Source: Pseudomonadota bacterium (lineage in GTDB: Bacteria > Desulfobacterota > Syntrophorhabdia > Syntrophorhabdales > Syntrophorhabdaceae). From it: a stretch of DNA of 64,000 nucleotides. The stretch lies in assembly GCA_026388275.1 (NCBI GenBank), contig JAPLKB010000042.1, positions 1-64,000 of the forward strand, in the 5' to 3' direction. The translations under genes were made by a program, and so were the position numbers. Shown here piece by piece: positions 1 to 64,000 of the stretch. The notes beneath the pieces are model-generated. The model was not told the DNA's origin. It saw nothing but the letters and a program-made list of their open reading frames with translations, and did no database searches. How positions within the stretch are numbered: the first letter of the stretch is position 1; every line of letters starts with the position of its first letter.

Positions 1-574
1 GAACAGGGTTTTTATCCGGTTGTTTCACCGATACAATCTCCGGGGCTGTTTCAACCTGCTTTTCTATGAATGAGACTAAAACCCTCAGTTCATCAAGAAA
101 TGTCTGAATATCTGATTTCGCATACATCCCGGTCTTTTTCTCAAAGTATGATTTTGCATTTTGTAAGACAGCAACCTTCTTTTTAATAGGCATAGGTTTA
201 GATGTTGGTTTCGGTTTGGCTTTTTTGTATGCAGTAAGCATTTTCTCTAATTTAACATTAGTTACAGGTTTCTCCATTATTTCATCAAATATGGTAAAAA
301 AGTCAGGACTTCCAAGGTTAGCGGCAAAGAGATATCCCTGGGAAACAGGGAGTTTTCCACTGAAAATTACGTCCTGAATTTTAGGAACCAGTTTTAGAAG
401 TGATATCGTGCGGAATAAGGTAGGATAAGACTTTACAGAGATTTGAGAAATTGCATTCACAGTGAATGCAATTTCCTTCGATACGTCTTCGGGTCTCCTT
501 TGGATATTCACCAACTCACTCATCACCCCATCCAGATTGTACCCTTTGTCAGGATATTTTGCCTGAAGAACCAG
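1..574 (-). pseudogene. ParB-like partition protein, 5'-truncated fragment running off the window
   Basis: Translating the minus strand gives an open frame from about 574 to the window edge. It contains a stretch resembling the helix-turn-helix part of ParB/KorB proteins: LFRTISLLKLVPKIQDVIFS followed by GKLPVSQGYLFAANL, then a lysine/proline-rich linker. The frame is closed upstream by a TAA at 605-607, so the N-terminal ParB nuclease-like domain is absent, and the first ATG in frame (about 523) lies inside the conserved region. The 3' end is beyond the window. I infer a decayed, 5'-truncated copy; a short functional form starting at 523 cannot be excluded. A perfect palindrome (447-475) sits inside the frame. 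Confidence 0.45.
447..475. repeat. Perfect 13-3-13 palindrome
   Basis: Arms gaaattgcattca and tgaatgcaatttc around a CAG centre. It lies in frame inside the ParB-like fragment. The inner arm matches the palindrome at 56279-56303, and the 13-3-13 geometry matches the one at 46929-46957. Confidence 0.8.
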
Positions 575-607
575 AGGGGGGAGGGGGCGAATTCGCCCTT
601 CGCCTTA

Positions 608-958
608 CTATTCGTATTCCTTGGGAACCGCACAGATCAGAATAAGCGGTTTGTCTTTTGATTTATTCATGTACTGATGAATTTCTCCTGGCATAACAAG
701 AACAAAATCACCTTTTTTTACGGGCTTTTCTTCTTTGCCTTCAATTACAACAGCGCCCTTCCCTTCGATGACATAATTAAGATGTTCAGATGGATGCTGG
801 TGATAGGGAGTATGCCCATCAGGTTCAATCGTAAAAACCCGGAAGACAAAATTCGGTGAACCGTCCTGTTTAGATATGGGGATTTGCTTATAGGCATTAT
901 GTGCACCTTCCATGACAAGCTTAATTTTCTCCGTTTCTGCGAGATTGGTAATTTTCAT
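608..958 (-). CDS. Small single-domain cupin protein
   Basis: A 116-residue protein that is essentially one cupin beta-barrel. The first cupin motif is visible as HTPYHQHPSEHLNYVIEGKG, with the histidines and glutamate that usually hold a metal, and the second as the PGEIHQYMN segment. Small cupins of this type are metal-binding enzymes or ligand sensors, and the substrate cannot be told from sequence. The start is supported by a purine-rich AAGGAGG sequence just upstream. It is transcribed away from a fold-back repeat (1008-1158) and ends next to the ParB-like fragment. There is no clear functional partner. Confidence 0.8.
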   Translation of the reverse strand: MKITNLAETEKIKLVMEGAHNAYKQIPISKQDGSPNFVFRVFTIEPDGHTPYHQHPSEHLNYVIEGKGAVVIEGKEEKPVKKGDFVLVMPGEIHQYMNKSKDKPLILICAVPKEYE

Positions 959-1007
959 TTTTGTCCTCCTTGCAGGCAGTTTCTTTTATTTCTTATGGTT
1001 TCTTCTT

Positions 1008-1158
1008 GGTCGGTCAGCGGCATCTTCGGGAATGTCCATCTTTGGCGGTCTGCTTCGCCTTGCGATCCTCCAGCGTACATTCAGTACGATTACGGCCTGC
1101 AAGACTTACAGCCCATCCACATCTGCAAAATCCCCGACATGCCGCTGCCCACTCAACC
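1008..1158. repeat. Fold-back element, copy A
   Basis: About 151 bp whose two halves are imperfect reverse complements, from ggtcggtcagcggcat to atgccgctgcccactcaacc, centred on cgtacattcagtacg. A clearly homologous copy with the same outer arms lies at 62597-62746, and the central hairpin is shared with the elements at 33395 and 60759. It fills most of the gap between the cupin and the hydrogenase protease. The rest of 959-1361 contains a second hairpin (1157-1190) and no gene I can support. Confidence 0.75.
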
Positions 1159-1190
1159 AGGATTCATATATATGATTATGTGAATCCTGG
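1157..1190. repeat. Hairpin next to fold-back element A
   Basis: Inverted repeat ccaggattca / tgaatcctgg, followed by a tract (taaagaaggggg) also found after the equivalent hairpin at 62747-62776. It therefore belongs to the repeat unit rather than to a local gene. Confidence 0.6.
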
Positions 1191-1361
1191 ATAAAGAAGG
1201 GGGCAAATTTTTCCATTTTCATTTCTTTTCTCCCCTCTCCCTGTTTTCTCTTTGTAAAAGCTTGTACATATTCATTCTGCGAAACAGTTTTTCATGCAAT
1301 GGCAGCACCTGAATATTGCATGCTGTATTCTATTACAATTTTAACTGTTTGTTCAAAAAAT

Positions 1362-1832
1362 TTAATTCATCAGTCCCTGGTCTGTAATGATTTGATTGAC
1401 AAGGTCGGGAAGTGCCTTTTCTACTTCAGGGCTCAGGATTTCGCTGAAGGTTGTATTGTCTTTGATTTCAATAGCGTAGATTTCTATTTTTTCCGGCATT
1501 TCATAACCAAATTTATTGCCAAGTTCAACTGCTGTTCTTACATCAAGAAAATGTGGGCCGCAAGGGTATGTAATATCCCCCAGGTCTTCCAGGTCAATTT
1601 TATAAATCTCACCCGGTTTGCCGTCAGCGGTTTTTATTGAATCAACTATAATCACTTTTTTGTATCCCACCATGAGATCAAGAAGTCCAATGCCGCCCAG
1701 ACTTGCTTCAACTATGTCTATGCCGGACAATTCACGGCATTGCTTCGCAATCTCCCGGGCTGCCAGTATACCTGCACCGTCGTCGCTGAGTATAGTGTTA
1801 CCCAATCCTATTATCAGTGTCTTTTTTTTCAT
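1362..1832 (-). CDS. NiFe-hydrogenase maturation endopeptidase (HyaD/HycI/FrcD family)
   Basis: A 156-residue protease that trims the C-terminus of a NiFe-hydrogenase large subunit after nickel insertion. The family hallmarks are present: GLGNTILSDDGAG at the N-terminus (the acidic residue contacts nickel), a second acidic residue in IIVDSI, and the histidine in GPHFLDV. Length is normal for the family. It follows the hydrogenase large-subunit gene by about 80 bp on the same strand, so its substrate is almost certainly the product of 1911-3368, whose C-terminus extends past the last cysteine motif as expected for a processed precursor. Confidence 0.9.
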   Translation of the reverse strand: MKKKTLIIGLGNTILSDDGAGILAAREIAKQCRELSGIDIVEASLGGIGLLDLMVGYKKVIIVDSIKTADGKPGEIYKIDLEDLGDITYPCGPHFLDVRTAVELGNKFGYEMPEKIEIYAIEIKDNTTFSEILSPEVEKALPDLVNQIITDQGLMN

Positions 1833-1910
1833 TGTAATGATTACATCCGGTAATATTTGAATTCTTTACTGCCGGTTTAAAACGTCCGGCAGTAAAGACT
1901 GTTCAACCTT

Positions 1911-3368
1911 TTATCTCGAAATTGTCTTGATTATATTCCCCTCAGGGTCTCTGATATCAATTACCAAAGGCATCTTACCCGGCAATGTATGTGTTGCGCA
2001 TCCGAGACATGGATCATATGCTCTGAATGCCATTTCAGCCATATTGAGCATACCTTCCTTTACTTCGCCGCCTTTAATGAATGCCTGAGCAGCCTTTTTT
2101 ACAGACAGGCCGATAGGGGCCGCATTGTGCTGGGTGGCAACTATAAGGTTTACTTTCCTTATTAATCCATTGTCATCGGTTTCATAATCATGAATCAATA
2201 CGCCTCTGCATGCTTCAACACAACCTACACCTTTTCCTGTAAACTGAAAATTCATGTTGCGGATGTCTTTGCTGGTAAGCAAAGGATCGTCTGCGATATT
2301 CTGTAAATCTTCTGCTGCCTGGAGAGCTTCGATCAATCTCATCCAGTGATATGCCAGCGTATGGTGAGAAGGTTTACCCAGCGTTTCCACCATCTGTTCG
2401 TATTCTTTCTGCGCAAGAGGTGTTGCCATGCCTTCGCAAACATTGTACCTTGCAAGCGGACCGACACGGTAAAGGGAGGTATCATCGCCTTCGATAAGCC
2501 CCTTCCATCCAAGCTTCTTAAGGTGCGTCAATCTTATGTATGTCCATGGTTCAACCCATTCGCCGATATAATCAACATAGTCATTCGGGTGAAAAAAAGC
2601 TGTTTCATTTCCGGATGGATCGATTACTCTCAGCTTTCCTTCATAAAAGTTGACCTTCTTGGTATCATCTACAAGCGCCATATAGTATGTCTTCAAATTA
2701 TAGGCATCACTTAAGACAAGATCCAAATAACCCTTATTCTTGAGCACAGTATCTTTAAATAGCTGCATGGCAAACTGAGCAAATTCAACAGACAAATCTG
2801 CAGTCTTCCGTATAGTTTTTCTCTCTTCCTCTGTTATGCCCCTTGGAACACCTCCCGGTAGTCCGCCTTCGGGATGTGCGGGTTTGCTGGCAATAAGTTT
2901 TATGATCTCCCGCGTCTTTTTTCTTACTTCAATAACCTTTTTCCCTATATCCAGACCGACTTTATTGATTACTCCCAGGATATTCCTCTCTGCGGGGTTG
3001 GCATCAGGCCCTACTACAAAATCAGGACCGGCAAGGAAAAAGAAATGGATATAATGGTCCTCTATAAAATTAGCATTATACTGCAGTTTTCTCACAAGTT
3101 TTGCCGTAGGGGTGGGGGCTACGCCGTAAATATAATCAAGGGCCTTAGTGGATGCCATATTATGGGGTGTAGGACAGACGCCGCATATATTCGGCACTAT
3201 CCTCGGCATCTCCTCGGCAGGTCTTCCGATACAGAATCTTTCAAAACCTCTTAACTCTGTTACCTGGAAATATGCATCTGCAACATCCCCGTTGTCGTTA
3301 AGAAAAATATCTATCTTACCGTGTCCTTCTAATCTTGTTACCGGATTTATCGTTATCTTATTAGCCAT
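1911..3368 (-). CDS. mvhA: NiFe hydrogenase large subunit, Mvh/group 3c-like
   Basis: A 485-residue catalytic subunit of a cytoplasmic NiFe hydrogenase. The two active-site cysteine pairs are visible: NICGVCPTPHN near residue 60 and DPCLGCATHT close to the C-terminus. About 20 residues follow the second motif, which is the extension removed by the maturation protease. No signal peptide or membrane anchor is seen in it or in its partner. Together with the small subunit (3378-4364) and the MvhD-containing fusion (4361-6544) it forms a three-gene operon like MvhAGD of methanogens. Inferred role: H2 oxidation or H2 production coupled to flavin-based electron transfer. Symbol by family similarity. 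Confidence 0.9.
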   Translation of the reverse strand: MANKITINPVTRLEGHGKIDIFLNDNGDVADAYFQVTELRGFERFCIGRPAEEMPRIVPNICGVCPTPHNMASTKALDYIYGVAPTPTAKLVRKLQYNANFIEDHYIHFFFLAGPDFVVGPDANPAERNILGVINKVGLDIGKKVIEVRKKTREIIKLIASKPAHPEGGLPGGVPRGITEEERKTIRKTADLSVEFAQFAMQLFKDTVLKNKGYLDLVLSDAYNLKTYYMALVDDTKKVNFYEGKLRVIDPSGNETAFFHPNDYVDYIGEWVEPWTYIRLTHLKKLGWKGLIEGDDTSLYRVGPLARYNVCEGMATPLAQKEYEQMVETLGKPSHHTLAYHWMRLIEALQAAEDLQNIADDPLLTSKDIRNMNFQFTGKGVGCVEACRGVLIHDYETDDNGLIRKVNLIVATQHNAAPIGLSVKKAAQAFIKGGEVKEGMLNMAEMAFRAYDPCLGCATHTLPGKMPLVIDIRDPEGNIIKTISR

Positions 3369-3377
3369 TTTTGCACC

Positions 3378-4364
3378 TCATGATTTCTTTGATGCATCTC
3401 TTCTCTTTTTCAAGAGAGAAGATGCAGTTGTGAAACGGTAGAAATAACCGGTAGGATCGTCCAGGCTTTCAGTGAGCTTCTTCCTGTCTTCCTCCGTATC
3501 TGCTTCTATTATTGAAGCAAAGGCCGAGAGATATTTTGCGCCCATGTCTGCAATACCTTCAACAGGTCCAAAACAACCTCTGCAAGGGATGTTTGTTTTT
3601 ATGCAGGTTTCCCCGCATCCCGACCGCGTTGCAGGCCCTGTACAGACTACCCCCTGAGCAAGAAAGCATTTTTCAGGGTCGGCTTCAATTTCATGTATCC
3701 TCTTGATCTGAGATATGGCAAGGCGATCAGGTTTTGTTTTGTTCCTTTCGCAAAGATCACATAATGCCCTTTCAGGTGCCAGAGTTGAGCCCTTCGGCGG
3801 CAGATCCCCTGCTATCGCAGCGCTTACTGCATTATATATCAGGTTTGGCGGCGGTGGACATCCGGGAAGATAATAATCAACATCTATTATCTGATTCAAT
3901 GGATACACCTGTGTGTAAAATTCCGGGAGTGTTAATTCATAACCGGTCGTGTTTGAAACAGGCTGTGGAACATTGTGTTTGGGGTTAACAATTGTCGGTG
4001 CATCTTCATAAACCCACTGAAAGATATCTTCCTTACTCCTTAAGTTTGCCATGCCGGGCGTTCCTCCAAAACATGCACAGGCGCCGAAGGAAAGTATAAG
4101 CTTGGATTTCTTTCTCAAAAGGTGGGCCATTTCCTCATGTTCCGAGTTTCTTACCGAGCCGTTTATGATGCTCAAAGTGATTTCTTTATCTTCCATTGCC
4201 TCGATATGATGATATTTAAAGTCGAGCGCAACAGGCCAGAGGACTAAATCAAAGGCGTTTGTCACCTTGAGGATATCTTCATTCAGGTCAACGATAGCCT
4301 CATCGCATCCGCCGCATCCGCCGAACCAACATATCGCTAATTTAGGTTTATCTGCCATTTTCAT
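3378..4364 (-). CDS. mvhG: NiFe hydrogenase small subunit, MvhG-like
   Basis: A 328-residue Fe-S subunit. The N-terminus carries the proximal-cluster motif CWFGGCGGCDE. The C-terminal third is rich in cysteines (CDLCERNK, then CFLAQGVVCTG, GCGETC and PCRGCFGP), consistent with three [4Fe-4S] clusters that pass electrons from the active site to the MvhD domain of the neighbouring fusion protein. There is no twin-arginine signal, so the enzyme is cytoplasmic. The gene overlaps the upstream fusion gene by 4 nt and is separated from mvhA by 9 nt, indicating translational coupling. Confidence 0.9.
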   Translation of the reverse strand: MKMADKPKLAICWFGGCGGCDEAIVDLNEDILKVTNAFDLVLWPVALDFKYHHIEAMEDKEITLSIINGSVRNSEHEEMAHLLRKKSKLILSFGACACFGGTPGMANLRSKEDIFQWVYEDAPTIVNPKHNVPQPVSNTTGYELTLPEFYTQVYPLNQIIDVDYYLPGCPPPPNLIYNAVSAAIAGDLPPKGSTLAPERALCDLCERNKTKPDRLAISQIKRIHEIEADPEKCFLAQGVVCTGPATRSGCGETCIKTNIPCRGCFGPVEGIADMGAKYLSAFASIIEADTEEDRKKLTESLDDPTGYFYRFTTASSLLKKRRDASKKS

Positions 4365-6544
4365 CCTCCTACACTTGTTTTCGGTCCAAGACCTTCTATT
4401 CTGTCTGCCATGCCGCGCACAATACCCAGCACTCTTTCCGCCTGCGGGTCAATGCCGGTAATTACCTCCAGTCTTTCCTTTTCAATACCGAAAGATTCCA
4501 ATATTGAGTGGAGAAGATAAATCCTCTTTTTTGCTTCCTGGTTCCCGTCCTGGAAATGACAGTCACCGTCAGGGCATCCAAGAAGGAGAACACCGTCAGC
4601 ACCTTTGTTAAAGGCATTGAGTATATCGGTTGCATCAACTTTTCCGATACATACAACAGGTATCATTTTGTTTATCTTTTCCATTTTTTCCTGATCAAAG
4701 GTGTATCCCCAGCCGAATTTGCAATAAAAGCAGACGACACCGGACTCGTAATCAGCCTTCTGCTTCTCAATAGAAACATCGGGTACAAGGCTTCTTGCCC
4801 CTGATGGACATGCTGACACACACATGCCGCAAGCCTTGCAAAGAACAGGGTCAGTATAAGAGATCCTCTTTGTTCCTATCACCCTGCCTTCAAAAAACTG
4901 CTCTGTCTCAGTCAGGTGAGCAGTGTTGTAGTTGCAGGCTGCTACACAGATACCGCAGCCGCTGCAAAGATTTTCTTCTATTTTTACGGCAGGCAGTTCA
5001 GGCTGTATGCCTGTCGATACGCAGGCCTTACAGGAAATGCAGGGACCGCATTCGAGACATCTGCGCGCCTCTTTGATTGCCTCGTCAATGGTAAATCCTT
5101 TCTCGAAAACATCAAAATTCATACGTTTGTCCGGAGAGGTCCATTTCGCTGCCGGTTCAGGCTTATAGGTTGCACGCAGTGGGGCTTCACTCCCTTCATA
5201 CCTTACTATCCAGCGCTGCAGCCCGAGGCCCCTCAGATATTTATCAATAGAATCTGCCGCCTGCCTGCCTTCAGCCATTGCGTCCACCATAAAACCAACC
5301 CTTCTGACATCTCCGCCAAGAAATACTTCTTTTTTCAGCAAGCTCTGGTGAGTTACAGGGTCAACAGCAAGCCTGCCGTTTTCATCAAAGAGACCGGCTG
5401 ACTGAAGGAATGACCTGTCCCATGCCTGTCCTATGGTAATCAGAAGCACGTCTCCTTCAATCTCCATACTGTCCGATGTATCAAATTTGGGATTAAAGCC
5501 CTTTTCATCAAAGACACTTGTACATTTCGGACAGTCCACCTTTGTAAATTTACCGTTTTCTCCTACCACCTTTTTGACACCCCTTGAATAGACTATCCTG
5601 ATGCCTTCCTGATGGGCGCCTTCTATCTCTTCAGCGTCTGCCGGAATACCGTCTTTGTGCTTTTTATCCCAGGTCTCAAGACAGACCATTGTTACCTTTC
5701 CACCCATTCTGTATGCAGTTCTTGCAGCGTCAAAAGCAACATTGCCTCCGCCTATTACAATAACTCTCTTATCTTTATAGTAATCTGATGGAAGCTCGTT
5801 TTTCCCTGCCTGATCAAGAAAGGTGAGGCCGTAATCCACATTTTCCAGTCCCTGCCAATCCACAGGTTTTATGCCGAGGGTAAGCGGACGCGGGTATGGT
5901 GTCCCTGTGGCAATGAAAAAGGCTTTAAATCCCTTTTCTTTTAATTGAGCAACCGGATCACTCCCGTCCAGTTTAATCTTTTCAACATTAATCCCGCCGA
6001 TTCTTACAAGGTTGTCTACGGCAGCATCAAGGACATTCTCAGGCAAGCGGTATTTCGGAATGTACCTTACCGCACCGCCCAATTTCGGATTGTTATCGAA
6101 GATTGTTACATCATAACCTTTCTTACCTAATTCCCAGGCACAGAGCAAACCTCCTGGACCACCGCCAACAATAGCAACCTTGGCTTTTTTGCTGTCAATG
6201 TTTACAGATGGTTTTTCAGGCAGATATGGTGTGTAGTAATCGGAAAGAAATCTCTTCAGCAATCTCCTTTTAATTGATCCGCCCTTTGTTTTGTAATTAC
6301 ATTCCCGTTCGCAGATGCCGCATATGTATCCGCATACGGTAAATAAAGGGTTTCTGTCATACAGATAGTCCCCGATCTGGATCACTCCTTCACGTGCTTT
6401 TTCCGGATCATCAGGCAGAAGAGAGATCATTACATTTGTTCTCTGTATGCCCTCTTTAATGGGACATTTGACCTGACAAGGGGGGAGAACCTGTTTTACT
6501 GCGGCTTCAACCCGTGCTTCTTCATCATTCCTCAACTGCCACAT
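4361..6544 (-). CDS. GltD-like flavoprotein fused to ferredoxin and MvhD domains
   Basis: A 727-residue three-part fusion. Residues about 1-470 resemble the small subunit of glutamate synthase/NfnB: an N-terminal cysteine set (PPCQVKCPIKEG, CGYICGICERECN) for [4Fe-4S] clusters, an FAD fold (AIVGGGPGGLLCAWELGKKG) and a second nucleotide fold (VIGGGNVAFDAAR). Residues about 510-600 hold several ferredoxin-type clusters (CLECGPCISCKAC, CSGCGICVAAC, CKACGMCVSACP). The last 130 residues are an MvhD domain (VVCFYCKFGWGYTF, GCPDGDCHFQDGN) that docks the hydrogenase. First gene of the hydrogenase operon. Inferred role: links H2 to NAD(P)H and ferredoxin, perhaps by bifurcation. In methanogens MvhD meets HdrA; here a GltD-type flavoprotein takes that place. 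Confidence 0.85.
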   Translation of the reverse strand: MWQLRNDEEARVEAAVKQVLPPCQVKCPIKEGIQRTNVMISLLPDDPEKAREGVIQIGDYLYDRNPLFTVCGYICGICERECNYKTKGGSIKRRLLKRFLSDYYTPYLPEKPSVNIDSKKAKVAIVGGGPGGLLCAWELGKKGYDVTIFDNNPKLGGAVRYIPKYRLPENVLDAAVDNLVRIGGINVEKIKLDGSDPVAQLKEKGFKAFFIATGTPYPRPLTLGIKPVDWQGLENVDYGLTFLDQAGKNELPSDYYKDKRVIVIGGGNVAFDAARTAYRMGGKVTMVCLETWDKKHKDGIPADAEEIEGAHQEGIRIVYSRGVKKVVGENGKFTKVDCPKCTSVFDEKGFNPKFDTSDSMEIEGDVLLITIGQAWDRSFLQSAGLFDENGRLAVDPVTHQSLLKKEVFLGGDVRRVGFMVDAMAEGRQAADSIDKYLRGLGLQRWIVRYEGSEAPLRATYKPEPAAKWTSPDKRMNFDVFEKGFTIDEAIKEARRCLECGPCISCKACVSTGIQPELPAVKIEENLCSGCGICVAACNYNTAHLTETEQFFEGRVIGTKRISYTDPVLCKACGMCVSACPSGARSLVPDVSIEKQKADYESGVVCFYCKFGWGYTFDQEKMEKINKMIPVVCIGKVDATDILNAFNKGADGVLLLGCPDGDCHFQDGNQEAKKRIYLLHSILESFGIEKERLEVITGIDPQAERVLGIVRGMADRIEGLGPKTSVGG

Positions 6545-7009
6545 GGTCGTTTACCTCCTTTACTTTTGGTTGTTTGATTTGAAATGAACATTTATAACTG
6601 AAGTAAAAACAGGACGTAGGTTTAAACGGCTGCGCATATGAAAAAAATAACAATCGGTTATAATTACCATAAAAGTCGTCTATTGCTGGCAATGATATTA
6701 GTTTATTTTTAATTTGATGTCAATATGTATTAAATTCATATTTTTTTGCAAGATGCCAATAATGATATTCACTATTATAAACAATAAAACGCTATCAATA
6801 ATAATAAAAATTAATATTATACGCTAAATTATCTATGATAATTGGAATATGTTCACTATAATGAATGTGAATTATTTCATTTGACATTTTAATTTGTATA
6901 TGGCAGAAAAATACCAAATATTTAATGATATTTTTGCATTAAGTTTAACCAAATTTGATTTCTGTTTAATTTTTTTGTGATCAATTAAAAGCAAAAAGGA
7001 GTACTTAAT
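6545..7009. other. AT-rich divergent intergenic region between hydrogenase and formate dehydrogenase operons
   Basis: 465 bp, very AT-rich, between two divergently transcribed redox operons, so it should hold both promoters and their control sites. I see partial dyads around 6770-6880 (attcactatt, gttcactataatgaatgtgaa) but no unambiguous sigma-70 or sigma-54 promoter. The formate dehydrogenase start at 7010 is preceded by a good AAAAGGAG ribosome site. Confidence 0.5.
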
Positions 7010-9709
7010 ATGGATGAAATAAAATTGTCATTCAACGGACGTGAAGTAAACGCCAGGAAAGGGCAGACAATTCTTGAAGCAGCCCTTATGAACGGAGTTG
7101 ACATCCCTTATCTTTGTTATCATCCAAGAGTAAGCAAGACAGGTGCATGTCGAATGTGTATTGTTAAAGTAAATGATGTGATGCTTAAAACGGCCTGTAC
7201 AGAACCTGTCATGGAAGGCATAAAGGTTGTTACGGAAGACGAGGAGATCATACAAATAAGAAGGGGTATTCTGGAATTGCTCCTTGCAGAAGGGGACCAC
7301 AACTGTCTTTACTGTGATGCAAATGGTGAGTGTGAGCTACAGGCTCTTGTTTATAAATACGATATACAGCAGACTGCTTACGAATATCCGAAACGTGCAA
7401 GGGAAATAGACTACGAATCAAGTGAAGGCTTAAAGAGAAATGAAAACAGGTGTGTTTTATGCGGGAGATGTGTAAAAGCCTGTAAAGAAATTCAACTTTC
7501 CAATGTATGGGATTTTACCGATAGAGGAAGTCACACCCATCTTACATCAGGTCTTTTTGAAAAGATCGGCGACTCAGAATGCGTGAAGTGTGGAACGTGT
7601 GTCCAGTTGTGTCCCACAGGAGCCCTTTCATTTCAGACAGTTCTTGGCAAAGGCCATGCATGGGAACTTACAAAAGAGTCAAGCATCTGCATATATTGCG
7701 GGGTAGGCTGCAAAATAGATTTCTATAAAAACAAGGAAGGTCTGCTGGTTAAGACCATGGGGAACGAGGACGGCCCGAACAAGGGGCATTTGTGCGTAAA
7801 GGGGAGGTTCGGATTTGACTTTGTCCAGAGCCCCAAACGGCTTACAAAACCGCTTATAAAGAAAAATGGCAAGCTTGAAGAAGCAAGCTGGGACGAAGCC
7901 CTTGACCTGGTTGCAAGCAAATTCACTGAAATAAAAGAAAAGAGTGGCCCCGATTCTCTTGCAGCATTGTCATCTGCGAAATGTACGAATGAAGAAAATT
8001 ATCTTATGCAAAAATTCATGAGGGCAATGATAGGTACGAATAATGTAGACCACTGCGCCCGGCTCTGACACAGTTCCACCGTCGCCGGTCTGGCGGCAGT
8101 GTTCGGTTCAGGAGCGATGACAAACTCTATCCGTGAAACACCACTTTCCGAAGGATTTCTTGTGATAGGATCAAACACAACAGAAAACCATCCTGTTCTT
8201 GGTTCAATGATAAAAAAAGAAGTAATCAATCAAGGCAAAAAACTGATTGTAGCTGATCCTCGTAGGATTGAGCTTTCAAGATATGCAGATTATTATTTTC
8301 AAATCAAGCCGGGTACGAATATAGCTATTCTTAACGGTTTTATGCACGTGTTAATTAAGGAAGAGCTTTTTGATAAGGAATTTATTGAAACACGTTGCGA
8401 AGGTTTTGACGCAATGGCTGCAGCGCTTGAGAAATATACCCCGGAATATGTTGCAGAGATTTGCGGGATTGATAATCCAGAAGATATTGTAAGTGCTGCT
8501 CATCTTATGGCTAATTTAAAACCTATGGCCCTTTATTATTCCATGGGCATTACCCAGTTCATCTCAGGTGTCAATGGCGTAAAGTCTACGGCAAACCTCC
8601 AGATGTTGCTCGGCAACATGGGTGTTCCAGGCGGAGGAGTCAATCCGCTACGCGGACAGAACAATGTTCAGGGTGCATGTGATATGGGCGCTCTCAATGC
8701 GGTGTATCCGGCATATCAACCTGTTGCCAATGAAGATAATAAGGCGAAATTTGAAAATTTCTGGGATGCGACAGGTTTATCTCTCAAACCAGGGCTGACA
8801 ATTGTGGAAATGTTTAACGCTGCTATAGAAGGAAATCTGAAGGCTGTTTACCTCATGGGCGAAAACCCCATCATGTCCGACCCGAATCAGCACCATGTTA
8901 TAGAGGCCATTGAATCGCTTGAGTTCTTTGTTGTCCAGGATATTTTTCTTACTGAAACCGCTCAATACGCTGATGTGGTATTCCCGGCATGTGCTTTTAT
9001 TGAAAAAGAGGGTACGGCAAGCAACACAGAAAGAAGGGTGCAGCCTATGCACAAGGTACTTCCGCCGCCAGGAGATGCAAAGGACGATTGGTGGATTATT
9101 ACACAGTTGGCAAACCGAATGGGCGCCAAATGGAACTATTTAAAAGCAGAGGACATTTTTGAGGAGATCAGAAAGGTAACGCCTTCTTATGCCGGAATCA
9201 CATATGAAAGAATCGAAAAGGAACTGATACAATGGCCGTGTCCTACTGTTGAACATCCTGGAACGCAGTTTCTCCATAAAGATAAATTTTCACGAGGGCT
9301 GGGCCTTTTCACAGCTATTGATTATACACCCCCTGCAGAAGAAACCGATCCGGAATATCCTGTGATACTAACCACCGGCCGTTTACTTGAACATTTCCAC
9401 ACAGGCACAATGACGAGGAACTCAAGAATACTTGATGAAATAGTACCGGAAGGGTTTGTTGAGATGAACCCTAATGATGCAGAAAACTATAATATTACAG
9501 ACGGCGAGATCATTTCAGTCTCTTCAAGACGCGGCAGCATAAGGATAAAGGCAAAGGTGACAGGAAAAATAAAGCCGAATACTGTTTTTATCCCCTTTCA
9601 CTTCTATGAAGCAGCTGCGAATAAGTTAACCATAGACGCCCTTGATCCTACCTGCAAGATACCGGAATATAAGGTATGTGCATGCAAGATTGAAAAAATA
9701 TACATGTAA
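7010..9709 (+). CDS. fdhA: Selenocysteine-containing formate dehydrogenase, catalytic subunit with NuoG-like N-terminus
   Basis: One 899-residue selenoprotein read through an in-frame TGA at 8066-8068 (residue 353). The context DHCARL-Sec-HSSTVAGLA is the formate dehydrogenase active-site signature, and the frame is unbroken on both sides. Domain order: NuoG-like [2Fe-2S] (CYHPRVSKTGACRMC), His/Cys cluster (HNCLYCDANGEC), two ferredoxin clusters (CVLCGRCVKAC, CVKCGTCVQLCP), the molybdopterin Fe-S site (CIYCGVGC...LCVKGR), bis-MGD catalytic domains and a C-terminal pterin-binding domain. It oxidises formate or reduces CO2. Cytoplasmic, with no TAT signal. It forms an operon with the NuoE-NuoF fusion and FocA. 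Strong ribosome site AAAAGGAG. Confidence 0.95.
8066..8110 (+). promoter_or_regulatory. Bacterial SECIS element directing selenocysteine at UGA 8066-8068
   Basis: Immediately 3' of the TGA the RNA can fold with a stem around the loop GGUCU (core GCCGGUCUGGC): nine paired positions with one mismatch (accgtcgcc against ggcggcagt). An apical GGUCU loop is also what I remember of E. coli fdhF. It should be bound by SelB. No sel genes are in this window. Confidence 0.85.
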
Positions 9710-9723
9710 AGGCGGTGATAGAG

Positions 9724-11547
9724 ATGATAACAACTACAGAAATTAAAAATGTAATAGAGAACAGAGGAAATGCAAGAGAGCACCTCATGTATATACTGCG
9801 GGATCTTGAGCATTTATCCGGCAACAATCAGCTTGATGTAAGCGTATTAAAAGAAGTTGCCGATTTAATGAATATCCCGAAGAGCGCTGTAGCAGGTTTT
9901 CTAGGATTTTACGGTATGTTCAAAACAAATCCCAGGGCACGTTTTATAGTACGGGTTTGTAAATCAGGCCCATGTCATGTAATGGGGGCAAGAACTGTTT
10001 TTGACTATATTGAAAAGTATCTTGGCATTAAACCGGGCGAGGCAACATCTGACGGAATGTTTTACCTTGAAAAATGTGAATGTCTCGGGGTTTGTTCTGT
10101 AGCCCCTGCCATGATGATAAATTACGATCTCCATGGAAATCTCACTGAAGAGAGAATGGGAGAGATATTCAAGGATTACAGAAAGAAAACGCCATTTTTT
10201 GGAGAATCCTGTGGGCTGGAGGTTGAAGCAGCATCATGTATCATCGATGATGACAGACAAACCAAACGGCTGCTAAGAATGATCGGCAAGGTCGACCCGC
10301 TGAGTATCGACAGCTTTATTAAGAATGGTGGATACAGCGCACTCAAAAAGGCAATAAAAGAATATTCCCCTGACGATGTGATAAATATTGTGAAAATTTC
10401 GGGACTAAGAGGAAGAGGGGGCGCAGGATTCCCTGCAGGCGTCAAATGGTCATTCATGCCTAAAGGAGATATGCAGAAGTACATTATATGTAATGCCGAT
10501 GAAGGAGAACCCGGCACATATAAAGATCGTATTCTTATGGAAGGTAATCCCCATATGCTTCTTGAGGGCATGATTATATGCGGTTATGCTACAGGCGCAT
10601 CTGTCGGATACATCTATGTGAGAGGGGAATTCAGGCGTGCTATTGAAAGACTTCAGCATGCAATAGATCAGGCGCGTGAGAAAGGCTTTCTTGGAAGACC
10701 TATTTCCGGTTCCTCATTCAGCTTCGATGTATTCATTAAAGAAGGCGGGGGCGCATATGTATGCGGTGAGGAATCATCGCTTATGAATTCCATGGAAGGA
10801 AAACGGGGTTATCCAAGATTCAGGCCTCCATTCCCGGCCGGGGCTGGTTTTTCAGGTATGCCGTCAAACGTCAATAATGTTGAAACATACGCCTCTGCGC
10901 CTATGATCATCAGAAGAGGTGCCGATTGGTATAAATCTGTCGGTACTGAAAAATGTGCAGGAACAAAAATATACTGTCTATCGGGGAAGATGAACAGAGT
11001 TGGCCTTGTTGAACTGCCGATGGGAGTGACCCTCCGTGAAATAATTTATGAATACGGAAAGGGCGTTAAAAATGGGAAACGTTTTAAATTCGCACAGGTG
11101 GGCGGATCGGCAGCAGGCGTCCTTGGGGAAGACTTGCTTGACCTTCCTCTCGACATAGACCAGACGATACAAGCAGGAGTAACGCTCGGTTCAGGGGTAG
11201 TACTTGTATGTGATGAGGATACTTGCGCTGTGGATTTTTTACTGAATATACTCAGTTTCTTTGAGCATGAATCCTGTGGGCAGTGCGTACCTTGCCGTGT
11301 AGGGACATCACAACTGCATTATCTTGCAAGGAAGTTCGCTACAAGAACTGCTGTTGAACAGGATATTGACATGATGATTGAAAAGGCTACACTGATGAAG
11401 AAGGCTTCTCTTTGTGCCCTCGGGCAATCCCCTGTGTTGCCTATAATAACAACGTTGAAATACTTCAGGGAGGAGTTTTTGAAGCACTGTAATCCGAATT
11501 ACAAATGCCCTGAGTGCGACAAAACGTTGGCGAGGTTTTACAGGTAG
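9724..11547 (+). CDS. NuoE-NuoF fusion: diaphorase subunit of NAD-linked formate dehydrogenase
   Basis: A 607-residue fusion. Residues about 1-150 are NuoE-like (thioredoxin-fold [2Fe-2S] ligands CKSGPC and CECLGVC). The rest is NuoF-like, with the NAD-binding segment GLRGRGGAGFPAG, the FMN-binding segment CNADEGEPGTYKDR and the [4Fe-4S] ligands ESCGQCVPCR plus SLCALGQ. NuoE and NuoF are usually separate proteins. The gene begins 14 bp after fdhA; I prefer ATG 9724, preceded by AAAGGCGGTG, over GTG 9715. Inferred role: passes electrons between FdhA and NAD(H), making the pair a soluble NAD-dependent formate dehydrogenase or CO2 reductase. Confidence 0.9.
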   Translation: MITTTEIKNVIENRGNAREHLMYILRDLEHLSGNNQLDVSVLKEVADLMNIPKSAVAGFLGFYGMFKTNPRARFIVRVCKSGPCHVMGARTVFDYIEKYLGIKPGEATSDGMFYLEKCECLGVCSVAPAMMINYDLHGNLTEERMGEIFKDYRKKTPFFGESCGLEVEAASCIIDDDRQTKRLLRMIGKVDPLSIDSFIKNGGYSALKKAIKEYSPDDVINIVKISGLRGRGGAGFPAGVKWSFMPKGDMQKYIICNADEGEPGTYKDRILMEGNPHMLLEGMIICGYATGASVGYIYVRGEFRRAIERLQHAIDQAREKGFLGRPISGSSFSFDVFIKEGGGAYVCGEESSLMNSMEGKRGYPRFRPPFPAGAGFSGMPSNVNNVETYASAPMIIRRGADWYKSVGTEKCAGTKIYCLSGKMNRVGLVELPMGVTLREIIYEYGKGVKNGKRFKFAQVGGSAAGVLGEDLLDLPLDIDQTIQAGVTLGSGVVLVCDEDTCAVDFLLNILSFFEHESCGQCVPCRVGTSQLHYLARKFATRTAVEQDIDMMIEKATLMKKASLCALGQSPVLPIITTLKYFREEFLKHCNPNYKCPECDKTLARFYR

Positions 11548-11583
11548 ATATAAACATAATTTAATTTTAATAAGGAGGAATGA

Positions 11584-12411
11584 ATGGCAAACAAACCAGT
11601 GGAAATTGTTCAGTTAGCGGGAGACGCCGGAAAATACAAAGGCAATCTCGGCATACCAAATTGGTTGGTAAGGAGTTTTATGGCAGGCCTTTTTATTGCT
11701 GTCGGAGGGGCCCTTTGTACAGTCTGTTCGACTGGGTTGGAAAAGACGATGGGGCCCGGCTTCAGAGCCCTTATTACAGGGGCAGTCTTCCCGGTAGGCT
11801 TGATTGCTATCGTGCTTACAGGAATGTCTTTGTTCACAGGCGATACCATGCTTATTCCTATGGCTGTTTTTCAAAATAAAAGCACATGGGGTAAAGTTAT
11901 CAATGCATGGATATGGGTCTATATAGGCAACTTTGTCGGTTCTCTTTTTTGGGCATATCTTATGTCAGTCGGGCCGTTCACCACGGGCGGCATTGCGCCA
12001 TTGACTGCTTTCGGACAGAATGCAGTCGCCATAGCGCAGGCAAAGGTGCTTCCTTATATGACGGCAGGGACGATGGGCTACTGGTCGGCATTTATGAAAG
12101 GCATTGCCTGCAACCTGCTGGTTAATGTTGCAATATTGTTGGCTCTTTCATCCAAAAATATGGTCGGTAAATTTTTTGGTATCTGGTTCCCCATTATGGC
12201 CTTTGTTTCCTCGGGATTTGAACACAGCGTGGCAAATATGTATTTTATTCCTGTTGGGATTATGCTGGGCGCAAATGTCACTTGGGGTCAGTTTATACAA
12301 TGGAATCTTATTCCTGTTACCATCGGGAACATTGTTGGCGGGTTTATTTTTATTGGGGCGGTTTATTTTTATTCCTTTAAAAAGGAACTTTCCAGTATTT
12401 CACCTACATAA
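11584..12411 (+). CDS. focA: Formate/nitrite transporter family channel (FocA-like)
   Basis: A 275-residue integral membrane protein with about six hydrophobic helices and FNT-family signature segments near NWLVRSFMAGLFIAVGGALC and VLTGMSLFTGDTMLIP. The family forms pentameric channels that move formate, nitrite or related small anions. Position directly after the formate dehydrogenase genes (36 bp gap, ribosome site AAGGAGG) makes formate the likely substrate, so the operon encodes both interconversion and export or import of formate, as expected for interspecies formate transfer. A strong terminator follows at once. Confidence 0.9.
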   Translation: MANKPVEIVQLAGDAGKYKGNLGIPNWLVRSFMAGLFIAVGGALCTVCSTGLEKTMGPGFRALITGAVFPVGLIAIVLTGMSLFTGDTMLIPMAVFQNKSTWGKVINAWIWVYIGNFVGSLFWAYLMSVGPFTTGGIAPLTAFGQNAVAIAQAKVLPYMTAGTMGYWSAFMKGIACNLLVNVAILLALSSKNMVGKFFGIWFPIMAFVSSGFEHSVANMYFIPVGIMLGANVTWGQFIQWNLIPVTIGNIVGGFIFIGAVYFYSFKKELSSISPT

Positions 12412-12449
12412 AAAAACAGCCCCGAACCTGCCAGGGTTCGGGGCTGTTT
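12411..12449. terminator. Bidirectional rho-independent terminator between focA and the hypA operon
   Basis: A 13-bp perfect stem (acagccccgaacc / ggttcggggctgt) with a six-base loop, an A-run before and Ts after. It lies between two convergent operons and can serve both. Confidence 0.85.
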
Positions 12450-12467
12450 GCAACTTCTTTTCTGCAT

Positions 12468-13205
12468 CTACAATTTATCTTTAATTCTTGTATTAAATAT
12501 TCTATCAAGTTGCTTGTAAAAATCGGTTTCAATCAATTTATCCATATTGCCGGTTGCATCTTCAATTGTCTGATCAAAGTTTATTGTGCCTAATACAGGA
12601 ATATTTAGATCGCTCATCATATCTGAAAGCAAAGGAGACTCCTTTATCCTCATATTTTCAAGAACACCCATGACAGGTATATTAAGCTCCATAAGTATTT
12701 TCATTTCTTTTTTCATAACCCCGATTGCAACCTTTGAGGGTATGGTAACAACAAGAAAGTTCATTTTTTTAATTAATCTTATGACATCGAGTATAGAATC
12801 GCTGATTCCAGGGGGCATATCAAGAATCAGCACATCCAGTTGATCCCATATTGTAATTGTAAGTAATTCTATAATGATATTAGATATATCGCTACCTCTC
12901 AACGGAGAAGGGTTATTGCCTGCAAAATATATAATGGACATATATTTAATCCCATGTATTTCCGGTGGGATCAGCCCTTTGTCTTCTTCCGGATATGCGC
13001 CTTTTATTCCAAGTATAATATGTGTAGAAGGACCACTCAGATCAAGATCCAGAAGACCTGTTTTATAGCCGTTTTTTGTCATACACAATGCCAGAACTGA
13101 GGCAACCGTACTCTTGCCTATTCCACCCTTTCCGCCTGAAACAGCTATTATCTTTTTTATTTTTTCCAGTCTTTTACTGATAACATGCAAACGCGGATCT
13201 ATCAT
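12468..13205 (-). CDS. Mrp/MinD-family ATPase, probable HypB-AT-type partner of HypA
   Basis: A 245-residue P-loop ATPase of the Mrp/MinD class: deviant Walker A in SGGKGGIGKST, followed by LLDLDLSGPS and LILDMPPG. There is no cysteine pair of the Mrp/ApbC Fe-S carrier type near the C-terminus. The gene overlaps the end of hypA by 4 nt, so the two are translationally coupled. Thermococcales lack the GTPase HypB and use an ATPase of this family (HypB-AT), encoded beside hypA, for nickel delivery. The N-terminus (MIDPR), length and PLRG and LLTIT segments match my memory of that protein. I infer it is the nickel-insertion ATPase for the hydrogenase at 1911-3368. Confidence 0.75.
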   Translation of the reverse strand: MIDPRLHVISKRLEKIKKIIAVSGGKGGIGKSTVASVLALCMTKNGYKTGLLDLDLSGPSTHIILGIKGAYPEEDKGLIPPEIHGIKYMSIIYFAGNNPSPLRGSDISNIIIELLTITIWDQLDVLILDMPPGISDSILDVIRLIKKMNFLVVTIPSKVAIGVMKKEMKILMELNIPVMGVLENMRIKESPLLSDMMSDLNIPVLGTINFDQTIEDATGNMDKLIETDFYKQLDRIFNTRIKDKL

Positions 13206-13615
13206 GTCTCTCCTTCAATACTCTCTATCCATACACCACGCCCTTTTTTGATGTTGAAGTCAGGACTTCCGCAGACAGGACATCTCATGTAAGTGTGAGC
13301 AATCTCCGGGATAAAGTGAATAGCCTCTGCTTCATCCGCCTGCATCTTTTTGATGTTTTCTCCGAAACTCCATTCATTTTCGCAGACATTGCATTTCAAA
13401 GTGCTTAGCTCTTTTTCAAGTATAATGCATTCTTGATCTACAGTTGTTTCGTATGTTGCAAGGACATTTTCAAGAGCAAACCTGAATATTTCAATATCGA
13501 TCTGCTGTAACTCGCCAATTTTTACCGTAACGCGCGATATTCGGCTGAGTTTATTTTTTTTTATTTCATCTGAAATAGAACAGATAACTGATTCTGCCAG
13601 TGCCCATTCATGCAT
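13202..13615 (-). CDS. hypA: HypA, nickel metallochaperone for hydrogenase maturation
   Basis: A 137-residue HypA. It begins MHEWALAESV; the first histidine (His2) is the nickel ligand. The zinc domain is present as two CXXC pairs (CNVCENEW and CPVCGSPDF), with a roughly 30-residue insertion between them that is longer than in E. coli HypA. It delivers Ni2+ to the hydrogenase precursor. It is coupled to the downstream Mrp/MinD ATPase rather than to a GTPase HypB gene, and lies about 10 kb from the hydrogenase operon. No other hyp gene is in the window. Confidence 0.9.
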   Translation of the reverse strand: MHEWALAESVICSISDEIKKNKLSRISRVTVKIGELQQIDIEIFRFALENVLATYETTVDQECIILEKELSTLKCNVCENEWSFGENIKKMQADEAEAIHFIPEIAHTYMRCPVCGSPDFNIKKGRGVWIESIEGET

Positions 13616-13638
13616 TTTGCAATCCTTAATTATGTTTT

Positions 13639-14493
13639 TTAATGGTTAGATGTGGTTGTATGTGTTTCTGTTGAACTGCTGCCGCTTGTTATCGCCGCAA
13701 CACCTGCTGCTACGGCAGCTGCTCCGGCTATTCCAGCCGCTACTGTGCCTGCTCCAATACCTGCCCCTACACCTGCTCCTGCTCCTGCGCCTGCTGCTCC
13801 TGCCCCTGCTGCACCCGTGCCTGTTGCACCTGCCGTACCTGTACCTGCAGGCATTGAAGCACCTATCTGACCCATAACCCCCTGAATTACAGCCGGTGTA
13901 AAAGCCGCAGGAATAGTCGGTGCCATACCGGCAACAACAGTTGTGAAATTACCTGCCGTCACAGCAACAACTTGTGATGAAATTAAGGGGTTCATAACTG
14001 CCACTGTCTGTTCCAATGCATAAATTGAACTCTGTGCAATATTATTAACAACTTCTACTACTGTCAGCCATGCTGTTCCTCTTGCTCCTGCAACTGCCGT
14101 AGGGGTACGAACTTCAAAATTTGAATTCGAGTCAAGGAATTTTTCCACTTTAGTATATAGATTACCTGCTTTTAAAGAAACAACGCTTTTTCTTTTATTC
14201 TTTTCAAGAAGAAATTCGGTAATTTCAAGATGTGATTTCGGACCCATTCTAAGTATACTGTCATCGGCAAGAAGTAATCTTGCCCTCGATTGATCGCCCG
14301 TATATATGATATCCTTAGTCTGAATATTGTCTCCAACATCAGGTTTCAAACGTGCCTTTGCCCTGTTGAGTGATACATCACCTTTAATTTCATTAAATTT
14401 TCCGATTGTATCGGCAAAAACAGGAAATGGCAGCAACATCTGTAGAACTAAAAGAAAGACAAAGAAACGGACTGCCATTTTATACCTTTTCAT
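13639..14493 (-). CDS. Secreted FecR-domain protein with Gly/Ala-rich tail
   Basis: A 284-residue protein with an N-terminal signal peptide (hydrophobic core FFVFLLVLQMLLPFPVFA). A FecR domain follows at about residues 45-150, seen in ADDSILRMGPKSHLEI and PTAVAGARGTAWLTV. The last 80 residues are almost only Gly, Ala and Thr (GTGAAGAGAAGAGAGAG-type) ending in a Ser/Thr/His-rich tail. FecR domains occur in anti-sigma regulators, but many secreted FecR proteins have no known function, and no sigma factor is adjacent. The 270 bp upstream hold GC-rich inverted repeats (near 14605-14665), possibly a leader structure, which I could not assign to a riboswitch class. Confidence 0.75.
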   Translation of the reverse strand: MKRYKMAVRFFVFLLVLQMLLPFPVFADTIGKFNEIKGDVSLNRAKARLKPDVGDNIQTKDIIYTGDQSRARLLLADDSILRMGPKSHLEITEFLLEKNKRKSVVSLKAGNLYTKVEKFLDSNSNFEVRTPTAVAGARGTAWLTVVEVVNNIAQSSIYALEQTVAVMNPLISSQVVAVTAGNFTTVVAGMAPTIPAAFTPAVIQGVMGQIGASMPAGTGTAGATGTGAAGAGAAGAGAGAGVGAGIGAGTVAAGIAGAAAVAAGVAAITSGSSSTETHTTTSNH

Positions 14494-14764
14494 AAATAAC
14501 CCTCTCTAGATGTTATTAAGACATAATAAAATACTATTTTTGTATGATAACATTGGACATAAACTTAGTCAATAAAAATTATTTACCTCCTTGAAATTAA
14601 GAAAACCGGAAAAGCCTCCGAGCTATCGGGAATCCTGGCCATTAAAAAGACGTGTCCAGGCACTATCTTGTTAACAACTCGTCGCTGTTTTATATTGGTA
14701 AGGATCATTAAATTTCTTCAGGAGACTGGCAATAGCGACTGGACTCTTACAATTTAAAAGCCCA

Positions 14765-15070
14765 TTATGCTTCCTTAAGCACCTTAAGGGACACATTTTG
14801 AACCATACCTTCTACCTTTTCCATGTATGCCATCATGTGAGGGCTGGCAAGATGATCATGGAGTGCATCCATATTCTCCCACTTCTCGATAATAGTGATT
14901 AGATTGTCTTCCAATACCTGCGGGGGCAAACCGGAGTCAATATCCATTGTTGGGATATACTGAACACACCCCTTCTCTTCTCTGACCTTTGGCATATTGG
15001 ATTTAAATATTTCAAGATACTCGTTAACCCTGCCTGTCTTCACACGTACTGAGGCAATTACATGAATCAT
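14765..15070 (-). CDS. Antibiotic biosynthesis monooxygenase-family (ABM) protein
   Basis: A 101-residue single-domain ferredoxin-like fold protein of the ABM/quinol monooxygenase family. The typical pattern is IHVIASVRVKTGRVNEYLEIF, then GCVQY, EKWENMDALHDHLASPHMMA and a final beta strand. Members act as cofactor-free monooxygenases or bind small aromatic or haem compounds, but in an anaerobe the substrate is open. It stands alone on the minus strand with a good ribosome site. The 326 bp on its far side (15071-15396) hold only its promoter region and no convincing gene. Confidence 0.8.
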   Translation of the reverse strand: MIHVIASVRVKTGRVNEYLEIFKSNMPKVREEKGCVQYIPTMDIDSGLPPQVLEDNLITIIEKWENMDALHDHLASPHMMAYMEKVEGMVQNVSLKVLKEA

Positions 15071-15396
15071 GTTAGTTTCCTCCCTCTTTTAATTATAACA
15101 TCCTTATTTTTCGCTGCAAAGTAGAAAAGCAGATGCTTCCTTGTCTAATGACCGATAATGCTTTCCAACATCGGACTTCCTGGCAATATCCTTTCAAAAA
15201 TAGTAACATTATTGATTACCTCAAAACAAAAGGGCTGAAAGGTATATCCTTATTAAACCTTAAAGATCATTTGGTTATTTCTAATTTACCAGTAGTTCCA
15301 AAGTCATACATAATTAATTACAGAAATATTACAATAATATAATTTAACCTCGTAGAAGTGAAAGTTCATATGTTGGCTGTGGGCAACATAGTTTTT

Positions 15397-16275
15397 TTAG
15401 CCGTTCCGAACAATAAGTGAACCCACGGGAACGTTGTTGTCGGTACAATAGGGATAACATTTACCATGAAGGAGATATGTAATTTTCCCTTTTATTGCCG
15501 GTTCTTCGGTGAGACAGTCATAATTCGCCCCTCCTTTAGAAATCAAAAGGTCTGCCCTCTCAACAAGCAATCTCACACGGGGAGAGACTTTTGCAAGTAT
15601 GGTGCCTGCTATTGGTTCCTGAGTACCGTTTTCTATGACTTCTGCAACTTCTTCAATACCTACTGACCGGGCATCATTTAACGTGGCATCATTAAGAACA
15701 GGAAGCGTTCTTGTTACAAACGTTGTTTCAAGATCATGCATATCATGGCAGATGACCTCAAGCAGAAGTCTGTCGAAAACGATCTCTCCGCAATTATCAC
15801 TAAAGTACACAAGCCGTTTGGCTTTACTCAAACGATCCTTGAATACTTCAACATTTTTTATATTTATTACATATTTTTCCAGTTCGGGGACCAGTCTTTC
15901 CATTGCCTTATCATGGACACTTACCAAGTCGTACAGATCGTTACCGGCAATAGATAACTTTAAAGCTTTAATAAAAGGGTCATGGTTTTTTAAGACCAAT
16001 TCTTTCGCAGCAGAATATATATCCAGAGCCATGTTATTTTGATTTATCTTTATTTCCTTCATGGGATCCGCTTCGCCTGTAATTTTCTCCAGTATGTACC
16101 AGATATCCCTTATTACTTCGCCTGCAAGTACATGCCAATTTTCTCCACAAAAAGGCCTTAACTTCAGCACTTCACTCATGAAATCTTTCATAAGATCCTC
16201 TTCTTTGATCGCAAGACGGCCTGCTCCCAGTGACATCTTCAATATACAAGGAATACAGTCGGGCCAGATAAACAT
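15397..16275 (-). CDS. DUF89/ARMT1-like metal-dependent phosphatase-type protein
   Basis: A 292-residue protein of the DUF89 family. Recognisable pieces are the N-terminal CIPCILKM, the metal-site segment YFSDNCGEIVFDRLLLE, VTRTLPVLNDATLNDA and the late LLISKGGANYD. Family members studied in eukaryotes are cobalt- or manganese-dependent carbohydrate phosphatases or carboxyl methyltransferases. Prokaryotic ones with the CxxC N-terminus are structurally known but functionally unclear, and damage-control phosphatase activity is the usual inference. The start has a strong AAAGGAG site. It is a stand-alone gene between the ABM protein and the MFS carrier. Confidence 0.75.
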   Translation of the reverse strand: MFIWPDCIPCILKMSLGAGRLAIKEEDLMKDFMSEVLKLRPFCGENWHVLAGEVIRDIWYILEKITGEADPMKEIKINQNNMALDIYSAAKELVLKNHDPFIKALKLSIAGNDLYDLVSVHDKAMERLVPELEKYVINIKNVEVFKDRLSKAKRLVYFSDNCGEIVFDRLLLEVICHDMHDLETTFVTRTLPVLNDATLNDARSVGIEEVAEVIENGTQEPIAGTILAKVSPRVRLLVERADLLISKGGANYDCLTEEPAIKGKITYLLHGKCYPYCTDNNVPVGSLIVRNG

Positions 16276-16392
16276 AACGGCTCCTTTCTTTTTTATATAT
16301 ATGTTAGCCGCAAGGACAAGCGGTGCACATTGTCGTCACATTATAAAATGCGTTTTCAGTTAAAGCAATAATTTACAGGATGTATATCAGTT

Positions 16393-17565
16393 TCATCGTT
16401 TCATTTGTGGTATAAGAAGATATGTAGCCAGAAAAGCTAATGCTGCAAGAAAGGCGCAAGGTAGGGGTATTGATAAAAGTCCTGCCAATACTGAATAATG
16501 ATCTCCTATGTATCCTATTGATATAGGGGCGGCAGATGCCATTGCATAGGCAAAAGTGGAGATCACTCCAAGAGCCAGACCCTTAAAGGATGGAAAAACA
16601 AGACCGGTGAACGTCCAGAGCGCACCCATTACAGCACCGCCGATAAAACCCATCTGAAAGGTGAAGATAGCCCTAAGGAAAGGGCTGCTTACCCAAAGTA
16701 AAAGTACGAGAGATGTTCCCATAAGAATTCCGCCGCTTATGCCAACCCGCCGATAGCCGAGTTTATCGGATACCCATCCCAGAAATGGCCGGCCAATGAA
16801 CTGTCCTACCCCATACAGACCGGCAATAAGACCGGCAATCGTTGCACTTGTCCCTATTTCTGTTTTAAGAAAGACAGGATACCACATGGTAAAACCAAAC
16901 TCGGCAGATATCTGGAACATTGCAGTCAGGCTCAGGAGAAAAAGCATAATCAGGTTGGCGGGTTTGATGATGCTTTTGTCGAAAAAAGCACCAGCCCGGG
17001 TCTTATTTCCTTCCTGGGGCCAGACAAGGATCAGGAGAACCGCAACAACGATACCTGCAAGCCCGGTCAATATAAATGGCGCCCTCCAACTTCCGGTGAA
17101 ATCCAGCAACCAGCCTGCCGATGCAGGACCTACAAACCAGCCTAAAGAAGAGCCGGAGGATATGGCGGTTAAAAAGAATCCCGGTCGTTCCGGGAAAAGT
17201 TCAAGTGTAAAAGCGAGAAGGATAACGAAATAAAAGGGCTCTATCATGCCTGTAAGAAGCCGTCCAATAAAGAGATGTCCTATGCTGGATACTAATCCGC
17301 AGATTACTGTGAGGGCAGAGAAACCGAAAATGCCAAAAAGGATGGTATATTTTCTTCCAAAACGATCCGATATTAAACCGGCGATAATAGGGGTAAACAT
17401 GTAACCCCAGAGAGAAGCAGCACCGATAATGCCAAGGCCGGTCCTGTCAGTATGAAATTCTTGCATAAGAGAGGGGATAAGAGGACCAAATATCCAACGC
17501 TGAGCAAAGTAAAGGAGCCCTCCGATCCAGGCAATAAAAAAGAAAAGAATCCTCTTTGATGGCAT
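16393..17565 (-). CDS. Major facilitator superfamily transporter
   Basis: A 390-residue MFS carrier with about 12 hydrophobic segments. The loop 2-3 signature is visible as GLISDRFGRKYT and its second-half counterpart as GWVSDKLGYRRVG. I chose ATG 17565 (MPSKRILFFFIAW) because GGAGG stands 7 nt before it; the open frame continues 18 codons upstream without a ribosome site. The family pattern (acidic and aromatic acids, nitrate, sugar acids) does not fix the substrate. An organic or aromatic acid would fit the aromatic-degradation genes elsewhere in the window, but that is only inference. Confidence 0.8.
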   Translation of the reverse strand: MPSKRILFFFIAWIGGLLYFAQRWIFGPLIPSLMQEFHTDRTGLGIIGAASLWGYMFTPIIAGLISDRFGRKYTILFGIFGFSALTVICGLVSSIGHLFIGRLLTGMIEPFYFVILLAFTLELFPERPGFFLTAISSGSSLGWFVGPASAGWLLDFTGSWRAPFILTGLAGIVVAVLLILVWPQEGNKTRAGAFFDKSIIKPANLIMLFLLSLTAMFQISAEFGFTMWYPVFLKTEIGTSATIAGLIAGLYGVGQFIGRPFLGWVSDKLGYRRVGISGGILMGTSLVLLLWVSSPFLRAIFTFQMGFIGGAVMGALWTFTGLVFPSFKGLALGVISTFAYAMASAAPISIGYIGDHYSVLAGLLSIPLPCAFLAALAFLATYLLIPQMKR

Positions 17566-17638
17566 AAACCTCCGTATAACTAACGGATAGGCTATATCAC
17601 AATTATAGATATTTATCAAACTTGTGTTGATATAGGAA

Positions 17639-17665
17639 ACCCCGGCAAAATAAATATGCCGGGGT
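17639..17665 (-). terminator. Hairpin terminator after pckG
   Basis: A 9-bp perfect GC-rich stem (accccggca / tgccggggt) with a 9-nt AT loop, between pckG and the downstream MFS gene. The T-run on the minus strand is short, so termination may be partial. Confidence 0.55.
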
Positions 17666-17719
17666 CAACCACAACAGTGAAGTCGTCTGTTCTTCTTTTA
17701 GCGTAATTCCTGTTAAGAC

Positions 17720-19492
17720 TTATGCGAAATGCTTTTTCAGTTGGGCTAATTGTCCTGTAAGTTCCTTAGGAAGTTTTTCGCCAAACTGTCCGTAAAATGC
17801 TTCAATACCTTCAATCTCTTTCTGCCATTCATCCTTATTAATTTCAAAAAGCTTCTTAAGAGTTTCTTTGGATATGTCAAGACCGGTGAGGTCTATGTCT
17901 TTTTTCTCCGGTATAAAACCAATAGGCGTTTCCGTTGCCTGAATTCTACCTTTGGCCCTGTCGAGCATCCATTTAATTATACGGAAATTTTCTCCGAATC
18001 CAGGCCATATAAATTTGCCTTGATCGTTCTTCTTAAACCAGTTAACAAAAAATATCTTCGGTGGATTGGTAAGTTTGGCTCCTATATTCATCCAGTGTTG
18101 GAAATAGTCGGCCATATTATACCCGCAGAACGGAAGCATTGCCATAGGATCGCGCCTTACCACGCCTATCTGGCCTGCTGCCGCCGTTGTGGTTTCCGAA
18201 CCGAGCGAAGAAGCTTTAAAAACACCATGGTTCCAGTTGAAGCTCTCACATACAAGGGGTACGGTGTCTGAGCGTCGTCCTCCGAAAAGTATTACAGAGA
18301 TGGGCACGCCTTTCGGATTGTCAAATTCAGGGGACAGAGTAGGACAGTTGTATGCCGCCACGGTAAAACGGGAATTGGGGTGTGCAACAACCTTACCTGA
18401 GGTTTTGTCCCAGGGATTACCCTGCCAATCCATAATATTTGCAGGTGCAATATCCGTAAGCCCTTCCCACCACGGTGAATTGGTATCAATATCGATACCG
18501 GTATTGGTAAAAAGAGTGGGATAGAACTTATCCGCCCTGAGGGTATTCATCATTTGAGGATTTGTCTTATCAGAAGTACCTGGAGCAACGCCAAAAAAAC
18601 CTGCTTCGGGATTGATCGCATAGAGTCTGCCGTCGGCTCCTACATTGATCCAGGCAATATCGTCGCCTAATGTAGTTACATTGTACCCTTCCAGGGTAGG
18701 CTGAATCATGGCAAGGTTTGTTTTCCCGCAAGCAGAAGGAAAAGAACCGAGAACATACATGGTCTCCCCGGTTTTTTTGTCCTCTACACCCATTATAATC
18801 ATGTGTTCTGCAAGCCAGCCTTCCTGATGACCCTGATAAGAAGCAATTCTCAAAGAGAAGCATTTCTTGCCGAGAAGTGCATTCCCACCATAACCGGAGC
18901 CAATACTCATAACAAGGTCTTCCTGGGGGAAGTGCATGACATACCGTCTTTCAGGGTTAAGGTCGGCTATTGAGTGAAGGCCCTTTACAAACTTACCCGT
19001 GGAGCCGATTTTGTCGATTATTCCCTGCCCTACCCTTGTCATGATATACATGCTGACAACAACATAAATAGAATCGGTGATTTGTATACATGGCTTCGCA
19101 TAAGGAGAATCAGGATGACCCATCATGTAAGGGATAACATAGAGTGTCCTGCCCTTCATGCATCCGTCAAAGATTGCAGAAACTTTCTTCTTGGCATCGG
19201 CAGGCTCCATCCAGTTGTTGTTAGGACCTGCATCTTCTTTTTTCGGTGTGCATACAAATGTAAGTTGTTCTGTTCTGGCCACATCATTAGGGTGACTCAT
19301 GTGATGATAGGAATTTGGAAAGAAATTATGGTTAAGTTCCCGGAATGTATTATGAATATATGTTTTCTCCTTCTCTATGCCTATTTTAATAAGGTCACGT
19401 ATTTCCTGTTCATTGCCCTGAACCCAGTAAATTTTATCCGGTTTGGTAAGTACAGCCTGTTCTTCAACCCATTGTTCCACTAACTTTCTCAT
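17720..19492 (-). CDS. pckG: Phosphoenolpyruvate carboxykinase, GTP-dependent
   Basis: A 590-residue enzyme of the GTP-type PEPCK family. The kinase-1a/P-loop is FPSACGKTNLAM, with the reactive cysteine typical of the GTP class, and the metal and substrate regions GDDIAWIN and FFVNWFKK are present. Length is standard. It interconverts oxaloacetate and PEP with GTP/GDP, feeding gluconeogenesis from acetyl-CoA or pyruvate-derived C4 acids in an organism growing on acids or aromatics. It is monocistronic: a ribosome site lies in the GGAGG stretch before 19492, a hairpin terminator follows, and a long intergenic region lies upstream. Confidence 0.95.
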   Translation of the reverse strand: MRKLVEQWVEEQAVLTKPDKIYWVQGNEQEIRDLIKIGIEKEKTYIHNTFRELNHNFFPNSYHHMSHPNDVARTEQLTFVCTPKKEDAGPNNNWMEPADAKKKVSAIFDGCMKGRTLYVIPYMMGHPDSPYAKPCIQITDSIYVVVSMYIMTRVGQGIIDKIGSTGKFVKGLHSIADLNPERRYVMHFPQEDLVMSIGSGYGGNALLGKKCFSLRIASYQGHQEGWLAEHMIIMGVEDKKTGETMYVLGSFPSACGKTNLAMIQPTLEGYNVTTLGDDIAWINVGADGRLYAINPEAGFFGVAPGTSDKTNPQMMNTLRADKFYPTLFTNTGIDIDTNSPWWEGLTDIAPANIMDWQGNPWDKTSGKVVAHPNSRFTVAAYNCPTLSPEFDNPKGVPISVILFGGRRSDTVPLVCESFNWNHGVFKASSLGSETTTAAAGQIGVVRRDPMAMLPFCGYNMADYFQHWMNIGAKLTNPPKIFFVNWFKKNDQGKFIWPGFGENFRIIKWMLDRAKGRIQATETPIGFIPEKKDIDLTGLDISKETLKKLFEINKDEWQKEIEGIEAFYGQFGEKLPKELTGQLAQLKKHFA

Positions 19493-20300
19493 CTTATTTC
19501 CTCCTTAATTATTATGTAAATGTATAACTATTGCAATTGTGTATGCTTGACACGGTTCACATTGTATAACCGTCTTTTATATTTGCTGTACTGGATAACA
19601 CATTGCAGAAACACAAACGGGAAAATTGTTTCACAGCGGTTGCTGTATCCACCCGATGCATTCCCGGACATTTTTACAGATCAATTGTGATCTGCTTGGT
19701 GTTGTGCCGATTTGGGTTGTGGAAAGAAAGTGCCAGACGGAAACCACTTGTTTATTTGTTAGTAGTATATATATCAAAATATGTTCCACCCGAATTGAAT
19801 TATTATTTCTTTTATTTTATACTAAAGTCAATAAAAAAAATGTACAAAATGATGCACTAACCTTTGGGTTAAGTAGCCATGCGCTATCACCTGCACTCGG
19901 CAACTGATTTTTTAAACAGTCTCGTCAGTTGCCTCATAATTAAATCCTACCACCCAGGGTATGCCGAAGCAAGATAACATTGACTCATATAAAACCTTTA
20001 TATCGGATTATGAACCAACAATCTTTTCTGTGATCTCTTTAATAAATTTAATATGATGCAATTCGTTGGTATACTTACTGAAGTTTATTTAAGGTTGACA
20101 CTGATGCATATTACTGGTATATTTCACTTTATAAATAAGGTTTATCGTAAGGAGAAGGAAAATAAGTTTTTTTGACGATCTTGCCTCTGTTATGGTTCTT
20201 CTGAATTTTTTTGGAAGATATTCCCTGAACAACTAAAGGATTACAGCCATTATATTCAAATCGTTAATAAAAGAATATATTCATTATAGCAGATCATTAT
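19493..20300. other. 808-bp intergenic region between pckG and fabH-like gene
   Basis: AT-rich, and it contains divergent promoters for the two genes. Short open frames at 19603-19907 have no ribosome sites and no recognisable protein features, so I do not call them. Apart from the promoter at 20095-20123 and a long leader towards 20301 I see nothing firm. The leader from about 20130 contains AAGGAGAAGGA followed by a T-rich tract that could begin a leader peptide, but no convincing short frame follows. Confidence 0.5.
20095..20123 (+). promoter_or_regulatory. Sigma-70 promoter upstream of the fabH-like gene
   Basis: TTGACA, 17-bp spacer, TATATT: near-consensus spacing and hexamers. It would start transcription near 20130 and leave a leader of about 170 nt before 20301. 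Confidence 0.55.
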
Positions 20301-21245
20301 ATGTATATTAATGCGGCCTACCATTATTTACCTGATAAGATCATTCCTAACTCATACTATACAACTCTGATTGACTTATCGGACGAGTGGATTTATAAAA
20401 GATCGGGTATCCGGACAAGAACAAAAGCAGGCATTGACGAGAATACAAACACAATGTCCATAGATGCTGTAAAATCAGGACTCCATAGACTCCCGTATGA
20501 TCTGAAAGAAGTAGACCTTATTGTCGGCGCCACATATACACCTTACGATACCGTTGCAACTAATGCTCACGCTGTTCAAAGTCATTTCGCTATTTCCCGT
20601 GCCAAGGCTCTCTCCATTTCTTCAGCATGCTCATCCTTTATTAATGCTGTAGAGATAGTAGAAGGTTATTTTGCTATCAACAAATCACGGAGAGCCCTTG
20701 TCGTTGCTTCGGAACATAATACCGCTTACAGCGACGACAATGACAAGCAATCCGGTTATTTATGGGGAGACGGCGCCGGGGTCGTACTTATTTCGAAAGA
20801 AAAAATTTCTGAAGAAGATATTGAGATACTTGACCTGAACACAACGGGGCTTGCAGATGTTGGAAAAGGTCTCGATGGTGTATATTTAAGGCCAAATGAC
20901 GGAGGACTACAAATGCCTTACGGCAAGGATATCTTTGTCCATGCATGTAAACACATGGTCTCTGAAGTCGAAAACATAGTAAAAAAGAATGGTTTTAAAT
21001 TGGAAGACATAAAACATTGTATTCCACACCAAGCCAATGCACGAATAATCAATAATGTAGCAGAAACTCTTGGTTTGAAAAACGGGCAGTTGATTATGAA
21101 TATCGAAGGTACCGGTAATACCGGTAGTGCAAGTACGATTATTGCCCTGTCACAAAACTGGCAGAGATTTAAGAAAGGCGAACTGATTGTCATCACAGTG
21201 TTCGGCGGCGGATACTCAAGCGGCGCAATACTTTTAAGAAGGTAA
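20301..21245 (+). CDS. 3-oxoacyl-ACP synthase III (FabH-like) / thiolase-fold condensing enzyme
   Basis: A 314-residue KAS III-type enzyme with its whole Cys-His-Asn triad: Cys in SISSACSSFINAVE, His in CIPHQANARI and Asn in IEGTGNTGSAS, with the C-terminal GGGYSSGAILL strand. FabH starts fatty-acid synthesis by condensing acetyl-CoA with malonyl-ACP; related proteins make branched starters or act in secondary lipid pathways. It stands alone here, without fab or plsX genes, so a specialised role is possible. A near-consensus promoter lies about 180 bp upstream, but the ATG lacks a clear ribosome site. Confidence 0.8.
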   Translation: MYINAAYHYLPDKIIPNSYYTTLIDLSDEWIYKRSGIRTRTKAGIDENTNTMSIDAVKSGLHRLPYDLKEVDLIVGATYTPYDTVATNAHAVQSHFAISRAKALSISSACSSFINAVEIVEGYFAINKSRRALVVASEHNTAYSDDNDKQSGYLWGDGAGVVLISKEKISEEDIEILDLNTTGLADVGKGLDGVYLRPNDGGLQMPYGKDIFVHACKHMVSEVENIVKKNGFKLEDIKHCIPHQANARIINNVAETLGLKNGQLIMNIEGTGNTGSASTIIALSQNWQRFKKGELIVITVFGGGYSSGAILLRR

Positions 21246-21316
21246 TTTTTTCAATTGTGTTTCTTTCATACTACTCATGCTTTGCACTTACTTCCAGCAC
21301 ATGCATCTGCACAACA

Positions 21317-22309
21317 TTAATTTCCCTGCGTCATCTGCTCTGAGTTATCAAAAGTCCGCAGTTCTTCTATAGCATCGAGAAGCTCTTTGCACGTACCTGT
21401 TCTGAAGGCTCTGTCGCGAAGCGGCTTCATCCCTGAAAGTCCTCTTGTGTACCATATAAAAAATTTGTGAAAGCAACTTACGCTTTTCTTTTCACCATAA
21501 TGCTGAACCAGCAGGTTTAGATGCAGTTTCATTATTTCAATGCGCTCAATTATATCAGGCCCTTCACAAAACGTTCCATTTTGATAAAATTGGATTATCT
21601 CCCTGAATATCCATGGATTCCCGAGGGCGCCGCGGGCAATTGCCATCCCGTCACAGCCGGTTTCATTAAACATCTTTCTGACAAAGGACAACGATAAGGC
21701 GTCGCCGCTGGCAAATACAGGAATCTTTAATGCTTCTTTTACCTCTTTAATGATCCGGTAATCTACGGTTCCGTTATAACCCTGGGTTTTTGTCCTTCCG
21801 TGGATAAAAAGTGCACTGATACCGGCATCCTCGGCATAGAGTGCAGTTTCCCGCGCATTTATTGAATCATAATCCCACCCTGTTCTAATCTTCACTGTTA
21901 CCGGGACTTTTGAATGGGCAACCAGTAATTTAAGGATATTTCTCAGTTTTCGCGGTTCTCTGAGAAGTGCTGCTCCTTTGCCGTTGCGCGTAATTTTTGC
22001 TGTTGGACAGGCAGCATTAAAATCAAGAAGATCAAACTCGTGTCCATCAAGAACATTCATAGCTTTTAAGATGTGTTCTTCGTCGTTCCCCAGCAACTGC
22101 ACTCCCAGAGGCCGGTCATCAGTTGTGGAGGAAAGCATGCGAAGAGTCCTTTTATCATTGTGCGACAAAGCCCTTGCATCAATCATCTCAGTAAATGCCA
22201 TTGGCGCACCAAAAGCACGTGTGACCAGACGAAAGGGAAGATCGCTCACCCCAGCCATAGGGGCAAGAATACAGGGGACGGGAAGAACGATGTTGCCAAT
22301 TGCAAGCAT
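21317..22309 (-). CDS. dusB: tRNA-dihydrouridine synthase (DusB family)
   Basis: A 330-residue flavoenzyme that reduces uridines in the D-loop of tRNAs. The N-terminus PCILAPMAGVSDLPFR is the FMN-binding start of the barrel. The catalytic cysteine is in NAACPTAKITRNGKGAALL, where most DusB proteins read NxGCP, and the phosphate-binding loop is in SGDALSL and DGMAIARGALGNPWIF. It stops about 70 bp from the fabH-like gene, converging with it, and starts about 110 bp before tRNA-Arg on the same strand, an apt but perhaps chance neighbour. Confidence 0.9.
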   Translation of the reverse strand: MLAIGNIVLPVPCILAPMAGVSDLPFRLVTRAFGAPMAFTEMIDARALSHNDKRTLRMLSSTTDDRPLGVQLLGNDEEHILKAMNVLDGHEFDLLDFNAACPTAKITRNGKGAALLREPRKLRNILKLLVAHSKVPVTVKIRTGWDYDSINARETALYAEDAGISALFIHGRTKTQGYNGTVDYRIIKEVKEALKIPVFASGDALSLSFVRKMFNETGCDGMAIARGALGNPWIFREIIQFYQNGTFCEGPDIIERIEIMKLHLNLLVQHYGEKKSVSCFHKFFIWYTRGLSGMKPLRDRAFRTGTCKELLDAIEELRTFDNSEQMTQGN

Positions 22310-22422
22310 GTTTTATTCTATCTCTCAAATACTCGGCTGTCAAATATAGGGAACTGGATGGTTGTAGTAAGTAAAAACATTCAAATACAATGGATCTGCG
22401 GTACAGTATCAGAATATAAATA

Positions 22423-22496
22423 TGCCCCCGGCATGACTCGAACATGCGGCACACGGATTAGGAATCCGTTGCTCTATCCGCCTGAGCTACGGGGGC
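22423..22496 (-). tRNA. tRNA-Arg (CCT anticodon)
   Basis: A full cloverleaf on the minus strand: acceptor GCCCCCG/CGGGGGC, D-arm GCTC...GAGC, anticodon stem ACGGA/TCCGT around loop TTCCTAA (anticodon CCT), T-arm GCATG/CATGC around TTCGAGT, and discriminator A. CCA is not encoded. Confidence 0.95.
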
Positions 22497-22805
22497 ATCA
22501 TTTAATCAATAAAATTGAGTTACACATTTTAAAATATAAATCACGCAAAGAATCTGCAAATTCATAAATATCACTGTCGTAAAACATGCTTTTTAATACC
22601 ATATATGGGATTTATTTTAAAGAAAAAAGGCAGAGCGCCGGTAATTCATTGTTTAGCAAGGTAAATGCAACAAAATAGTGGCTTTTGTCATGGTAATTCA
22701 ATATAGATTAGTGCCAATAAAACAACAAATAATCACCGAATATGTCTAAAAAATGGAATATTTATAAAAATTTTCATTTTTTTTTAAAAAATATGCAATA
22801 AATCC

Positions 22806-22833
22806 TTGATTATTAAAGAAATTGTGCTAATAT
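22806..22833 (+). promoter_or_regulatory. Promoter of the HU gene
   Basis: TTGATT, 16-bp spacer, TAATAT, in an otherwise empty AT-rich region (22497-22937) after tRNA-Arg. Start of transcription is expected near 22840. Confidence 0.5.
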
Positions 22834-22870
22834 CTTTTGTACATGGTTATTCTTACAGGGTTTCATATAA

Positions 22871-22891
22871 CAGGCAAAGGATATTTGCCTG
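22871..22891 (+). promoter_or_regulatory. Leader hairpin in the HU 5' UTR
   Basis: A perfect 8-bp stem (caggcaaa / tttgcctg) with a GGATA loop, between the promoter and the HU ribosome site (AAGGAGG). It could stabilise the mRNA or serve as a control hairpin; no T-run follows, so it is not a terminator. Confidence 0.45.
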
Positions 22892-22937
22892 ATAATCATA
22901 TATATTATTATAAACTATACCCAAGGAGGTAGTAAGA

Positions 22938-23288
22938 ATGACCAAGGCAGAAATCGTAGAAAAAGTAGCAGAAGAAATTAAAGTTTCTAAAACAGCTGCA
23001 GCAAAAGCCTTCGCTGTTGTTACAGGATCCATTGAACAGGCAATGAAGAAGGGTGAAAAGGTAACAATTATCGGATTTGGAACCTTCTCAGTAGCAGACA
23101 GAAAAGCCCGCAAAGGAAGAAACCCCCGTACAGGTAAGGAAATCAAGATTGCAGCAAAGAAAGTCCCTAAATTCTCAGCAGGCGCCGCTCTAAAGGCAGC
23201 AGTCAGCGGCAAAGCAGCAGCAAAACCGGCAGCAAAGAAAGCACCGGCAAAAGCAGTAAAACCGGCAGCAAAAGCTAAAAAGAAATAA
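22938..23288 (+). CDS. HU-family nucleoid protein with lysine/alanine-rich C-terminal tail
   Basis: A 116-residue protein. Residues 1-88 are a normal HU/IHF domain (MTKAEIVEKVAEE, IGFGTFSVADRKARKGRNPRTGKEI). The last 28 residues are only Lys, Ala, Pro and Val in KPAAKKAPAK-type repeats, like the tail of histone H1 or of mycobacterial HU. Such tails add non-specific DNA binding and compaction. It is monocistronic, with its own promoter, a leader hairpin, an AAGGAGG ribosome site and a strong terminator at 23313-23345, which suggests high expression. Confidence 0.9.
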   Translation: MTKAEIVEKVAEEIKVSKTAAAKAFAVVTGSIEQAMKKGEKVTIIGFGTFSVADRKARKGRNPRTGKEIKIAAKKVPKFSAGAALKAAVSGKAAAKPAAKKAPAKAVKPAAKAKKK

Positions 23289-23312
23289 TACAACTTTGAT
23301 AGATACATTCTG

Positions 23313-23345
23313 AACCAAGCGGGCCTTTTGCCCGCTTGGTTTTTT
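23313..23345 (+). terminator. Rho-independent terminator of the HU gene
   Basis: Stem aaccaagcgggc / gcccgcttggtt, short loop, then six Ts: a textbook intrinsic terminator 25 bp after the stop codon. Confidence 0.9.
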
Positions 23346-23538
23346 AATGGAAATTGCCTGGGACAGCTTGATACAGTTACTTATCCTAATGGAAAATACG
23401 AGATTGTTTCTTCCGTTTGTTTCATACCCGGTAATACATCCTTCCCCCCCATTAATAAACGACATCAAGGATTTTGATAAGGACTTGGGGAGCAAATTTT
23501 CTTAATAGCTCCAGAAGACAACGATCAATCTTCCTTCC

Positions 23539-24318
23539 TTACTGACGGGCGTTTTCTGCGGCTAAGAGGGCTGCTCCAAATGCTGCAGTGATTTGTGGTT
23601 CATCCGGAACAAGAATATCAATATTAAGTTCTTTCTCTATTGCTTTCACCAGACCACGATCTTTAGCGCCTCCGCCTGTTATAGCACAATCCAGAGTGAG
23701 ACCAAGGCGTACAACAAGGTTTATAATCTTTGATGCAATAGCCTTATGTACACCGGCGAGAATATCCGCTGGGAAGGCTCCCTCGGCTATGCGCGACACC
23801 GCCTCTGATTCGGCAAAAACAGCGCATCCTGTTGTAAACTCAACAGGGTTAGCGGATTGAAGTGAAAGCTCCCCGATCTCATCTATATTCATGTGAAGAA
23901 TACGGGCAATGACATGAAGAAACTTACCACTTCCTCCAGCGCATTTCTCATTTAAAATAAAGTTGGCTACCCTTCCCGCATCATTAAACCGGATCGCCTT
24001 GCTGAACTGGGCACCAATATCAATCAGAGTCCTGACAGAGGGAAATAAATGAAAAACACCGGCAGCATGGCATGAAATGTCCGTAATCGACTGATCTGCA
24101 AAATCAACAGTTGTCGCTCCATAGCCGGTGGCAATTGTATAAGATATATCCCCTATATTAAGACCGGCTTTTTCCAGAGCAATATCCGACGTTTTTTCAG
24201 CCGTTTCTTTATAGCTTCCGCCTGAAGGCATAGTTGCATATGAAATGAGAGTCTTGTCCTTGCACACAACCGCCTTTGAAAAACCGGAACCTATATCCAC
24301 ACCGAGCACATATGCCAT
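23539..24318 (-). CDS. bzdQ: Benzoyl-CoA reductase-type ATPase subunit, BzdQ/BcrD-like
   Basis: A 259-residue member of the BadF/BcrA/HgdC ATPase family. It has an N-terminal phosphate loop (VLGVDIGSGFSKAVV), a second acidic strand (LIDIGAQFSKAIRF), the cluster-binding cysteine segment LNEKCAGGSGKF, and ITGGGAKDRGLV near the end. Compared with its neighbour (24391-25233) the motifs are diverged: AQFSK instead of GQDSK, and AGGSGK instead of AAGTGR. Such paired unequal ATPases are known in class I benzoyl-CoA reductases. Last gene of the four-gene minus-strand operon. ATG 24318 preferred (GAGG upstream). Symbol by gene order and family. Confidence 0.75.
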   Translation of the reverse strand: MAYVLGVDIGSGFSKAVVCKDKTLISYATMPSGGSYKETAEKTSDIALEKAGLNIGDISYTIATGYGATTVDFADQSITDISCHAAGVFHLFPSVRTLIDIGAQFSKAIRFNDAGRVANFILNEKCAGGSGKFLHVIARILHMNIDEIGELSLQSANPVEFTTGCAVFAESEAVSRIAEGAFPADILAGVHKAIASKIINLVVRLGLTLDCAITGGGAKDRGLVKAIEKELNIDILVPDEPQITAAFGAALLAAENARQ

Positions 24319-24390
24319 CCTAAATCCTCTGTCATTGCCGTATAACACCGGGCTTTATCTATAAGAGTCGACATTGCCGGAACATGTCTC

Positions 24391-25233
24391 TCAAGAGAAA
24401 AAACTGGCCGCTTGCAGCCCCATTGTACTTCTTTTCAGAGTTTCTCCCCTTCCGGCAGCGTTTTCATAAGTTTCTTTCCCTACAATTGCTGCACCTATCG
24501 CACCTGTAAGCAGCGGTTCAGGCGGAACCAGAACCTGGCACCCGAATTTTCCTTCCAATGCCCTTACCAGGCCGATGTTCTTTGCTCCACCGCCTGTTAT
24601 GGCAATATCGGGTGAAATTTTAAGCTTGTTTGCCATGGAATATATCCTAACGGCAATGGCTTCATGGATGCCTGCAATAAGATTGGCAACAGGTTCACCA
24701 TTCGCAAGCTGAGAAGTTACTTCCTGTTCTGCGAAGACAGTGCAGGTATTACTAATAATTGCCGCCTTTCCGGCTGAAAGAGAAAGCTCGCCAAGTTTTT
24801 CCAGTGGAACACCCAGCGCATCGGCAATTACTTCAAGAAACCGCCCTGTTCCGGCAGCGCACTTATCATTCATAACAAAACTGATAACCTTGCCGGCCTT
24901 CAGTTTAATACATTTACTGTCCTGGCCGCCGATATCCACAATTATTTCCGCTGTTGGAAGAAGGCTGTAAATCCCTTTAGCGTGGCATGTAATCTCCGTA
25001 ATCTGTTTGTCTGCAAAGGGTACGTTTATCCTGCCGTATCCGGTGGCAACAACATAGGACAAGTCTTCGAAGTCAAGCCCTGCCTTGTTAAGAGCTTCTT
25101 CCATTACTTTATTGGCCAGCCTGCGGTGCTCAGGACCAGTGGGTCCGATAACGGATGACACAAGGGTATCACCCACGATGGCCACCTTGGTCATCGTGGA
25201 CCCAATGTCAATTCCGGCAAAGTATTGTTTCAT
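24391..25233 (-). CDS. bzdP: Benzoyl-CoA reductase-type ATPase subunit, BzdP/BcrA-like
   Basis: A 280-residue ATPase of the BadF/BcrA/HgdC (acyl-CoA dehydratase activase) family with canonical motifs: YFAGIDIGSTMTKVAI, IIVDIGGQDSKCIKL, MNDKCAAGTGRFLEV (the cysteine holds a [4Fe-4S] cluster shared between two ATPase subunits) and ITGGGAKNIGLV. It hydrolyses ATP to push low-potential electrons from ferredoxin to the reductase subunits. Upstream and downstream partners are all present on the same strand. A single activase of this family could also serve a 2-hydroxyacyl-CoA dehydratase, but two ATPases plus two large subunits point to benzoyl-CoA reductase. Confidence 0.8.
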   Translation of the reverse strand: MKQYFAGIDIGSTMTKVAIVGDTLVSSVIGPTGPEHRRLANKVMEEALNKAGLDFEDLSYVVATGYGRINVPFADKQITEITCHAKGIYSLLPTAEIIVDIGGQDSKCIKLKAGKVISFVMNDKCAAGTGRFLEVIADALGVPLEKLGELSLSAGKAAIISNTCTVFAEQEVTSQLANGEPVANLIAGIHEAIAVRIYSMANKLKISPDIAITGGGAKNIGLVRALEGKFGCQVLVPPEPLLTGAIGAAIVGKETYENAAGRGETLKRSTMGLQAASFFS

Positions 25234-25275
25234 TAATACGGGCTTTTGCACTGTATGCAGCGATCCGACAAAGTT

Positions 25276-26607
25276 TTAATTGCCCTTACTCCTGACCGTT
25301 TCCAGTGCTTCGATGAATGCATCAATCCTGTTGTGCGTATCTGCCTCATTGTAAGAGCTGATATCCACAATGTCGCCTTCCATAATAAGAACAGGTATGT
25401 CTTTATAAATTTTTCTGAGAATTTCCGCCTGTTGAACGATTCCTGCATGCCAGCTTCGGCAGGAAAAGGCTGAATGAAAAACTACACCATCGCATTTATA
25501 GTCTTCAATATATTCGATAATGCGCTCAACCTTAGGTATGGAGCCTGGACGATTCCGTGCCTTGTCGTACCAGTGGGTCCAGAATCTCACCCATCTCCAT
25601 GCAATGTGTTCCAGGGGATCATTAGTCTTCGGGAGATTGAGACGCTCAACCTTTTCAGCGTTACGATATGTTGTTTCTACAGGGAATACGGCGCCTTTAC
25701 TGTTGAAATACTGAAAATCGCCGAGGGCAAACCACGAAGGAAGTCCGGCACCCCAAAGAATACGGTATTTTTCTTCATCGGCCACGCCTTGCTTCTGCTC
25801 TATTTTCTGCCTCAACTCCAGGTTCAGGTCAGCATAAAAATCGTAGGCCTCCTGAGTACCGAGGTTAAACGTCAGGGGCACCATAGTATTCATCGCATCG
25901 CCAGTATCCATAGGCGTGGGAATAGCCTTGCGCAGTTCGTAGGTATCAATAAAGATGTCCCATGTTCTATCTGTAAGGTCAACAAGAGCTGCAAGCTTGT
26001 CCCAGTCCATCTTTTTACCAATATGTTTCTCACAGAAACTTACGCATGCACGCAGTTCCTCTGTTGCATATTTCACGTAGATCTTTTCCTGTCCCTTGTG
26101 ATCCATATTCGGGTCCCAGGGCGGATAATACATGCTCCCGACAAATACAGGCACATCCTGCAGATAATGCTGTGTTGCCTGCGGCCACTTAAATCGCGGA
26201 TCGCACAATTGCTGGCCGCTGCCTATTATCATGTCCGGTCTTCCCATGCCGCCCCACGGAGCTCCAGGAGGCATTTCTCCGCCCATTTCTTCGCGCAGCA
26301 TATCAAAACCGAGGGTACATGTCGCATATGTGCACAAAGAACGGGAGAAGTTATCCGATTCTGCCTTTTGCAGATATTGTTCAGCATCACGTTTGGCTGC
26401 ACATACGCCTGAGAAACTTTCACCCCAGGCGGGTACAATATCCATAGCCCTCATAATTTCATCCTGACCGTCATTGATATAGGCGTAGGCTACTTTTTTC
26501 CCCTCTTCTTTTGCTTTAAGGGTTGCGGACATATTGCCTCTTACAAATTTCGGTATTTTTGCTGCTGCCTGGGTTGCAAGCGCTCTTGGTTTTTTATCAT
26601 CTGCCAT
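25276..26607 (-). CDS. bzdO: Benzoyl-CoA reductase subunit, BzdO/BcrB-like (HgdB superfamily)
   Basis: A 443-residue protein of the 2-hydroxyacyl-CoA dehydratase D-component/benzoyl-CoA reductase superfamily. Cysteines likely to bind the [4Fe-4S] cluster are in VCAAKRD, SLCTYATC and VVFHSAFSCRSWHAGI, the last being a family hallmark. With the 385-residue partner (26817-27974) it forms the heterodimer that binds the aromatic CoA ester and reduces the ring. Second gene in the order N-O-P-Q, with sizes close to those of the Azoarcus-type enzyme. A related dehydratase of unknown substrate is the main alternative. Confidence 0.8.
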   Translation of the reverse strand: MADDKKPRALATQAAAKIPKFVRGNMSATLKAKEEGKKVAYAYINDGQDEIMRAMDIVPAWGESFSGVCAAKRDAEQYLQKAESDNFSRSLCTYATCTLGFDMLREEMGGEMPPGAPWGGMGRPDMIIGSGQQLCDPRFKWPQATQHYLQDVPVFVGSMYYPPWDPNMDHKGQEKIYVKYATEELRACVSFCEKHIGKKMDWDKLAALVDLTDRTWDIFIDTYELRKAIPTPMDTGDAMNTMVPLTFNLGTQEAYDFYADLNLELRQKIEQKQGVADEEKYRILWGAGLPSWFALGDFQYFNSKGAVFPVETTYRNAEKVERLNLPKTNDPLEHIAWRWVRFWTHWYDKARNRPGSIPKVERIIEYIEDYKCDGVVFHSAFSCRSWHAGIVQQAEILRKIYKDIPVLIMEGDIVDISSYNEADTHNRIDAFIEALETVRSKGN

Positions 26608-26648
26608 GTTATTTTCCTCTAAATTATTTATTATTATTTACAATTTGC

Positions 26649-26680
26649 CAGGACACCCGCAGGCGGGTACCTGCCCCACA
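26649..26680. repeat. Partial copy of the fold-back element core
   Basis: The segment acacccgcaggcgggtacctg, in the gap between the two reductase genes, matches the acacccgcaagcgggtacccg block of the elements at 33395 and 60759. The characteristic central hairpin is missing, so this is a fragment. The rest of the 209-bp gap holds no gene. Confidence 0.45.
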
Positions 26681-26816
26681 CTCTCAAGGCTGTCGGGGCT
26701 TTCTCTTCTCGCTCACTGCCTGAGCTATTTTATTCTGTGTACGCTTTATTTTTACCGGGACTTAGTCCCTCCATTTCAAACGGTTTAAACACCTTGAACG
26801 GTTTAACCTGTTAATT

Positions 26817-27974
26817 CTATGCAATCATCTCCAGAAATGCCTCAACCCTTGTCTTCATCCTCGGCAGAGTAGAAGAGGAATATTCATCTTCAAGATAGAG
26901 TACCGGCACACCTGCAGTTTCGATAAAGCTTTTCATTGCCGGGACCTCAAAACCATAGGGGTCACAAAATTTATAGATAAAGAGAACAACACCATCCACT
27001 TTAAAATCCTTTATATTCTGTTTTATATGGCCAAATCTGGCCTCCAGATTTTCCTGGTAATTATTGCCGGCAGTAATGCATGTCGTAGGCAATTTAAGTT
27101 TTTTCAAATAACGCTCAGCGATACCCTGAACCGGATCAGGCGTTATATCAACATCAGCCCAATACATTTTACTTCCGATTGACAGATCATCCATAACAAG
27201 ATTTGCACCGGCACTCTCGATGGTTTCAACAATGGCCACATCATCGATCTGATCTCCTATTAACATGATCCGTGACAGACTTGTACCATTTGGCACTCCT
27301 CTCAGTTTCACTTCTTTTATTACATCCCCGATAAGCGCGCTCGATTCTTCTACCGGTAAACTCATGGCAGCCACAAGAACCTTCATCATCTCAGCACCCG
27401 ATATGAGAGGGTAATCGGCTTTTCTCAAAGAATAAAGCTCTCTCATAACCCGTCTGTTCTCATTGTGGGCTTTAACTGCCTGAACCAGAGCTTCGTCCGT
27501 GATCGCATTGCCGGTATACTTTTCGAGAGTGTCGATAAATATTCGCAAAATTGATTTTGTAAACTCTATTGACGGATCATCAGTCAAATGCGGGAAATTC
27601 AAGAAGTGCCAGTATGGCAAATTCAGGTTATAACTCCATACATCGTTTGTCCTGTCAATGCTATCACATTGATGAGGCAGGACCATGCCGTCAAGGAAGT
27701 CATATTTCCCTTTCAGGGCAGTATCAAAGACATTGCGTATAAAAGGACAGACTATAGTTTCCATATGGGCATCTGCTTTAGTAATTGCCTCTGAGACATT
27801 CCCCTTCAATCTAAGCGGGATTATTCCGGCAGCCGTTATGATTTCCACCGGAGCCAATGCAGATAAATAGCCTATTACTTTTCTGCCTTCAGCTTTTAGA
27901 GCCTTTGCCCTTGATCCATATTGACTGTAATGTTTTTCAGCTAACGCCAATCCATTTCCGTATTGTTCCATCAT
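26817..27974 (-). CDS. bzdN: Benzoyl-CoA reductase subunit, BzdN/BcrC-like
   Basis: A 385-residue protein of the same superfamily as its neighbour. The diagnostic stretch is KADAHMETIVCPFIRNVFD, then FLDGMVLPHQCDSIDRT, typical of the benzoyl-CoA reductase C/N subunit, with a late VVLFIYKFCDPYGFEVP cysteine. I set the start at ATG 27974, preceded by GAAAGG; the open frame extends 17 codons further up without a ribosome site. First gene of the putative bzdNOPQ operon. In aromatic-degrading anaerobes this complex performs ATP-driven reduction of benzoyl-CoA to a cyclic diene. Confidence 0.8.
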   Translation of the reverse strand: MMEQYGNGLALAEKHYSQYGSRAKALKAEGRKVIGYLSALAPVEIITAAGIIPLRLKGNVSEAITKADAHMETIVCPFIRNVFDTALKGKYDFLDGMVLPHQCDSIDRTNDVWSYNLNLPYWHFLNFPHLTDDPSIEFTKSILRIFIDTLEKYTGNAITDEALVQAVKAHNENRRVMRELYSLRKADYPLISGAEMMKVLVAAMSLPVEESSALIGDVIKEVKLRGVPNGTSLSRIMLIGDQIDDVAIVETIESAGANLVMDDLSIGSKMYWADVDITPDPVQGIAERYLKKLKLPTTCITAGNNYQENLEARFGHIKQNIKDFKVDGVVLFIYKFCDPYGFEVPAMKSFIETAGVPVLYLEDEYSSSTLPRMKTRVEAFLEMIA

Positions 27975-28378
27975 CTTTTTTCCTTTCACTCCTTCTTCTT
28001 TGCTCGCAATTAACCATTCATGCACTGTAATGCTTATAACTTCAAAACTTTCAGAAAAACCGGGGGAACCCGAAACATCATCTTTTAGACATTTTAATGA
28101 AGAGATATTTTTATCATATTTTCCTTTTCATTTCAACCGACTATTATCCTTGGAAATAGATAACAAGACTATACCGGGCCTTCATTTCTCACATTCGACA
28201 GAAGTTTCATCCTCGCGGAGTGTGTCGCCTGGCACTATGTTTACTAATCTTGTTTTGCTTTAGCTGTCGTAGAGGAAGCCATCACAACAATCGAGAAAAG
28301 GGACAAGAATGCAAAGAAGAAGAGCTTTCTCAAACAGAATTTCTTCAGTATTGTGCAGCCCCTTCTCAAATGGTATAT
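27975..28378. other. Intergenic region upstream of the benzoyl-CoA reductase operon
   Basis: 404 bp between the permease stop (28379) and bzdN, both on the minus strand. It must hold the promoter of the reductase operon. Small plus-strand frames here (28000-28402) have no ribosome sites or recognisable products. I found no clear operator dyad. Confidence 0.4.
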
Positions 28379-30361
28379 TTACACGTCCACACGGATCGGT
28401 AAAATGACCGTTGGTATACCGTTCCACTGCAGCCTGCGCTGAATAGAGTGGGCTGTTTCATTGTGAAGTATCTTCTGGAAAGGGTTGTCGTGACGGAACA
28501 CTAATTTTCCTGTAAAAACAGTTGATCTCGGAAACTCTTTGACCGTTGCTTCAACAAGATCAGAGGCCGCATCTATCACATCTGTTCCCACATCCGTTCT
28601 ATAATCGGCAGAGAAACCATGTTCCCGGGTAACTTTTATATATTTCTTAAGCCCTTTCCGTACTGATTCCTTTAAGGCTTCTACTTCGGCAACCCCTTTA
28701 AAAGAACCGGAATCAATTTCAGCAACAGAAATAAAGATGAAGTTTTTGTAGATATTAGGGAAATAGCGAACAATTGACATAAGGGTATGAAGACCAAATC
28801 CATTATACCCGCTAACGAGAAGAATAGCGGTCATTTCCTTTGGATTGACGGGATTATTGTTGTACGGTTCGGTTGTAGGAAGGTTGGAGAGCATCTCTTC
28901 AAGCTTCTTCACACCAAGCCTGACTTTTTTATAATGGGAACGAATTAGGTAACAGAGACCTACTACTGCTAAGGTTAGAACAAGCGTTACCCAGCCACCT
29001 TCTCCAAATTTTTCATAGATAGTTATTACAAGGATAGTTAAGCAAAGGATGAGACCTATAATATGAATAACTATATGTTTCTTCCAGTCCCGATCAACCT
29101 CTTTGTTTTTTATAAAGAAGCGGACCATCCCAAACTGGGACAGAGAAAAGGTGAGAAAGACATTGATCGAGTACATGATGATAAGGGCAGAGACTGAACC
29201 GTGGGTATAGATAAGGAGAACGATAGCTGCCGTGCCCATAACGAGAACACCATTCTGCATTGAAAGCCTTTCTGAGAGGGCGGCAAATTTTCTGGGAAAC
29301 CACGAGTCTACAGCCATGTTTGCCATTACGCGGGGACCATCGATAAATCCTGCCTGGGCAGCAACTATAAGAAGAACTCCTTCTGATAAAATTGTAATCA
29401 GTGCAATATAATAGCCGAAAGGCCAGTTCCCGAAAACCCCATCTGCAAGGATTGTATTTAATGTGCGGCCTTCAACGGGGTTTATCCCGAAAAGGTAATA
29501 GCAGAAAAACAGTCCTCCTGCTGTTATTGCAAGAGATGTAGCCATATATGCCATAGTGCGTTTACCGGTTTGCACCTTTGGCTCCCGCAGGATTTGCATT
29601 CCGTTCGATACAGCCTCAAGGCCGGTATATGTGCCGCCGCCGAGAGAGAATGCCCTCAAGAAAATTGCAAGTATACCGACAAAACCAATTGTCGATAGAT
29701 CCGAACTGGATGTTGTTTTTAATGCGCCAAGTAATGGATTGATTTGGGGAACATGGCTAATAATGCCATAGCCTATTAATAGAACATGGGTAATGACAAA
29801 GATCGCGAAAATTGGTGCGAGAAGGGTCACCGATTCTTTTACTCCGCGAAGATTGAGGATAACCAGGGCGACAATGAGAAATGAAACAAAAAAAATCTTG
29901 TATTTTTGAAAGGCCAAAGGGAGAAAACTGAAAAGGGCATCACCGCAGGAAACAAGAGAGACAGTAATTGTCAGCATGTAGTCTACAAGCAACGCACATC
30001 CTGAAACAACCCCGACATTTTCGTTAATCGTATGGGTTGCCACGATATAACCGCCGCCGCCATGGGGGAAGTGTTCGATGATTCGTGAATAGGCATATGC
30101 AATGATAAAGACCGTTAAGGCTGTGGCAACCCCTATGATAGGGGCCAGATAGGTATGAGTGCCAAGTGCCCTGAAAGCCTCTTCGGGACCATACGAAGAA
30201 GATGAAAGACCGTCTGCACCAAGGCCGATCCATGCAAGTATCGGTATGAGTGAAAGTTTATGAAATATGGAAGGTTCATTTACATCTCTTGGCGCGCCTA
30301 TGACTTTTCGCTTAATCCTTTCGTATAAACTCGGTTCCGGCTCCGAGATGTCATTTTCCAT
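28379..30361 (-). CDS. APC-superfamily permease with cytoplasmic C-domain, KimA-like potassium importer (inferred)
   Basis: A 660-residue protein. The N-terminal two thirds hold about 12 transmembrane helices of the APC fold, starting with SLIPILAWIGLGADGLSSSS and YGPEEAFRAL. The C-terminal part (from about residue 490) is soluble. Long APC permeases of this layout include KimA, a high-affinity potassium importer, while others move amino acids. The start at ATG 30361 has AAAGGAG nine bases before it. It follows a universal stress protein gene and a KdpD/KdpE-like pair on the same strand. Kdp sensors respond to potassium, so potassium uptake is the best inference, though an amino-acid substrate cannot be excluded. 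Confidence 0.7.
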   Translation of the reverse strand: MENDISEPEPSLYERIKRKVIGAPRDVNEPSIFHKLSLIPILAWIGLGADGLSSSSYGPEEAFRALGTHTYLAPIIGVATALTVFIIAYAYSRIIEHFPHGGGGYIVATHTINENVGVVSGCALLVDYMLTITVSLVSCGDALFSFLPLAFQKYKIFFVSFLIVALVILNLRGVKESVTLLAPIFAIFVITHVLLIGYGIISHVPQINPLLGALKTTSSSDLSTIGFVGILAIFLRAFSLGGGTYTGLEAVSNGMQILREPKVQTGKRTMAYMATSLAITAGGLFFCYYLFGINPVEGRTLNTILADGVFGNWPFGYYIALITILSEGVLLIVAAQAGFIDGPRVMANMAVDSWFPRKFAALSERLSMQNGVLVMGTAAIVLLIYTHGSVSALIIMYSINVFLTFSLSQFGMVRFFIKNKEVDRDWKKHIVIHIIGLILCLTILVITIYEKFGEGGWVTLVLTLAVVGLCYLIRSHYKKVRLGVKKLEEMLSNLPTTEPYNNNPVNPKEMTAILLVSGYNGFGLHTLMSIVRYFPNIYKNFIFISVAEIDSGSFKGVAEVEALKESVRKGLKKYIKVTREHGFSADYRTDVGTDVIDAASDLVEATVKEFPRSTVFTGKLVFRHDNPFQKILHNETAHSIQRRLQWNGIPTVILPIRVDV

Positions 30362-30449
30362 TAGAATATTCTCCTTTACTGTTGATATGTTCAATGAATC
30401 CCCCACTGTTGCCAGGCGGGTAGGTTGTTTGATGACGAAATATTTTCAA

Positions 30450-30863
30450 TTAAGCCCCTACCACCAGTACAGAACATTGTGCATACTTCTTAACCTTTTC
30501 TGTAACGCTTCGAAAAAAAGTAAACAGGGATTCTGCTTTGTTATGTCGGGCAATTATAATTAAATCTATATTTTTTTCTGTCTGCACTTTCAGGATCTCT
30601 TTATAAATTATCCCTTTCCTGATCTCCGGGACTATCTCAACAGATTTTGCCTCAGGAAATTTAGCAAGTTGTCTCTGAATCATTTCCTTTTCGTCTGCAA
30701 CCTTTCGAAATGGCAGAACGTGAAGAAGATGGATCCTGGCGTTCTGTTGTTTGGCGAGGTCGATTGCAATCTGTAACGCTACATCCGAAGGTTCTAAAAA
30801 ATCCGTTGGAACAAGTATTGTCTTCAGACCGTGTTTGCCAATCTCTGTCGAGCAGCACATCAT
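30450..30863 (-). CDS. Universal stress protein (UspA family)
   Basis: A 137-residue single Usp domain: the first strand KTILVPTDFLEPSD, and a C-terminal IARHNKAESLFTFFRSVTEKV where ATP-binding members usually have the GxxGxxx9GS/T motif. That motif is degenerate here, so nucleotide binding is doubtful. It sits between the kdpE-like regulator and the permease, 88 bp from the permease start. In E. coli KdpD a Usp domain is built into the sensor; here the sensor lacks it and a free Usp protein is encoded next door, so it may serve as a separate signalling piece. Confidence 0.8.
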   Translation of the reverse strand: MMCCSTEIGKHGLKTILVPTDFLEPSDVALQIAIDLAKQQNARIHLLHVLPFRKVADEKEMIQRQLAKFPEAKSVEIVPEIRKGIIYKEILKVQTEKNIDLIIIARHNKAESLFTFFRSVTEKVKKYAQCSVLVVGA

Positions 30864-31028
30864 TAATACTCCAACATTCCGGGAAAGCTTACAGTACAGG
30901 CTTTGTAATTCACGCGGTGCTCACTCTCTTCCAAGATATCCTCACATTATTAATTTTAAACAATTCGGTATAAATTAACTGTTAAAAGATTGGCGATAAG
31001 TATAAAGAAAATATAAAGAAAGGATTTT

Positions 31029-31721
31029 TTAATCTCGTGTAATCAGCCGATATCCAACACCGGGCTCGGTGATTATATAAGTAGGCTGCGACGGATCAAC
31101 CTCGATTTTACGTCGCAGTTGACCAATATAAACACGCAGATATTGAGATTCTTCCTGATAATTTGACCCCCAGATGGCCCGTAAGAGCTGTCTGTGGGTT
31201 ACTACCCGGCCGGCCTGTTGCGCCAGATATTTTAGAACTTCATATTCTGTTGGTGTGAGCTTTACTTCCTCTCCTCTGATTGTCACGTTCCTGTGTGCTA
31301 AATCCACCGAAAGCTCACCGAAGGCAAGTATTGGCGCATCCTCTGACTTGGCTGCGTGACGCAGAGCAGTCCGGAGCCTGGCCAAAAGCTCGCCCATACT
31401 GAACGGTTTGGTGACATAGTCATCTGCACCGGCATCCAGTGCCTTGATCTTATCATCTTCATGCTCCCTTACTGAGAGAACAATGATGGGGACCTGTGTC
31501 CATTCACGGAGGTGCCTAATGACCTCGATGCCGTCGAGATCCGGCAACCCCAAATCCAGAATGATCAGATCCGGATGAAATATTGATGTTTGACTCAAAC
31601 CTTCTTGTCCTGAAGCGGCTTCGCCAACATCATAGCCATAACCCTCTAAAGCAGCCTTCAACATCCGGCGTATCTGTTTTTCATCATCCACAACAAGTAC
31701 TCGTGCGCCATCAGCCGACAT
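31029..31721 (-). CDS. kdpE: KdpE-like response regulator (OmpR family)
   Basis: A 230-residue regulator with a receiver domain (VLVVDDEKQIRRMLKAAL; phosphorylation site in DLIILDLGLPDLDG; switch lysine in DDYVTKPF) and a C-terminal winged helix (RNVTIRGEEVKLTPTEYEVL, ending RLITRD). I place the start at ATG 31721, eight bases after AAGGAA, rather than at the far upstream start of the open frame, which would overlap the kinase by more than 200 nt. It overlaps the kinase stop by 11 nt, so the two are co-translated. Likely controls the Usp and permease genes just downstream. Symbol by similarity. Confidence 0.85.
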   Translation of the reverse strand: MSADGARVLVVDDEKQIRRMLKAALEGYGYDVGEAASGQEGLSQTSIFHPDLIILDLGLPDLDGIEVIRHLREWTQVPIIVLSVREHEDDKIKALDAGADDYVTKPFSMGELLARLRTALRHAAKSEDAPILAFGELSVDLAHRNVTIRGEEVKLTPTEYEVLKYLAQQAGRVVTHRQLLRAIWGSNYQEESQYLRVYIGQLRRKIEVDPSQPTYIITEPGVGYRLITRD

Positions 31722-33315
31722 TATCTGTTCCTTCTCTTGCATATTTTTGTTCCGAAAGCTCTTCGGATACAGGGAGAGAAAAGGTGAATCTATTACCGTA
31801 TTCCGGCGATGAATCAACCCATATGCTGCCGCCATGCGCTTCAATGATTCCCTTGCAAATAGACAAGCCGAGTCCTGTCCCGCTTGCATGTTTAGAAGAA
31901 TATAGCCGATAGAATTTATCGAACACATGTTCATGCTCTGTCTTTGGAATAGGCGGACCAGGATCAGCTACCGTAAGAAACAGTATTCTGTCCCGACAAT
32001 GAACTGAAATTGAGATTGAGCTGCCCGGAAGAGAATATTTCACTGCATTTTCCAGCAAATTAATCATTACATGTTCTATGAGAATAAAATCAGCCATGAA
32101 GGAAGGAGGGTCCGGCGGTATATCAATCTGCAATGGATGCTCCTGTAAAGCATCTCTTGTTTCCCTCAGTACAACACCAATGATATCCTCGATATCGCAC
32201 CATTTCATGTTCAATTTTAATGCACCACTCTCAAGACGTACCATATCAAGAAGATTTTCTATGAAACGGTTCATGCGGTGCGCCTCTTCCCTGATTGTGT
32301 GTAAAAAGATGTTTTTGGTTTCTTGTGTATAAACGCTTCCTTCCGACAGAAGACTTGTCACCGCACCCGTGATAGATGCAAGGGGTGTACGGAAGTCGTG
32401 GGAAATGGAATTTAATAATATCCTGTGGAGTTTCTCTGATTCTGCCAACCATTTTGCCTGTTCGGCTTCTTTTGCAAGCTGCAGGCGGATTATGGCAACT
32501 GCTACAAGATTGGTAAAGGTTTCTATAAGTTGTTGTTTTTCGGGCGAAAGGGCTGCATTCTCTATATTGGGTCTGATGCCGAGGACGGCTATTGTTTTAT
32601 CTTCTGCTTTTATAGGAAAGAAAAACAATGAGCGTGCTCCTTCGAAAATTCCCAATTCCCTACCTGCTGGCTGGCCATGCTCCAGTACCCAACGTGCCAC
32701 CGCATATTCTTTCTCATCAAATACAGCGTTGTCCAGAGTTGCAGCCATTTTGTACAGAACTTCATTATTCGGATCCTGGATGAGTACAATAGCCGTGCCG
32801 TTTACAGTTTCTGCAACCTTATCAAGAAAGGTTTTCAGAACTTGTTCCAGATCAGCCTTCGCTGCTATTTCCCGACTAAGTTCATACAAAGTGAGAGTTC
32901 TTATTTCCCGTTCAGTGGTTTTTTCCAGTTCATTCCTAAGTTTTGTTGCCGTAGTGCCGGTAACAAGGGCCACCAAAAAGAAAACAACAAGAACAAACAG
33001 GTGCTGCATGTTTCCCACTGCAAAGGTGAAAATTGGTGGCACAAAGAAAAAATTAAAAGTTAATACACCCATAAAAGAGGAGAGGAATGAAGGTCCTCTA
33101 CCCCAACGAACTGCGCTGATAAGCACAGGCAACAAATAAAGAAGGACGATATTTATTAAATCAAAATAGGGTGTAAGTATTTCTCCGATAACGGTAACAA
33201 TTGATACTGAGAGTGCTGCCCACGCATAATGCTTTAACGGCGAGCTAAATAAAGAGGAGTGCCTCTTCTGAATGCTCTCATTTTGTTCGGAAACTTTATG
33301 TGCGGCTGTTTTCAT
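31711..33315 (-). CDS. kdpD: KdpD-like sensor histidine kinase lacking the N-terminal KdpD and Usp domains
   Basis: A 534-residue membrane kinase. Residues about 28-125 form the four-helix DUF4118 membrane domain of KdpD (YLLPVLISAVRWGRGPS, FNFFFVPP). About 150-285 is a GAF domain. His306 in SISHDFRTPL is the phosphorylation site, and the ATPase domain follows (NLLENAVKY, GTGLGLSICKGI). Compared with E. coli KdpD (about 890 residues) the whole cytoplasmic N-terminal half is missing. No kdpFABC genes are present; instead a Usp protein and an APC permease follow. Symbol by similarity to the C-terminal half of KdpD. Confidence 0.85.
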   Translation of the reverse strand: MKTAAHKVSEQNESIQKRHSSLFSSPLKHYAWAALSVSIVTVIGEILTPYFDLINIVLLYLLPVLISAVRWGRGPSFLSSFMGVLTFNFFFVPPIFTFAVGNMQHLFVLVVFFLVALVTGTTATKLRNELEKTTEREIRTLTLYELSREIAAKADLEQVLKTFLDKVAETVNGTAIVLIQDPNNEVLYKMAATLDNAVFDEKEYAVARWVLEHGQPAGRELGIFEGARSLFFFPIKAEDKTIAVLGIRPNIENAALSPEKQQLIETFTNLVAVAIIRLQLAKEAEQAKWLAESEKLHRILLNSISHDFRTPLASITGAVTSLLSEGSVYTQETKNIFLHTIREEAHRMNRFIENLLDMVRLESGALKLNMKWCDIEDIIGVVLRETRDALQEHPLQIDIPPDPPSFMADFILIEHVMINLLENAVKYSLPGSSISISVHCRDRILFLTVADPGPPIPKTEHEHVFDKFYRLYSSKHASGTGLGLSICKGIIEAHGGSIWVDSSPEYGNRFTFSLPVSEELSEQKYAREGTDNVG

Positions 33316-33394
33316 TATACTAATAAAATTATATTTTGGTATTATACCATGAAAAAAGTGTAAAGTTGTGGATGTTTATTGCCCCTCGGATTTA

Positions 33395-33566
33395 TTCCAT
33401 TTCTAAATCAAGGATGAAATGATTTACCCCGCTTTAGCTTGCGGGGCAATCAAGGCGGCAAGGGAACACCCGCAAGCGGGTACCCGGACGTAGGCGTACT
33501 ATAATAGTACGTCGGAGGAGCCGATGACGAAGCCAACGATGATAGCGCCTTGATTTAGAATTGGAA
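33395..33566. repeat. Fold-back element with terminal inverted repeats
   Basis: 172 bp beginning ttccatttctaaatcaagg and ending in its near reverse complement ccttgatttagaattggaa. The centre holds acacccgcaagcgggtaccc and the hairpin gtactataatagtac. It is related to the element at 60759-60899 and, through the central hairpin, to those at 1008 and 62597. No open frame of its own. With the sequence up to 33847 it fills a gene-free stretch between kdpD and the satellite. Confidence 0.75.
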
Positions 33567-33847
33567 TTAGTACTCCAAAACTTGCCCTCGGGGTAATTCT
33601 TTGCGGAATATAATGAGACATAGTAAGGAGAAAAAAAGGGAAACGACGCTTCAGAAAGACAGCCGTATTCTGCAGGAACAAAAAACAAGCTGCCAAGCAT
33701 TTACTTATTTCATTTGGTATTCAATAAGCTCACTCAAATGTGTATTGTGCAGGTTTATATCTGGTATATGCGACCAATTTTTCTTGATTTTTCCGCATTT
33801 TTCAAAGCTGATAACTAAACGTGAAGGGTTGATATTGTTTGTAAATA

Positions 33848-33895
33848 ATTGGTGGGCCGTGGAGGATTCGAACCTCCGACCAATTGATTAAGAGT
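33848..33895. repeat. attL: 48-bp copy of the tRNA-Lys 3' region
   Basis: Identical over 48 bp to 40955-41002 (it begins attggtgggccgtggagg). It contains the T-arm and acceptor 3' side of the tRNA but not the 5' half, so it is a tRNA fragment and not a gene. The match ends where attR continues into the complete tRNA. Confidence 0.9.
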
Positions 33896-34011
33896 GAATA
33901 ACATATGTAATATCAAATAGTTATGGTGTTAGATGCTGTTTGCTCCTGCTTGCAGTTATGGAAAAAAGGATATACCGATATAGACGGTATTACCCCTTGT
34001 TTGACGGTTTC

Positions 34012-34030
34012 AGTTCACAGTTAGTTCACA
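34012..34030. promoter_or_regulatory. Left-arm integrase-type sites (two AGTTCACA)
   Basis: AGTTCACA occurs at 34012-34019 and 34023-34030, 11 bp apart and about 120 bp inside attL. The same octamer occurs twice inside attR. Tyrosine integrases of this class bind such short arm-type repeats on both sides of the core. Confidence 0.5.
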
Positions 34031-34197
34031 GGTAAAATTTATATTTTTACTTGTCATGGGTTGTAAACAAAACCGTGTCCATTGATTTTCGCAGTTTGAA
34101 GTTGTAATCTTTTTCAAGGGATAGGCAGCGCAGCCGATAAGGGGACTTCTCAAACCCCTTCCCTTGAATTTTTGAGAAACCACGATGAGAGGTGGCG

Positions 34198-34947
34198 ATG
34201 GAAAAAGAAAATAGAGATGATAGAGTTTCTTTCAGTTTTAAAAATATCAATAATCCAAATATCGGTTATGCAGCGGGGTATTCACCACCAACTCAATGGG
34301 ATAACGGCGAACATTGGTTAGATTTAACAGAAACCCCGAAGATGTTCCCACATTTTTACCATAAAGAAGCATGGCAGATATTTTACGATAACGCAACATT
34401 TGACGATATTCTTGTTGCAGCTGTTGGGGAAAACATTCTTGATGTAATGCATCGGGAAGGGCTACCGGACTTTGACGACCATAAAAAATGGACAGATAAA
34501 AAATTCCTTGAAGAACTTAGCCGATATCCTGATTGGCTTCAAATGATAGAGACAGGAGCCTTAGACAGATTTATCTTCATGATGAAAACTGCGGGGATAG
34601 CCAACAGTAAAAAAGCAGAACAGGTTTGTAATAATTTGAAGTATTATTTTATCCCGAAACGACCAGGAGGGTCTAAGGTCTACCCGGTTAATCTACATGG
34701 CTGTTATTACCTGCTTAAAATGTTATCGAAACATATCTCGAAAAAGTGCAACGAGTTTATAAAAGCCGGAGATAATCTTGATCGACAATCTTTTCAAGAA
34801 TATACTGATGAAAGCCGGGTTACAGATATTTCTGTGTATGATTTGGACATCCTCCTATCACAACCAACTCAATACGCAAAAAAACTACTTGAAAAAGAAT
34901 TATACGTCAGCATGGAAAGTCTGAAAAAAGAACTCAAAAAAGGGTAA
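34198..34947 (+). CDS. Unknown satellite cargo protein next to attL
   Basis: A 249-residue soluble protein that I do not recognise. It is rich in aromatic and charged residues (QWDNGEHWLDLTETPKMFPH, then HREGLPDFDDHKKW). No membrane segment, signal peptide or known catalytic motif is evident. Start at ATG 34198, with GAGAGG ahead, rather than GTG 34192. It lies alone between attL and the replication operon, the position where satellites commonly carry accessory genes such as anti-phage functions. That role is only inferred from position. Confidence 0.6.
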   Translation: MEKENRDDRVSFSFKNINNPNIGYAAGYSPPTQWDNGEHWLDLTETPKMFPHFYHKEAWQIFYDNATFDDILVAAVGENILDVMHREGLPDFDDHKKWTDKKFLEELSRYPDWLQMIETGALDRFIFMMKTAGIANSKKAEQVCNNLKYYFIPKRPGGSKVYPVNLHGCYYLLKMLSKHISKKCNEFIKAGDNLDRQSFQEYTDESRVTDISVYDLDILLSQPTQYAKKLLEKELYVSMESLKKELKKG

Positions 34948-35018
34948 ATTAAAGTTTCTATTTAACCTTTCTGTATGTTTATCAAAACACTATCATATTG
35001 TATGCTTTCCTTACAACA

Positions 35019-35044
35019 TAATGTAATACCCTAATATTACATTA
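35019..35044. promoter_or_regulatory. Perfect 10-6-10 inverted repeat upstream of the replication operon (operator candidate)
   Basis: Arms taatgtaata / tattacatta around ccctaa, ending 26 bp before the ATG at 35070. A CCTTACA heptamer (35009-35015) lies just before it. Position and symmetry suit a repressor-binding site controlling the replication genes. Confidence 0.5.
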
Positions 35045-35069
35045 TTATTTACCGGTAAGGAGCACGACT

Positions 35070-35339
35070 ATGAAAACTTTTTCAACCTTAGACATCTATT
35101 TATCTTCATTCCTTTTTCTTAATGGTGAGGAACCCGACCTTACAATCAAGAACAACAAAGTGGCTTTCAATTTCGATGCCAATGATAATGTTTACCGACT
35201 CATGGCAGAATTCAACACAAACCCGGAAATACCTTGTCTTGATCTGATAACGGCAATAAAAACGCTTAGAGGAAAGATGCTTTCAGCTAAAGAGAGCATA
35301 ACTGGAAACGGTGGACGATATGGATATAATCACAGATAA
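35070..35339 (+). CDS. Small satellite protein of unknown function
   Basis: An 89-residue hypothetical protein starting with a strong GTAAGGAG site. The N-terminus is hydrophobic and polar in turn (LDIYLSSFLFLNGEEPDL), with a core VAFNFDANDNVYRLMAEF that suggests a small alpha/beta fold. It overlaps the start of the primase-helicase gene by about 20 nt, so the two are translated together. Small proteins placed like this in mobile elements are often primase accessory factors, but nothing in the sequence proves it. Confidence 0.65.
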   Translation: MKTFSTLDIYLSSFLFLNGEEPDLTIKNNKVAFNFDANDNVYRLMAEFNTNPEIPCLDLITAIKTLRGKMLSAKESITGNGGRYGYNHR

Positions 35340-37023
35340 CGGGCAAACCGGATTTACAAAAAATGAAAATGAGTCTTTTTTACGTCGTGCTCTTGAATAT
35401 CAAAAAATGGGTTTTTCAATAATTCCATTAAGAATCGACAAAACGCCACACATTAAATGGGAAGCTTTTCAAAAGCAAAAAGCAAAGATCGGAGATGTTA
35501 CAGGTTGGTGGAAAAAATGGACTGATGCTAATATCGGCGTCGTGACAGGGTCTATATCCGGGCTTGTTGTGGTTGATGTCGATGATATGAAGATCGGGCT
35601 TTCAGAGCTTGCAAAGGTAATCCCGGTAGGCATTGAAACACCAACAGCGCAAACACCTTCAGGCGGACTACACTTTTATTTTAAACATCCGGACAGAAGA
35701 ATCGAATGCAATAGAAAAACTATTCCGGGTTGTGATTTTCAAGGCGATGGGGGCTACGTCGTTGCACCGCCTTCGTATTGTGAGTATATAAAGCATGGCA
35801 AGGATATAAAGGGTTCTTATACATGGGTTAAATCCCCTGATGATTGCACCTTTGCGCCTTTGCCTGAAGCATATATAAATGCATTTGATTCTTTTAATAA
35901 TAATTCTTTATATAAGGGTGGTAAGGTTGACACCTTACAACACCTTACAGACCTTACAGAACCTTACAGATATTTCATTGAAGGCCGCAGGGATGAGGAC
36001 ATTTTTCGTATTGCCAATGCACTTGTAAAGGCCAATTGTGCACCCGGTATTATACAGCATGTGCTTAATATACTTGCACTTTCTTGTGATCCACCTTTTC
36101 CTGAAAAAGACATTAATGCGAAAATTCAGTCAGCTTTACAGCGCGCGGCGCGACGTGAAAGAAACCTTTTGGAAGAAATTAGGACGTGGTGGACCTTACA
36201 AGAAGGTTACACAGACCTTACAAATATGAAACAGACCTTACAACTCCTTACAAAGGAAGAACGGAACCATGCTGATGTCATAATTCACAGACTCAAGGAG
36301 GAAGGTTTCATTGAGAAGTACGGTAACAAAGCAGGCGTTTATCGCCGTGTTGACAAGGATTTTGAGCGTGTCGACTTTCTCAGTGCTTCAGGAAGAGAGA
36401 CAAATATTAACCTACCGCTTGACTTAAACGACCTTGCAAAACTATACGCCGGAAGCATTATTGTCGTTGCCGGTAGCAAAGAGGCAGGCAAAACCGCGTT
36501 CCTTCTAAATATCGCTTTAGCTAATTTGGGTAAAAAGCGCATTGTTTATCTCAATTCTGAAATGGGAGAGGACGAGTTGAAAAATCGCCTTCTAAATTTC
36601 GGCAACGTAAAACTTGAGACCTGGGCGGAAAAAATGGAAGTATTCAGGCTAAAACCGACGCAGACCCCGGCGGACTTTATTGACGGATCGGACACTATCT
36701 GGATTGTAGATTATCTCGAAATTGCAGAGGACTTCTCAAAGATAGCCCTTCCTATAGCTCATGTTCACGGAAAGTTAGGAAATGGCCTTGCCTTTATCGG
36801 CCTACAGAAGGCAGATGATAAAGAGATAGGACGCGGGGCCGACTTCAGTAGAGAAAAGGCGCGCTTGTATATTTCTCTTGATTGGGATTCGGAACGCCGA
36901 CAGAATCGGATAAAAATTATTGATTGTAAGGCATGGAGAGACAGGAACCCGCGCGGGCTTTACAGATATTACAAATTGGTAAAGGGGGCTGGCATTATTC
37001 CACAAGGGAATTGGCAGGAATGA
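35320..37023 (+). CDS. Primase-polymerase (Prim-Pol) fused to a RecA-like helicase
   Basis: A 567-residue replication protein. Residues about 15-190 are a bifunctional Prim-Pol domain: GVVTGSISGLVVVDVDDM carries catalytic aspartates, TPSGGLHFYF and GGYVVAPPS are family motifs. A helical PriCT-like region (RDEDIFRIANALVKANC) follows, then a short winged helix, then a RecA/DnaB-like ATPase with Walker A VVAGSKEAGKTAFLLN and Walker B TIWIVDYLE. It should prime and unwind the element's own DNA. ATG 35320 preferred over GTG 35311. The linkers on both sides of the PriCT region are encoded by arrays of CCTTACA repeats. Confidence 0.85.
   Translation: MDIITDNGQTGFTKNENESFLRRALEYQKMGFSIIPLRIDKTPHIKWEAFQKQKAKIGDVTGWWKKWTDANIGVVTGSISGLVVVDVDDMKIGLSELAKVIPVGIETPTAQTPSGGLHFYFKHPDRRIECNRKTIPGCDFQGDGGYVVAPPSYCEYIKHGKDIKGSYTWVKSPDDCTFAPLPEAYINAFDSFNNNSLYKGGKVDTLQHLTDLTEPYRYFIEGRRDEDIFRIANALVKANCAPGIIQHVLNILALSCDPPFPEKDINAKIQSALQRAARRERNLLEEIRTWWTLQEGYTDLTNMKQTLQLLTKEERNHADVIIHRLKEEGFIEKYGNKAGVYRRVDKDFERVDFLSASGRETNINLPLDLNDLAKLYAGSIIVVAGSKEAGKTAFLLNIALANLGKKRIVYLNSEMGEDELKNRLLNFGNVKLETWAEKMEVFRLKPTQTPADFIDGSDTIWIVDYLEIAEDFSKIALPIAHVHGKLGNGLAFIGLQKADDKEIGRGADFSREKARLYISLDWDSERRQNRIKIIDCKAWRDRNPRGLYRYYKLVKGAGIIPQGNWQE
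35933..35968 (+). repeat. Iteron-like array 1 (four CCTTACA) inside the primase gene
   Basis: CCTTACA begins at 35933, 35943, 35952 and 35962, about one helical turn apart. The copies occupy three different reading frames (codons acc-tta-caa, ctt-aca, cct-tac), so the DNA word rather than the protein is repeated. Confidence 0.7.
36194..36252 (+). repeat. Iteron-like array 2 (four CCTTACA) inside the primase gene
   Basis: CCTTACA begins at 36194, 36216, 36236 and 36246, with spacings of 22, 20 and 10 bp that keep helical phase; a variant GGTTACA lies at 36205. Together with array 1 it is a candidate replication origin of the element. Confidence 0.65.
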
Positions 37024-37047
37024 ATAATACAAAAAGAGGTGAAATGA

Positions 37048-37395
37048 ATGGAAAACATTAGTTACAAAGACATGGATGTTATCGGCGGCGAAGAAGTTAG
37101 AATATCAAGGGAGCAGAATCTCTACCCGGATATGCAGAACGGGCAGCACTTTACAACTCTTGAAGCATTGCCGGGCTATCTTGCCGGACAGATCAGCACG
37201 TCAAGCAATCCGACAGTGACAATGCAGCATCTTTCCGAACAGCTACTACAGGGCGGCCTTATGATGCCGCAGGAGTATGTTCGTTTCCAAACTCTTACCA
37301 ATGAGATGAAGGCAGCAAACACAGACGAAAGCAAAACCGAAATTCTGAAAAGAACAACAGTTTTCTTAAACGGGCTACGGCCTAAAAAAATTTAA
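37048..37395 (+). CDS. Unknown satellite protein (115 aa)
   Basis: A 115-residue soluble hypothetical protein with a good AGAGGTGA ribosome site, 24 bp after the primase-helicase. It is acidic at the N-terminus (YKDMDVIGGEEVRISREQN) and helical at the C-terminus (FQTLTNEMKAANTDESKTEI). No recognisable domain, no cysteines, no membrane segment. Its place between the replication gene and the terminase-like gene is where satellites keep packaging-interference or capsid-resizing genes, so it is worth testing for that, but there is no sequence evidence for it. Confidence 0.65.
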   Translation: MENISYKDMDVIGGEEVRISREQNLYPDMQNGQHFTTLEALPGYLAGQISTSSNPTVTMQHLSEQLLQGGLMMPQEYVRFQTLTNEMKAANTDESKTEILKRTTVFLNGLRPKKI

Positions 37396-37407
37396 AGGGG
37401 GTTTCAC

Positions 37408-37983
37408 ATGGAAGATGTTTTAAAAAGGATTGAATCGACTTTGGCCTCATCAAATGCAGCCGGTAATCTTGCAGGGTTTGCAGAGGACAGGACAGAAACA
37501 GAGAAAACAAAATCTGATATTGAATCTGATATTTTCTTACTTCAGGCAGACCATAAAACTCTATCCGATTCCCTCAGTTCTGCTACAGATGAAAAAGAGA
37601 TCGACGAAGGGACCTTAAAGCTAATTCAGATTGAGAAGAAGATTGCACTTAAAACAGAGAAACTACCGGCTTTAATTGCATCGTTGGCAGAGACCGAACG
37701 ACAGGAAAAAGAATACAGGTTAGCTCACAAGCTCGATGCTGATTTATGGCGGCCCGTCCGGGAACCGATTCAACAGCAGGCGGCGGTGTTGCATCACAAT
37801 CTAATAAAGGCGTTGGAAGCAATAAACGATTTTGATAGTGAAATTTACAAACTCTTCCACAAGTACAATGCAAGCCCGAACAAGTCAGAGCTTGAAGCTA
37901 TGCTCATGACTTTTATCGGTCCTAAAACCGGCTTTTATATTGATTTGGTGCCTGTTCACGATAAGCGCAAAATGACAGAGTAA
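37408..37983 (+). CDS. Unknown coiled-coil satellite protein (191 aa)
   Basis: A 191-residue hypothetical protein that is mostly alpha-helical, with long heptad-like stretches between about residues 25 and 100 (ETEKTKSDIESDIFLLQADH, LIQIEKKIALKTEKLPALI). This suggests a coiled coil and oligomerisation. A more globular C-terminus follows. Strong ribosome site AAAGGGGG. A scaffold- or capsid-size-like role would fit a satellite, but so would many others, and the sequence gives no specific motif. Confidence 0.65.
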   Translation: MEDVLKRIESTLASSNAAGNLAGFAEDRTETEKTKSDIESDIFLLQADHKTLSDSLSSATDEKEIDEGTLKLIQIEKKIALKTEKLPALIASLAETERQEKEYRLAHKLDADLWRPVREPIQQQAAVLHHNLIKALEAINDFDSEIYKLFHKYNASPNKSELEAMLMTFIGPKTGFYIDLVPVHDKRKMTE

Positions 37984-37996
37984 GGAGGATAACATT

Positions 37997-38206
37997 ATGA
38001 AAACAATCACATTTCTAACAGAAGTAAGGCAGCATGGCAAACAGGGTCATAGATTTGCAGGTTCAGCTTTATCAAAATACAGACTTTGTACTTTTGGCAG
38101 ATCGTTAGAGAGAAGTGATGAGCCTTACGGGGAAGTGGTTATTCCGATTAAGATGGTGGAAGAGCAGGGCTATCCAACAAGTATAACATTGAATTTTGAG
38201 AAGTAG
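37997..38206 (+). CDS. Small basic satellite protein (69 aa)
   Basis: A 69-residue protein rich in basic residues near its N-terminus (FLTEVRQHGKQGHRFAG), followed by predicted beta strands (GEVVIPIKMVEE). It has a textbook TAAGGAGG ribosome site 8 nt before the ATG and sits 13 bp after the coiled-coil gene and 8 bp before the terminase-like gene. No family recognised; a small nucleic-acid-binding protein is a reasonable guess. Confidence 0.6.
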   Translation: MKTITFLTEVRQHGKQGHRFAGSALSKYRLCTFGRSLERSDEPYGEVVIPIKMVEEQGYPTSITLNFEK

Positions 38207-38214
38207 GGGGTAAC

Positions 38215-38763
38215 ATGCAACGTGTCAATGATGATGAACTTTTAAAAATGCTTGACGATAAGATACCACAAAAAGATATTGCAAAGCACTTTGGGGTGTC
38301 AAACGGTTGGATTACAAAACGCAAGCAGTTATTGCAGACGCCAGAACCGGAAAACTTTTCAAAATTGACTGAGCAGCAAAGATGTTTTGTTATTGAAAAG
38401 GTTAAAGGCCGAAGCAATGTTGATGCGGCTTTTACTGCTTATAACGCCACATCAAGGGATAGTGCTCGAAATATCGCTTCTGACTTGATGCAGAAGGATG
38501 AAATAAATTTATCAATCCGGGAATTAATGGAAAACCACGGGTTGACAAGAATCTATCGCATTAAGAGGCTTAAACAACATGTTGACAATAAGTCTCCTGA
38601 TATTTCCCTGAAAGCATTACACCAGTCATGGCAGTTAGGTGGGGACTATGCGCCAACACAAACTAAGAATCTCAACCTCAATGTAGATGTAATCCCGGAG
38701 TTAGATCAAGCACTGATTGAAAGATTCAGGATAAAGCCTATTTTACCTGATGAAAATGAATAG
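38215..38763 (+). CDS. Terminase small subunit-like protein (TerS)
   Basis: A 182-residue protein. Residues about 1-45 form a helix-turn-helix (IPQKDIAKHFGVSNGWITKR). About 55-120 follow the pattern of phage small terminases: LTEQQRCFVIEKVKGRSNVD, then AAFTAYNATSRDSARNIASD and LMQKDEINLSIREL. Small terminases recognise the packaging site and recruit the large-subunit motor. No large subunit is encoded in the element, so it would have to redirect the motor of a helper phage, as satellite TerS proteins do. Similarity is by motif only, and a plain DNA-binding regulator is the alternative. Confidence 0.65.
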   Translation: MQRVNDDELLKMLDDKIPQKDIAKHFGVSNGWITKRKQLLQTPEPENFSKLTEQQRCFVIEKVKGRSNVDAAFTAYNATSRDSARNIASDLMQKDEINLSIRELMENHGLTRIYRIKRLKQHVDNKSPDISLKALHQSWQLGGDYAPTQTKNLNLNVDVIPELDQALIERFRIKPILPDENE

Positions 38764-38855
38764 CGCGTTGGGAAGGGGATATACGATGGAGGGCGAAAAG
38801 TTAATTTTCCCCCTCCCCCCCCTCGATCCGTGACACCCCTAAAGGAGGTTTTGAA
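38764..38855. other. C-rich tract after terS, possible packaging site
   Basis: The 92-bp gap contains an unusual pyrimidine run (ttttccccctcccccccctc at about 38804-38823) followed by cgatccgtgacacccc. Composition is unlike the rest of the element. Phage cos or pac sites lie next to terminase genes, which is the only reason to suspect one here. Confidence 0.3.
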
Positions 38856-39125
38856 ATGATGGATAATATTGAAGATGTTTGCAGTTATTATTATAAGTGT
38901 GAAGTAAACATATGCCCGCTTGACCCTGGTATAGCTGACAGGAATTATATTTCAGGTGAAAAGGTATGCAGGAAGATTCTTGATTACCTCGAAGGCAAAC
39001 CGACAAAACTCGACGAACAGATACGAAAAACAGAACATATCTGGAAAGCAAAGTACGGGAAGAAACTCGAAGCACGTTTAAATAGTAGAATGCAGATAAG
39101 AGAAGCATTCAGAAAGGCAGTTTGA
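38856..39125 (+). CDS. Small cysteine-containing satellite protein (89 aa)
   Basis: An 89-residue hypothetical protein with three cysteines near the N-terminus (CSYYYKCEVNICPLD) plus one in EKVCRKIL, possibly a small metal-binding site, and a helical C-terminus (IRKTEHIWKAKYGKKLEARL). The ribosome site AAAGGAGG is strong. It lies between the terminase-like gene and the excisionase-like gene. Not recognised. Phage and satellite genomes carry many such short Cys-containing proteins with unknown roles. Confidence 0.6.
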   Translation: MMDNIEDVCSYYYKCEVNICPLDPGIADRNYISGEKVCRKILDYLEGKPTKLDEQIRKTEHIWKAKYGKKLEARLNSRMQIREAFRKAV

Positions 39126-39210
39126 AAGCGTCATACAGCAGTCATTGTTTCACATTGTGAGTATGACATGACTATTAGTATTCATGACAATTTGAGGTCA
39201 TAGAAAGGAT

Positions 39211-39501
39211 ATGAAAACCATACTTGAACCGGAAGATATTCAGGCAATAGCTGAAAAAGTTATTGAACTTATCCGGCCTTTATTATCACAAAATAAGCCT
39301 TCTGAATCCATTATGGATAAGAAAGGTTTATCTGAATATCTTCAAGTTGACGTTTCATGGATTGACAAGAACCTTTACCAATTGCCGCACTTCAAGGCCG
39401 GGAAGTATGTCCGATTCAGGCAAGTCAACATTGACAAGTGGATAAACAGTATTGAAAAGACCCCTTTACCTTATCTTAAATTGTTGAAAAATAACAGGTG
39501 A
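39211..39501 (+). CDS. AlpA/excisionase-type helix-turn-helix protein
   Basis: A 96-residue DNA-binding protein. The second half matches the MerR-like excisionase/AlpA fold: MDKKGLSEYLQVDVSWIDKN, then FKAGKYVRFRQVNIDKWI, where the final RFR..DIDKWI pattern is typical. A predicted helix at the N-terminus precedes it. Such proteins act as directionality factors that turn integrase towards excision and as activators of integrase genes. It is encoded about 350 bp before the integrase, behind an AAAGGAT ribosome site. Confidence 0.75.
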   Translation: MKTILEPEDIQAIAEKVIELIRPLLSQNKPSESIMDKKGLSEYLQVDVSWIDKNLYQLPHFKAGKYVRFRQVNIDKWINSIEKTPLPYLKLLKNNR

Positions 39502-39597
39502 ACCCTTGATTGTAAGTCAAATTACTGTAAAAAAGATACTTATAAAATCAGGTATTTACAATGCAATGTGAAGTGAATTGTGAACTCAATATTTTAC

Positions 39598-39626
39598 TTG
39601 ACTTCTAACTATGTTAGATATATAAA
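39598..39626 (+). promoter_or_regulatory. Promoter of the XRE repressor with an operator dyad in its spacer
   Basis: TTGACT (39598-39603), 17-bp spacer, TATAAA (39621-39626). The spacer contains the perfect dyad TCTAAC-tat-GTTAGA (39604-39618). Transcription should begin near 39633, at or next to the ATG at 39634, implying a leaderless or nearly leaderless mRNA and repressor autoregulation. Confidence 0.55.
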
Positions 39627-39633
39627 TATGATT

Positions 39634-39879
39634 ATGGATGCTTGGACACCAGAAAGGATTAAAGGATTGAGAAATAGATTTAATTTATCTCAAGTGGCTT
39701 TAGGCGGGCTTACCGGTGTATCAGGCAATTATATCTGGATGTTAGAAGGAGGTGATAAAACTAAAAAGCCGTCAAAAACACTGTGTCTGTTGTTAGATCG
39801 TATTGAAAAGGAATTACAGGAAAATGAAAACGAAAAGGAGGTTATGAGACATGGCACGAAAGATAAAAGGTCTTTATAA
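39634..39879 (+). CDS. XRE-family (Cro/CI-like) transcriptional repressor
   Basis: An 81-residue helix-turn-helix protein (81 codons from ATG 39634; ATG 39628 is also possible). The HTH is WTPERIKGLRNRFNLSQVAL, then TGVSGNYIWMLEGGDKTKKP. No ribosome site precedes either ATG, but a promoter with an operator-like dyad ends just before it, so translation may start at the mRNA 5' end. The 3' end overlaps the integrase gene by 29 nt. Likely the maintenance repressor of the element, controlling its own promoter and perhaps the operon at 35070. Confidence 0.75.
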   Translation: MDAWTPERIKGLRNRFNLSQVALGGLTGVSGNYIWMLEGGDKTKKPSKTLCLLLDRIEKELQENENEKEVMRHGTKDKRSL

Positions 39880-40933
39880 ACGTGGTAATGTCTGGTGGTG
39901 CTGTTATAAGGATTTAACCGGGAAGATTGTCCGGGAAACAACAAAGCACGCGGATTATGACAAAGCGGTAGAATTTCTCACAGAAAAAAAATTCAATGTT
40001 CAAAGAGGAATAGAACCTGAAGTTATTCAAAATATCAATTATACCTTTAAGGAGCTTGTTGTTGAATATCTGAAATGGTGTGAAAGACAACGGAGCTTTG
40101 ATAGTAAAAAGATATTCATAAAACAATTGCTTGATGCTTTCGGACATATGCCTTTGAAGAATTTCAACACCATGATGGTTGAACAATTCCAGACAGATCG
40201 TATTCAAAAAGGAAACAAACCGGCTACAGTCAACAGGCTTGTTGCTACACTGAAACATTCATTTACAAAGGCTTATGACTGGAACATGATAACCGAAACA
40301 ATATTGAAAAAGGTAAGAAAGGTGAAGCTTCTGGAAGAAAATAACCGGCGACTGCGTTATTTATCAAAAGAAGAATGTCAGGCCTTAGTAAATGCCTGTG
40401 ATGCTCATTTAAAGCCGATTGTTATTACAGCATTAAACAGCGGTTGCAGGAAGGAAGAAATATTAAGCTTGAAGTGGGATCAGATAGATATGAAACATGG
40501 TTTTATTCTGTTAGATATAACAAAGAACGGCGAAAGAAGGGAAATTCCTATCAATGGCACTTTGCGTACTACCTTTGAAGCATTACCTCGAAGGCTTGAC
40601 GGCGGTTATGTATTCTTTGATCCAAAGAACGGCGCAAGGTATCAGGAAGTCAAAAGGTCATTTGCTACAGCATTGAGAAAAACAGGAATAAGAGACTTTC
40701 ACTTTCACGACCTTAGACATACCTTTGCTTCACATCTTGTTATGGCAGGCATAGATTTAACAACAGTTTCAAGGCTTTTAGGACACAAAAGCCTTGCAAT
40801 GACTTTGAGATATTCACATTTATCACCACAACATTTCACAAAGGCGGTTGACGTACTCGACAACGTTTTAAATGATAATTTTAATTCCACTTCACATTTA
40901 GTTCACAATCAAAGGATAGTTCACAATGGCTAA
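39851..40933 (+). CDS. int: Tyrosine recombinase / integrase of the element
   Basis: A 360-residue phage-type integrase. An N-terminal arm-binding region (KIKGLYKRGNVWWCCYKDL) and a SAM-like core-binding domain precede the catalytic domain, with Arg in NSGCRKEEIL, the box HDLRHTFASHLVMAGIDL and LLGHKSLAMTLRYSHLS carrying the active-site Tyr. The ribosome site AAAGGAGG lies inside the repressor gene, which it overlaps. The stop is 21 bp from attR, and its last codons hold two AGTTCACA arm-type sites. It integrates the element into tRNA-Lys. Confidence 0.95.
   Translation: MARKIKGLYKRGNVWWCCYKDLTGKIVRETTKHADYDKAVEFLTEKKFNVQRGIEPEVIQNINYTFKELVVEYLKWCERQRSFDSKKIFIKQLLDAFGHMPLKNFNTMMVEQFQTDRIQKGNKPATVNRLVATLKHSFTKAYDWNMITETILKKVRKVKLLEENNRRLRYLSKEECQALVNACDAHLKPIVITALNSGCRKEEILSLKWDQIDMKHGFILLDITKNGERREIPINGTLRTTFEALPRRLDGGYVFFDPKNGARYQEVKRSFATALRKTGIRDFHFHDLRHTFASHLVMAGIDLTTVSRLLGHKSLAMTLRYSHLSPQHFTKAVDVLDNVLNDNFNSTSHLVHNQRIVHNG
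40900..40925. promoter_or_regulatory. Right-arm integrase-type sites (two AGTTCACA)
   Basis: AGTTCACA at 40900-40907 and 40918-40925, within the last codons of int and about 30 bp from attR. They mirror the pair at 34012-34030. An inverted copy (TGTGAACT) lies at 39570-39577 before the repressor promoter. Confidence 0.5.
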
Positions 40934-40954
40934 TGCTCATAGATGGTTGATTTT

Positions 40955-41002
40955 ATTGGTGGGCCGTGGAGGATTCGAACCTCCGACCAATTGATTAAGA
41001 GT
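40955..41002. repeat. attR: 48-bp core repeat in the intact tRNA-Lys
   Basis: Identical to 33848-33895. It covers the 3' half of tRNA-Lys, including the anticodon loop edge. Insertion keeps the tRNA complete at this end. Confidence 0.9.
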
Positions 41003-41033
41003 CAACTGCTCTGCCAGACTGAGCTAACGGCCC
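40957..41033 (-). tRNA. tRNA-Lys (CTT anticodon), integration target
   Basis: Complete cloverleaf with encoded CCA: acceptor GGGCCGT/ACGGCCC, D-arm GCTC...GAGC, anticodon loop CTCTTAA (anticodon CTT), T-loop TTCGAAT. The element's attR lies in its 3' half, and a truncated copy is at 33848-33895. Confidence 0.95.
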
Positions 41034-41180
41034 CGGATTGTTTTATATAGCACATAAACGAAAGAAAATTCAAACCAATTTTATTTTTAGTTATTGCAAA
41101 AGAAATATTTCACATATCTATCAAAAATACGTTGACTAAAGGGAATCTATTATGATAAAAATGATTGGTTTGAATTGGGT

Positions 41181-41426
41181 ATGTCTATATCTGAAAATAA
41201 TAAGGATGTAGTCAGATCTTTAATAAGCTTTAGCTCGCTTGGCTTAGAAATGGGTCTTTCCGTTGCCATAGGCATTGGGATTGGCTACTTTCTTGATTTT
41301 TATTTCAAGACATCCCCTTACCTGACCATAATATTTATGCTTTTTGGCGTCGCAGCAGCATTTAAAACAATATTTATGCTACTGAAGAAGGTTAAAAGGG
41401 AAAATGAAAGAAACAACAATAAGTAA
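41181..41426 (+). CDS. AtpZ/AtpI-like F0 assembly protein
   Basis: An 81-residue protein with two hydrophobic helices (FSSLGLEMGLSVAIGIGIGY and LTIIFMLFGVAAAFKTIFML) separated by a short polar loop with DFYFKTSPY. This is the layout of the small AtpZ/AtpI-type protein at the head of atp operons, thought to help c-ring assembly or Mg2+/Ca2+ handling. I take ATG 41181; a TTG two codons upstream is the alternative. Neither has a strong ribosome site. The 3' end overlaps the next gene by 23 nt. Confidence 0.75.
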   Translation: MSISENNKDVVRSLISFSSLGLEMGLSVAIGIGIGYFLDFYFKTSPYLTIIFMLFGVAAAFKTIFMLLKKVKRENERNNNK

Positions 41427-41796
41427 TATAGAGCATGTTAATGTTATCGTGCTTGTAATTGGGTCTATATTATCAATATTGATTATGAGAGAGTTCAAAT
41501 ATCTTTTCAGTTTTGCCTTAGCAAGTTCCATTATGACATTAAATTTTAGATTCTTAAAAAAGATTATGGAAGCAGGTTTCCTGAAATCTGAGATCAGCAA
41601 AAAAGATCTCATTATTAAACTTCCTTTAAAGTTTCTTGTTCTTATGGGTCTTATGGTTGTTATATTGTTGTATGGAGATATCAATGTAGTATTTTTTCTC
41701 ATTGGTTTATCAACAGTGTTTATATCAATTGTGATAAATCAAATAATTATTTTATTCAGTCCTGAGGCAAAAAGGAGGCAAAACAATGGAGCATAG
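41404..41796 (+). CDS. ATP synthase subunit I (AtpI-like)
   Basis: A 130-residue hydrophobic protein with about four transmembrane segments (VNVIVLVIGSILSILIM, YLFSFALASSIMTLNF, LVLMGLMVVILLY, FFLIGLSTVFISIVI). It overlaps both the preceding small gene and atpB, an arrangement seen for subunit I in many delta- and epsilon-type atp operons. Its role is in c-ring assembly; it is not part of the final enzyme. The sequence has little conserved character, so the call rests mostly on topology and position. Confidence 0.7.
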   Translation: MKETTISNIEHVNVIVLVIGSILSILIMREFKYLFSFALASSIMTLNFRFLKKIMEAGFLKSEISKKDLIIKLPLKFLVLMGLMVVILLYGDINVVFFLIGLSTVFISIVINQIIILFSPEAKRRQNNGA

Positions 41797-42478
41797 TTTT
41801 TCATGGGCTTCTTTATTTCCGTTTCTGCATAATGACCCCCAGGTAGTAAATGGGATTATTGTTTCAATAATACTTCTCATTATCGTAATTTTAGGCTACA
41901 GACAGTTGAAAAGGACGGAAGACGAGGTTGTGCCGGAACCTAAATGCACTTTCAGAAACTTTACCGAAATGATTGTTGATAACCTTTCAAGCATTATAAC
42001 AGATACCATGGGACCGAGAGGCAAGGAATTCGTATTAGTTGTTGGAACACTTGCTTTATTCATTCTCTTTAACAATCTTTCCGGGCTTGTACCGGGTTTT
42101 TCACCGTGCACTGACAATGTAAACACAACATTTGCCTGCTCACTGACAGTCTTTGTTATGACACACTATTACGGATTTAAAGAACATGGCGTAAAATATT
42201 TGAAACAATTTGTGGGGCCTATGTGGGCGCTCGCACCATTGATGATCCCCGTAGAACTTATCGGGCATTTTGCCAGACCATTATCGCTGGGGTTAAGGCT
42301 TTTCGGAAATATATTAGGCGACCATCTTGTAACTGCCATTTTTTTCGGTCTTATACCTTTACTGGTCCCTTTGCCTGTTATGTTACTCGGTTTATTTGTA
42401 GCATTTGTTCAAACGTTTGTATTTATGCTGTTGTCCATGGCGTATTTCTCAGGGGCAATTTCGCATGAAGAGCATTAA
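41786..42478 (+). CDS. atpB: F0F1 ATP synthase subunit a
   Basis: A 230-residue membrane subunit with five or six helices. The essential arginine is in LGLRLFGNILGDH, and the final-helix segment LLGLFVAFVQTFVFMLLSMAY carries the conserved glutamine. It forms the ion half-channels facing the c-ring. The ribosome site AAAAGGAGG is very strong, and the start lies inside the end of the subunit I gene. The following gene is subunit c. Subunits b, delta and the F1 genes are not here, so the atp genes are split between loci. Confidence 0.95.
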   Translation: MEHSFSWASLFPFLHNDPQVVNGIIVSIILLIIVILGYRQLKRTEDEVVPEPKCTFRNFTEMIVDNLSSIITDTMGPRGKEFVLVVGTLALFILFNNLSGLVPGFSPCTDNVNTTFACSLTVFVMTHYYGFKEHGVKYLKQFVGPMWALAPLMIPVELIGHFARPLSLGLRLFGNILGDHLVTAIFFGLIPLLVPLPVMLLGLFVAFVQTFVFMLLSMAYFSGAISHEEH

Positions 42479-42504
42479 AAATTTATAGAAAGGGGTGAGA
42501 TTTA

Positions 42505-42831
42505 ATGAAAAAATTATTAACAGTTATGATGCTTCTCGGGATTTTCGTATGTTTTTCTTTCAGTATTGCAATGGCCGCTGAAGAAGTAAAAGGGCTTGAA
42601 CCGCAGGTAAAACAGATGATTGCACTCGCGGCAGGTTTTGGTATTGCTGTTGCAGCTTTCGGCGGAGCACTCGGTCAGGGAAAGAGTATTACATCAGCGC
42701 TTGACGGCATAGCAAGAAATCCAGGTGCAGCAGGAAAGATAGTAACTCCTATGATTATCGGTCTTGCTATGATTGAATCACTTGTAATATATTCCCTCGT
42801 CGTTTCATTGCTTTTAATCTTTAAGCTTTAG
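42505..42831 (+). CDS. atpE: F0F1 ATP synthase subunit c, possibly Na+-binding, with N-terminal extension
   Basis: A 108-residue c subunit. The two core helices are preceded by about 25 hydrophobic residues ending in AMA (MKKLLTVMMLLGIFVCFSFS), which looks like a cleavable signal and occurs in some c subunits. Helix 1 has GQGKSITSALDGIARNP and helix 2 has MIESLVIYSLVV. Aligning by eye with the Ilyobacter c subunit places Gln, Glu-Ser and Tyr at its sodium-ligand positions, with Thr replaced by Leu. Na+ coupling is therefore possible but unproven. Ribosome site AAAGGGGTG. Last gene of the F0 operon. Confidence 0.9.
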   Translation: MKKLLTVMMLLGIFVCFSFSIAMAAEEVKGLEPQVKQMIALAAGFGIAVAAFGGALGQGKSITSALDGIARNPGAAGKIVTPMIIGLAMIESLVIYSLVVSLLLIFKL

Positions 42832-42840
42832 AACGATTTT

Positions 42841-42876
42841 TTACGGGGGTGGCAACCACGCCTACCCCCGTAATTT
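42841..42876 (+). terminator. Terminator of the F0 operon
   Basis: A 10-bp stem ttacgggggt / acccccgtaa with a 13-nt loop and a short T stretch, 10 bp after atpE. Confidence 0.65.
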
Positions 42877-43104
42877 GTGGTATTTATTATTCAAGACAAT
42901 TCTGAAAAGTCCTATCAATATGTTTGTGTGCGTCCCGGGATAAATGTTTGATAAGACGGATTATTAATATGATATAATCTATACGGATCGTCTTTTCGTA
43001 GCAGGGTCGTGAAAAGTAATAGAGCTCTTTCTGATAATACAGATGCTGCGTGAGATCAAATTCATATAGTTTTGACTTTTTTGCCTGCCAAATTGTTCAG
43101 TATT

Positions 43105-43650
43105 CTAATCTGAATCGAGCTTTCTTTTGATATTATTCCAGAAATCCAAAATATCTCTCATATAAGGTGATTTCTTCATATCAAGCCCTTTTTCTCCAAT
43201 ATAGCTGTCATAGTGTTTTATAATAAATTCATCAGGAATGCTGTCTATAATGGTATAGAGGTCTTTTTTCTCTGCAGACTGGATTTTCATTATCGCTGCA
43301 GACCTGTCTATTTTCTCATCAATACCGTATACAGTCTTTACGTTCTGCGGCAAATCCTTCATGTCACGATAAATGGCTAGATACTTGCTTGTGAATTCCT
43401 GATCATTCATCTTTTTGAGTTTAGCAATGTTGGTTTCCTTTATTTTGTTAATATCAGTAACTGCAACATAGCCTTTTGCAAACAGTTTAACCACTGCACC
43501 TACGAAAAGCTCTTTCGTTTTTACCGCATCAGAGTCTTTATCGCTTTTATCTTCTTTCACTTCCGCAGCACAGAACGCGTCACATATAAAGGACAACAGC
43601 AGGAGCACAATTACCACAAAACTTATTGTATTCGATTTTGTCCTGTTCAT
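43105..43650 (-). CDS. Exported protein of unknown function
   Basis: A 181-residue protein with a signal peptide (hydrophobic core TISFVVIVLLLLSFICDAFC; a cysteine close to the cleavage site makes a lipoprotein possible, but the lipobox is poor). The mature part is very lysine- and aspartate-rich and helical (EVKEDKSDKDSDAVKTKELF, INKIKETNIAKLKKMNDQEF). I do not recognise the family. It is divergently arranged with the EF-hand protein gene at 43849, across a 200-bp AT-rich gap. Confidence 0.65.
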   Translation of the reverse strand: MNRTKSNTISFVVIVLLLLSFICDAFCAAEVKEDKSDKDSDAVKTKELFVGAVVKLFAKGYVAVTDINKIKETNIAKLKKMNDQEFTSKYLAIYRDMKDLPQNVKTVYGIDEKIDRSAAIMKIQSAEKKDLYTIIDSIPDEFIIKHYDSYIGEKGLDMKKSPYMRDILDFWNNIKRKLDSD

Positions 43651-43848
43651 GCCGAATAAGTTTACGCCACAGTTAAACAGCTGTCAATACACTGAAACTA
43701 TTTACTGTAATCCTGCCCATATGAAACAAAGATTGTTTCTCAGCAACAAATCTTTTTAAATAAAATATATCTATTAAGATAAATTTGTTCATGAAAAGAT
43801 ATTGCAAACTTTTTGTAAAAAGTATACTTTTACAAAGGGGCTTTCATT

Positions 43849-44244
43849 ATGAAAAAAATTGTTGTTTCAGCTTTTATATTGGCTTTTATAATTACCGGAA
43901 ATGTATATGCTTCAAATGATGCATTTGAAAAAACTGATGCAAACAAGGATGGAAAGATTGATGCAAAAGAATTTGATTCGGCAGTTAATAACAAATTTAA
44001 GCAATACGATAAAAATAGTGACGGCTTCATTGACGATAAAGAGCTTAATATTGCAAAAGATCCTGAAGCAGCCAAAGAATTCAAGTTTATGGACAAAAAC
44101 AAGGACGGAAAGATAAGTAATGATGAATTCAAGTCCTCTGCCTTTGAAAGATTTAAACTTTTTGATAAGAATAGAGACGGCACACTCAGCACTACTGAGT
44201 ATAAAGCTGAACGGGCATATCCCATTCTTAAATTCTATTTTTAA
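43849..44244 (+). CDS. Secreted EF-hand calcium-binding protein (four EF-hands)
   Basis: A 131-residue protein with a signal peptide (KKIVVSAFILAFIITGNVYA). The mature protein is four consecutive EF-hand loops of the DxNxDGxIxxxE pattern: DANKDGKIDAKEF, DKNSDGFIDDKEL, DKNKDGKISNDEF and DKNRDGTLSTTEY. All loops keep the calcium-ligand positions. It resembles calmodulin-like periplasmic calcium sensors or buffers found in diverse bacteria. A good AAAGGGG ribosome site precedes the ATG. Function beyond Ca2+ binding is unknown. Confidence 0.9.
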   Translation: MKKIVVSAFILAFIITGNVYASNDAFEKTDANKDGKIDAKEFDSAVNNKFKQYDKNSDGFIDDKELNIAKDPEAAKEFKFMDKNKDGKISNDEFKSSAFERFKLFDKNRDGTLSTTEYKAERAYPILKFYF

Positions 44245-44329
44245 TCAACAGTATTCAGATACATTAAAATAAAGTGAAAATATTTAACAAATCTTTTACA
44301 TAACAGTGATGGAGCTGACAGGATAACGT

Positions 44330-44911
44330 ATGGATTACCGGGAAATAATGGAAAGCGCACTTGAGGCAATGGGAAACATGGCAGAGATAAACAATCCATA
44401 CAAGAAAGGACACCACAAAAGGGTTTCATCTCTGTCCGGAAAAATTGCAGAAGAGATGGGTATTGAAAGCGACGACATATACCTGATCCGGGTTGCTGCA
44501 AGCATTCATGATATTGGAGAAATAGCCATTCCAATAGATATACTCTGCAAGGTCACAAGACTTACACACATAGAGTCAATGCTTTTAAAAGAACATCCTG
44601 AGAAATCCTTTAGCATTCTGAAAGATTTGAAGTTTCCCGGGATCGTGGCTGAAACAATCCTCCAACACCATGAAAGAATTGACGGCTCCGGGTATCCTCG
44701 AGGTTTGAAGGGCAATGAAATACTCAGGTCAGCGAAGATTATCTCTGTGGCAGACACAGTGGATGCCATAATATCCGACCGTTCATATCATTATGCCAGG
44801 CCTGTTGAGCAGGCGCTCAAAGATATTGAACAGGAAAATAATGTTTTATACGACCCGGAAGTTGTGGATGCCTGTACAGTACTCTTTCGTAATAAAGGAT
44901 TTACATTATAA
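44330..44911 (+). CDS. HD-GYP-like phosphohydrolase
   Basis: A 193-residue single-domain HD hydrolase. Metal-site motifs are NPYKKGHHKRVS, AASIHDIGEIAIP, then the HD-GYP-type LQHHERIDGSGYPRGLKGNEI and ISVADTVDAIISDRSYH. The HHExxDGSGYP block marks the c-di-GMP phosphodiesterase branch. The usual HDIGK is HDIGE here, and no receiver or other sensor domain is attached. The stop overlaps the start of the helicase gene by one base (TAATG), so the pair is co-translated. Likely a cyclic-dinucleotide or nucleotide phosphodiesterase. Confidence 0.8.
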   Translation: MDYREIMESALEAMGNMAEINNPYKKGHHKRVSSLSGKIAEEMGIESDDIYLIRVAASIHDIGEIAIPIDILCKVTRLTHIESMLLKEHPEKSFSILKDLKFPGIVAETILQHHERIDGSGYPRGLKGNEILRSAKIISVADTVDAIISDRSYHYARPVEQALKDIEQENNVLYDPEVVDACTVLFRNKGFTL

Positions 44912-46893
44912 TGAAAAAGTACATTCTGCATAGGGATACTGCACCAAAAACATCCCTTATTGAGTATGAAAAAGAGCTGAATGAAGAGCAACTAAATGTA
45001 GTAATGTGCGGAAACGGGCCGATTCTTGTTATAGCAGGTGCCGGAAGCGGCAAGACACGCGTCGTCACATACCGGGTTGCAAGGCTTTTGGAACAGGGAG
45101 CATCGCCGAACAGTATACTGCTTCTCACATTCACAAACAAAGCTGCAAGGGAAATGCTCCACCGTGTGGAGCACCTGTTAAAAATAAACACCAGATATAT
45201 GTGGGGCGGCACTTTCCATCATATCGGCAATATGATATTGAGACAGCATTGCGAGCTGCTTGGTTTTAAGAAAAATTTTACAATCCTCGACAATGAAGAT
45301 GCAAAAGACATGGTTGAGCTTGCAGTAAAAGAACTGAAAATAGATAAGAAGGAAAGGAGATTCCCTAAAGGCACATTAATAAAAAAGATACTAAGTTATT
45401 CAGTAAACACGATGGATACTGTAGAAGCGTGCATTAAAGAAAGGTATCCCTTCTTCTTTGACATAATCGATGAAATAGCAGCAGTAGAAAAAAAATATAC
45501 AGAAAAGAAAAAAGCCACTAATTCAATGGATTTTGATGACCTGATTTTCTTCTGGCATAAGATACTATCTGAAAACGAGCATTTGAGAACGCATTATGCC
45601 GCAGTTTTTTCTCACATTCTCGTTGACGAGTATCAGGACACAAACACGATACAGGCACAGATTGTTGATTTTATGGGGCTGATAAACCGAAACGTAACTG
45701 TTGTCGGAGACGACGCCCAGAGCATTTACTCTTTCAGGGGTGCAAACTTTCAAAACATCCTTGAGTTTCAGAAAAGATATGAAGAAGCCAGGATATTCAA
45801 GCTTGAGACTAATTACAGAAGCACCCCGGAGATACTGGAGCTTGCAAACGACTCCATATCACAAAACAAAAAACAATTTTTTAAAAATCTGAAAAGCATA
45901 AGAGGCAGCGGCGTGATTCCCGTTGTAACACATTTAAGAGATGTAATGGAACAAGCAGAATTTGTTGCACAGAGAGTGCTTGAGTTGAGAGATGAAGGTG
46001 TGCCTCTGAATCAAATTGCAGTGCTCTACAGGGCCCATTACCATTCAATGGAACTCCAGATGGAGCTGACCCGCAGAGATATCCCTTTTGAGATAAGAAG
46101 CGGATTGCGTTTCTTTGAACAGGCGCACATAAAAGATGTTATTTCGTTCTTAAGGATAATGAACAATATATACGACGAAGTTTCATGGAAGAGGATGCTG
46201 AAGCTGTTTCCCAGGGTAGGCAACAGAACGGCAGATCACATCTATGAATATATCAAAACCTGTCCTGACCCGATTCACACATTTATCTCAAAGAGTATTA
46301 TTGAGCATTTTAAGAGTATACAAAAAGAAAATATTGAAATATGGTCAAAACTTTTCAATGAGCTTTCCACGCTGCTGGAGGAAGAAGCATTATCCGACAT
46401 GATCTCTGCTGTACTGAAGCATGGTTATACGGAATATCTTAAATATAACTACCCTAACTCAGATTCAAGACTTGAGGACATCGGACAACTGATAAATTTT
46501 TCCACCCAGTATCAGTCTCTGGAAGCCTTTTTGAGCGAGCTGTCCCTCTTAAGCGGAGTCAGTGGCGAAGAGATCGTAAGCGCCGCAGATGATGATGAAA
46601 AAATGATCTTAAGCACCATTCATCAGGCAAAAGGGCTTGAGTGGAAAGCAGTATTTATCATATGGTGCGCTGAAGGCAGATTCCCGAACCCGAAGGCTAT
46701 AGAAGAAGGCAACGACGAGGAAGAAAGAAGGCTTTTCTATGTGGCTTCCACAAGGGCAATGGACGAATTGTATCTGTGCTGTCCTCTTTTGACTTTCGAT
46801 AAACAGGCAGGCCATGTAATCCTCAGACCTTCAAGATTTATCTCAGAATTAAAGGGCAGCTCCTACGATGAGTGGCATGTATCGGAGTATTAA
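44911..46893 (+). CDS. UvrD/PcrA-type superfamily 1 DNA helicase
   Basis: A 660-residue 3'-5' helicase. Walker A is VIAGAGSGKTRVV, motif Ia LLTFTNKAAREML, motif II ILVDEYQDTN, motif III VGDDAQSIYSFRGA, motif IV LETNYRSTPEIL, motif V STIHQAKGLEWKAVF and motif VI RRLFYVASTRAMDELYL. It is slightly shorter than E. coli UvrD, with a brief C-terminal tail. It participates in repair, recombination or displacement of proteins from DNA. It follows the HD-GYP gene with a TAATG overlap. The gene is close to the defence island but has an ordinary housekeeping look. Confidence 0.9.
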   Translation: MKKYILHRDTAPKTSLIEYEKELNEEQLNVVMCGNGPILVIAGAGSGKTRVVTYRVARLLEQGASPNSILLLTFTNKAAREMLHRVEHLLKINTRYMWGGTFHHIGNMILRQHCELLGFKKNFTILDNEDAKDMVELAVKELKIDKKERRFPKGTLIKKILSYSVNTMDTVEACIKERYPFFFDIIDEIAAVEKKYTEKKKATNSMDFDDLIFFWHKILSENEHLRTHYAAVFSHILVDEYQDTNTIQAQIVDFMGLINRNVTVVGDDAQSIYSFRGANFQNILEFQKRYEEARIFKLETNYRSTPEILELANDSISQNKKQFFKNLKSIRGSGVIPVVTHLRDVMEQAEFVAQRVLELRDEGVPLNQIAVLYRAHYHSMELQMELTRRDIPFEIRSGLRFFEQAHIKDVISFLRIMNNIYDEVSWKRMLKLFPRVGNRTADHIYEYIKTCPDPIHTFISKSIIEHFKSIQKENIEIWSKLFNELSTLLEEEALSDMISAVLKHGYTEYLKYNYPNSDSRLEDIGQLINFSTQYQSLEAFLSELSLLSGVSGEEIVSAADDDEKMILSTIHQAKGLEWKAVFIIWCAEGRFPNPKAIEEGNDEEERRLFYVASTRAMDELYLCCPLLTFDKQAGHVILRPSRFISELKGSSYDEWHVSEY

Positions 46894-46928
46894 AACCGAC
46901 AAAAAATAATCTGATAAGCCTGTCCGGA

Positions 46929-46957
46929 GAATTTGCTAACATTGTGTTAGCAAATTC
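46929..46957. repeat. Perfect 13-3-13 palindrome after the helicase gene
   Basis: Arms gaatttgctaaca / tgttagcaaattc around TTG, with weaker outer pairing (cggaga / tctccg). It could act as a terminator for 44911-46893, but a T-run is missing. Same geometry as 447-475. The remaining 46894-47578 holds one other palindrome (47299-47319), the hsd promoter region and no convincing gene. Confidence 0.75.
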
Positions 46958-47298
46958 TTAAATCTCCGTAAATTCAATAACCACGCCATTTAACAAGCCA
47001 TCATTTTTAAAACCTCCTGATGAGATACAGGGTATTATCCGGGAGTTAAAATTATGATAGTGAATAGAGAATAAATATTATTTCAAGACCCGGCCACAAA
47101 AGTTCATTTAACATTCAGGCGAAATTGTTTGTATTTTTCATTTCATAGGGGTAGAATTTTCGTAAACAGGGTGAAGGGGCGGTTCCAATTTCAAATTGAG
47201 AATTTAGAATTTAGAATAACCCGAAATGTGCAAATTTAGTCTCAAAATGCGCGTTGCAGAAACGCTTGCCTGTATTGGTTTTACGGAGATTTTGGAAG

Positions 47299-47319
47299 TT
47301 TCTGACAATGTGTCAGAAA
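47299..47319. repeat. Perfect 9-3-9 palindrome upstream of hsdM
   Basis: Arms tttctgaca / tgtcagaaa around ATG, 260 bp before the restriction operon. It could be an operator or a member of the palindrome family described in the findings. Confidence 0.65.
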
Positions 47320-47578
47320 AAAGTTGCAAGTTGAAAACTATGGACTATTTGCTATTACCCGTTGGATGTTTTGAGAAAGGTGGAGCTAACATGTATGGTT
47401 GGAGAATCTGGTCTCACAGGTTCTGGTTGACACCCCGAAAACCATTTGATAGCATTAGGGAAAACAAATTAGGACAAGTAAAAAGGTCTTATTCCAATGT
47501 TAGGTTCCAAGGTTTTCCTGTAAAAGTTGTAAGGAAGTTGCTGACGATGTTGACGTCAGCATAATAAGGAGATACTAA

Positions 47579-49108
47579 ATGGCCGATAACAACGAACTGG
47601 AAAGAACCCTCTGGGCTACGGCAGATAAGCTGCGCAACAATATGGATGCGGCACAATATAAACACGTTGTCCTGGGATTGATCTTTCTCAAATACATTTC
47701 CGACGCCTTCAATGACCTTCACGAGAAATTGAAAGAAGGTAAAGGGGAATCTGAAGGCGCAGACCCGGAAGACAGGGATGAATACCTTGCCAAAAATATT
47801 TTCTTCGTTCCGGAAAAGGCCCGTTGGCAATTCCTCCAGGACCATGCTAAGCTGCCGGAGATAGGCAAGTTCGTTGACGAAGCCATGGAGGCAATCGAGA
47901 AAATCAATCCATCACTCAAGGGTGTTCTGCCGCAAATTTACGCCGATGCTGATCTGAACAAACAAAGGCTCGGTGAATTGATTGACCTTATTGCAACTAT
48001 CGGATTTAACCAGGATGGCCATACATCAAAGGATCTGCTCGGCAGAGTATATGAATACTTTCTTGGCCAGTTTGCTGACGCAGAAGGTAAAAAAGGCGGC
48101 CAGTTCTGGACTCCTCAAAGCATCGTGAAGCTCCTTGTCGAAATGCTGGAACCTTACAAAGGGCGTGTCTATGACGGCTGCTGCGGCTCAGGCGGCATGT
48201 TTGTCCAGAGCGAGAAATTCATTCTCAGCCATCAGGGCAATATCAAGGACATCTCGATTTACGGGCAGGAATCGAACCCGGCAACTCTCCGTCTTGCCAG
48301 AATGAATCTTGCCATTCGAGGCATAGACGCCCAACTGGAAGTCGGGGACACCTTTCTGAATGACAGGTTCAAGGACAAGGATTTGAAATTCGATTTCATT
48401 CTTGCCAATCCACCCTTCAACATAAGCGATTGGAGCGGCGAGCTTCTGCGCGATGACAGCCGCTGGAAATACGGTGTTCCGCCAACAGGTAATGCCAACT
48501 ATGCCTGGCTTCAGCACTTTGCCCATAAACTGAGTCCCAGCGGTACTGCCGGAATTGTTCTTGCCAACGGCAGTATGAACAGCAATACAGGTGGAGAGAG
48601 TGAGATACGGAAGAACATGATCGAAGCGGGATTGATAGATTGTATGGTTGCCCTTCCCTCACAGCTTTTCTACAATACCATGATTCCAGCCTGTCTCTGG
48701 TTTCTGGCACGGAACAAAACCAATCACAAATTCCGTGACCGCTCGAAAGAGATTCTCTTTATTGATACCCGCAAACTCGGCACAATGCTCAACCGTCGCA
48801 ACCGCGAATTGACCGATGCCGATATAGCCCTCATCGCAGGCACATACCACAGTTGGCGCAGCAAGGATGGTAAATACGAAGACAAAGCAGGTTTCTGTAA
48901 ATCCGCCACAATTGAAGAGGTGCAAAATAACGGACATGTATTAATGCCCGGACGTTACGTGGGTACAGAGGAAGAGATAGACGACGGCATTCCTTTTGAT
49001 AAGAAGATGAAGTCTCTTACTACAAAACTGGCTGAGCAGTTTGCCAAAAGCTCGGAATTGGAGAAGACCATTCGGGAGAATCTCAAAGGGATTGGATATG
49101 AGTTTTAG
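47579..49108 (+). CDS. hsdM: Type I restriction-modification methyltransferase subunit
   Basis: A 509-residue N6-adenine DNA methyltransferase. The N-terminal helical domain ([20 protein letters not shown]) is typical of HsdM. The SAM-binding motif is [15 protein letters not shown] and the catalytic motif is [13 protein letters not shown]. It forms the HsdM2-S modification enzyme with 50548-51780. The ribosome site ATAAGGAG precedes the ATG. The stop overlaps the following AlbA_2-type gene by 11 nt, the first of several stop-start overlaps that tie the operon together. Confidence 0.95.
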
Positions 49109-50444
49109 GGAAGGCGAAATGATTGAATTTAAGAAAAGCCTTACCTCCCTCAAGGAGGGCTTGATTTCAATCTCGGCAATCCTCAATAAACATGGAGCAG
49201 GTGAACTTTGGTTCGGCATTGCCCCTGACGGCAAACCAACAGGCCTTGTTATAAATGAAAAGACACTCCGTGATATTTCGCAATCCATTGCAGCGCACAT
49301 TGAACCCAGGATTTACCCCCAGATTACCCCGGAAATACTTAACGGAAAGACCTGTATTAAGATAGCCTTTTCAGGAAGGGAAAGGCCCTATTTCGCATAC
49401 GGCAGGGCTTACATGCGCGTGGCCGATGAGGACAGACACCTTACTGCAAAAGAACTTGAAAACCTGATTCTTGCCAGAAACCGCGAGGCGCTCCGCTGGG
49501 ATAATGAACCCTGCAAAATCTCCATCAAAGAACTTAATGAAAGGAAAATCAGGGCATTTGTAAAGCGGTCCGGTCTGGTATGGGACAATGCCTCCAATGT
49601 ACTGGAGAAACTGAGCCTTATGCAGGATGGACAATTGCTCAATGCAGCTCCTCTCTTTTTTGCCAAAAAACCTACGCTTCAACTGCGCTGCGCTGTTTTT
49701 GCCTCAACGGATACGGCAACAATTATTGACCGTCACGATTACGAAGGAGACATTCTTGCACTTATCGAAGAAGCGCAGAAATACATTCTCAAAAATATTC
49801 ACATCGGCATGAAACTCGATGGCCTCTACCGCGTGGATGTTCCTGAAATTTCGGTGGCAGCTATGCGCGAGGCGATTATCAACGCATTCTGCCATCGTGA
49901 CTATCACGACCCGGACTATGTGCAAATAGCCATTTTCAAAGACCGTGTTGAAATCCGTAATCCCGGCAAGTTGTATGGTAATCTGACAATTGAGAAAATA
50001 CGCAAAGGTAACGTGTCTCAGCGAAGGAATCCCCTCATTGCGGAATTGCTCCGCCGTATTCAGATGGTTGAGACCTGGGGACGGGGCATGCGCCTCATCC
50101 TTGCTGAGGAGCCGACTGTCCAATTCAGCGAAGTAGCCCATCTTTTTATCGCCGCTTTTAGCAGGCCCTCATTCGCTGAACCGGATAAGACTATCGATAA
50201 AACCACAGCCCCAAAGGAACCGGAACAAATCACCGAAGAAAGTTCGGGGAAAAGTTCGGGGAAAACAGAAGAACAGATCATTGCGCTGTTTTCGGTTAAT
50301 GGAAAGCTGACCATTCCTGAACTGGCGGAAACCCTCGGTGTTACAACCCGCGCGATAGAGAAACAGATCGCCCGCCTACGCGGCCAAGGCCGTCTGCGTC
50401 GCGTGGGTCCGGCCAAAGGCGGGCACTGGGAGGTGGTGAAATGA
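49098..50444 (+). CDS. AlbA_2/Schlafen-type putative DNA-binding ATP-binding regulator within the hsd operon
   Basis: A 448-residue protein. The first 130 residues match the AlbA_2 (Schlafen-type) domain: [38 protein letters not shown] and [20 protein letters not shown]. The middle has [40 protein letters not shown] and [20 protein letters not shown], typical of the ATP-binding C-terminal domain of these proteins. The end is a winged helix ([20 protein letters not shown]). I start at ATG 49098 (MSFREGE), overlapping hsdM by 11 nt. Such genes are often found inside type I restriction loci as regulators, though effector roles are not excluded. Confidence 0.85.
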
Positions 50445-50547
50445 CCGGACAGCTTTGCGGCAACTTGTTCCAGTGTGGTTTTATGGCCTTTCCAATCCGG
50501 GATTCACTGCGCCCCGAATTGAAATATTGGGCTACCATGGTGCAGCG

Positions 50548-51780
50548 ATGAGTAGGGCGGGGTGGAAAAGATACAAACTTGAAGATATCCTCTCAAAGAC
50601 AATTGATAACAGAGGAAAGAATCCGCCATTCTCCGATACGGGGTATTCGTATATCGATACCACCTGTATTGTTGGCGACAATAGATATCCCAGCTACGCT
50701 TTGGTTAGAAAGTATGTTTCAAAAGAAACGTATGAAAACTGGTTTCGCAGTGGCCATCCAAGAAGAAATGATTTACTTATAGCCACTGTAGGGGCAAATA
50801 TTGGGAAGATTTGTTTGATGGACGACACGCCTGCCTGCATAGCACAAAATACGATTGGATTACGTATTGATGTGGCTGTTGCCGACCCTATTTTTGCTTA
50901 CTATGTGCTTAGTAGTAATGAAATCCAGTCGAATCTGAAATCGTTGGATATCGGATCAGCTCAGCCGAGCATAAAGGTGCCACATCTTCTCAACCTATCC
51001 GTTGCCCTCCCTCCGCTCTCAACTCAGAGCCGAATCGCGGCCATCCTCTCCGCTCTGGATGATAAAATAGAACTCAACCGTCAGATCAATGCCACACTGG
51101 AAGCCATTGCACAGGCCATTTTCAAGGAATGGTTTGTTGATTTAAATTTTCCCGGCGCAACAGGCGAAATGGTTGAGAGTGAGTTGGGGATGATTCCACA
51201 CGGCTGGTGGGTGGAAAAATTAGGGGAGATAGTAGAAGTAAAAGGTGGAACAACGCCAAGTACCAAAGAGGAAAGGTTTTGGAATGGTGAAAACTATTGG
51301 GCAACACCAAAAGACCTTTCAAACTTAAGTTCACCCATTTTATTGACCACAGAAAGAAAAATTACAACAGAGGGTGCCAAGCAGATAGGTTCGGGTATTC
51401 TCCCTTCGGGCACTTTACTTTTATCTTCAAGAGCGCCAATAGGCTATTTGGCAATTTCAGATATACCCGTTTCAATCAATCAAGGTTTTATCGCTATTAA
51501 CGCCAAGGCAACGTCAAACTTATTTATTTTGCATTGGCTAAAAGAGAATATGGAAACTATCATTGGCAGAGCCAATGGCTCCACATTTTTGGAAATTTCA
51601 AAAACCAATTTCCGAGAGATTGAATTAGTTATTCCTGATACACAGATTACCCAGATGTTTGAAAAAGTCATTGCCCCAATTTTTGAACAGATAAAAGTCA
51701 ATATGCAAGAATCTATAACTCTTGCCACCCTGCGTGATAGTCTTTTGCCTAAGTTAATGAATGGAGAAATTGACTTATGA
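50548..51780 (+). CDS. hsdS: Type I restriction specificity subunit
   Basis: A 410-residue protein with two target-recognition domains. The first begins near GWKRYKLEDILSKTIDNRG. A central conserved helix (LSTQSRIAAILSALDDKIEL, then NATLEAIAQAIFKEWFVDLN) separates it from the second (LGMIPHGWWVEKLGEIVEVK), and the C-terminal repeat is ATLRDSLLPKLMNGEI. It defines the DNA sequence methylated and cut. ATG 50548 is the first start that gives a normal HsdS N-terminus. It ends in ATGA, overlapping the next gene by 4 nt. HsdS domains recombine readily, so the specificity cannot be predicted. Confidence 0.9.
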   Translation: MSRAGWKRYKLEDILSKTIDNRGKNPPFSDTGYSYIDTTCIVGDNRYPSYALVRKYVSKETYENWFRSGHPRRNDLLIATVGANIGKICLMDDTPACIAQNTIGLRIDVAVADPIFAYYVLSSNEIQSNLKSLDIGSAQPSIKVPHLLNLSVALPPLSTQSRIAAILSALDDKIELNRQINATLEAIAQAIFKEWFVDLNFPGATGEMVESELGMIPHGWWVEKLGEIVEVKGGTTPSTKEERFWNGENYWATPKDLSNLSSPILLTTERKITTEGAKQIGSGILPSGTLLLSSRAPIGYLAISDIPVSINQGFIAINAKATSNLFILHWLKENMETIIGRANGSTFLEISKTNFREIELVIPDTQITQMFEKVIAPIFEQIKVNMQESITLATLRDSLLPKLMNGEIDL

Positions 51781-52823
51781 GCGAAGAGCTGCGAATTGAA
51801 TATTTAGATAATCAAGAGTTTAATGATCAGTTCGATTCCGATAATCCTGAAATCAAGATTGGGGACCTGACGCCTTATAAAGCCAGTAAAGTGCTTTATT
51901 GTGTAGATTACGATGCTTATTTAGATGCAATTCAAGATTATACACAGCGAAATGAAGATGCAAAAAAGGATTCGGTATTCTATTACTACCCGCAACCAAT
52001 TGCTTATTATTATCAACAATCGGAAAACGGCTACAGCAATAATAATCACCGCCTACAGTTACTGCGTTCGACATGGGAAGCTATAGTTTATACCCTTTAT
52101 GCAATCGTAATGGGCGAATCTCGTAGTAAGAATTTCCCGCTTAGAAATATAGCAACAATAGACTCTACCGGAAATCCAGATTTGTCTTTCAGTTCATATT
52201 TCAGTGATAGCCTTGCGCAGAGACTACTCATAATAGAAAGAATTTTGAAATACGGTATCGACAACAATGTTCTGTTGTTGAGTAACGAAATTATCCAGTT
52301 ACCTGTTATACAAAAAATAAGACGATTAAATCAGGAAAGAAATGGTTTCATGCATACGGCGGCTCTATCGGAGGAACAGGCTTCTCAAAGACATTTGGAG
52401 CTCACCCCCGAAGTATTGGAAGTTCTATCAGATTTAAGTGAATTGGCATCAATAGACGTTCTGCATTATATAGGAAACGAAGGATCTGCAACAGCATTAA
52501 AATGCGAAATTTTTAAGAGCTTTACATTGGCGCGGCAAAATTCACCAACTATAAAAATAACTTCGGCACAATTACATGTTCTTGCTAATGAGTTAAATCA
52601 CCAGAATATTCTTGCATATTATAAAGGAAATTTATTCAGCATTACCCCATTTTTCTATTTCAAGTCAGAAGCGAATGGAAATATTACGAACCTTTGTTAT
52701 TTCAAACGAAGACATTCCAGCACAAGATACGAGTTTGAAATTGTCACCCGCTCAGATGTATACGAAGTGGATGGAACAGCCTTTCAAGATAGGATTAACG
52801 AATTGCGAGGTTTAATTATATGA
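51777..52823 (+). CDS. Unknown protein with a HEPN-like R-X4-H motif, embedded between hsdS and hsdR
   Basis: A 348-residue protein I do not recognise as a named family. A helical segment around residues 145-220 includes [26 protein letters not shown] (188-193) fits the R(N)X3-4H ribonuclease motif of HEPN domains. The N-terminus is acidic with tyrosine-rich stretches ([12 protein letters not shown]), and the C-terminus (about 265-345) looks beta-rich. Start and stop each overlap neighbours by 4 nt (ATGA), so it is translated with hsdS and hsdR. A HEPN RNase acting when restriction fails would fit, but this is inference from one motif and position. Confidence 0.6.
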
Positions 52824-55800
52824 GTGCAAAATCACAAGTAATCGCAGAGTCTGAAATCGAACAAATTGCTCTTGAGATTCTCCGCGGTGAGAATCGATAT
52901 AACGACATCCTATACGGCCCCGACATCTCCGAAGGCCCTGCCAAAGAGCGCGAATACACCGAAGTTATCCTTCAAACCCGCCTGCGGGCCGCCATTGACC
53001 ATATCAACCCGACCATGCCCATTGACGCACGAGACGATGCCTTCAAAATGGCCATCCGTACTACCTTCACGACCGTAATTGACAACAACGAAACCTTTCA
53101 TCGCCTCCTTACCGAAGGGGTGGACGTCAAGTTCGGCATCGGTGAAGGTAAATCAAAAAGTGATAAAGTCAGACTCATCGATTTTGACAACCCGGAAAAC
53201 AACGAATTCGTGGCTGTCAATCAGTTCACGGTTTTAGAAAACCACAACAACAAGCGGCCTGACATTGTCATTTTTATTAATGGTATGCCCCTTGTGGTAA
53301 TGGAACTGAAAAATCCTGCCGATGAAAATGCAGACGTGCAGGCAGCCTTCAGTCAGCTCCAGACCTACCAGCAGCTTATCCCGTCACTCTTTACCTACAA
53401 TACTTTTCTCGTTATCAGTGACGGCTGGTTTGCGAAGATCGGTACCATCTCCAGCGATTACTCACGTTTTATGGACTGGAAGAGCGCCGACGGCAAAACT
53501 ATCGTGGATACCAAGCATCAGTCCGAACTGGAACCCATGATAAAGGGGCTTCTTAATAAAGCAACCATCCTTGATGCAATCCGCCATTTTATTGTCTTTG
53601 AAAAAACCAAAGAGGCAACAATCAAAAAGATTGCCGCCTATCATCAGTATTATGCCGTTAATCGGGCCATTACTTCCACCATCCGTGCTTCTGTGGAACC
53701 GGGGTCTTTTGTGGCTGAGCATCCCGCAGAGTACGGCTTTCCAAGCGTTGACGAGCAGGCCCAGGGTGACAAGCGGGCAGGTGTTGTCTGGCATACACAG
53801 GGCAGCGGTAAAAGCCTTTCTATGGTTTTTTACGCGGGCAAGCTCGTGCTGGCAGAAGAGATGAACAACCCCACCATTCTGGTACTCACTGACCGGAATG
53901 ATCTTGACCAACAGTTATTTGAGACATTTGGCAATTGCCAGCAGCTTCTCCGCCAGACCCCGACTCAGGCAGCCAATCGGGACGATCTTCGAAAGCTTCT
54001 GTCTGTGGCATCCGGCGGCATCATCTTTACAACCATTCAAAAGTTCTTGCCTGAAGAAAAAGGCGGAACATATCCGCTCCTCACTGATCGGCGCAACATT
54101 GTCGTCATTGCCGACGAGGCCCACAGAAGCCAGTACGATTTTATTGACGGTTTTGCCAGACACATGCGCGATGCCCTGCCAAAGGCTTCCTTCATCGGAT
54201 TTACCGGGACCCCTCTTGAAAAGGAGGACAAGAACACCCAGGCTGTTTTCGGTAATTACATCGACATCTACGACATCCAGCAAGCTGTGGAAGATGGGGC
54301 AACCGTACCCATTTATTATGAGAGCCGCCTTGCCCGGATCAGTCTTTCCGAGGCCGACCGCAAAGTACTCGATGAGCGCGTGGAAGAGGTAACGGAAGAC
54401 GACGAGTTAACAGAACGACAGAAACGCTTTGTAAAATGGGCAAGCAAAGAGGCTGTTGTGGGCAGTGCAAACAGACTAAAACAGGTTGCCGCCGATTTGG
54501 TCAAACACTTTGAAGCCCGGCTCAGTGCGTCGGAAGGTAAAGGTATGATCGTCTGCATGAGCCGTCGAATCTGTGTTGGCTTGTACGGGGAAATCCTTAA
54601 ATTGCGGCCCTATTGGTACAATTCAGAAGATGACAAAGGCGCGATCAAGGTGATTATGACAGGGTCTGCCAGTGATCCCCTTGACTGGCAGGAACATATA
54701 CGCAACAAGGAGCGCCGCAAAGCAATCGGCAACAGACTGAAAGACCCCAAAGACCCGCTTAAGCTCGTTATTGTCCGCGATATGTGGCTCACCGGATTTG
54801 ATGTGCCATGCCTCCACACCATGTATGTTGACAAACCCATGAACGGCCATAACTTGATGCAAGCCATTGCCCGCGTCAACCGAGTCTTTGGCGACAAGAA
54901 AGGCGGGCTTATAGTTGATTACATCGGCATTGCCCAGGACCTGAAAAACGCCTTGGCAAACTACACCGCAATCCGCCCTGATAGGGGCGAGATCGCCTAC
55001 GATCTGGAGAAGGCTGTTGACAGGATGAAGGAATTGTACGAAATTGCCTTGGATATGTTCGACGGCTTTGACTATCGCCGATACTTTACGTTGGAATCAA
55101 AGGCAAAGCTGGAATTCATTCTCGATGCTGCCAACTACATCGAAGAACTGACCGGAGAAAAAGACGGGAAAGTGGTAAGAAATGGCAAGGAACGCTTCAA
55201 GGGAAACGTGATCAGCCTGCAGCAAGCTTTTGGCCTTGCCGTGCCCCACCCCGATGCCATGAAAATACGTGATGATTTGGCACTCTTCCAGGCTATTAAA
55301 GCCCGCTTCGCCAAGTTTGATGACCAGACCAGAACTCGGACTAATCAGGAGATCGAGACAGCCATCAGACAGATTATCAATGATGCCATCATCTCCGAAG
55401 AGGTGGTGGATGTCTTCGATGCAGCCGGAATCAAGAAGCCTGATATATCAATTCTGTCCGATGAATTTCTTGCCGAAATTCAGGGAATGAAGCGGCAAAA
55501 CCTTGGGTTGGAACTTCTTAAACGACTCCTCAATGACGAGATTAAAACCCGCGGAAAGACCAATCTCGTACAAGGCCGCAAGTTCTCCGAAATGCTTGCC
55601 GATGCTGTCAAGCGGTACCAGAGTGGGCTGATTGATTCGGCAAAGATGATTGATGAACTGATTAGGCTGGCGAAAGACATTAGAGAGGCCGATAAGCGCG
55701 GCGAAAAGATGAATCTCCGTCCCGATGAATTGGCGTTCTACGACGCTCTTGCTGATAACCCAACTGCTGAAGCTGTGCTTGGCGACTTCACGCTCAAACT

Positions 55801-56026
55801 GATTGCCCATGAGCTTGTGGAAACTGTGCAGAAGAATACCTCCATTGACTGGCAGGTAAAAGAAAGTGTCCAGGCTAAGTTACGGGTAATGGTAAAAAGG
55901 ATATTGAGAAAATACAAATACCCTCCCGATGATCCAACAACAGGCGAATACACTGTTTCCGTCACAAAAGTGCTGGACCAAGCCGAAGCATTGGCCGATT
56001 TATGGTCAAGCGATGAAGGACGATAA
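52820..56026 (+). CDS. hsdR: Type I restriction endonuclease/translocase subunit
   Basis: A 1068-residue HsdR. The nuclease domain of PD-(D/E)XK type is near residues 140-175 ([20 protein letters not shown]). The helicase motor starts with Walker [17 protein letters not shown], motif [13 protein letters not shown] and motif [12 protein letters not shown], and continues to [17 protein letters not shown] (motif VI). The C-terminal helical region interacts with HsdM. The length is standard. It is translated with the preceding gene through an ATGA overlap and ends the operon. No obvious frame break, so the system looks intact. Confidence 0.95.
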
Positions 56027-56278
56027 ATAGTGCCGTATAAAGAGGAAGGGCCATTTACGCTTGCCGGGGACATAGTTCCGTTCCATTGATTCCATTGACA
56101 TCAGCTTTTTTAATCGTACAGGATTAATACATGCCACAATGAATTGAGCCCGACATGAAAGGATCACTCACCTTTCCATGGAAATGGAAAAGAAACAGGC
56201 TGCTTTTCAGGTCGACAAAACGTCCCTCTCGTCAGCTAAATATTCATTAATCATGACCCGGGACAACCATTTAGAGAC

Positions 56279-56303
56279 ATTTGCATTCAATGTGAATGCA
56301 AAT
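56279..56303. repeat. Perfect 11-3-11 palindrome
   Basis: Arms atttgcattca / tgaatgcaaat around ATG. The inner nine bases (ttgcattca) are identical to the palindrome at 447-475, 56 kb away. Confidence 0.75.
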
Positions 56304-56557
56304 TTAAAATCCAATATAAACTCTGTGTTGCACGAATTGATTTTCAATCGCAAAAACTATAGTACCAAATCTTTGTCTTTGATATTACCCCTTTTTTCTT
56401 TAATGCATGAGAAAACATAGCTCCATTAATTTCGTTGAAATTCGCTATTTCAGCAGTATCTTTCGCCCTAATTTGCTCCTAAAAGTAGAAAAAATGTTTT
56501 GAAATAGTAAGTATTGTAGAATGGCTTCTGTATTTACTTTCCGGCAATTTAAAAAAA

Positions 56558-56576
56558 TGCTAAAACTGTTTTAGCA
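56558..56576. repeat. Perfect 8-3-8 palindrome
   Basis: Arms tgctaaaa / ttttagca around CTG. Shorter member of the same style of palindrome. No gene reads through it. Confidence 0.55.
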
Positions 56577-56719
56577 AATCTTCCGAAAATGAGCTGTCAG
56601 TATCCTCGTACAGGTTAGCCATGAGGCCGGCAAACATTAACGACCCTCCGGTGCCGAAGACAACAAAGTTCAGGTGCGAAAAGCGCCCAGCCCCACCTAA
56701 AGCGAGCAGAACACTCTAT

Positions 56720-56770
56720 ATGAAGCCGCCATCAAACACGTTGAAACCCGCCTAAAAAAAGGCAGGGAGC
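56720..56770 (+). pseudogene. Relic of a DNA methyltransferase C-terminus, copy 1
   Basis: One frame reads YEAAIKHVETRLKKGREHII, close to the C-terminal VYEAFINLVETRLKKAGS of the relic at 57526-57639, with a frameshift after LKK. The rest of the gene is gone. Confidence 0.4.
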
Positions 56771-56828
56771 ATATAATACATGAACCTTAAAAAGAATCAG
56801 ATAAAAGATATGGTTTTACTCAATAAAT

Positions 56829-56858
56829 TTGGACGAGACCCTAAAAATCTGGTAGAAT
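56829..56858 (+). promoter_or_regulatory. Likely promoter of the first MNT/HEPN module
   Basis: TTGGAC, 18-bp spacer, TAGAAT, ending 31 bp before the ATG at 56889. Confidence 0.4.
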
Positions 56859-56888
56859 TATTTAAAATTAACTTGTATGGTATAAAAT

Positions 56889-57182
56889 ATGAAAACAATT
56901 GATGAGATTAAAGAAATCCTTGTACGGCACAAAAAAGAATTGCGGCAGATACATAGAGTAAAAAAGATCGGTATTTTTGGTTCTGTTGTGAGAAAAGAAC
57001 AAAAGAGGGGAAGCGACATTGACCTGCTTGCAGAGTTTGAAGAGCCTCTAAGCCTTCTTGACATTGTGGGAGCAGAAATATATCTGAGAAAGATTCTGAA
57101 AGCCAAGGTAGACCTTATTCCCAAAGAAGATCTTCGTCCAGAAATCAGAAAGAGGATTCTGGAAGAAACTGTTTACGCATGA
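56889..57182 (+). CDS. MNT-type nucleotidyltransferase antitoxin (MntA-like), module 1
   Basis: A 97-residue minimal nucleotidyltransferase. The signature is KIGIFGSVVRKEQKRGSDID, with catalytic carboxylates in GSDIDLLAEF, then KAKVDLIPKEDLRPEIRKRI. In MNT/HEPN toxin-antitoxin systems MntA adds AMP residues to the HEPN ribonuclease and silences it. It overlaps the HEPN gene by 4 nt (ATGA), which is the standard layout. It lies immediately beyond the restriction operon, downstream of relic sequence. Confidence 0.85.
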   Translation: MKTIDEIKEILVRHKKELRQIHRVKKIGIFGSVVRKEQKRGSDIDLLAEFEEPLSLLDIVGAEIYLRKILKAKVDLIPKEDLRPEIRKRILEETVYA

Positions 57183-57526
57183 ATAGAGAAATCGATCTCT
57201 ACATCAAAGATATTCTCGATAATATGGACAATGCCGAAAAGTTCATAGCCAATATGACTTTTGAAGCATTTTCTGCGGATATAAAAACTGCCTATGCAGT
57301 TTCAAGATGTATAGAAATTATTGGTGAAGCGTCAAAAAACGTTCCTGCAGTTGTGAGAAAACAATATCCTGACATACCGGCGGGGATGCGAGACAAGGTG
57401 ATTCACTTTTACTTCGGTGTAAATTACAAAAGAGTTTGGTTGGTTGTAAAAAACGACATACCGAAAATCAGGCCGTTCATTGCAAATGTCTTTAAAGAAT
57501 TGCACAAAAAAGACAATAAAAACTAA
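57179..57526 (+). CDS. HEPN ribonuclease toxin (HepT-like), module 1
   Basis: A 115-residue helical protein of the HepT/DUF86 family: IKTAYAVSRCIEIIGEASKN, then MRDKVIHFYFGVNYKRVW. The catalytic R-X4-H is RDKVIH at 71-76, and Y at 78 is likely the residue adenylylated by the MNT partner. As a HEPN RNase it would cut RNA when freed from its antitoxin. The stop overlaps a start codon (TAATG) of the short relic frame that follows. Confidence 0.85.
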   Translation: MNREIDLYIKDILDNMDNAEKFIANMTFEAFSADIKTAYAVSRCIEIIGEASKNVPAVVRKQYPDIPAGMRDKVIHFYFGVNYKRVWLVVKNDIPKIRPFIANVFKELHKKDNKN

Positions 57527-57639
57527 TGACCTCCATTATCTTAGATACCCTTGACCTCACCCCTGGCGAGCGGGATGCCGTCTATGAAGCGTTTATCAAC
57601 CTCGTCGAAACCCGCCTCAAAAAGGCAGGGAGCGTATGA
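57526..57639 (+). pseudogene. Relic of an Eco57I-like methyltransferase C-terminus, copy 2
   Basis: A 37-codon open frame: LDTLDLTPGERDAVYEAFIN, then LVETRLKKAGSV. The LTPxERDAVYEA...VxxRLxKAxSV ending is typical of large class IIG-type or Eco57I-like DNA methyltransferases. Only the last residues remain. It is similar to the decayed piece at 56720-56770, so the MNT/HEPN pair may have entered between duplicated gene ends. Expression as a tiny protein is possible because of the TAATG overlap. Confidence 0.5.
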
Positions 57640-57723
57640 ATTTAGAGAATGTAATTTTAAATAGGGAAGGAATTTAACAAATGCCAAAACCTAACACATC
57701 AATTGAAAGAAAGGGTTAGGACT

Positions 57724-58440
57724 ATGACTATTAAAGAGAGAATTATGGAGTTCATAAAAGACAGATACTATTTTCACGTCGATGACCTCAAGCGTTATTT
57801 AGAAAATAAAAAGGTTCAGGTCAAAGACGACAGCCTGAAAAAGACGCTGACACGTCTCAAGATGGATAAAACAATTTACCAGGCGGGGCGGGGTTGGTAC
57901 TCCACCATAGAAAATGTTGTCCAAGTAAACACTGAACCGATAGAACCAATAATTGGTTTGATCAGAGAGAAATTGCCCCTCCTTGATGTGTCGTGCTGGA
58001 GCACAATTCAGATAAGGGAGTTTTTTCATCACCTTCCAAATCAATTTGTCACGTTCATGTATGCCGACAGAGATGCCCTTGCAAGCCTGAAAGATCTTCT
58101 ATCAGAGCACGGATTTATGCCCTATTTAAATCCAGGGAAAAAAGAAGCCGAGAAATACATCGAACTGAGTGAAAAGATCGTTATCTTAAGACCTTCCGTA
58201 TCGCAGCAAAGGCCGAAAAGCAGTTTCTTTACACCAGTCGAAAGGATACTTGTAGATTTGTTCGTGGAGTCAAAAGCCCTTAACCTATTGGATAACAGAG
58301 AGGTTATTCGCATTGTGTCAGACATAGCGACCAACTATCGTATCAATGTTGGGGAAATGCTTGATTATGCTGACAGAAGGGGAATAAAAGAAAGTATAAG
58401 AAAAACTATCCCGGAACTAAAGTCCACCAATGCCAAGTAA
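57724..58440 (+). CDS. AbiEi-type antitoxin/transcriptional repressor (type IV toxin-antitoxin)
   Basis: A 238-residue protein. The N-terminal winged helix (IKERIMEFIKDRYYFHVDDL, SLKKTLTRLKMDKTIYQAGR) matches the DNA-binding end of AbiEi-like proteins, and the rest is the alpha/beta C-terminal part (FVTFMYADRDALASLKDLLS). I start at ATG 57724 (TTAGGA upstream). It is followed after 36 bp by an AbiEii-like nucleotidyltransferase. In AbiE systems this protein represses the operon and counteracts the toxin indirectly. Confidence 0.7.
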   Translation: MTIKERIMEFIKDRYYFHVDDLKRYLENKKVQVKDDSLKKTLTRLKMDKTIYQAGRGWYSTIENVVQVNTEPIEPIIGLIREKLPLLDVSCWSTIQIREFFHHLPNQFVTFMYADRDALASLKDLLSEHGFMPYLNPGKKEAEKYIELSEKIVILRPSVSQQRPKSSFFTPVERILVDLFVESKALNLLDNREVIRIVSDIATNYRINVGEMLDYADRRGIKESIRKTIPELKSTNAK

Positions 58441-58476
58441 GAACATAATTTGGCATAAGAGGACAAAAGGTAAAGG

Positions 58477-59547
58477 ATGATTACAAAGGAATGCTTTCGA
58501 GCGGAACGAGTATCGGAAATAGCCAGAGAAATCAAGGTTGATCCGGCACTTATCGAAAGAACCATTTATGCATTTGAGTTGCTTGGCGCCTTAATAGAAA
58601 AGGGCATTGACCTGGTTTTTAAAGGCGGAACCAGCCTGATGCTCATGATTCCTGAATTAAGGCGATTTTCCATCGACATTGATATCATGTCCCGGGAGAA
58701 CGATCATGCATTAACAAAGGCATTCGATGGTATTGTTGCTGACGGGGTATTTAAAAGATGGGAAGAAGACCACAGGACTGAGCGTGATAATCTACCGAAA
58801 AGACATTATAAATTTTATTATTCATCTGATATTGCAAGGAAAGAGCTATATATTCTGCTCGATTGCGTCAAAGCGGATGTCCTCTACCCAAAGACTGTAA
58901 AGAAAGCCATTGCTTTGCCATTCTTTGCGTGCGATCGGGAGATAGAAGTCAATATCCCGACTATCAATGGTCTCGCCGGGGATAAGCTGACGGCTTTTGC
59001 ACCGACGACCATTGGAATCCTTTATGGACAGGGGAAGTCCATGGAGATTATCAAACAGTTGTTCGATATTGGGGCGCTGTTTGAACAGGTGACTGATTTG
59101 CAAGAATTGGGTGAAGCTTATACCCTTATCTCCAAGCAAGAAGCAATGTTTCGTAAGTTGACATTAGAATCTAAGGATTTTCTAAACGACACCATTAAAG
59201 CATCACTTCTGCTCTGCCAATCGGGGCTTCGAGGTTGTATAGAAAATGAACAGACCAGGGAATTAAAAGATGGTATCATCAGAATAAGGAGTCACACAAG
59301 AGAAGGACGATATACAAATGCTAATGCAAAAGAAGATGCTTCAAGGGCGGCTTGCCTTGCCTCTTTGGTGAGGGACAAGAATCTGGATTTCGACATCACA
59401 TCTTTTCGAAAAAACATAGGCAATACAGATCAAATTAAAAATATGTCACTTCCAGACGACTATAGAATTTTGGATAAGTTTAAAAAAATTGCTCCGCATA
59501 GTTTCCATCTATGGCTGATAACCACTGGGGTTATAAGTCGATTGTAA
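58477..59547 (+). CDS. AbiEii-like nucleotidyltransferase toxin
   Basis: A 356-residue member of the AbiEii/DUF1814 family. Characteristic parts are LVFKGGTSLMLMIPELRRFS, then the catalytic carboxylates in IDIDIMS, and NGLAGDKLTAFAPTTIGILY and IKQLFDIGALFE. AbiEii proteins transfer nucleotides to RNA, typically tRNA acceptor ends, and stop growth on phage infection. Partner gene lies just upstream, so the bicistronic type IV toxin-antitoxin layout is kept. No damage is visible in the active-site region. Confidence 0.85.
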   Translation: MITKECFRAERVSEIAREIKVDPALIERTIYAFELLGALIEKGIDLVFKGGTSLMLMIPELRRFSIDIDIMSRENDHALTKAFDGIVADGVFKRWEEDHRTERDNLPKRHYKFYYSSDIARKELYILLDCVKADVLYPKTVKKAIALPFFACDREIEVNIPTINGLAGDKLTAFAPTTIGILYGQGKSMEIIKQLFDIGALFEQVTDLQELGEAYTLISKQEAMFRKLTLESKDFLNDTIKASLLLCQSGLRGCIENEQTRELKDGIIRIRSHTREGRYTNANAKEDASRAACLASLVRDKNLDFDITSFRKNIGNTDQIKNMSLPDDYRILDKFKKIAPHSFHLWLITTGVISRL

Positions 59548-59656
59548 TAGGCTGGGCTATTTCAGTGCCGGAGGTATCCCGGAAGATGGCAGAATAAGTG
59601 AGGGAATGAAATCATTACTGACCATAGAACGATGGGTGAAAAAATTGCTTTAAAAT

Positions 59657-59685
59657 TTGGTATTTCGTTTGAAATTGTTTATAAT
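59657..59685 (+). promoter_or_regulatory. Promoter of the second MNT/HEPN module
   Basis: TTGGTA, 17-bp spacer, TATAAT, ending 33 bp before the ATG at 59718, which has a TTGGAGG ribosome site. Confidence 0.6.
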
Positions 59686-59717
59686 AATACTTTAAGTAAT
59701 TTTGGAGGCTTAGAAAA

Positions 59718-60023
59718 ATGGCAAGCAAAATAAATATTCCGAAGCAAAAATTAGAAGAATTTTGCCAACAGAACCGCATAAGGAAGCTTGCCCTTTTTGG
59801 ATCAGTATTGAGGGACGATTTTAAAACAGAAAGCGATATTGATGTGTTGGTAGAATTTGAACCAGAGGCCAGGGTGGGGTTTTTTGAGCTTTACGACATG
59901 GAACAGGCATTGTCGAATATTCTTGGCAATAGAAAAGTGGACCTGAATACCCCTAAATGCTTGAGTAAGTATTTTCGGGATAAAGTTGTAGCAACCGCAG
60001 AGGTGCAGTATGTCAGACAATGA
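59718..60023 (+). CDS. MNT-type nucleotidyltransferase antitoxin (MntA-like), module 2
   Basis: A 101-residue minimal nucleotidyltransferase with KLALFGSVLRDDFKTESDID as the signature and DVLVEFEPEARVGFFELYDM after it. It is clearly distinct from the module-1 copy, having a different insertion after the second aspartate and a different C-terminus. It overlaps the following HEPN gene by 14 nt. It should AMPylate and inactivate the HEPN partner. A good promoter and ribosome site precede it. Confidence 0.85.
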   Translation: MASKINIPKQKLEEFCQQNRIRKLALFGSVLRDDFKTESDIDVLVEFEPEARVGFFELYDMEQALSNILGNRKVDLNTPKCLSKYFRDKVVATAEVQYVRQ

Positions 60024-60354
60024 TCCAAAAATAAGACTCTTTCATATGCGTGATTATGCGCAAAAGATTATATCTTTGTCTAATGGTAAAGAAAAAGCCA
60101 ATCTGGATGAAGATGAGATATTCTGCCTTGCAATGACCCGGCTCATCGAGCTTATCGGAGAAGCTGCAAGCAAATATCCGAAAGAAAAGCAGAGCGAATA
60201 TCCACAAATTCCATGGCCAAAAATAATCAGCATGCGGAACAGGTTAATCCATGGTTATGATTTTGTTGATTATGATATATTGTGGGATGCCATCACTATA
60301 AACATGCCGCAGCTTCTTGCTGAACTTGAGAAAATTCTTTCTCCTGAGACATAA
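60010..60354 (+). CDS. HEPN ribonuclease toxin (HepT-like), module 2
   Basis: A 114-residue HepT-family protein: LAMTRLIELIGEAASKYPKE, then IISMRNRLIHGYDFVDYDIL. The RNX3H motif is RNRLIH at 76-81, with the adjacent tyrosine at 83 that MNT partners modify, a more canonical form than in module 1. It closes the defence island before metabolic genes resume. The 108 bp after it hold nothing recognisable. Confidence 0.9.
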   Translation: MSDNDPKIRLFHMRDYAQKIISLSNGKEKANLDEDEIFCLAMTRLIELIGEAASKYPKEKQSEYPQIPWPKIISMRNRLIHGYDFVDYDILWDAITINMPQLLAELEKILSPET

Positions 60355-60462
60355 AACGACATGCCTGCCCATGACATAATAGAAAACCGTAATGAAAACC
60401 TATATTTTCATTACTAATTTGTGCCGATACGCCGGCATGAGTGTTTGATTTGGAAATGAAAC

Positions 60463-60741
60463 CTATCCCCCGCCAAGCAGTATTAGAGAAATTGTAATTG
60501 TATCTCCGTCCTTAAGTCCGGTATCCAGACCTTGCGGAAGGGTATAATGAAGCACATCGTTCAGGCGCACCTCAAAAAGGCCGTCAAGCATTAGTTCCCC
60601 TGTACGGGAATCAGTAATTTCCTTAACAAAATGAGTGTCAGCAAGGACCTTGCTGAAGAAATCCCGCAATGTACCGGCTTCCATTTCCACTTCATCGGGA
60701 ATTTCAGGAATATTCATTGTCTTCCTTACTTTTATCTTCAT
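60463..60741 (-). CDS. MoaD/ThiS-like ubiquitin-fold sulfur carrier
   Basis: A 92-residue beta-grasp protein ending in LLGGG. The C-terminal Gly-Gly is what an E1-like enzyme adenylates and converts to a thiocarboxylate. The fold pattern (IKVRKTMNIP, LFEVRLNDVLHYTLPQGLDT, GDTITISLILLGGG) matches MoaD/ThiS. The final extra glycine is slightly unusual. No moeB/thiF or moaE gene is near. It lies just past the molybdenum hydroxylase and CoA ligase genes on the same strand, so a role in molybdopterin or another sulfur-containing cofactor is possible but unproven. Confidence 0.75.
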   Translation of the reverse strand: MKIKVRKTMNIPEIPDEVEMEAGTLRDFFSKVLADTHFVKEITDSRTGELMLDGLFEVRLNDVLHYTLPQGLDTGLKDGDTITISLILLGGG

Positions 60742-60758
60742 GCCGGCATCTCTACCTT

Positions 60759-60899
60759 ATACCAATTCGGATTCATACATAGAACGAGGCAACGAGGAAC
60801 ACCCGCAAGCGGGTACCCGGACGCAGGCGTACTTTTACAGTACGTCAAGGAACACGACGACGAGTTAACGAAGTTATGTGTTTGAAGGCGAATTGGTAT
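60759..60899. repeat. Fold-back element between the MoaD-like and CoA ligase genes
   Basis: 141 bp with perfect 11-bp ends ataccaattcg / cgaattggtat, long imperfect arms, and the same core as 33395-33566 (acacccgcaagcgggtaccc, then gtacttttacagtac). Its last base is the first base (in plus numbering) of the ligase stop codon, so the stop of 60899-62506 lies at the element edge. Confidence 0.75.
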
Positions 60900-62506
60900 T
60901 ATATTTTCCTCTCACGTCCCTGCCAGTATTTCTCCCTTATCTGCCGCTTCAATATCTTCCCCTGAGGGTTCTTAGGAAGAGACTGCACAAATTCTACTGA
61001 TCTGGGAACCTTGTACCGGCCAAGATGTTCCCTGCAGAAGGCGGTAATGTCATCGCTTCCCACCTCATGTCCTTCTTTCAAAGTTATTACTGCATGCACC
61101 CGCTCCACCCATTTCTCATCGGGTACACCGATGACTGCAGCTTCCGATACTGCCGGGTGTTTGTAAAGTACTTCTTCAATTTCCCTGGGAAAGACATTTT
61201 CCCCGCCTGTGATGATCATGTCTTTCTTTCTATCAACAATATAAATAAACCCTTTTTCGTCATAATAACCCATATCGCCGGTGTGGAGCCATCCATTGGC
61301 CATTACATCGCGTGTTTCAACAGGCTTACGCCAGTAGCCCGTCATCACGGCTTTGCTCTGCATCACAATTTCTCCAACTTCATGAGGTCTTGCATCGTTA
61401 TCATTTTCATCCACAATCCTTGCATGGACCCAGACGCAGGGCTGCCCGCAGGAAGCAAGCACTTTTTGCTCTTCAGGAGACATATCAGGAAACTGATGGA
61501 ATTCCAGTGGAAGAATGGCTATATCAGGTCCGGACTCTGACTGTCCGTAACCCTGCCCGAAAATCGCACCGAATCGGGCAATTCCTTTCCGCAGAAGTTC
61601 CAACGGCATCGGAGAGGCTGCATACCATATCTGCTTGAGACTTTTCAGATCATACTTATCAATATCAGGCAGAGCCAGCATGCCTACAAGCTGAGTGGGA
61701 ACAATATGGACATCCGTTGCCCACTCATCCTCAATGGTCTTAAGGGTAGCTGCAGGGTCAAAGGACCTCTGAGGCATGATCACATTGCATGCACCCACAT
61801 AAAAAAACGCCCAGAAATGGGACCAGCCGCCTATATGAAACAGGGGCAGGATCATTACATGCTTATTGCCCGGCTGAAGACCCGCAGTGAGCACCTTGGT
61901 GCGCGCCTCTTCCATCTTACGCAAATGGGTATAGACTGCACCGCGCGGAACACCGGTGGTTCCACTGGTATAAAAGATTACGAAGGGGTCATCCTCCTCA
62001 ATCTGGACATCCGGTTCTTCTTTTGAATATGTTTCGAGCAATTTATCATGTGTGAGCATTTCCGGAACAATCCCCTCAAGGGAAATGTAATGTCTGACTC
62101 CCTGCAGACGAGGTCTCAACTGATTAACTATTTCCACCAACTCCGGACCTACAAAGAGTACCTTGACCTCAGAATAATTAATTATATAATCGAGCTCATC
62201 TGCCTGCATCCTTGGGCTGAATGGGGATACAATGAATCCGCCCTTCATTCCCGCCCCGTAGACGTCAGTATATTCGAGACAGTTCCAGGAAAGGATGCCT
62301 ATACCGTCACCCTTCTTGAGTCCAAGTTCCTGGAGTGCACGGATAAGGCTATTCACGCGGGCATTATATTGAGAAAAGCTGATCCTCTGAGCCCCGTATA
62401 TAAATGCCTCCCTGTCAGGGCGAAGCAGCGCATTCCTGTATATAATATCTGCATAGGTGCCTATTGGGTAGCGGCTAAGCTCTTTTAGTATTAATGCTTC
62501 CGACAT
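60899..62506 (-). CDS. AMP-forming acyl/aryl-CoA ligase
   Basis: A 535-residue member of the ANL superfamily. The P-loop is VIFYTSGTTGVPRGAVYTH, the A5 region GQGYGQSE, A7 GWLHTGDMGYYDEKGFIYIV and A8 DRKKDMIITGGENVFPREIE, and the C-terminal lysine is in PKNPQGKILKRQIR. It activates a carboxylic acid with ATP and CoA. Long-chain or aromatic acid ligases share these motifs, so the substrate is open, but a neighbouring molybdenum hydroxylase of the 4-hydroxybenzoyl-CoA reductase family and a benzoyl-CoA reductase elsewhere in the window make an aromatic acid plausible. The C-terminus ends in the fold-back repeat. Confidence 0.85.
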   Translation of the reverse strand: MSEALILKELSRYPIGTYADIIYRNALLRPDREAFIYGAQRISFSQYNARVNSLIRALQELGLKKGDGIGILSWNCLEYTDVYGAGMKGGFIVSPFSPRMQADELDYIINYSEVKVLFVGPELVEIVNQLRPRLQGVRHYISLEGIVPEMLTHDKLLETYSKEEPDVQIEEDDPFVIFYTSGTTGVPRGAVYTHLRKMEEARTKVLTAGLQPGNKHVMILPLFHIGGWSHFWAFFYVGACNVIMPQRSFDPAATLKTIEDEWATDVHIVPTQLVGMLALPDIDKYDLKSLKQIWYAASPMPLELLRKGIARFGAIFGQGYGQSESGPDIAILPLEFHQFPDMSPEEQKVLASCGQPCVWVHARIVDENDNDARPHEVGEIVMQSKAVMTGYWRKPVETRDVMANGWLHTGDMGYYDEKGFIYIVDRKKDMIITGGENVFPREIEEVLYKHPAVSEAAVIGVPDEKWVERVHAVITLKEGHEVGSDDITAFCREHLGRYKVPRSVEFVQSLPKNPQGKILKRQIREKYWQGRERKI

Positions 62507-62596
62507 CTTTACCTCCTTTTATCTCGTTCGATTCAAAAGTTTATGCCTTATTGCTGTTTCTGTTTTGAGCAGTTTTATGTGTCCGCTTTTTCTCCT

Positions 62597-62746
62597 GGTC
62601 GGTCAACGGCATGATTGCAATGTCCATCTGCGGCGATATGCTTCACCTTGCGATCCTCCGACGTACGTTCAGTACGCCTACGGCCTGCAAGGCTTGCATC
62701 TCATCCACATCTGAGACATTGCTGCCATGCCGCTGACCACTCAACC
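62597..62746. repeat. Fold-back element, copy B
   Basis: About 150 bp, homologous over its whole length to 1008-1158: outer arms ggtcggtcaacggcat and atgccgctgaccactcaacc, centre cgtacgttcagtacg. Both copies sit shortly upstream of a minus-strand gene. The surrounding 62507-62880 contains the ligase promoter region and no other gene. Confidence 0.8.
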
Positions 62747-62776
62747 CGGATTCACATATACACTTATGTGAATCCG
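62747..62776. repeat. Hairpin next to fold-back element B
   Basis: A 12-bp perfect stem (cggattcacata / tatgtgaatccg) with a 6-nt loop, then the tract taaagaaggggg also present after the hairpin at 1157-1190. Confidence 0.65.
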
Positions 62777-62880
62777 TAATAAAGAAGGGGGTGAATTTCT
62801 TTATTTTCATTTCTATGTTTTACCTCTCCTTTATTTTGCCTTGTAGAGGTTCGATCTTACACAATCTTCATACCAATTTT

Positions 62881-64000
62881 TCATGTAACTTTTTTAACAA
62901 TACCTTCCATCCATCTCCCCTTCTCTTTCAGCGCCTTCACTATCTTTTCCGGTGTAACGGGAAGTTCCTTGAACCATATACCCGTAGCATCGTGGATGGC
63001 GCTGATAACTGAAGGGGGAGTGCTCACGTGACTTCCTTCAGAAGCCTCCTTTGCCCCGAAAGGACCGTCGGGGTCATCAGTAATAATATCTATTACTTTT
63101 ATGTCGGGTACATCGGTAGAGCGGGGCATCTTGTAATCAAGGAAGGTCGGGTTGAGTGTTTTGCCCCTGTCCATGATGAAATCTTCATAAATAGCCTGTC
63201 CCATGCCCTGTACAGCGCCGCCTTCGTTCTGGCTCTCAGCCCCGATGGGGTTCAGCGGTCTCCCGCAGTCATGGGCAATCGTAAAATCGGTGACTGTAAC
63301 ATGTCCGGTCTCCATATCCACATTGGCACGGGTCGTTTGTGCGGTAAAGCTAAAAGCCGTGCCGGAATTACCTCTACCTGTCTCGAAATCGAGCGGTTCG
63401 ATCCCATAGCCTGAGTACCCCTTCCCTATAATGACAGCACCGGAACCGGAATAACAGGCAATCTTGGCCAGTTGCTCAAAAGATATTTGTCGTGAGGGAT
63501 CTGATTTAAGACACACTATTGAGTTCTTGATTTCAATCTCCTCCGGCTTCACCTTCCATAGAGTGCTCAGAATATCAATGAGTTGTTTCCTTGCATCAGC
63601 AGCAGCTATTTGAACGGCCTGGCCTGCAAGGACCGTCACGCGGCTTCCGTAACTTCCCGCATCGACAGGCGTATAGAAGGAGTCAACACGCTTAAAATCA
63701 ATATCCCGGAGTTTCACCCCCAGTTCCTCTGCCGCAATCATAGCAAGAACTGTGTCAGACCCCTGTCCGCAATCCGTAGCGCCGGTGATCAGATTCACAG
63801 TACCATCTTCGCATATCCTGACAATAGCTGCGCAGGATTGGTGGCCAAGCTGACGAGCCCCGCTCATATAGGCAGTGGCAGACATCCCCACTCCATAGGA
63901 AACATTACCGCTTCGTTTTGGGACCTTGTCTTTTTCAGCCCAGAGCGGGTCTCCGACAAGTGTCCGTATGGCTTCTTTAATCCCGCATGTTTTGATGGTT
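62881..64000 (-). CDS. Molybdopterin-binding subunit of a xanthine dehydrogenase-family hydroxylase (partial; 5' end outside)
   Basis: The minus-strand frame stays open to 64000, so at least 373 residues are visible and the N-terminal part is cut off by the window. Features of the large Mo subunit are VNLITGATDCGQGSDTVLAM, DAGSYGSRVTVLAGQAV, IAHDCGRPLNPIGAESQNEG and GPFGAKEASEGSHVSTPPSV, where the Glu in AKEASEG is the expected catalytic base. It belongs with 4-hydroxybenzoyl-CoA reductase, nicotinate and xanthine dehydrogenases. Given the aromatic-CoA genes in the window, dehydroxylation or hydroxylation of an aromatic or heteroaromatic substrate is the likely role. Specificity is not decidable from this part. 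Confidence 0.85.
   Translation of the reverse strand, partial: TIKTCGIKEAIRTLVGDPLWAEKDKVPKRSGNVSYGVGMSATAYMSGARQLGHQSCAAIVRICEDGTVNLITGATDCGQGSDTVLAMIAAEELGVKLRDIDFKRVDSFYTPVDAGSYGSRVTVLAGQAVQIAAADARKQLIDILSTLWKVKPEEIEIKNSIVCLKSDPSRQISFEQLAKIACYSGSGAVIIGKGYSGYGIEPLDFETGRGNSGTAFSFTAQTTRANVDMETGHVTVTDFTIAHDCGRPLNPIGAESQNEGGAVQGMGQAIYEDFIMDRGKTLNPTFLDYKMPRSTDVPDIKVIDIITDDPDGPFGAKEASEGSHVSTPPSVISAIHDATGIWFKELPVTPEKIVKALKEKGRWMEGIVKKVT

Follow-up and report, generated by a model that had tools for sequence, protein, structure and literature searches.

How does a compact chromosomal island that carries replication genes and a homologue of the phage terminase small subunit (TerS), but no genes for a particle of its own, travel between cells? 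The question is raised by a tRNA-borne locus in the 64,000-nucleotide stretch of Syntrophorhabdaceae DNA analysed here (the window). Such a combination of genes points to probable travel by hijacking a helper phage. We consider it likely that the island is a helper-dependent phage satellite resembling the phage-inducible chromosomal islands (PICIs): it would then be a variant of a kind already known. The initial annotation had proposed this reading, and it is supported by two lines of evidence developed below: the homology of the TerS and the existence of homologous islands in which no gene for the large terminase subunit (TerL) or for a capsid was seen.

The island and its integration site

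The island measures 7,107 bp start-to-start between direct repeats that are exact over 48 bp, or 98% identical over 51 bp with one mismatch. These repeats, with an intact tRNA on one side, were recovered as first described (Table 1). An unoccupied tRNA-Lys locus in a congener (G023) matches the left flank and attL of the island. As a whole unit it is present in a single copy: elsewhere the genome matches it only over 237 bp of integrase sequence, on contig C16. The reported layout with every gene on the + strand holds, and the view of the host as an anaerobic, deltaproteobacterium-like organism agrees with a same-family relative labelled Syntrophorhabdus sp. The open reading frames, together with Pfam and phrog profile searches, revealed no TerL, portal or capsid gene inside the island, as had been stated for TerL and capsid, and no other phage structural or lysis gene. 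Within the same boundaries no relaxase, partition or conjugation gene was recognised, no capsid-remodelling or phage-interference gene was identifiable and no late-gene remnants were seen. Promoter and terminator scans stayed at chance level.

Table 1. Features of the island, with positions in the window.
Feature	Position	Strand	Evidence and remarks
attL	33848..33898	none	48-bp exact (51-bp, 98%) copy of the tRNA-Lys 3' part
orf251	34192..34947	+	no assigned function
DUF5659-like small protein	35070..35339	+	Pfam 6e-5, 23.2 bits against a cut-off of 23.6
Prim-Pol / PriCT-like / winged-helix / RecA-like helicase, putative replication initiator	35311..37023	+	Pfam Prim-Pol E 1e-29
Iteron array 1	35933..35968	+	4x CCTTACA, 9-10 bp spacing; Prim-Pol/PriCT linker codons
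Iteron array 2	36194..36252	+	4x CCTTACA, 22/20/10 bp spacing; winged-helix codons
orf115	37048..37395	+	no assigned function
orf191	37408..37983	+	coiled-coil read from sequence
orf69	37997..38206	+	conserved (57%) only in Prim-Pol island L027
TerS	38215..38763	+	extra N-terminal HTH and Terminase_2 DNA-binding domain
orf89	38856..39125	+	no assigned function
AlpA/excisionase-like HTH protein	39211..39501	+	phrog_15534 1e-6, phrog_66 0.0015; recurs in most islands
XRE-like HTH regulator	39580..39879	+	phrog_8 1e-5
Tyrosine integrase	39851..40933	+	phrog_1 E 2e-72; reads toward the tRNA
attR	40955..41005	none	inside tRNA-Lys
tRNA-Lys (CTT)	40957..41033	-	intact target gene

The integrase named at the outset is recovered with a strong profile match and shows 57-59% identity to the integrases of two related TerS islands (L022, L023). 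The AlpA-like and XRE-like assignments stand as supported but individually weak: each phrog match is weak alone (the AlpA-like protein reaches E 0.022 against Pfam HTH_17), and both families recur in related islands. The 3' end of the XRE-like gene shares 29 bp with the start of int. The small proteins, first counted as five unknowns, number six, one of them a DUF5659-like protein that falls just under the Pfam cut-off. Its family has 11 members across the islands, in most of which its gene closely precedes that for the replication protein. The family comparison gave no relatives of orf251, orf115, orf191 or orf89 among the other islands; orf191 probably forms a coiled coil.

The terminase small subunit homologue and its island family

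The TerS exceeds the Pfam cut-off for Terminase_2 (27.7 bits against 26.1) and matches phrog_51 with E 3e-11; in its family, 11 of 12 members match Terminase_2 and 11 of 12 match phrog_51, at best with 1.8e-15. Profile-profile comparison by hhalign, using as targets phage TerS encoded directly upstream of TerL, gave a probability of 96.2% (E 2.4e-9), the maximum among 50 column-shuffled controls being 0.7%. The similarity to terminases on which the first description hinged is thus present in all three comparisons and, on this profile evidence, the protein is a real terminase small subunit homologue. The Terminase_2 match covers the DNA-binding half only and the C-terminal third, in terminase small subunits the part that forms the ring, is unmatched; given this restriction and the extra N-terminal HTH, a regulatory role is also possible. 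Sequence and fold searches of the PDB, the latter with a low-confidence monomer model, gave only HTH regulators and weak hits to SF6 TerS; the best PDB hits are regulators and ParB.

A single-sequence search of genome contigs with the TerS gave no matches, and an alignment-based search found the loci of its family: 13 beyond that of the window, in genomes of Desulfobacterota, Nitrospinota and Nitrospirota. Counting the window's own, the family occurs in 10 of 395 sampled genomes of the phylum; one weak match (L054 in G327; 28 bits over 39 residues) was not taken as belonging to the family. The 13 loci are tRNA-linked islands with an integrase, six of them complete and with att repeats (46-63 bp) at both ends, and TerL or capsid genes were seen at none of the 13. 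A look for a common gene order at tRNA-Lys in related genomes had been suggested: the tRNA linkage and the integrase are found there, but the targets are several (Gln, Arg, Cys, Phe, Leu and Lys) and the replication genes are swapped, with Prim-Pol, DUF3987, CHC2/Toprim-AAA_25 and D5/NrS-1 types all represented. The families recurring with the TerS are the integrase, AlpA, XRE and DUF5659. Together these islands span many bacterial families in three phyla; their frames are intact, their att repeats lie at various tRNAs, and within what was sampled the TerS family is found only in such islands.

No member of this TerS family was found in INPHARED and none was confirmed in IMG/VR, nor did either collection hold a TerL-bearing phage carrying it. 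An IMG/VR match (L079) was rejected as a relative, since it reads as a GIY-YIG endonuclease with an HTH tail. A search for a helper found no TerL of the Terminase_3, Terminase_6N or TerL_ATPase families in the window genome.

The replication gene and its predicted origin

The proposal of a Prim-Pol-class primase fused to a RecA-like helicase is confirmed by a strong Prim-Pol match and by a RecA/DnaB-like part matching phrog_19 (8e-10), Pfam DnaB_C remaining below its cut-off. Residues 286-346 show the winged-helix order of elements in a low-confidence model. Relatives of this protein occur in phages; one lies beside an HNH-TerL pair (L028) and another beside a capsid gene (L026). The integrases of these two elements share only 26-29% identity with that of the island, a situation that fits swapping of replication modules. 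Prim-Pol domains are also found on plasmids, where the matches listed cover no more than 44% of the query.

Inside this gene a 7-bp iteron is repeated in two phased arrays: there are eight copies, against at most four in 300 codon shuffles, and the AT richness between the arrays is modest (0.54-0.66). A reading of both arrays as linker-coding was rejected for array 2, which falls in the winged helix and specifies its first half. The two-array layout, with changing motifs, is seen in most Prim-Pol homologues tested, an archaeal virus included, and related iteron motifs accompany related winged-helix domains. In-gene iterons are not universal: of 25 further Prim-Pol homologues, 10 showed none by count, nor were they found in the replication genes of five other loci (L022, L023, L024, L050 and L052). 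The arrays look like a PICI-type two-array origin sited within the initiator gene, and this in-gene layout in a Prim-Pol/helicase gene appears to be what is new here. If this is true, sequence alone would suffice to predict the origins of this Prim-Pol family, and the arrays would offer more than 10 natural iteron/initiator pairs for direct tests of DNA-recognition rules.

Alternative explanations

The TerS-like protein might instead be a DNA-binding regulator or an accessory of replication or partition, in an integrative plasmid-like element that moves otherwise, by transformation or generalized transduction. Its two HTH segments, the regulators and ParB among its PDB hits, the lack of any family member adjoining a TerL and the Prim-Pol domains of plasmids, within the coverage given above, would all suit such an element. 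Its similarity to annotated phage TerS is highly specific, however, genes of the plasmid type were not recognised in the island, and the set of integrase, AlpA and TerS in 7-11 kb is as in satellites; we regard this explanation as unlikely. That the island is a decayed prophage, having kept integrase, replication gene and terS while losing its late genes, appears highly improbable. The Prim-Pol relatives in phages and in the TerL- or capsid-bearing elements speak for it, but the same compact, late-gene-free set with intact frames recurs across families, phyla and tRNAs, which makes parallel decay to one set unlikely, and no trace of lost late genes was seen in the island itself.

The TerS might also serve in an anti-phage island, blocking helper packaging rather than redirecting it. 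Some satellite proteins do act on helper TerS, as with the proteobacterial Rpp (cited in PMC10690885), but the similarity here sits in the TerS DNA-binding domain, which suggests DNA binding and not inhibition, and we give this explanation hardly any weight.

A proposed satellite life cycle

For the favoured reading, a helper-dependent satellite, we infer the following cycle. Integrated in tRNA-Lys, the island would be silenced by its XRE and AlpA-like regulators; infection by a helper phage, or induction of one, would lead to its excision by AlpA and the integrase. The winged helix of the Prim-Pol/helicase would bind the iterons within its own gene and the protein would replicate the circle into concatemers. 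The island TerS would then recognise a satellite site and recruit the TerL and procapsids of the helper, the satellite DNA being packaged and then transduced.

On balance we favour a wider proposal: an undescribed lineage of TerS satellites may extend across anaerobic and subsurface Desulfobacterota, Nitrospirota and Nitrospinota, its Prim-Pol module coming from a replicon family common to bacterial phages and an archaeal virus. The origin of this family would consist of two helically phased in-gene iteron arrays. Their motif would turn over and leave its mark, a repeated dipeptide (LT, VT, ST or TT), in the very winged helix by which it is read. We found no paper on satellites in Desulfobacterota/Deltaproteobacteria, which is not proof of absence. 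If the proposal is true, helper-dependent satellites that redirect packaging through TerS extend well beyond the described groups into syntrophic and subsurface bacteria; the phages of these are almost unknown, and the satellite TerS would be a handle for finding helpers.

Comparison with known satellites and origins

Gram-negative and SaPI-type PICIs (PMC6092414) share with the island an int gene, a primase/initiator, two iteron sets, an optional TerS, genes on one strand and the absence of structural genes; the candidate counterpart of their AlpA-like activator is the weakly matched AlpA-like protein, whose family recurs. Among the defining features of PICIs, the island has a specific att site with an integrase, unidirectional genes, no structural or lysis genes and, through its TerS family and within what was sampled, island-exclusive genes. 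Strict membership is not proven: helper-phage induction and packaging into helper-made particles, also defining for PICIs, are predicted for the island, and gene order and origin position are unlike those of described PICIs. Here int stands last, pointing toward the tRNA, and the iterons lie inside the initiator gene, whereas in PICIs two iteron sets flank an AT-rich region immediately 3' of it (PMC6092414). The host phyla also differ, and the island is without known interference or capsid genes.

The PICMI of Vibrionaceae (PMC10803314) are likewise very small; they too have int, AlpA and a primase, and in them as well a small gene runs into the start of int. They are integrated at fis rather than tRNA-Lys and use DUF3987/DUF5906 in place of Prim-Pol, as some related TerS islands do, whereas the island carries a TerS. 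With the capsid-forming PICIs (cfPICI; definition cited in PMC10690885), the likeness lies in the Prim-Pol relatives within HNH-TerL (L028) or capsid (L026) elements; their set of HNH, TerL, portal, protease and capsid is absent from the island by open reading frames and Pfam/phrog profiles.

The island's matches to these general profiles include no family of the P4-like or PLE satellites. The origin of phage lambda lies inside gene O, whose coding sequence holds the iterons that its product, the initiator, binds. The island shares this embedding, with binding predicted; it differs in that the initiators are unrelated and in having two phased arrays on either side of a conserved domain, the motif changing from homologue to homologue.

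A TerS-bearing island integrated in a tRNA-Lys gene

The direct repeats that bound the island match the 3' portion of a tRNA-Lys(CTT) gene that is itself intact, and its 11 ORFs all point to this tRNA (table). None of the 11 codes for a TerL, portal, capsid, tail or lysis protein. The repeats, tRNA and ORF calls bear out the initial annotation of an element in tRNA-Lys with its genes on one strand and devoid of TerL, capsid and tail genes. In G023, the only congener searched, some 250 bp at the end of the left flank and then the repeat align in order, with small gaps, to sequence entering the tRNA-Lys gene; the right flank comes next at 84% identity with nothing of the island in between: this locus is the empty site of the island. 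The tRNA-Lys locus is an integration hot spot: in two relatives att-like partial tRNA copies lie 9-11 kb upstream with sensor-kinase cassettes between, and in a third a different integrase is adjacent (L071, L072, L078).

Positions and features of the islands and related loci
Locus	Position (strand)	tRNA gene	Size	Features
Window island	33848-41005 (+)	tRNA-Lys(CTT)	7,107 bp	48-bp exact repeat (51 bp, 98%) at either end; orf251, DUF5659-like protein, Prim-Pol/helicase, orf115, orf191, orf69, TerS, orf89, AlpA-like, XRE-like, integrase
Window, iteron arrays 1 and 2	35933-35968, 36194-36252			CCTTACA
Window	47579-56026			type I restriction-modification-like genes
Window	57703-59547			AbiE-like pair
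L020		tRNA-Gln	8.0 kb	both att repeats
L020	10425-12081			lipoprotein run
L021	9883-11713			lipoprotein run
L022		tRNA-Arg	9.2 kb	both att repeats; replication: DUF3987
L022	12808-13176			second small HTH protein
L023		tRNA-Cys	9.8 kb	both att repeats
L024				replication: AAA_25
L032		tRNA-Phe	9.0 kb	both att repeats; replication: CHC2/Toprim + AAA_25
L035		tRNA-Leu	10.9 kb	both att repeats
L052		tRNA-Leu	10.4 kb	both att repeats; replication: D5/NrS-1-like
L029	14187-14609			second small HTH protein
L050	5830-6279			second small HTH protein
L051	9136-9576			second small HTH protein
L026	5403-12662			element with Prim-Pol relative and lone phage capsid gene
L028	1-6099			element with Prim-Pol relative and HNH-TerL pair at contig end
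L075 (G035:C56)	109-10506	tRNA-Arg	10.35 kb	complete island, 48-bp repeats
L087 (MetMV)	1525-3207			Prim-Pol-type gene
L002 (G000:C16)	704-938	tRNA-Ala		end of integrase gene

The host assembly (3.5 Mb, 99.5% complete) contains, by a tRNA-Ala gene near a contig end, one end of another integrase gene, related at 74% DNA identity, which is probably another island or remnant. As read from the sequences, the window adjoins F-type ATPase genes and bears hydrogenase, formate dehydrogenase and 2-hydroxyacyl-CoA dehydratase-like genes, a content in keeping with an anaerobic syntroph. The same kind of reading places a pair resembling AbiE toxin-antitoxin proteins after the restriction-modification-like genes.

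The TerS protein and its island family

The Pfam Terminase_2 model covers TerS residues 51-121 (27.7 bits; cut-off 26.1), PHROG terminase-small-subunit families match at 3e-11, and, in the family alignment, 11 of the 12 members are hit by Terminase_2 as well as by three TerS families of PHROG. Aligned by hhalign with seven annotated phage TerS proteins, encoded directly upstream of or overlapping TerL, the family gives 96.2% (E 2.4e-9) vs <=0.7% for column-shuffled controls (n=50). The match comprises the DNA-binding domain and leaves the C-terminal third uncovered; an extra N-terminal HTH (residues 6-40) is kept across the family, and a fold search with the TerS model was uninformative. By homology the protein is a predicted terminase small subunit: the profile similarity to terminases on which the initial annotation had made the satellite reading depend is present in Pfam, PHROG and hhalign.

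Proteins related to TerS, with 27-47% identity across the alignment, occur in related genomes and in named MAGs from the Nitrospinota, Nitrospira and Deltaproteobacteria; in the phylum, 10 of 395 sampled genomes have one, the window's own included. After dropping double records (L033/L022, L034/L023, L036/L049), 13 loci remain besides the window. A tRNA gene lies within or next to twelve of them, the exception being L053, on a short contig; both att repeats were located in six. TerS is repeatedly accompanied by integrase, AlpA-like, XRE-like and DUF5659-like families, while the replication protein varies (table; Prim-Pol in the window). Across these islands TerS is thus what stays constant and replication what is exchanged, a pattern to be expected if it is TerS that turns the element into a satellite. 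None of these islands showed a TerL or capsid protein. Of the ten genomes tested, none has Terminase_3; matches to Terminase_6N and TerL_ATPase (G318, G035) lie on contigs other than those with TerS islands.

In L022, L050 and L051 the gene directly before terS encodes a second small HTH protein of 122-149 aa, and in L029 such a gene occupies the position of terS; none of the four proteins has a clear family match. In the congener islands L020 and L021 the stretch from tRNA to terS holds a series of genes for small predicted lipoproteins, encoded on the opposite strand; these are possible cargo.

Relatives of the Prim-Pol gene

BLAST recovers five relatives of the Prim-Pol in the bacterial order (35-45% identity). 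Two, L027 and L029, lie in tRNA islands without the window-type TerS, and L025 carries varied cargo that includes a DNA methylase-like gene. The initial annotation had regarded large terminase or capsid genes in homologous copies as evidence against a satellite. Such genes accompany the Prim-Pol relatives of L026 and L028, so the objection applies to the replication gene and not to copies of the island. The L028 TerL is 92% identical to that of L075, whose island encodes an integrase, a DnaD-like loader, HNH, TerL, a protease-capsid fusion and a portal, without tail genes. L075, which comes from the bacterial family of the window's host, thus resembles a capsid-forming PICI in gene content; its genome also holds the TerS island L022. 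Among phages, the Prim-Pol finds its best match (32% over 97%) in a protein of the Methanosarcina virus MetMV that is annotated as hypothetical; CGACCAC iterons stand at the two corresponding positions of its gene. MetMV infects a methanogen, and syntrophs live with partners of this kind.

A predicted origin within the replication gene

Eight CCTTACA copies lie in two phased arrays inside the Prim-Pol gene, vs at most 4 in 300 codon-shuffled, protein-preserving controls. All six Prim-Pol genes of the order carry arrays, with differing motifs (5-9 copies vs a null maximum of 4-5). In the window, L026 and L029, array 2 sits at identical alignment columns and is spaced 21-22/20/10 bp; in L025 the columns are the same and there are additional copies. 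Among 25 further non-redundant homologues (IMG/VR contigs, one other genome and MetMV), 15 exceed codon-shuffle expectation (fraction <=0.03); 14 of the 15 have their copies on either side of the PriCT-like segment. The two arrays are a probable origin of replication. In four TerS islands whose replication genes are of other types (L020, L021, L032, L053), repeats cluster close to the 3' end of that CDS.

The iterons imprint the protein, with the same dipeptide at up to four fixed winged-helix places: LT (window), VT (L025), ST (L102) or TT (L108). Downstream of the array, the winged-helix part is more similar between homologues that have a motif in common than between others (52% vs 35%; 0/3000 permutations, with few and related sequences); this likeness is weaker in PriCT and RecA and absent in the Prim-Pol domain. 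Because motif sharing tracks winged-helix likeness, the winged helix is suggested as the iteron reader.

Proposed mechanism and comparison with known PICIs

AlpA drives induction of Gram-negative PICIs (PMC6092414) and excision of PICMIs (PMC10803314), and the SaPI TerS directs headful packaging of its island (PMC6092414). By analogy, AlpA may drive induction and excision of the window island and TerS may direct its packaging. The window's genome yielded no TerL of three large families (Terminase_3, Terminase_6N, TerL_ATPase), so the helper is probably a non-resident phage; satellite-bearing genomes without a possible helper are reported (PMC11389934).

Two aspects go beyond the routine: a TerS island lineage in phyla for which the limited literature searched describes no satellites, and an in-gene predicted origin with iteron motif turnover. 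Judged from its genes, the island would work like a PICI. However, described PICI origins have two iteron sets around an AT-rich region directly 3' of the initiator gene (PMC6092414), whereas here both sets sit inside the initiator gene, and the gene order differs in that int comes last, reading toward the tRNA.

Follow-up and report, generated by a model that had tools for sequence, protein, structure and literature searches.

The replication initiator gene of a 7.1-kb integrated element most likely contains the origin at which that initiator acts. Within its coding sequence lie eight exact copies of the heptamer CCTTACA in two helically phased arrays, and we propose that these are iterons to which the encoded protein binds through its winged helix and which together form a bipartite replication origin. 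The proposal draws on comparative sequence analysis: many homologues, in viruses and elements of both bacteria and archaea, carry arrays of other heptamers at the same two places, the array words are conserved as DNA, and the heptamer covaries with residues of the predicted recognition helix. The second array appears to be written into the very domain that would read it.

The integrated element and its initiator

The window, by which we mean the whole 64,000-nucleotide stretch analysed, contains an integrated element at 33848–41002, bounded by a 48-bp exact direct repeat of the 3′ part of tRNA-Lys; attL occupies 33848–33895 and attR 40955–41002, the latter overlapping tRNA-Lys (40957–41033). 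Pfam and PHROG matches identify a terminase small subunit (38215–38763, + strand) and a tyrosine integrase (39851–40933, +), and a family search of the ORFs adds a weakly matched HTH protein. A gene for a DUF5659-like protein of 89 aa (35070–35339, +; E = 6e-5, just under Pfam's cut-off) is followed by the initiator gene (35311–37023, +), the product of which combines a Prim-Pol domain, a helix bundle (PriCT-like), a winged helix and a RecA/DnaB-like ATPase. The element is a site-specifically integrated island with integrase, replication and small-terminase genes, as in PICIs and phage satellites, in which the small terminase is often present. A search of ten ORFs revealed no further structural gene, so it is likely to be a phage satellite. 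An integrated element in a related genus (L238, 6404–13663) has an integrase-like ORF and a Prim-Pol gene with nine CCTTACA that is preceded, as read by eye, by a DUF5659-like ORF as in the window; an ORF resembling a phage major capsid protein was also noted there by eye.

Pfam places the Prim-Pol domain (PF09250) in the initiator with E = 9.9e-30; its match to a DnaB-type ATPase is weak and falls below Pfam's cut-off. With a family profile, the Prim-Pol part matches structures of ORF904 of pRN1 and the ATPase part matches DnaB helicases. An AlphaFold2 model built from a 43-row alignment (mean pLDDT 89, pTM 0.50; residues numbered from the ATG at 35320, 567 aa) comprises the Prim-Pol domain to around residue 171, a low-confidence stretch at 196–215, a helix bundle at 224–279 (35989–36156, +), and a RecA-like ATPase. 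The model also has helices at 283–293, 300–306 and 312–327, then two short strands, which we read as a winged helix (residues 283–343; 36166–36348, +) with 312–327 (36253–36300, +) as its predicted recognition helix. The initiator has no Pfam match to PriCT-1 or PriCT-2, and the helical bundle is present in the AlphaFold2 model. Among the 50 matches listed in a Foldseek search against solved structures, most concern the ATPase (KaiC, DnaB and RadA) and none is informative for the winged helix. The lambda O family is absent among the Pfam and PHROG matches of the element's ORFs.

Two phased arrays of CCTTACA within the gene

The eight + strand copies in the Prim-Pol gene begin at 35933, 35943, 35952, 35962, 36194, 36216, 36236 and 36246. 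Their start-to-start gaps of 10, 9, 10, 232, 22, 20 and 10 bp define two arrays in helical phase, in agreement with the spacing of about 10 or 20 bp recorded in an earlier note on this DNA. Array 1 (35933–35968, +) consists of four exact copies. Array 2 (36194–36252, +) contains the other four together with two degenerate in-register sites, read by eye, at 36205 (GGTTACA) and 36226 (TGAAACA), so that it can be described as six places about 10.5 bp apart. All three reading frames are represented, also within array 1 alone, and the argument made from this, that repetition in the protein is insufficient to explain the copies, holds: when synonymous codons were permuted with the protein kept, none of 500 shuffles brought the top heptamer of the gene to eight copies (mean count 3.3, largest 5). 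On both strands, the whole window holds 16 CCTTACA against 6.4 expected, a total reached in 0 of 100 shuffles.

A genome-wide count had been suggested as a check. The pattern CCTTACA-N(2-16)-CCTTACA occurs six times in the 3.5-Mb host assembly, each time in the Prim-Pol gene, compared with one occurrence of a reversed-pattern control. With no close CCTTACA pair elsewhere in that assembly, no second host element with the same iteron was found, and the Prim-Pol protein itself has a single match in the host genome, with no further copy. Two single copies lie outside the arrays: one at 35009–35015 (+), upstream of the DUF5659-like gene, adjoins an 11-bp inverted repeat (35018–35028/35035–35045), as had been noticed earlier, and a tenth at 35138–35144 (+) falls within the DUF5659-like gene. 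These two copies may represent an autoregulatory site.

The domain boundaries of the AlphaFold2 model assign the arrays to different kinds of coding sequence. Array 1 is predicted to encode mostly disordered linker (residues 196–215), whereas array 2 is predicted to encode part of the winged-helix DNA-binding domain, starting in the last part of helix 1 and running into the beginning of helix 3 (residues ~292–311), with the helix bundle between them. The view that both arrays occupy weakly constrained linkers is thus retained for array 1 and, on the model, given up for array 2.

Arrays in homologous genes

Single-protein scans of the viral and genome collections recovered no relative; alignment queries did. 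Two genome sets were searched, 60 related genomes and 395 from the phylum, and each gave a match in 12 genomes, the host's own among them. Further homologues were drawn from viral contigs, named genome contigs and a phage collection that includes the archaeal virus MetMV. A gene was taken to carry an array when its heptamer count was reached in at most 1 of 200 protein-preserving shuffles. The 101 distinct full-length homologues belong to viruses and elements of bacteria and archaea; by this test 54 of them have significant in-gene arrays and 47 do not. Arrays are also significant in 9 of 28 distinct homologues without an in-frame Prim-Pol domain. Unrelated ORFs of the same contigs passed in 2 of 188 cases, those with fewer than four copies of their best heptamer being scored negative without shuffling. 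A similar repeat density in unrelated genes, one of two findings that the earlier note had named as fatal to its inference, is therefore not seen.

The 63 array-bearing genes use 44 distinct best heptamers, some of which represent one word shifted by a single base. AGTCACA, CGCAACA, GACCACA, GTCTACA, GACTTCA and further words occupy the same two places, and many heptamers share the 3′ end ACA. CCTTACA itself was found in one other homologue of the first set (L003), in nine copies, with a protein 47% identical. Helical spacing is general: 288 of 351 gaps fall in the ranges 9–12, 15–16, 19–22 or 29–32 bp, the commonest being 9–11, 20–21 and 30, and the two arrays usually lie 232–234 bp apart, a value that a helix bundle of constant length would be enough to fix. 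GACCACA occurs with similar recognition helices in the archaeal virus MetMV (L027) and in the bacterial or uncultured viral elements L019, L046, L047 and L100.

A cluster search over the whole of 37 loci without clear in-gene arrays found several with a cluster in the first linker only and many with none. Other arrangements were also encountered. L053 has four TGTTAC-type repeats (3922–3980) at or just upstream of the start of the Prim-Pol gene rather than mid-gene, and its origin may have moved. Desulfovibrio-type and similar loci (L141, L144, L146, L147 and L080) have many GTCAAC-like repeats (CGTCAGC in L080) concentrated in a single part of the gene rather than in two arrays, with serine at residue 319. 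On a Chloroflexi contig (L154), a CCTTACA/TGTAAGG-type cluster at 7522–7801 lies downstream of the Prim-Pol match, almost 2 kb away.

The arrays are conserved as DNA

Where homologues share a heptamer, the words appear to be held at the nucleotide level. Among 25 same-heptamer pairs, array-2 codons are identical in 128 of 131 cases in which the residue is the same, compared with 2274 of 5443 (42%) elsewhere in the gene; among 381 pairs with different heptamers, identical codons make up 569 of 815 (70%) in array 2 and 27149 of 72150 (38%) elsewhere. In array 1, L001 and L003 keep the CCTTACA words and differ in the linker protein, which is the opposite of the second finding named as fatal, a linker protein conserved without its DNA repeats. 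Having survived both, the inference of initiator-binding repeats and of a putative origin inside the initiator gene is supported by these comparisons.

AT-rich DNA accompanies the arrays

The 60 bp preceding array 1 (35873–35932) are 77% AT against a gene mean of 58%, and 35873–35915, directly upstream of the array, is a candidate unwinding element. This composition goes with the arrays across the family. At residues 181–195, the AT excess over the gene mean is +0.118 in array-bearing and +0.001 in array-less homologues (p = 6.5e-6), and between the arrays, at residues 251–265, the two groups differ by 0.065 (p = 9.5e-6), 12 genes of intermediate array significance being left out of the comparison. 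Neighbouring segments at 231–275 trend likewise and the remaining segments have no comparable difference; within the helix-bundle DNA, residues 241–265 form an AT-enriched stretch in array-bearing homologues. In the window itself, the DNA between the arrays is not strikingly AT-rich. Several direct, replicon-specific repeats in helical phase with an adjacent AT-rich region are among the usual marks of an iteron origin, and their position inside the initiator's coding sequence is the lambda O arrangement. The arrays and the AT-rich DNA together are most likely the origin.

The arrays might be bound by the winged helix and yet act in autoregulation, copy control, partition or incompatibility instead of as the origin, which we regard as unlikely. 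The outlying copies at 35009 and 35138, one of them beside an inverted repeat upstream of the operon, would suit autoregulation, perhaps as an additional role. However, the arrays begin more than 600 bp into the gene, the AT-rich stretches that accompany them are confined to array-bearing homologues, and two iteron sets around an AT-rich region form the layout of PICI origins as outlined in PMC6092414.

The heptamer covaries with the recognition helix

If the winged helix reads the iterons, changes in the heptamer should follow changes in that domain. In 29 genes, for which the heptamer register was assigned partly by hand from the coding frame, the further apart two iterons are in sequence, the further apart are the winged-helix segments that follow array 2 (r = 0.45, p = 0.0002), and this remains so given the ATPase (r = 0.40, p = 0.0005). 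ATPase distance served as a control; the permutation tests model descent incompletely. There is no significant correlation with Prim-Pol domain distance (r = 0.01). For the helix bundle, r = 0.21 falls to 0.07 (p = 0.20) when the winged helix is controlled for; for the ATPase, r = 0.25 becomes a weakly positive 0.12 (p = 0.046).

These values bear on the idea that the heptamers are not duplex iterons but single-strand template sites for primer synthesis, read by the Prim-Pol domain or helix bundle in the way of GTG for pRN1 ORF904 or TTTGGTTA for NrS-1. Its appeal lies in the shared protein class, in the 8-base recognition site plus GTG of NrSPol, which the helix bundle is said to bind in the excerpted text of PMC8718748, and in the ACA end common to so many heptamers. 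Yet the covariation tracks the winged helix and neither the Prim-Pol domain nor, once the winged helix is controlled for, the helix bundle, and the helical phasing of the gaps fits binding to duplex DNA; we consider template sites very unlikely. Ordinary protein repeats or codon bias, to which the LT..LT..LT-like protein repeats yielded by array 2 might point, are rejected as the cause of the arrays by the three reading frames, the protein-preserving shuffles, the codon identities and the control ORFs, and have next to no chance of being correct.

The case for iterons bound by the winged helix can be taken to single residues. In a scan of 463 alignment columns, residues 316 (0.55; 36265–36267) and 319 (0.40; 36274–36276) score highest outside array-coded codons, against a 99% null maximum of 0.39 from a null that omitted columns 288–316; residue 323 (36286–36288) covaries weakly (0.27, not significant). 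Given their i, i+3, i+7 spacing, we read residues 316, 319 and 323 as lying on one face of the predicted recognition helix.

Proteins with identical C termini were left out of the new loci. Of 89 distinct new genes, 35 meet an automatic array rule and 54 fail it; removal of L126, identical to L018 of the training set, left a final independent set of 34. In these genes, again outside array-coded codons, the leaders are residues 316 (0.49), 312 (0.46) and 319 (0.39), with a 99% null value of 0.39; residue 312 directly follows the last iteron, and its signal may mirror the next base.

Five heptamer–residue predictions were fixed before the 34 genes were tested, and one failed. GTC and S319 occur together in 12 genes, with one exception each way (p = 3e-7). 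Arginine is present at residue 319 in 4 of 4 genes with CG (p = 0.007), although 7 of the 11 R319 genes start otherwise; a class broader than CG for R319, defined by G as the second base, was picked after the new data were known. N or H at residue 319 goes with GACC or AGTC in 2 of 3 (p = 0.016). For TTA or TAA, histidine is found at residue 323 with 4 of 8 such words and such a word in 4 of 5 H323 genes (p = 0.007). The prediction that failed paired G323 with AA at bases 4–5 (0 of 4). As to exceptions among the residue-319 classes, AGTCACA goes with N, one GTC word goes with W and one with A. In the 30 closest pairs of different heptamer class, both members are as expected in 21, one in 9 and none in 0 (permutation p = 5e-5), the post hoc second-base-G class being among the classes used.

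Discussion

We infer initiator binding, melting, helicase loading, priming and origin activity along the following lines. Several initiator molecules would dock through their winged helices on the two phased arrays, all from the same side of the duplex. The resulting strain would open AT-rich DNA ahead of array 1, between the arrays or in both places. The RecA/DnaB-like ATPase would load a helicase or act as one, and the Prim-Pol domain would lay the first primer.

With less assurance than for the present gene, but still on balance in its favour, we suggest that this is one instance of a virus-borne replication cassette widespread in bacteria and archaea, with a two-part origin in the initiator gene, array 2 within the domain that reads it and a word that two or three residues of the recognition helix partly predict. 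The specificity of the origin would evolve, and could be exchanged, as a self-contained segment of ~400 bp. With array 2 written into its own DNA-binding domain, each change of the origin word would rewrite part of that domain. If this is correct, the protein sequence alone could show where origins lie, and in part which words they use, across many uncultured phages, archaeal viruses and satellites. The family would supply initiators and iterons matched by nature, with which to study how winged-helix specificity changes, a clear case of a DNA signal that constrains the protein reading it, and candidate minimal replicons for hosts that lack plasmids.

Origins within the initiator gene are familiar from the phage-plasmids N15 (repA) and P1 (repL), in which the initiator families differ from the Prim-Pol one here. 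In lambda gene O and gene 18 of P22 and L, the origin likewise lies in the initiator gene, and in distant relatives that place is taken by repeats of another sequence (PMC7466680, PMC5043065, PMC8022706). The likeness to lambda O and its lambdoid relatives is that of initiator-bound iterons mid-way in the initiator's own gene. As those sources outline them, however, lambda iterons are nearly perfect inverted repeats of ~19–20 bp, bound by O dimers, in one group and with another initiator family, whereas the words here are asymmetric, 7 bp long and set in two arrays ~233 bp apart in the gene of a Prim-Pol/winged-helix/ATPase protein.

The pri-rep-ori region of PICIs, as outlined in PMC6092414, has two iteron sets around an AT-rich region beside a primase/initiator, in some cases with a small terminase, and PICIs share with the present element the two iteron sets, AT-rich DNA, primase/initiator and site-specific island. 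The PICI origin, however, is placed there immediately 3′ of the rep gene, whereas the arrays described here are inside it.

Among Prim-Pol initiators with PriCT or winged-helix domains, ORF904 of pRN1 similarly joins Prim-Pol, helical domain, ATPase and winged helix, and in the PrimPol-PV1 supergroup the winged helix has been proposed to recognise the origin (PMC4234260, PMC5862659). By the account in these sources, pRN1 requires an iteron-free stem-loop located downstream of the gene, and its protein has an SF3 helicase and a C-terminal winged helix; in the present initiator, by contrast, the winged helix precedes a RecA/DnaB-like ATPase. The NrS-1 primase-polymerase is likewise a phage Prim-Pol protein; it has a helix bundle and is specific for a short DNA word, but that word is a primer start site, and the excerpted text makes no mention of in-gene phased arrays (PMC8718748). 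Among the papers listed in literature searches, none was recognisable from its title or abstract opening as describing in-gene origins or iterons of Prim-Pol initiators, and those listed for MetMV were unrelated. Against these systems, four features seem new: the class of protein involved, a bipartite phased layout maintained in viruses of both bacteria and archaea, an array 2 that overlaps its own reader, and the partial code by which the words are read.
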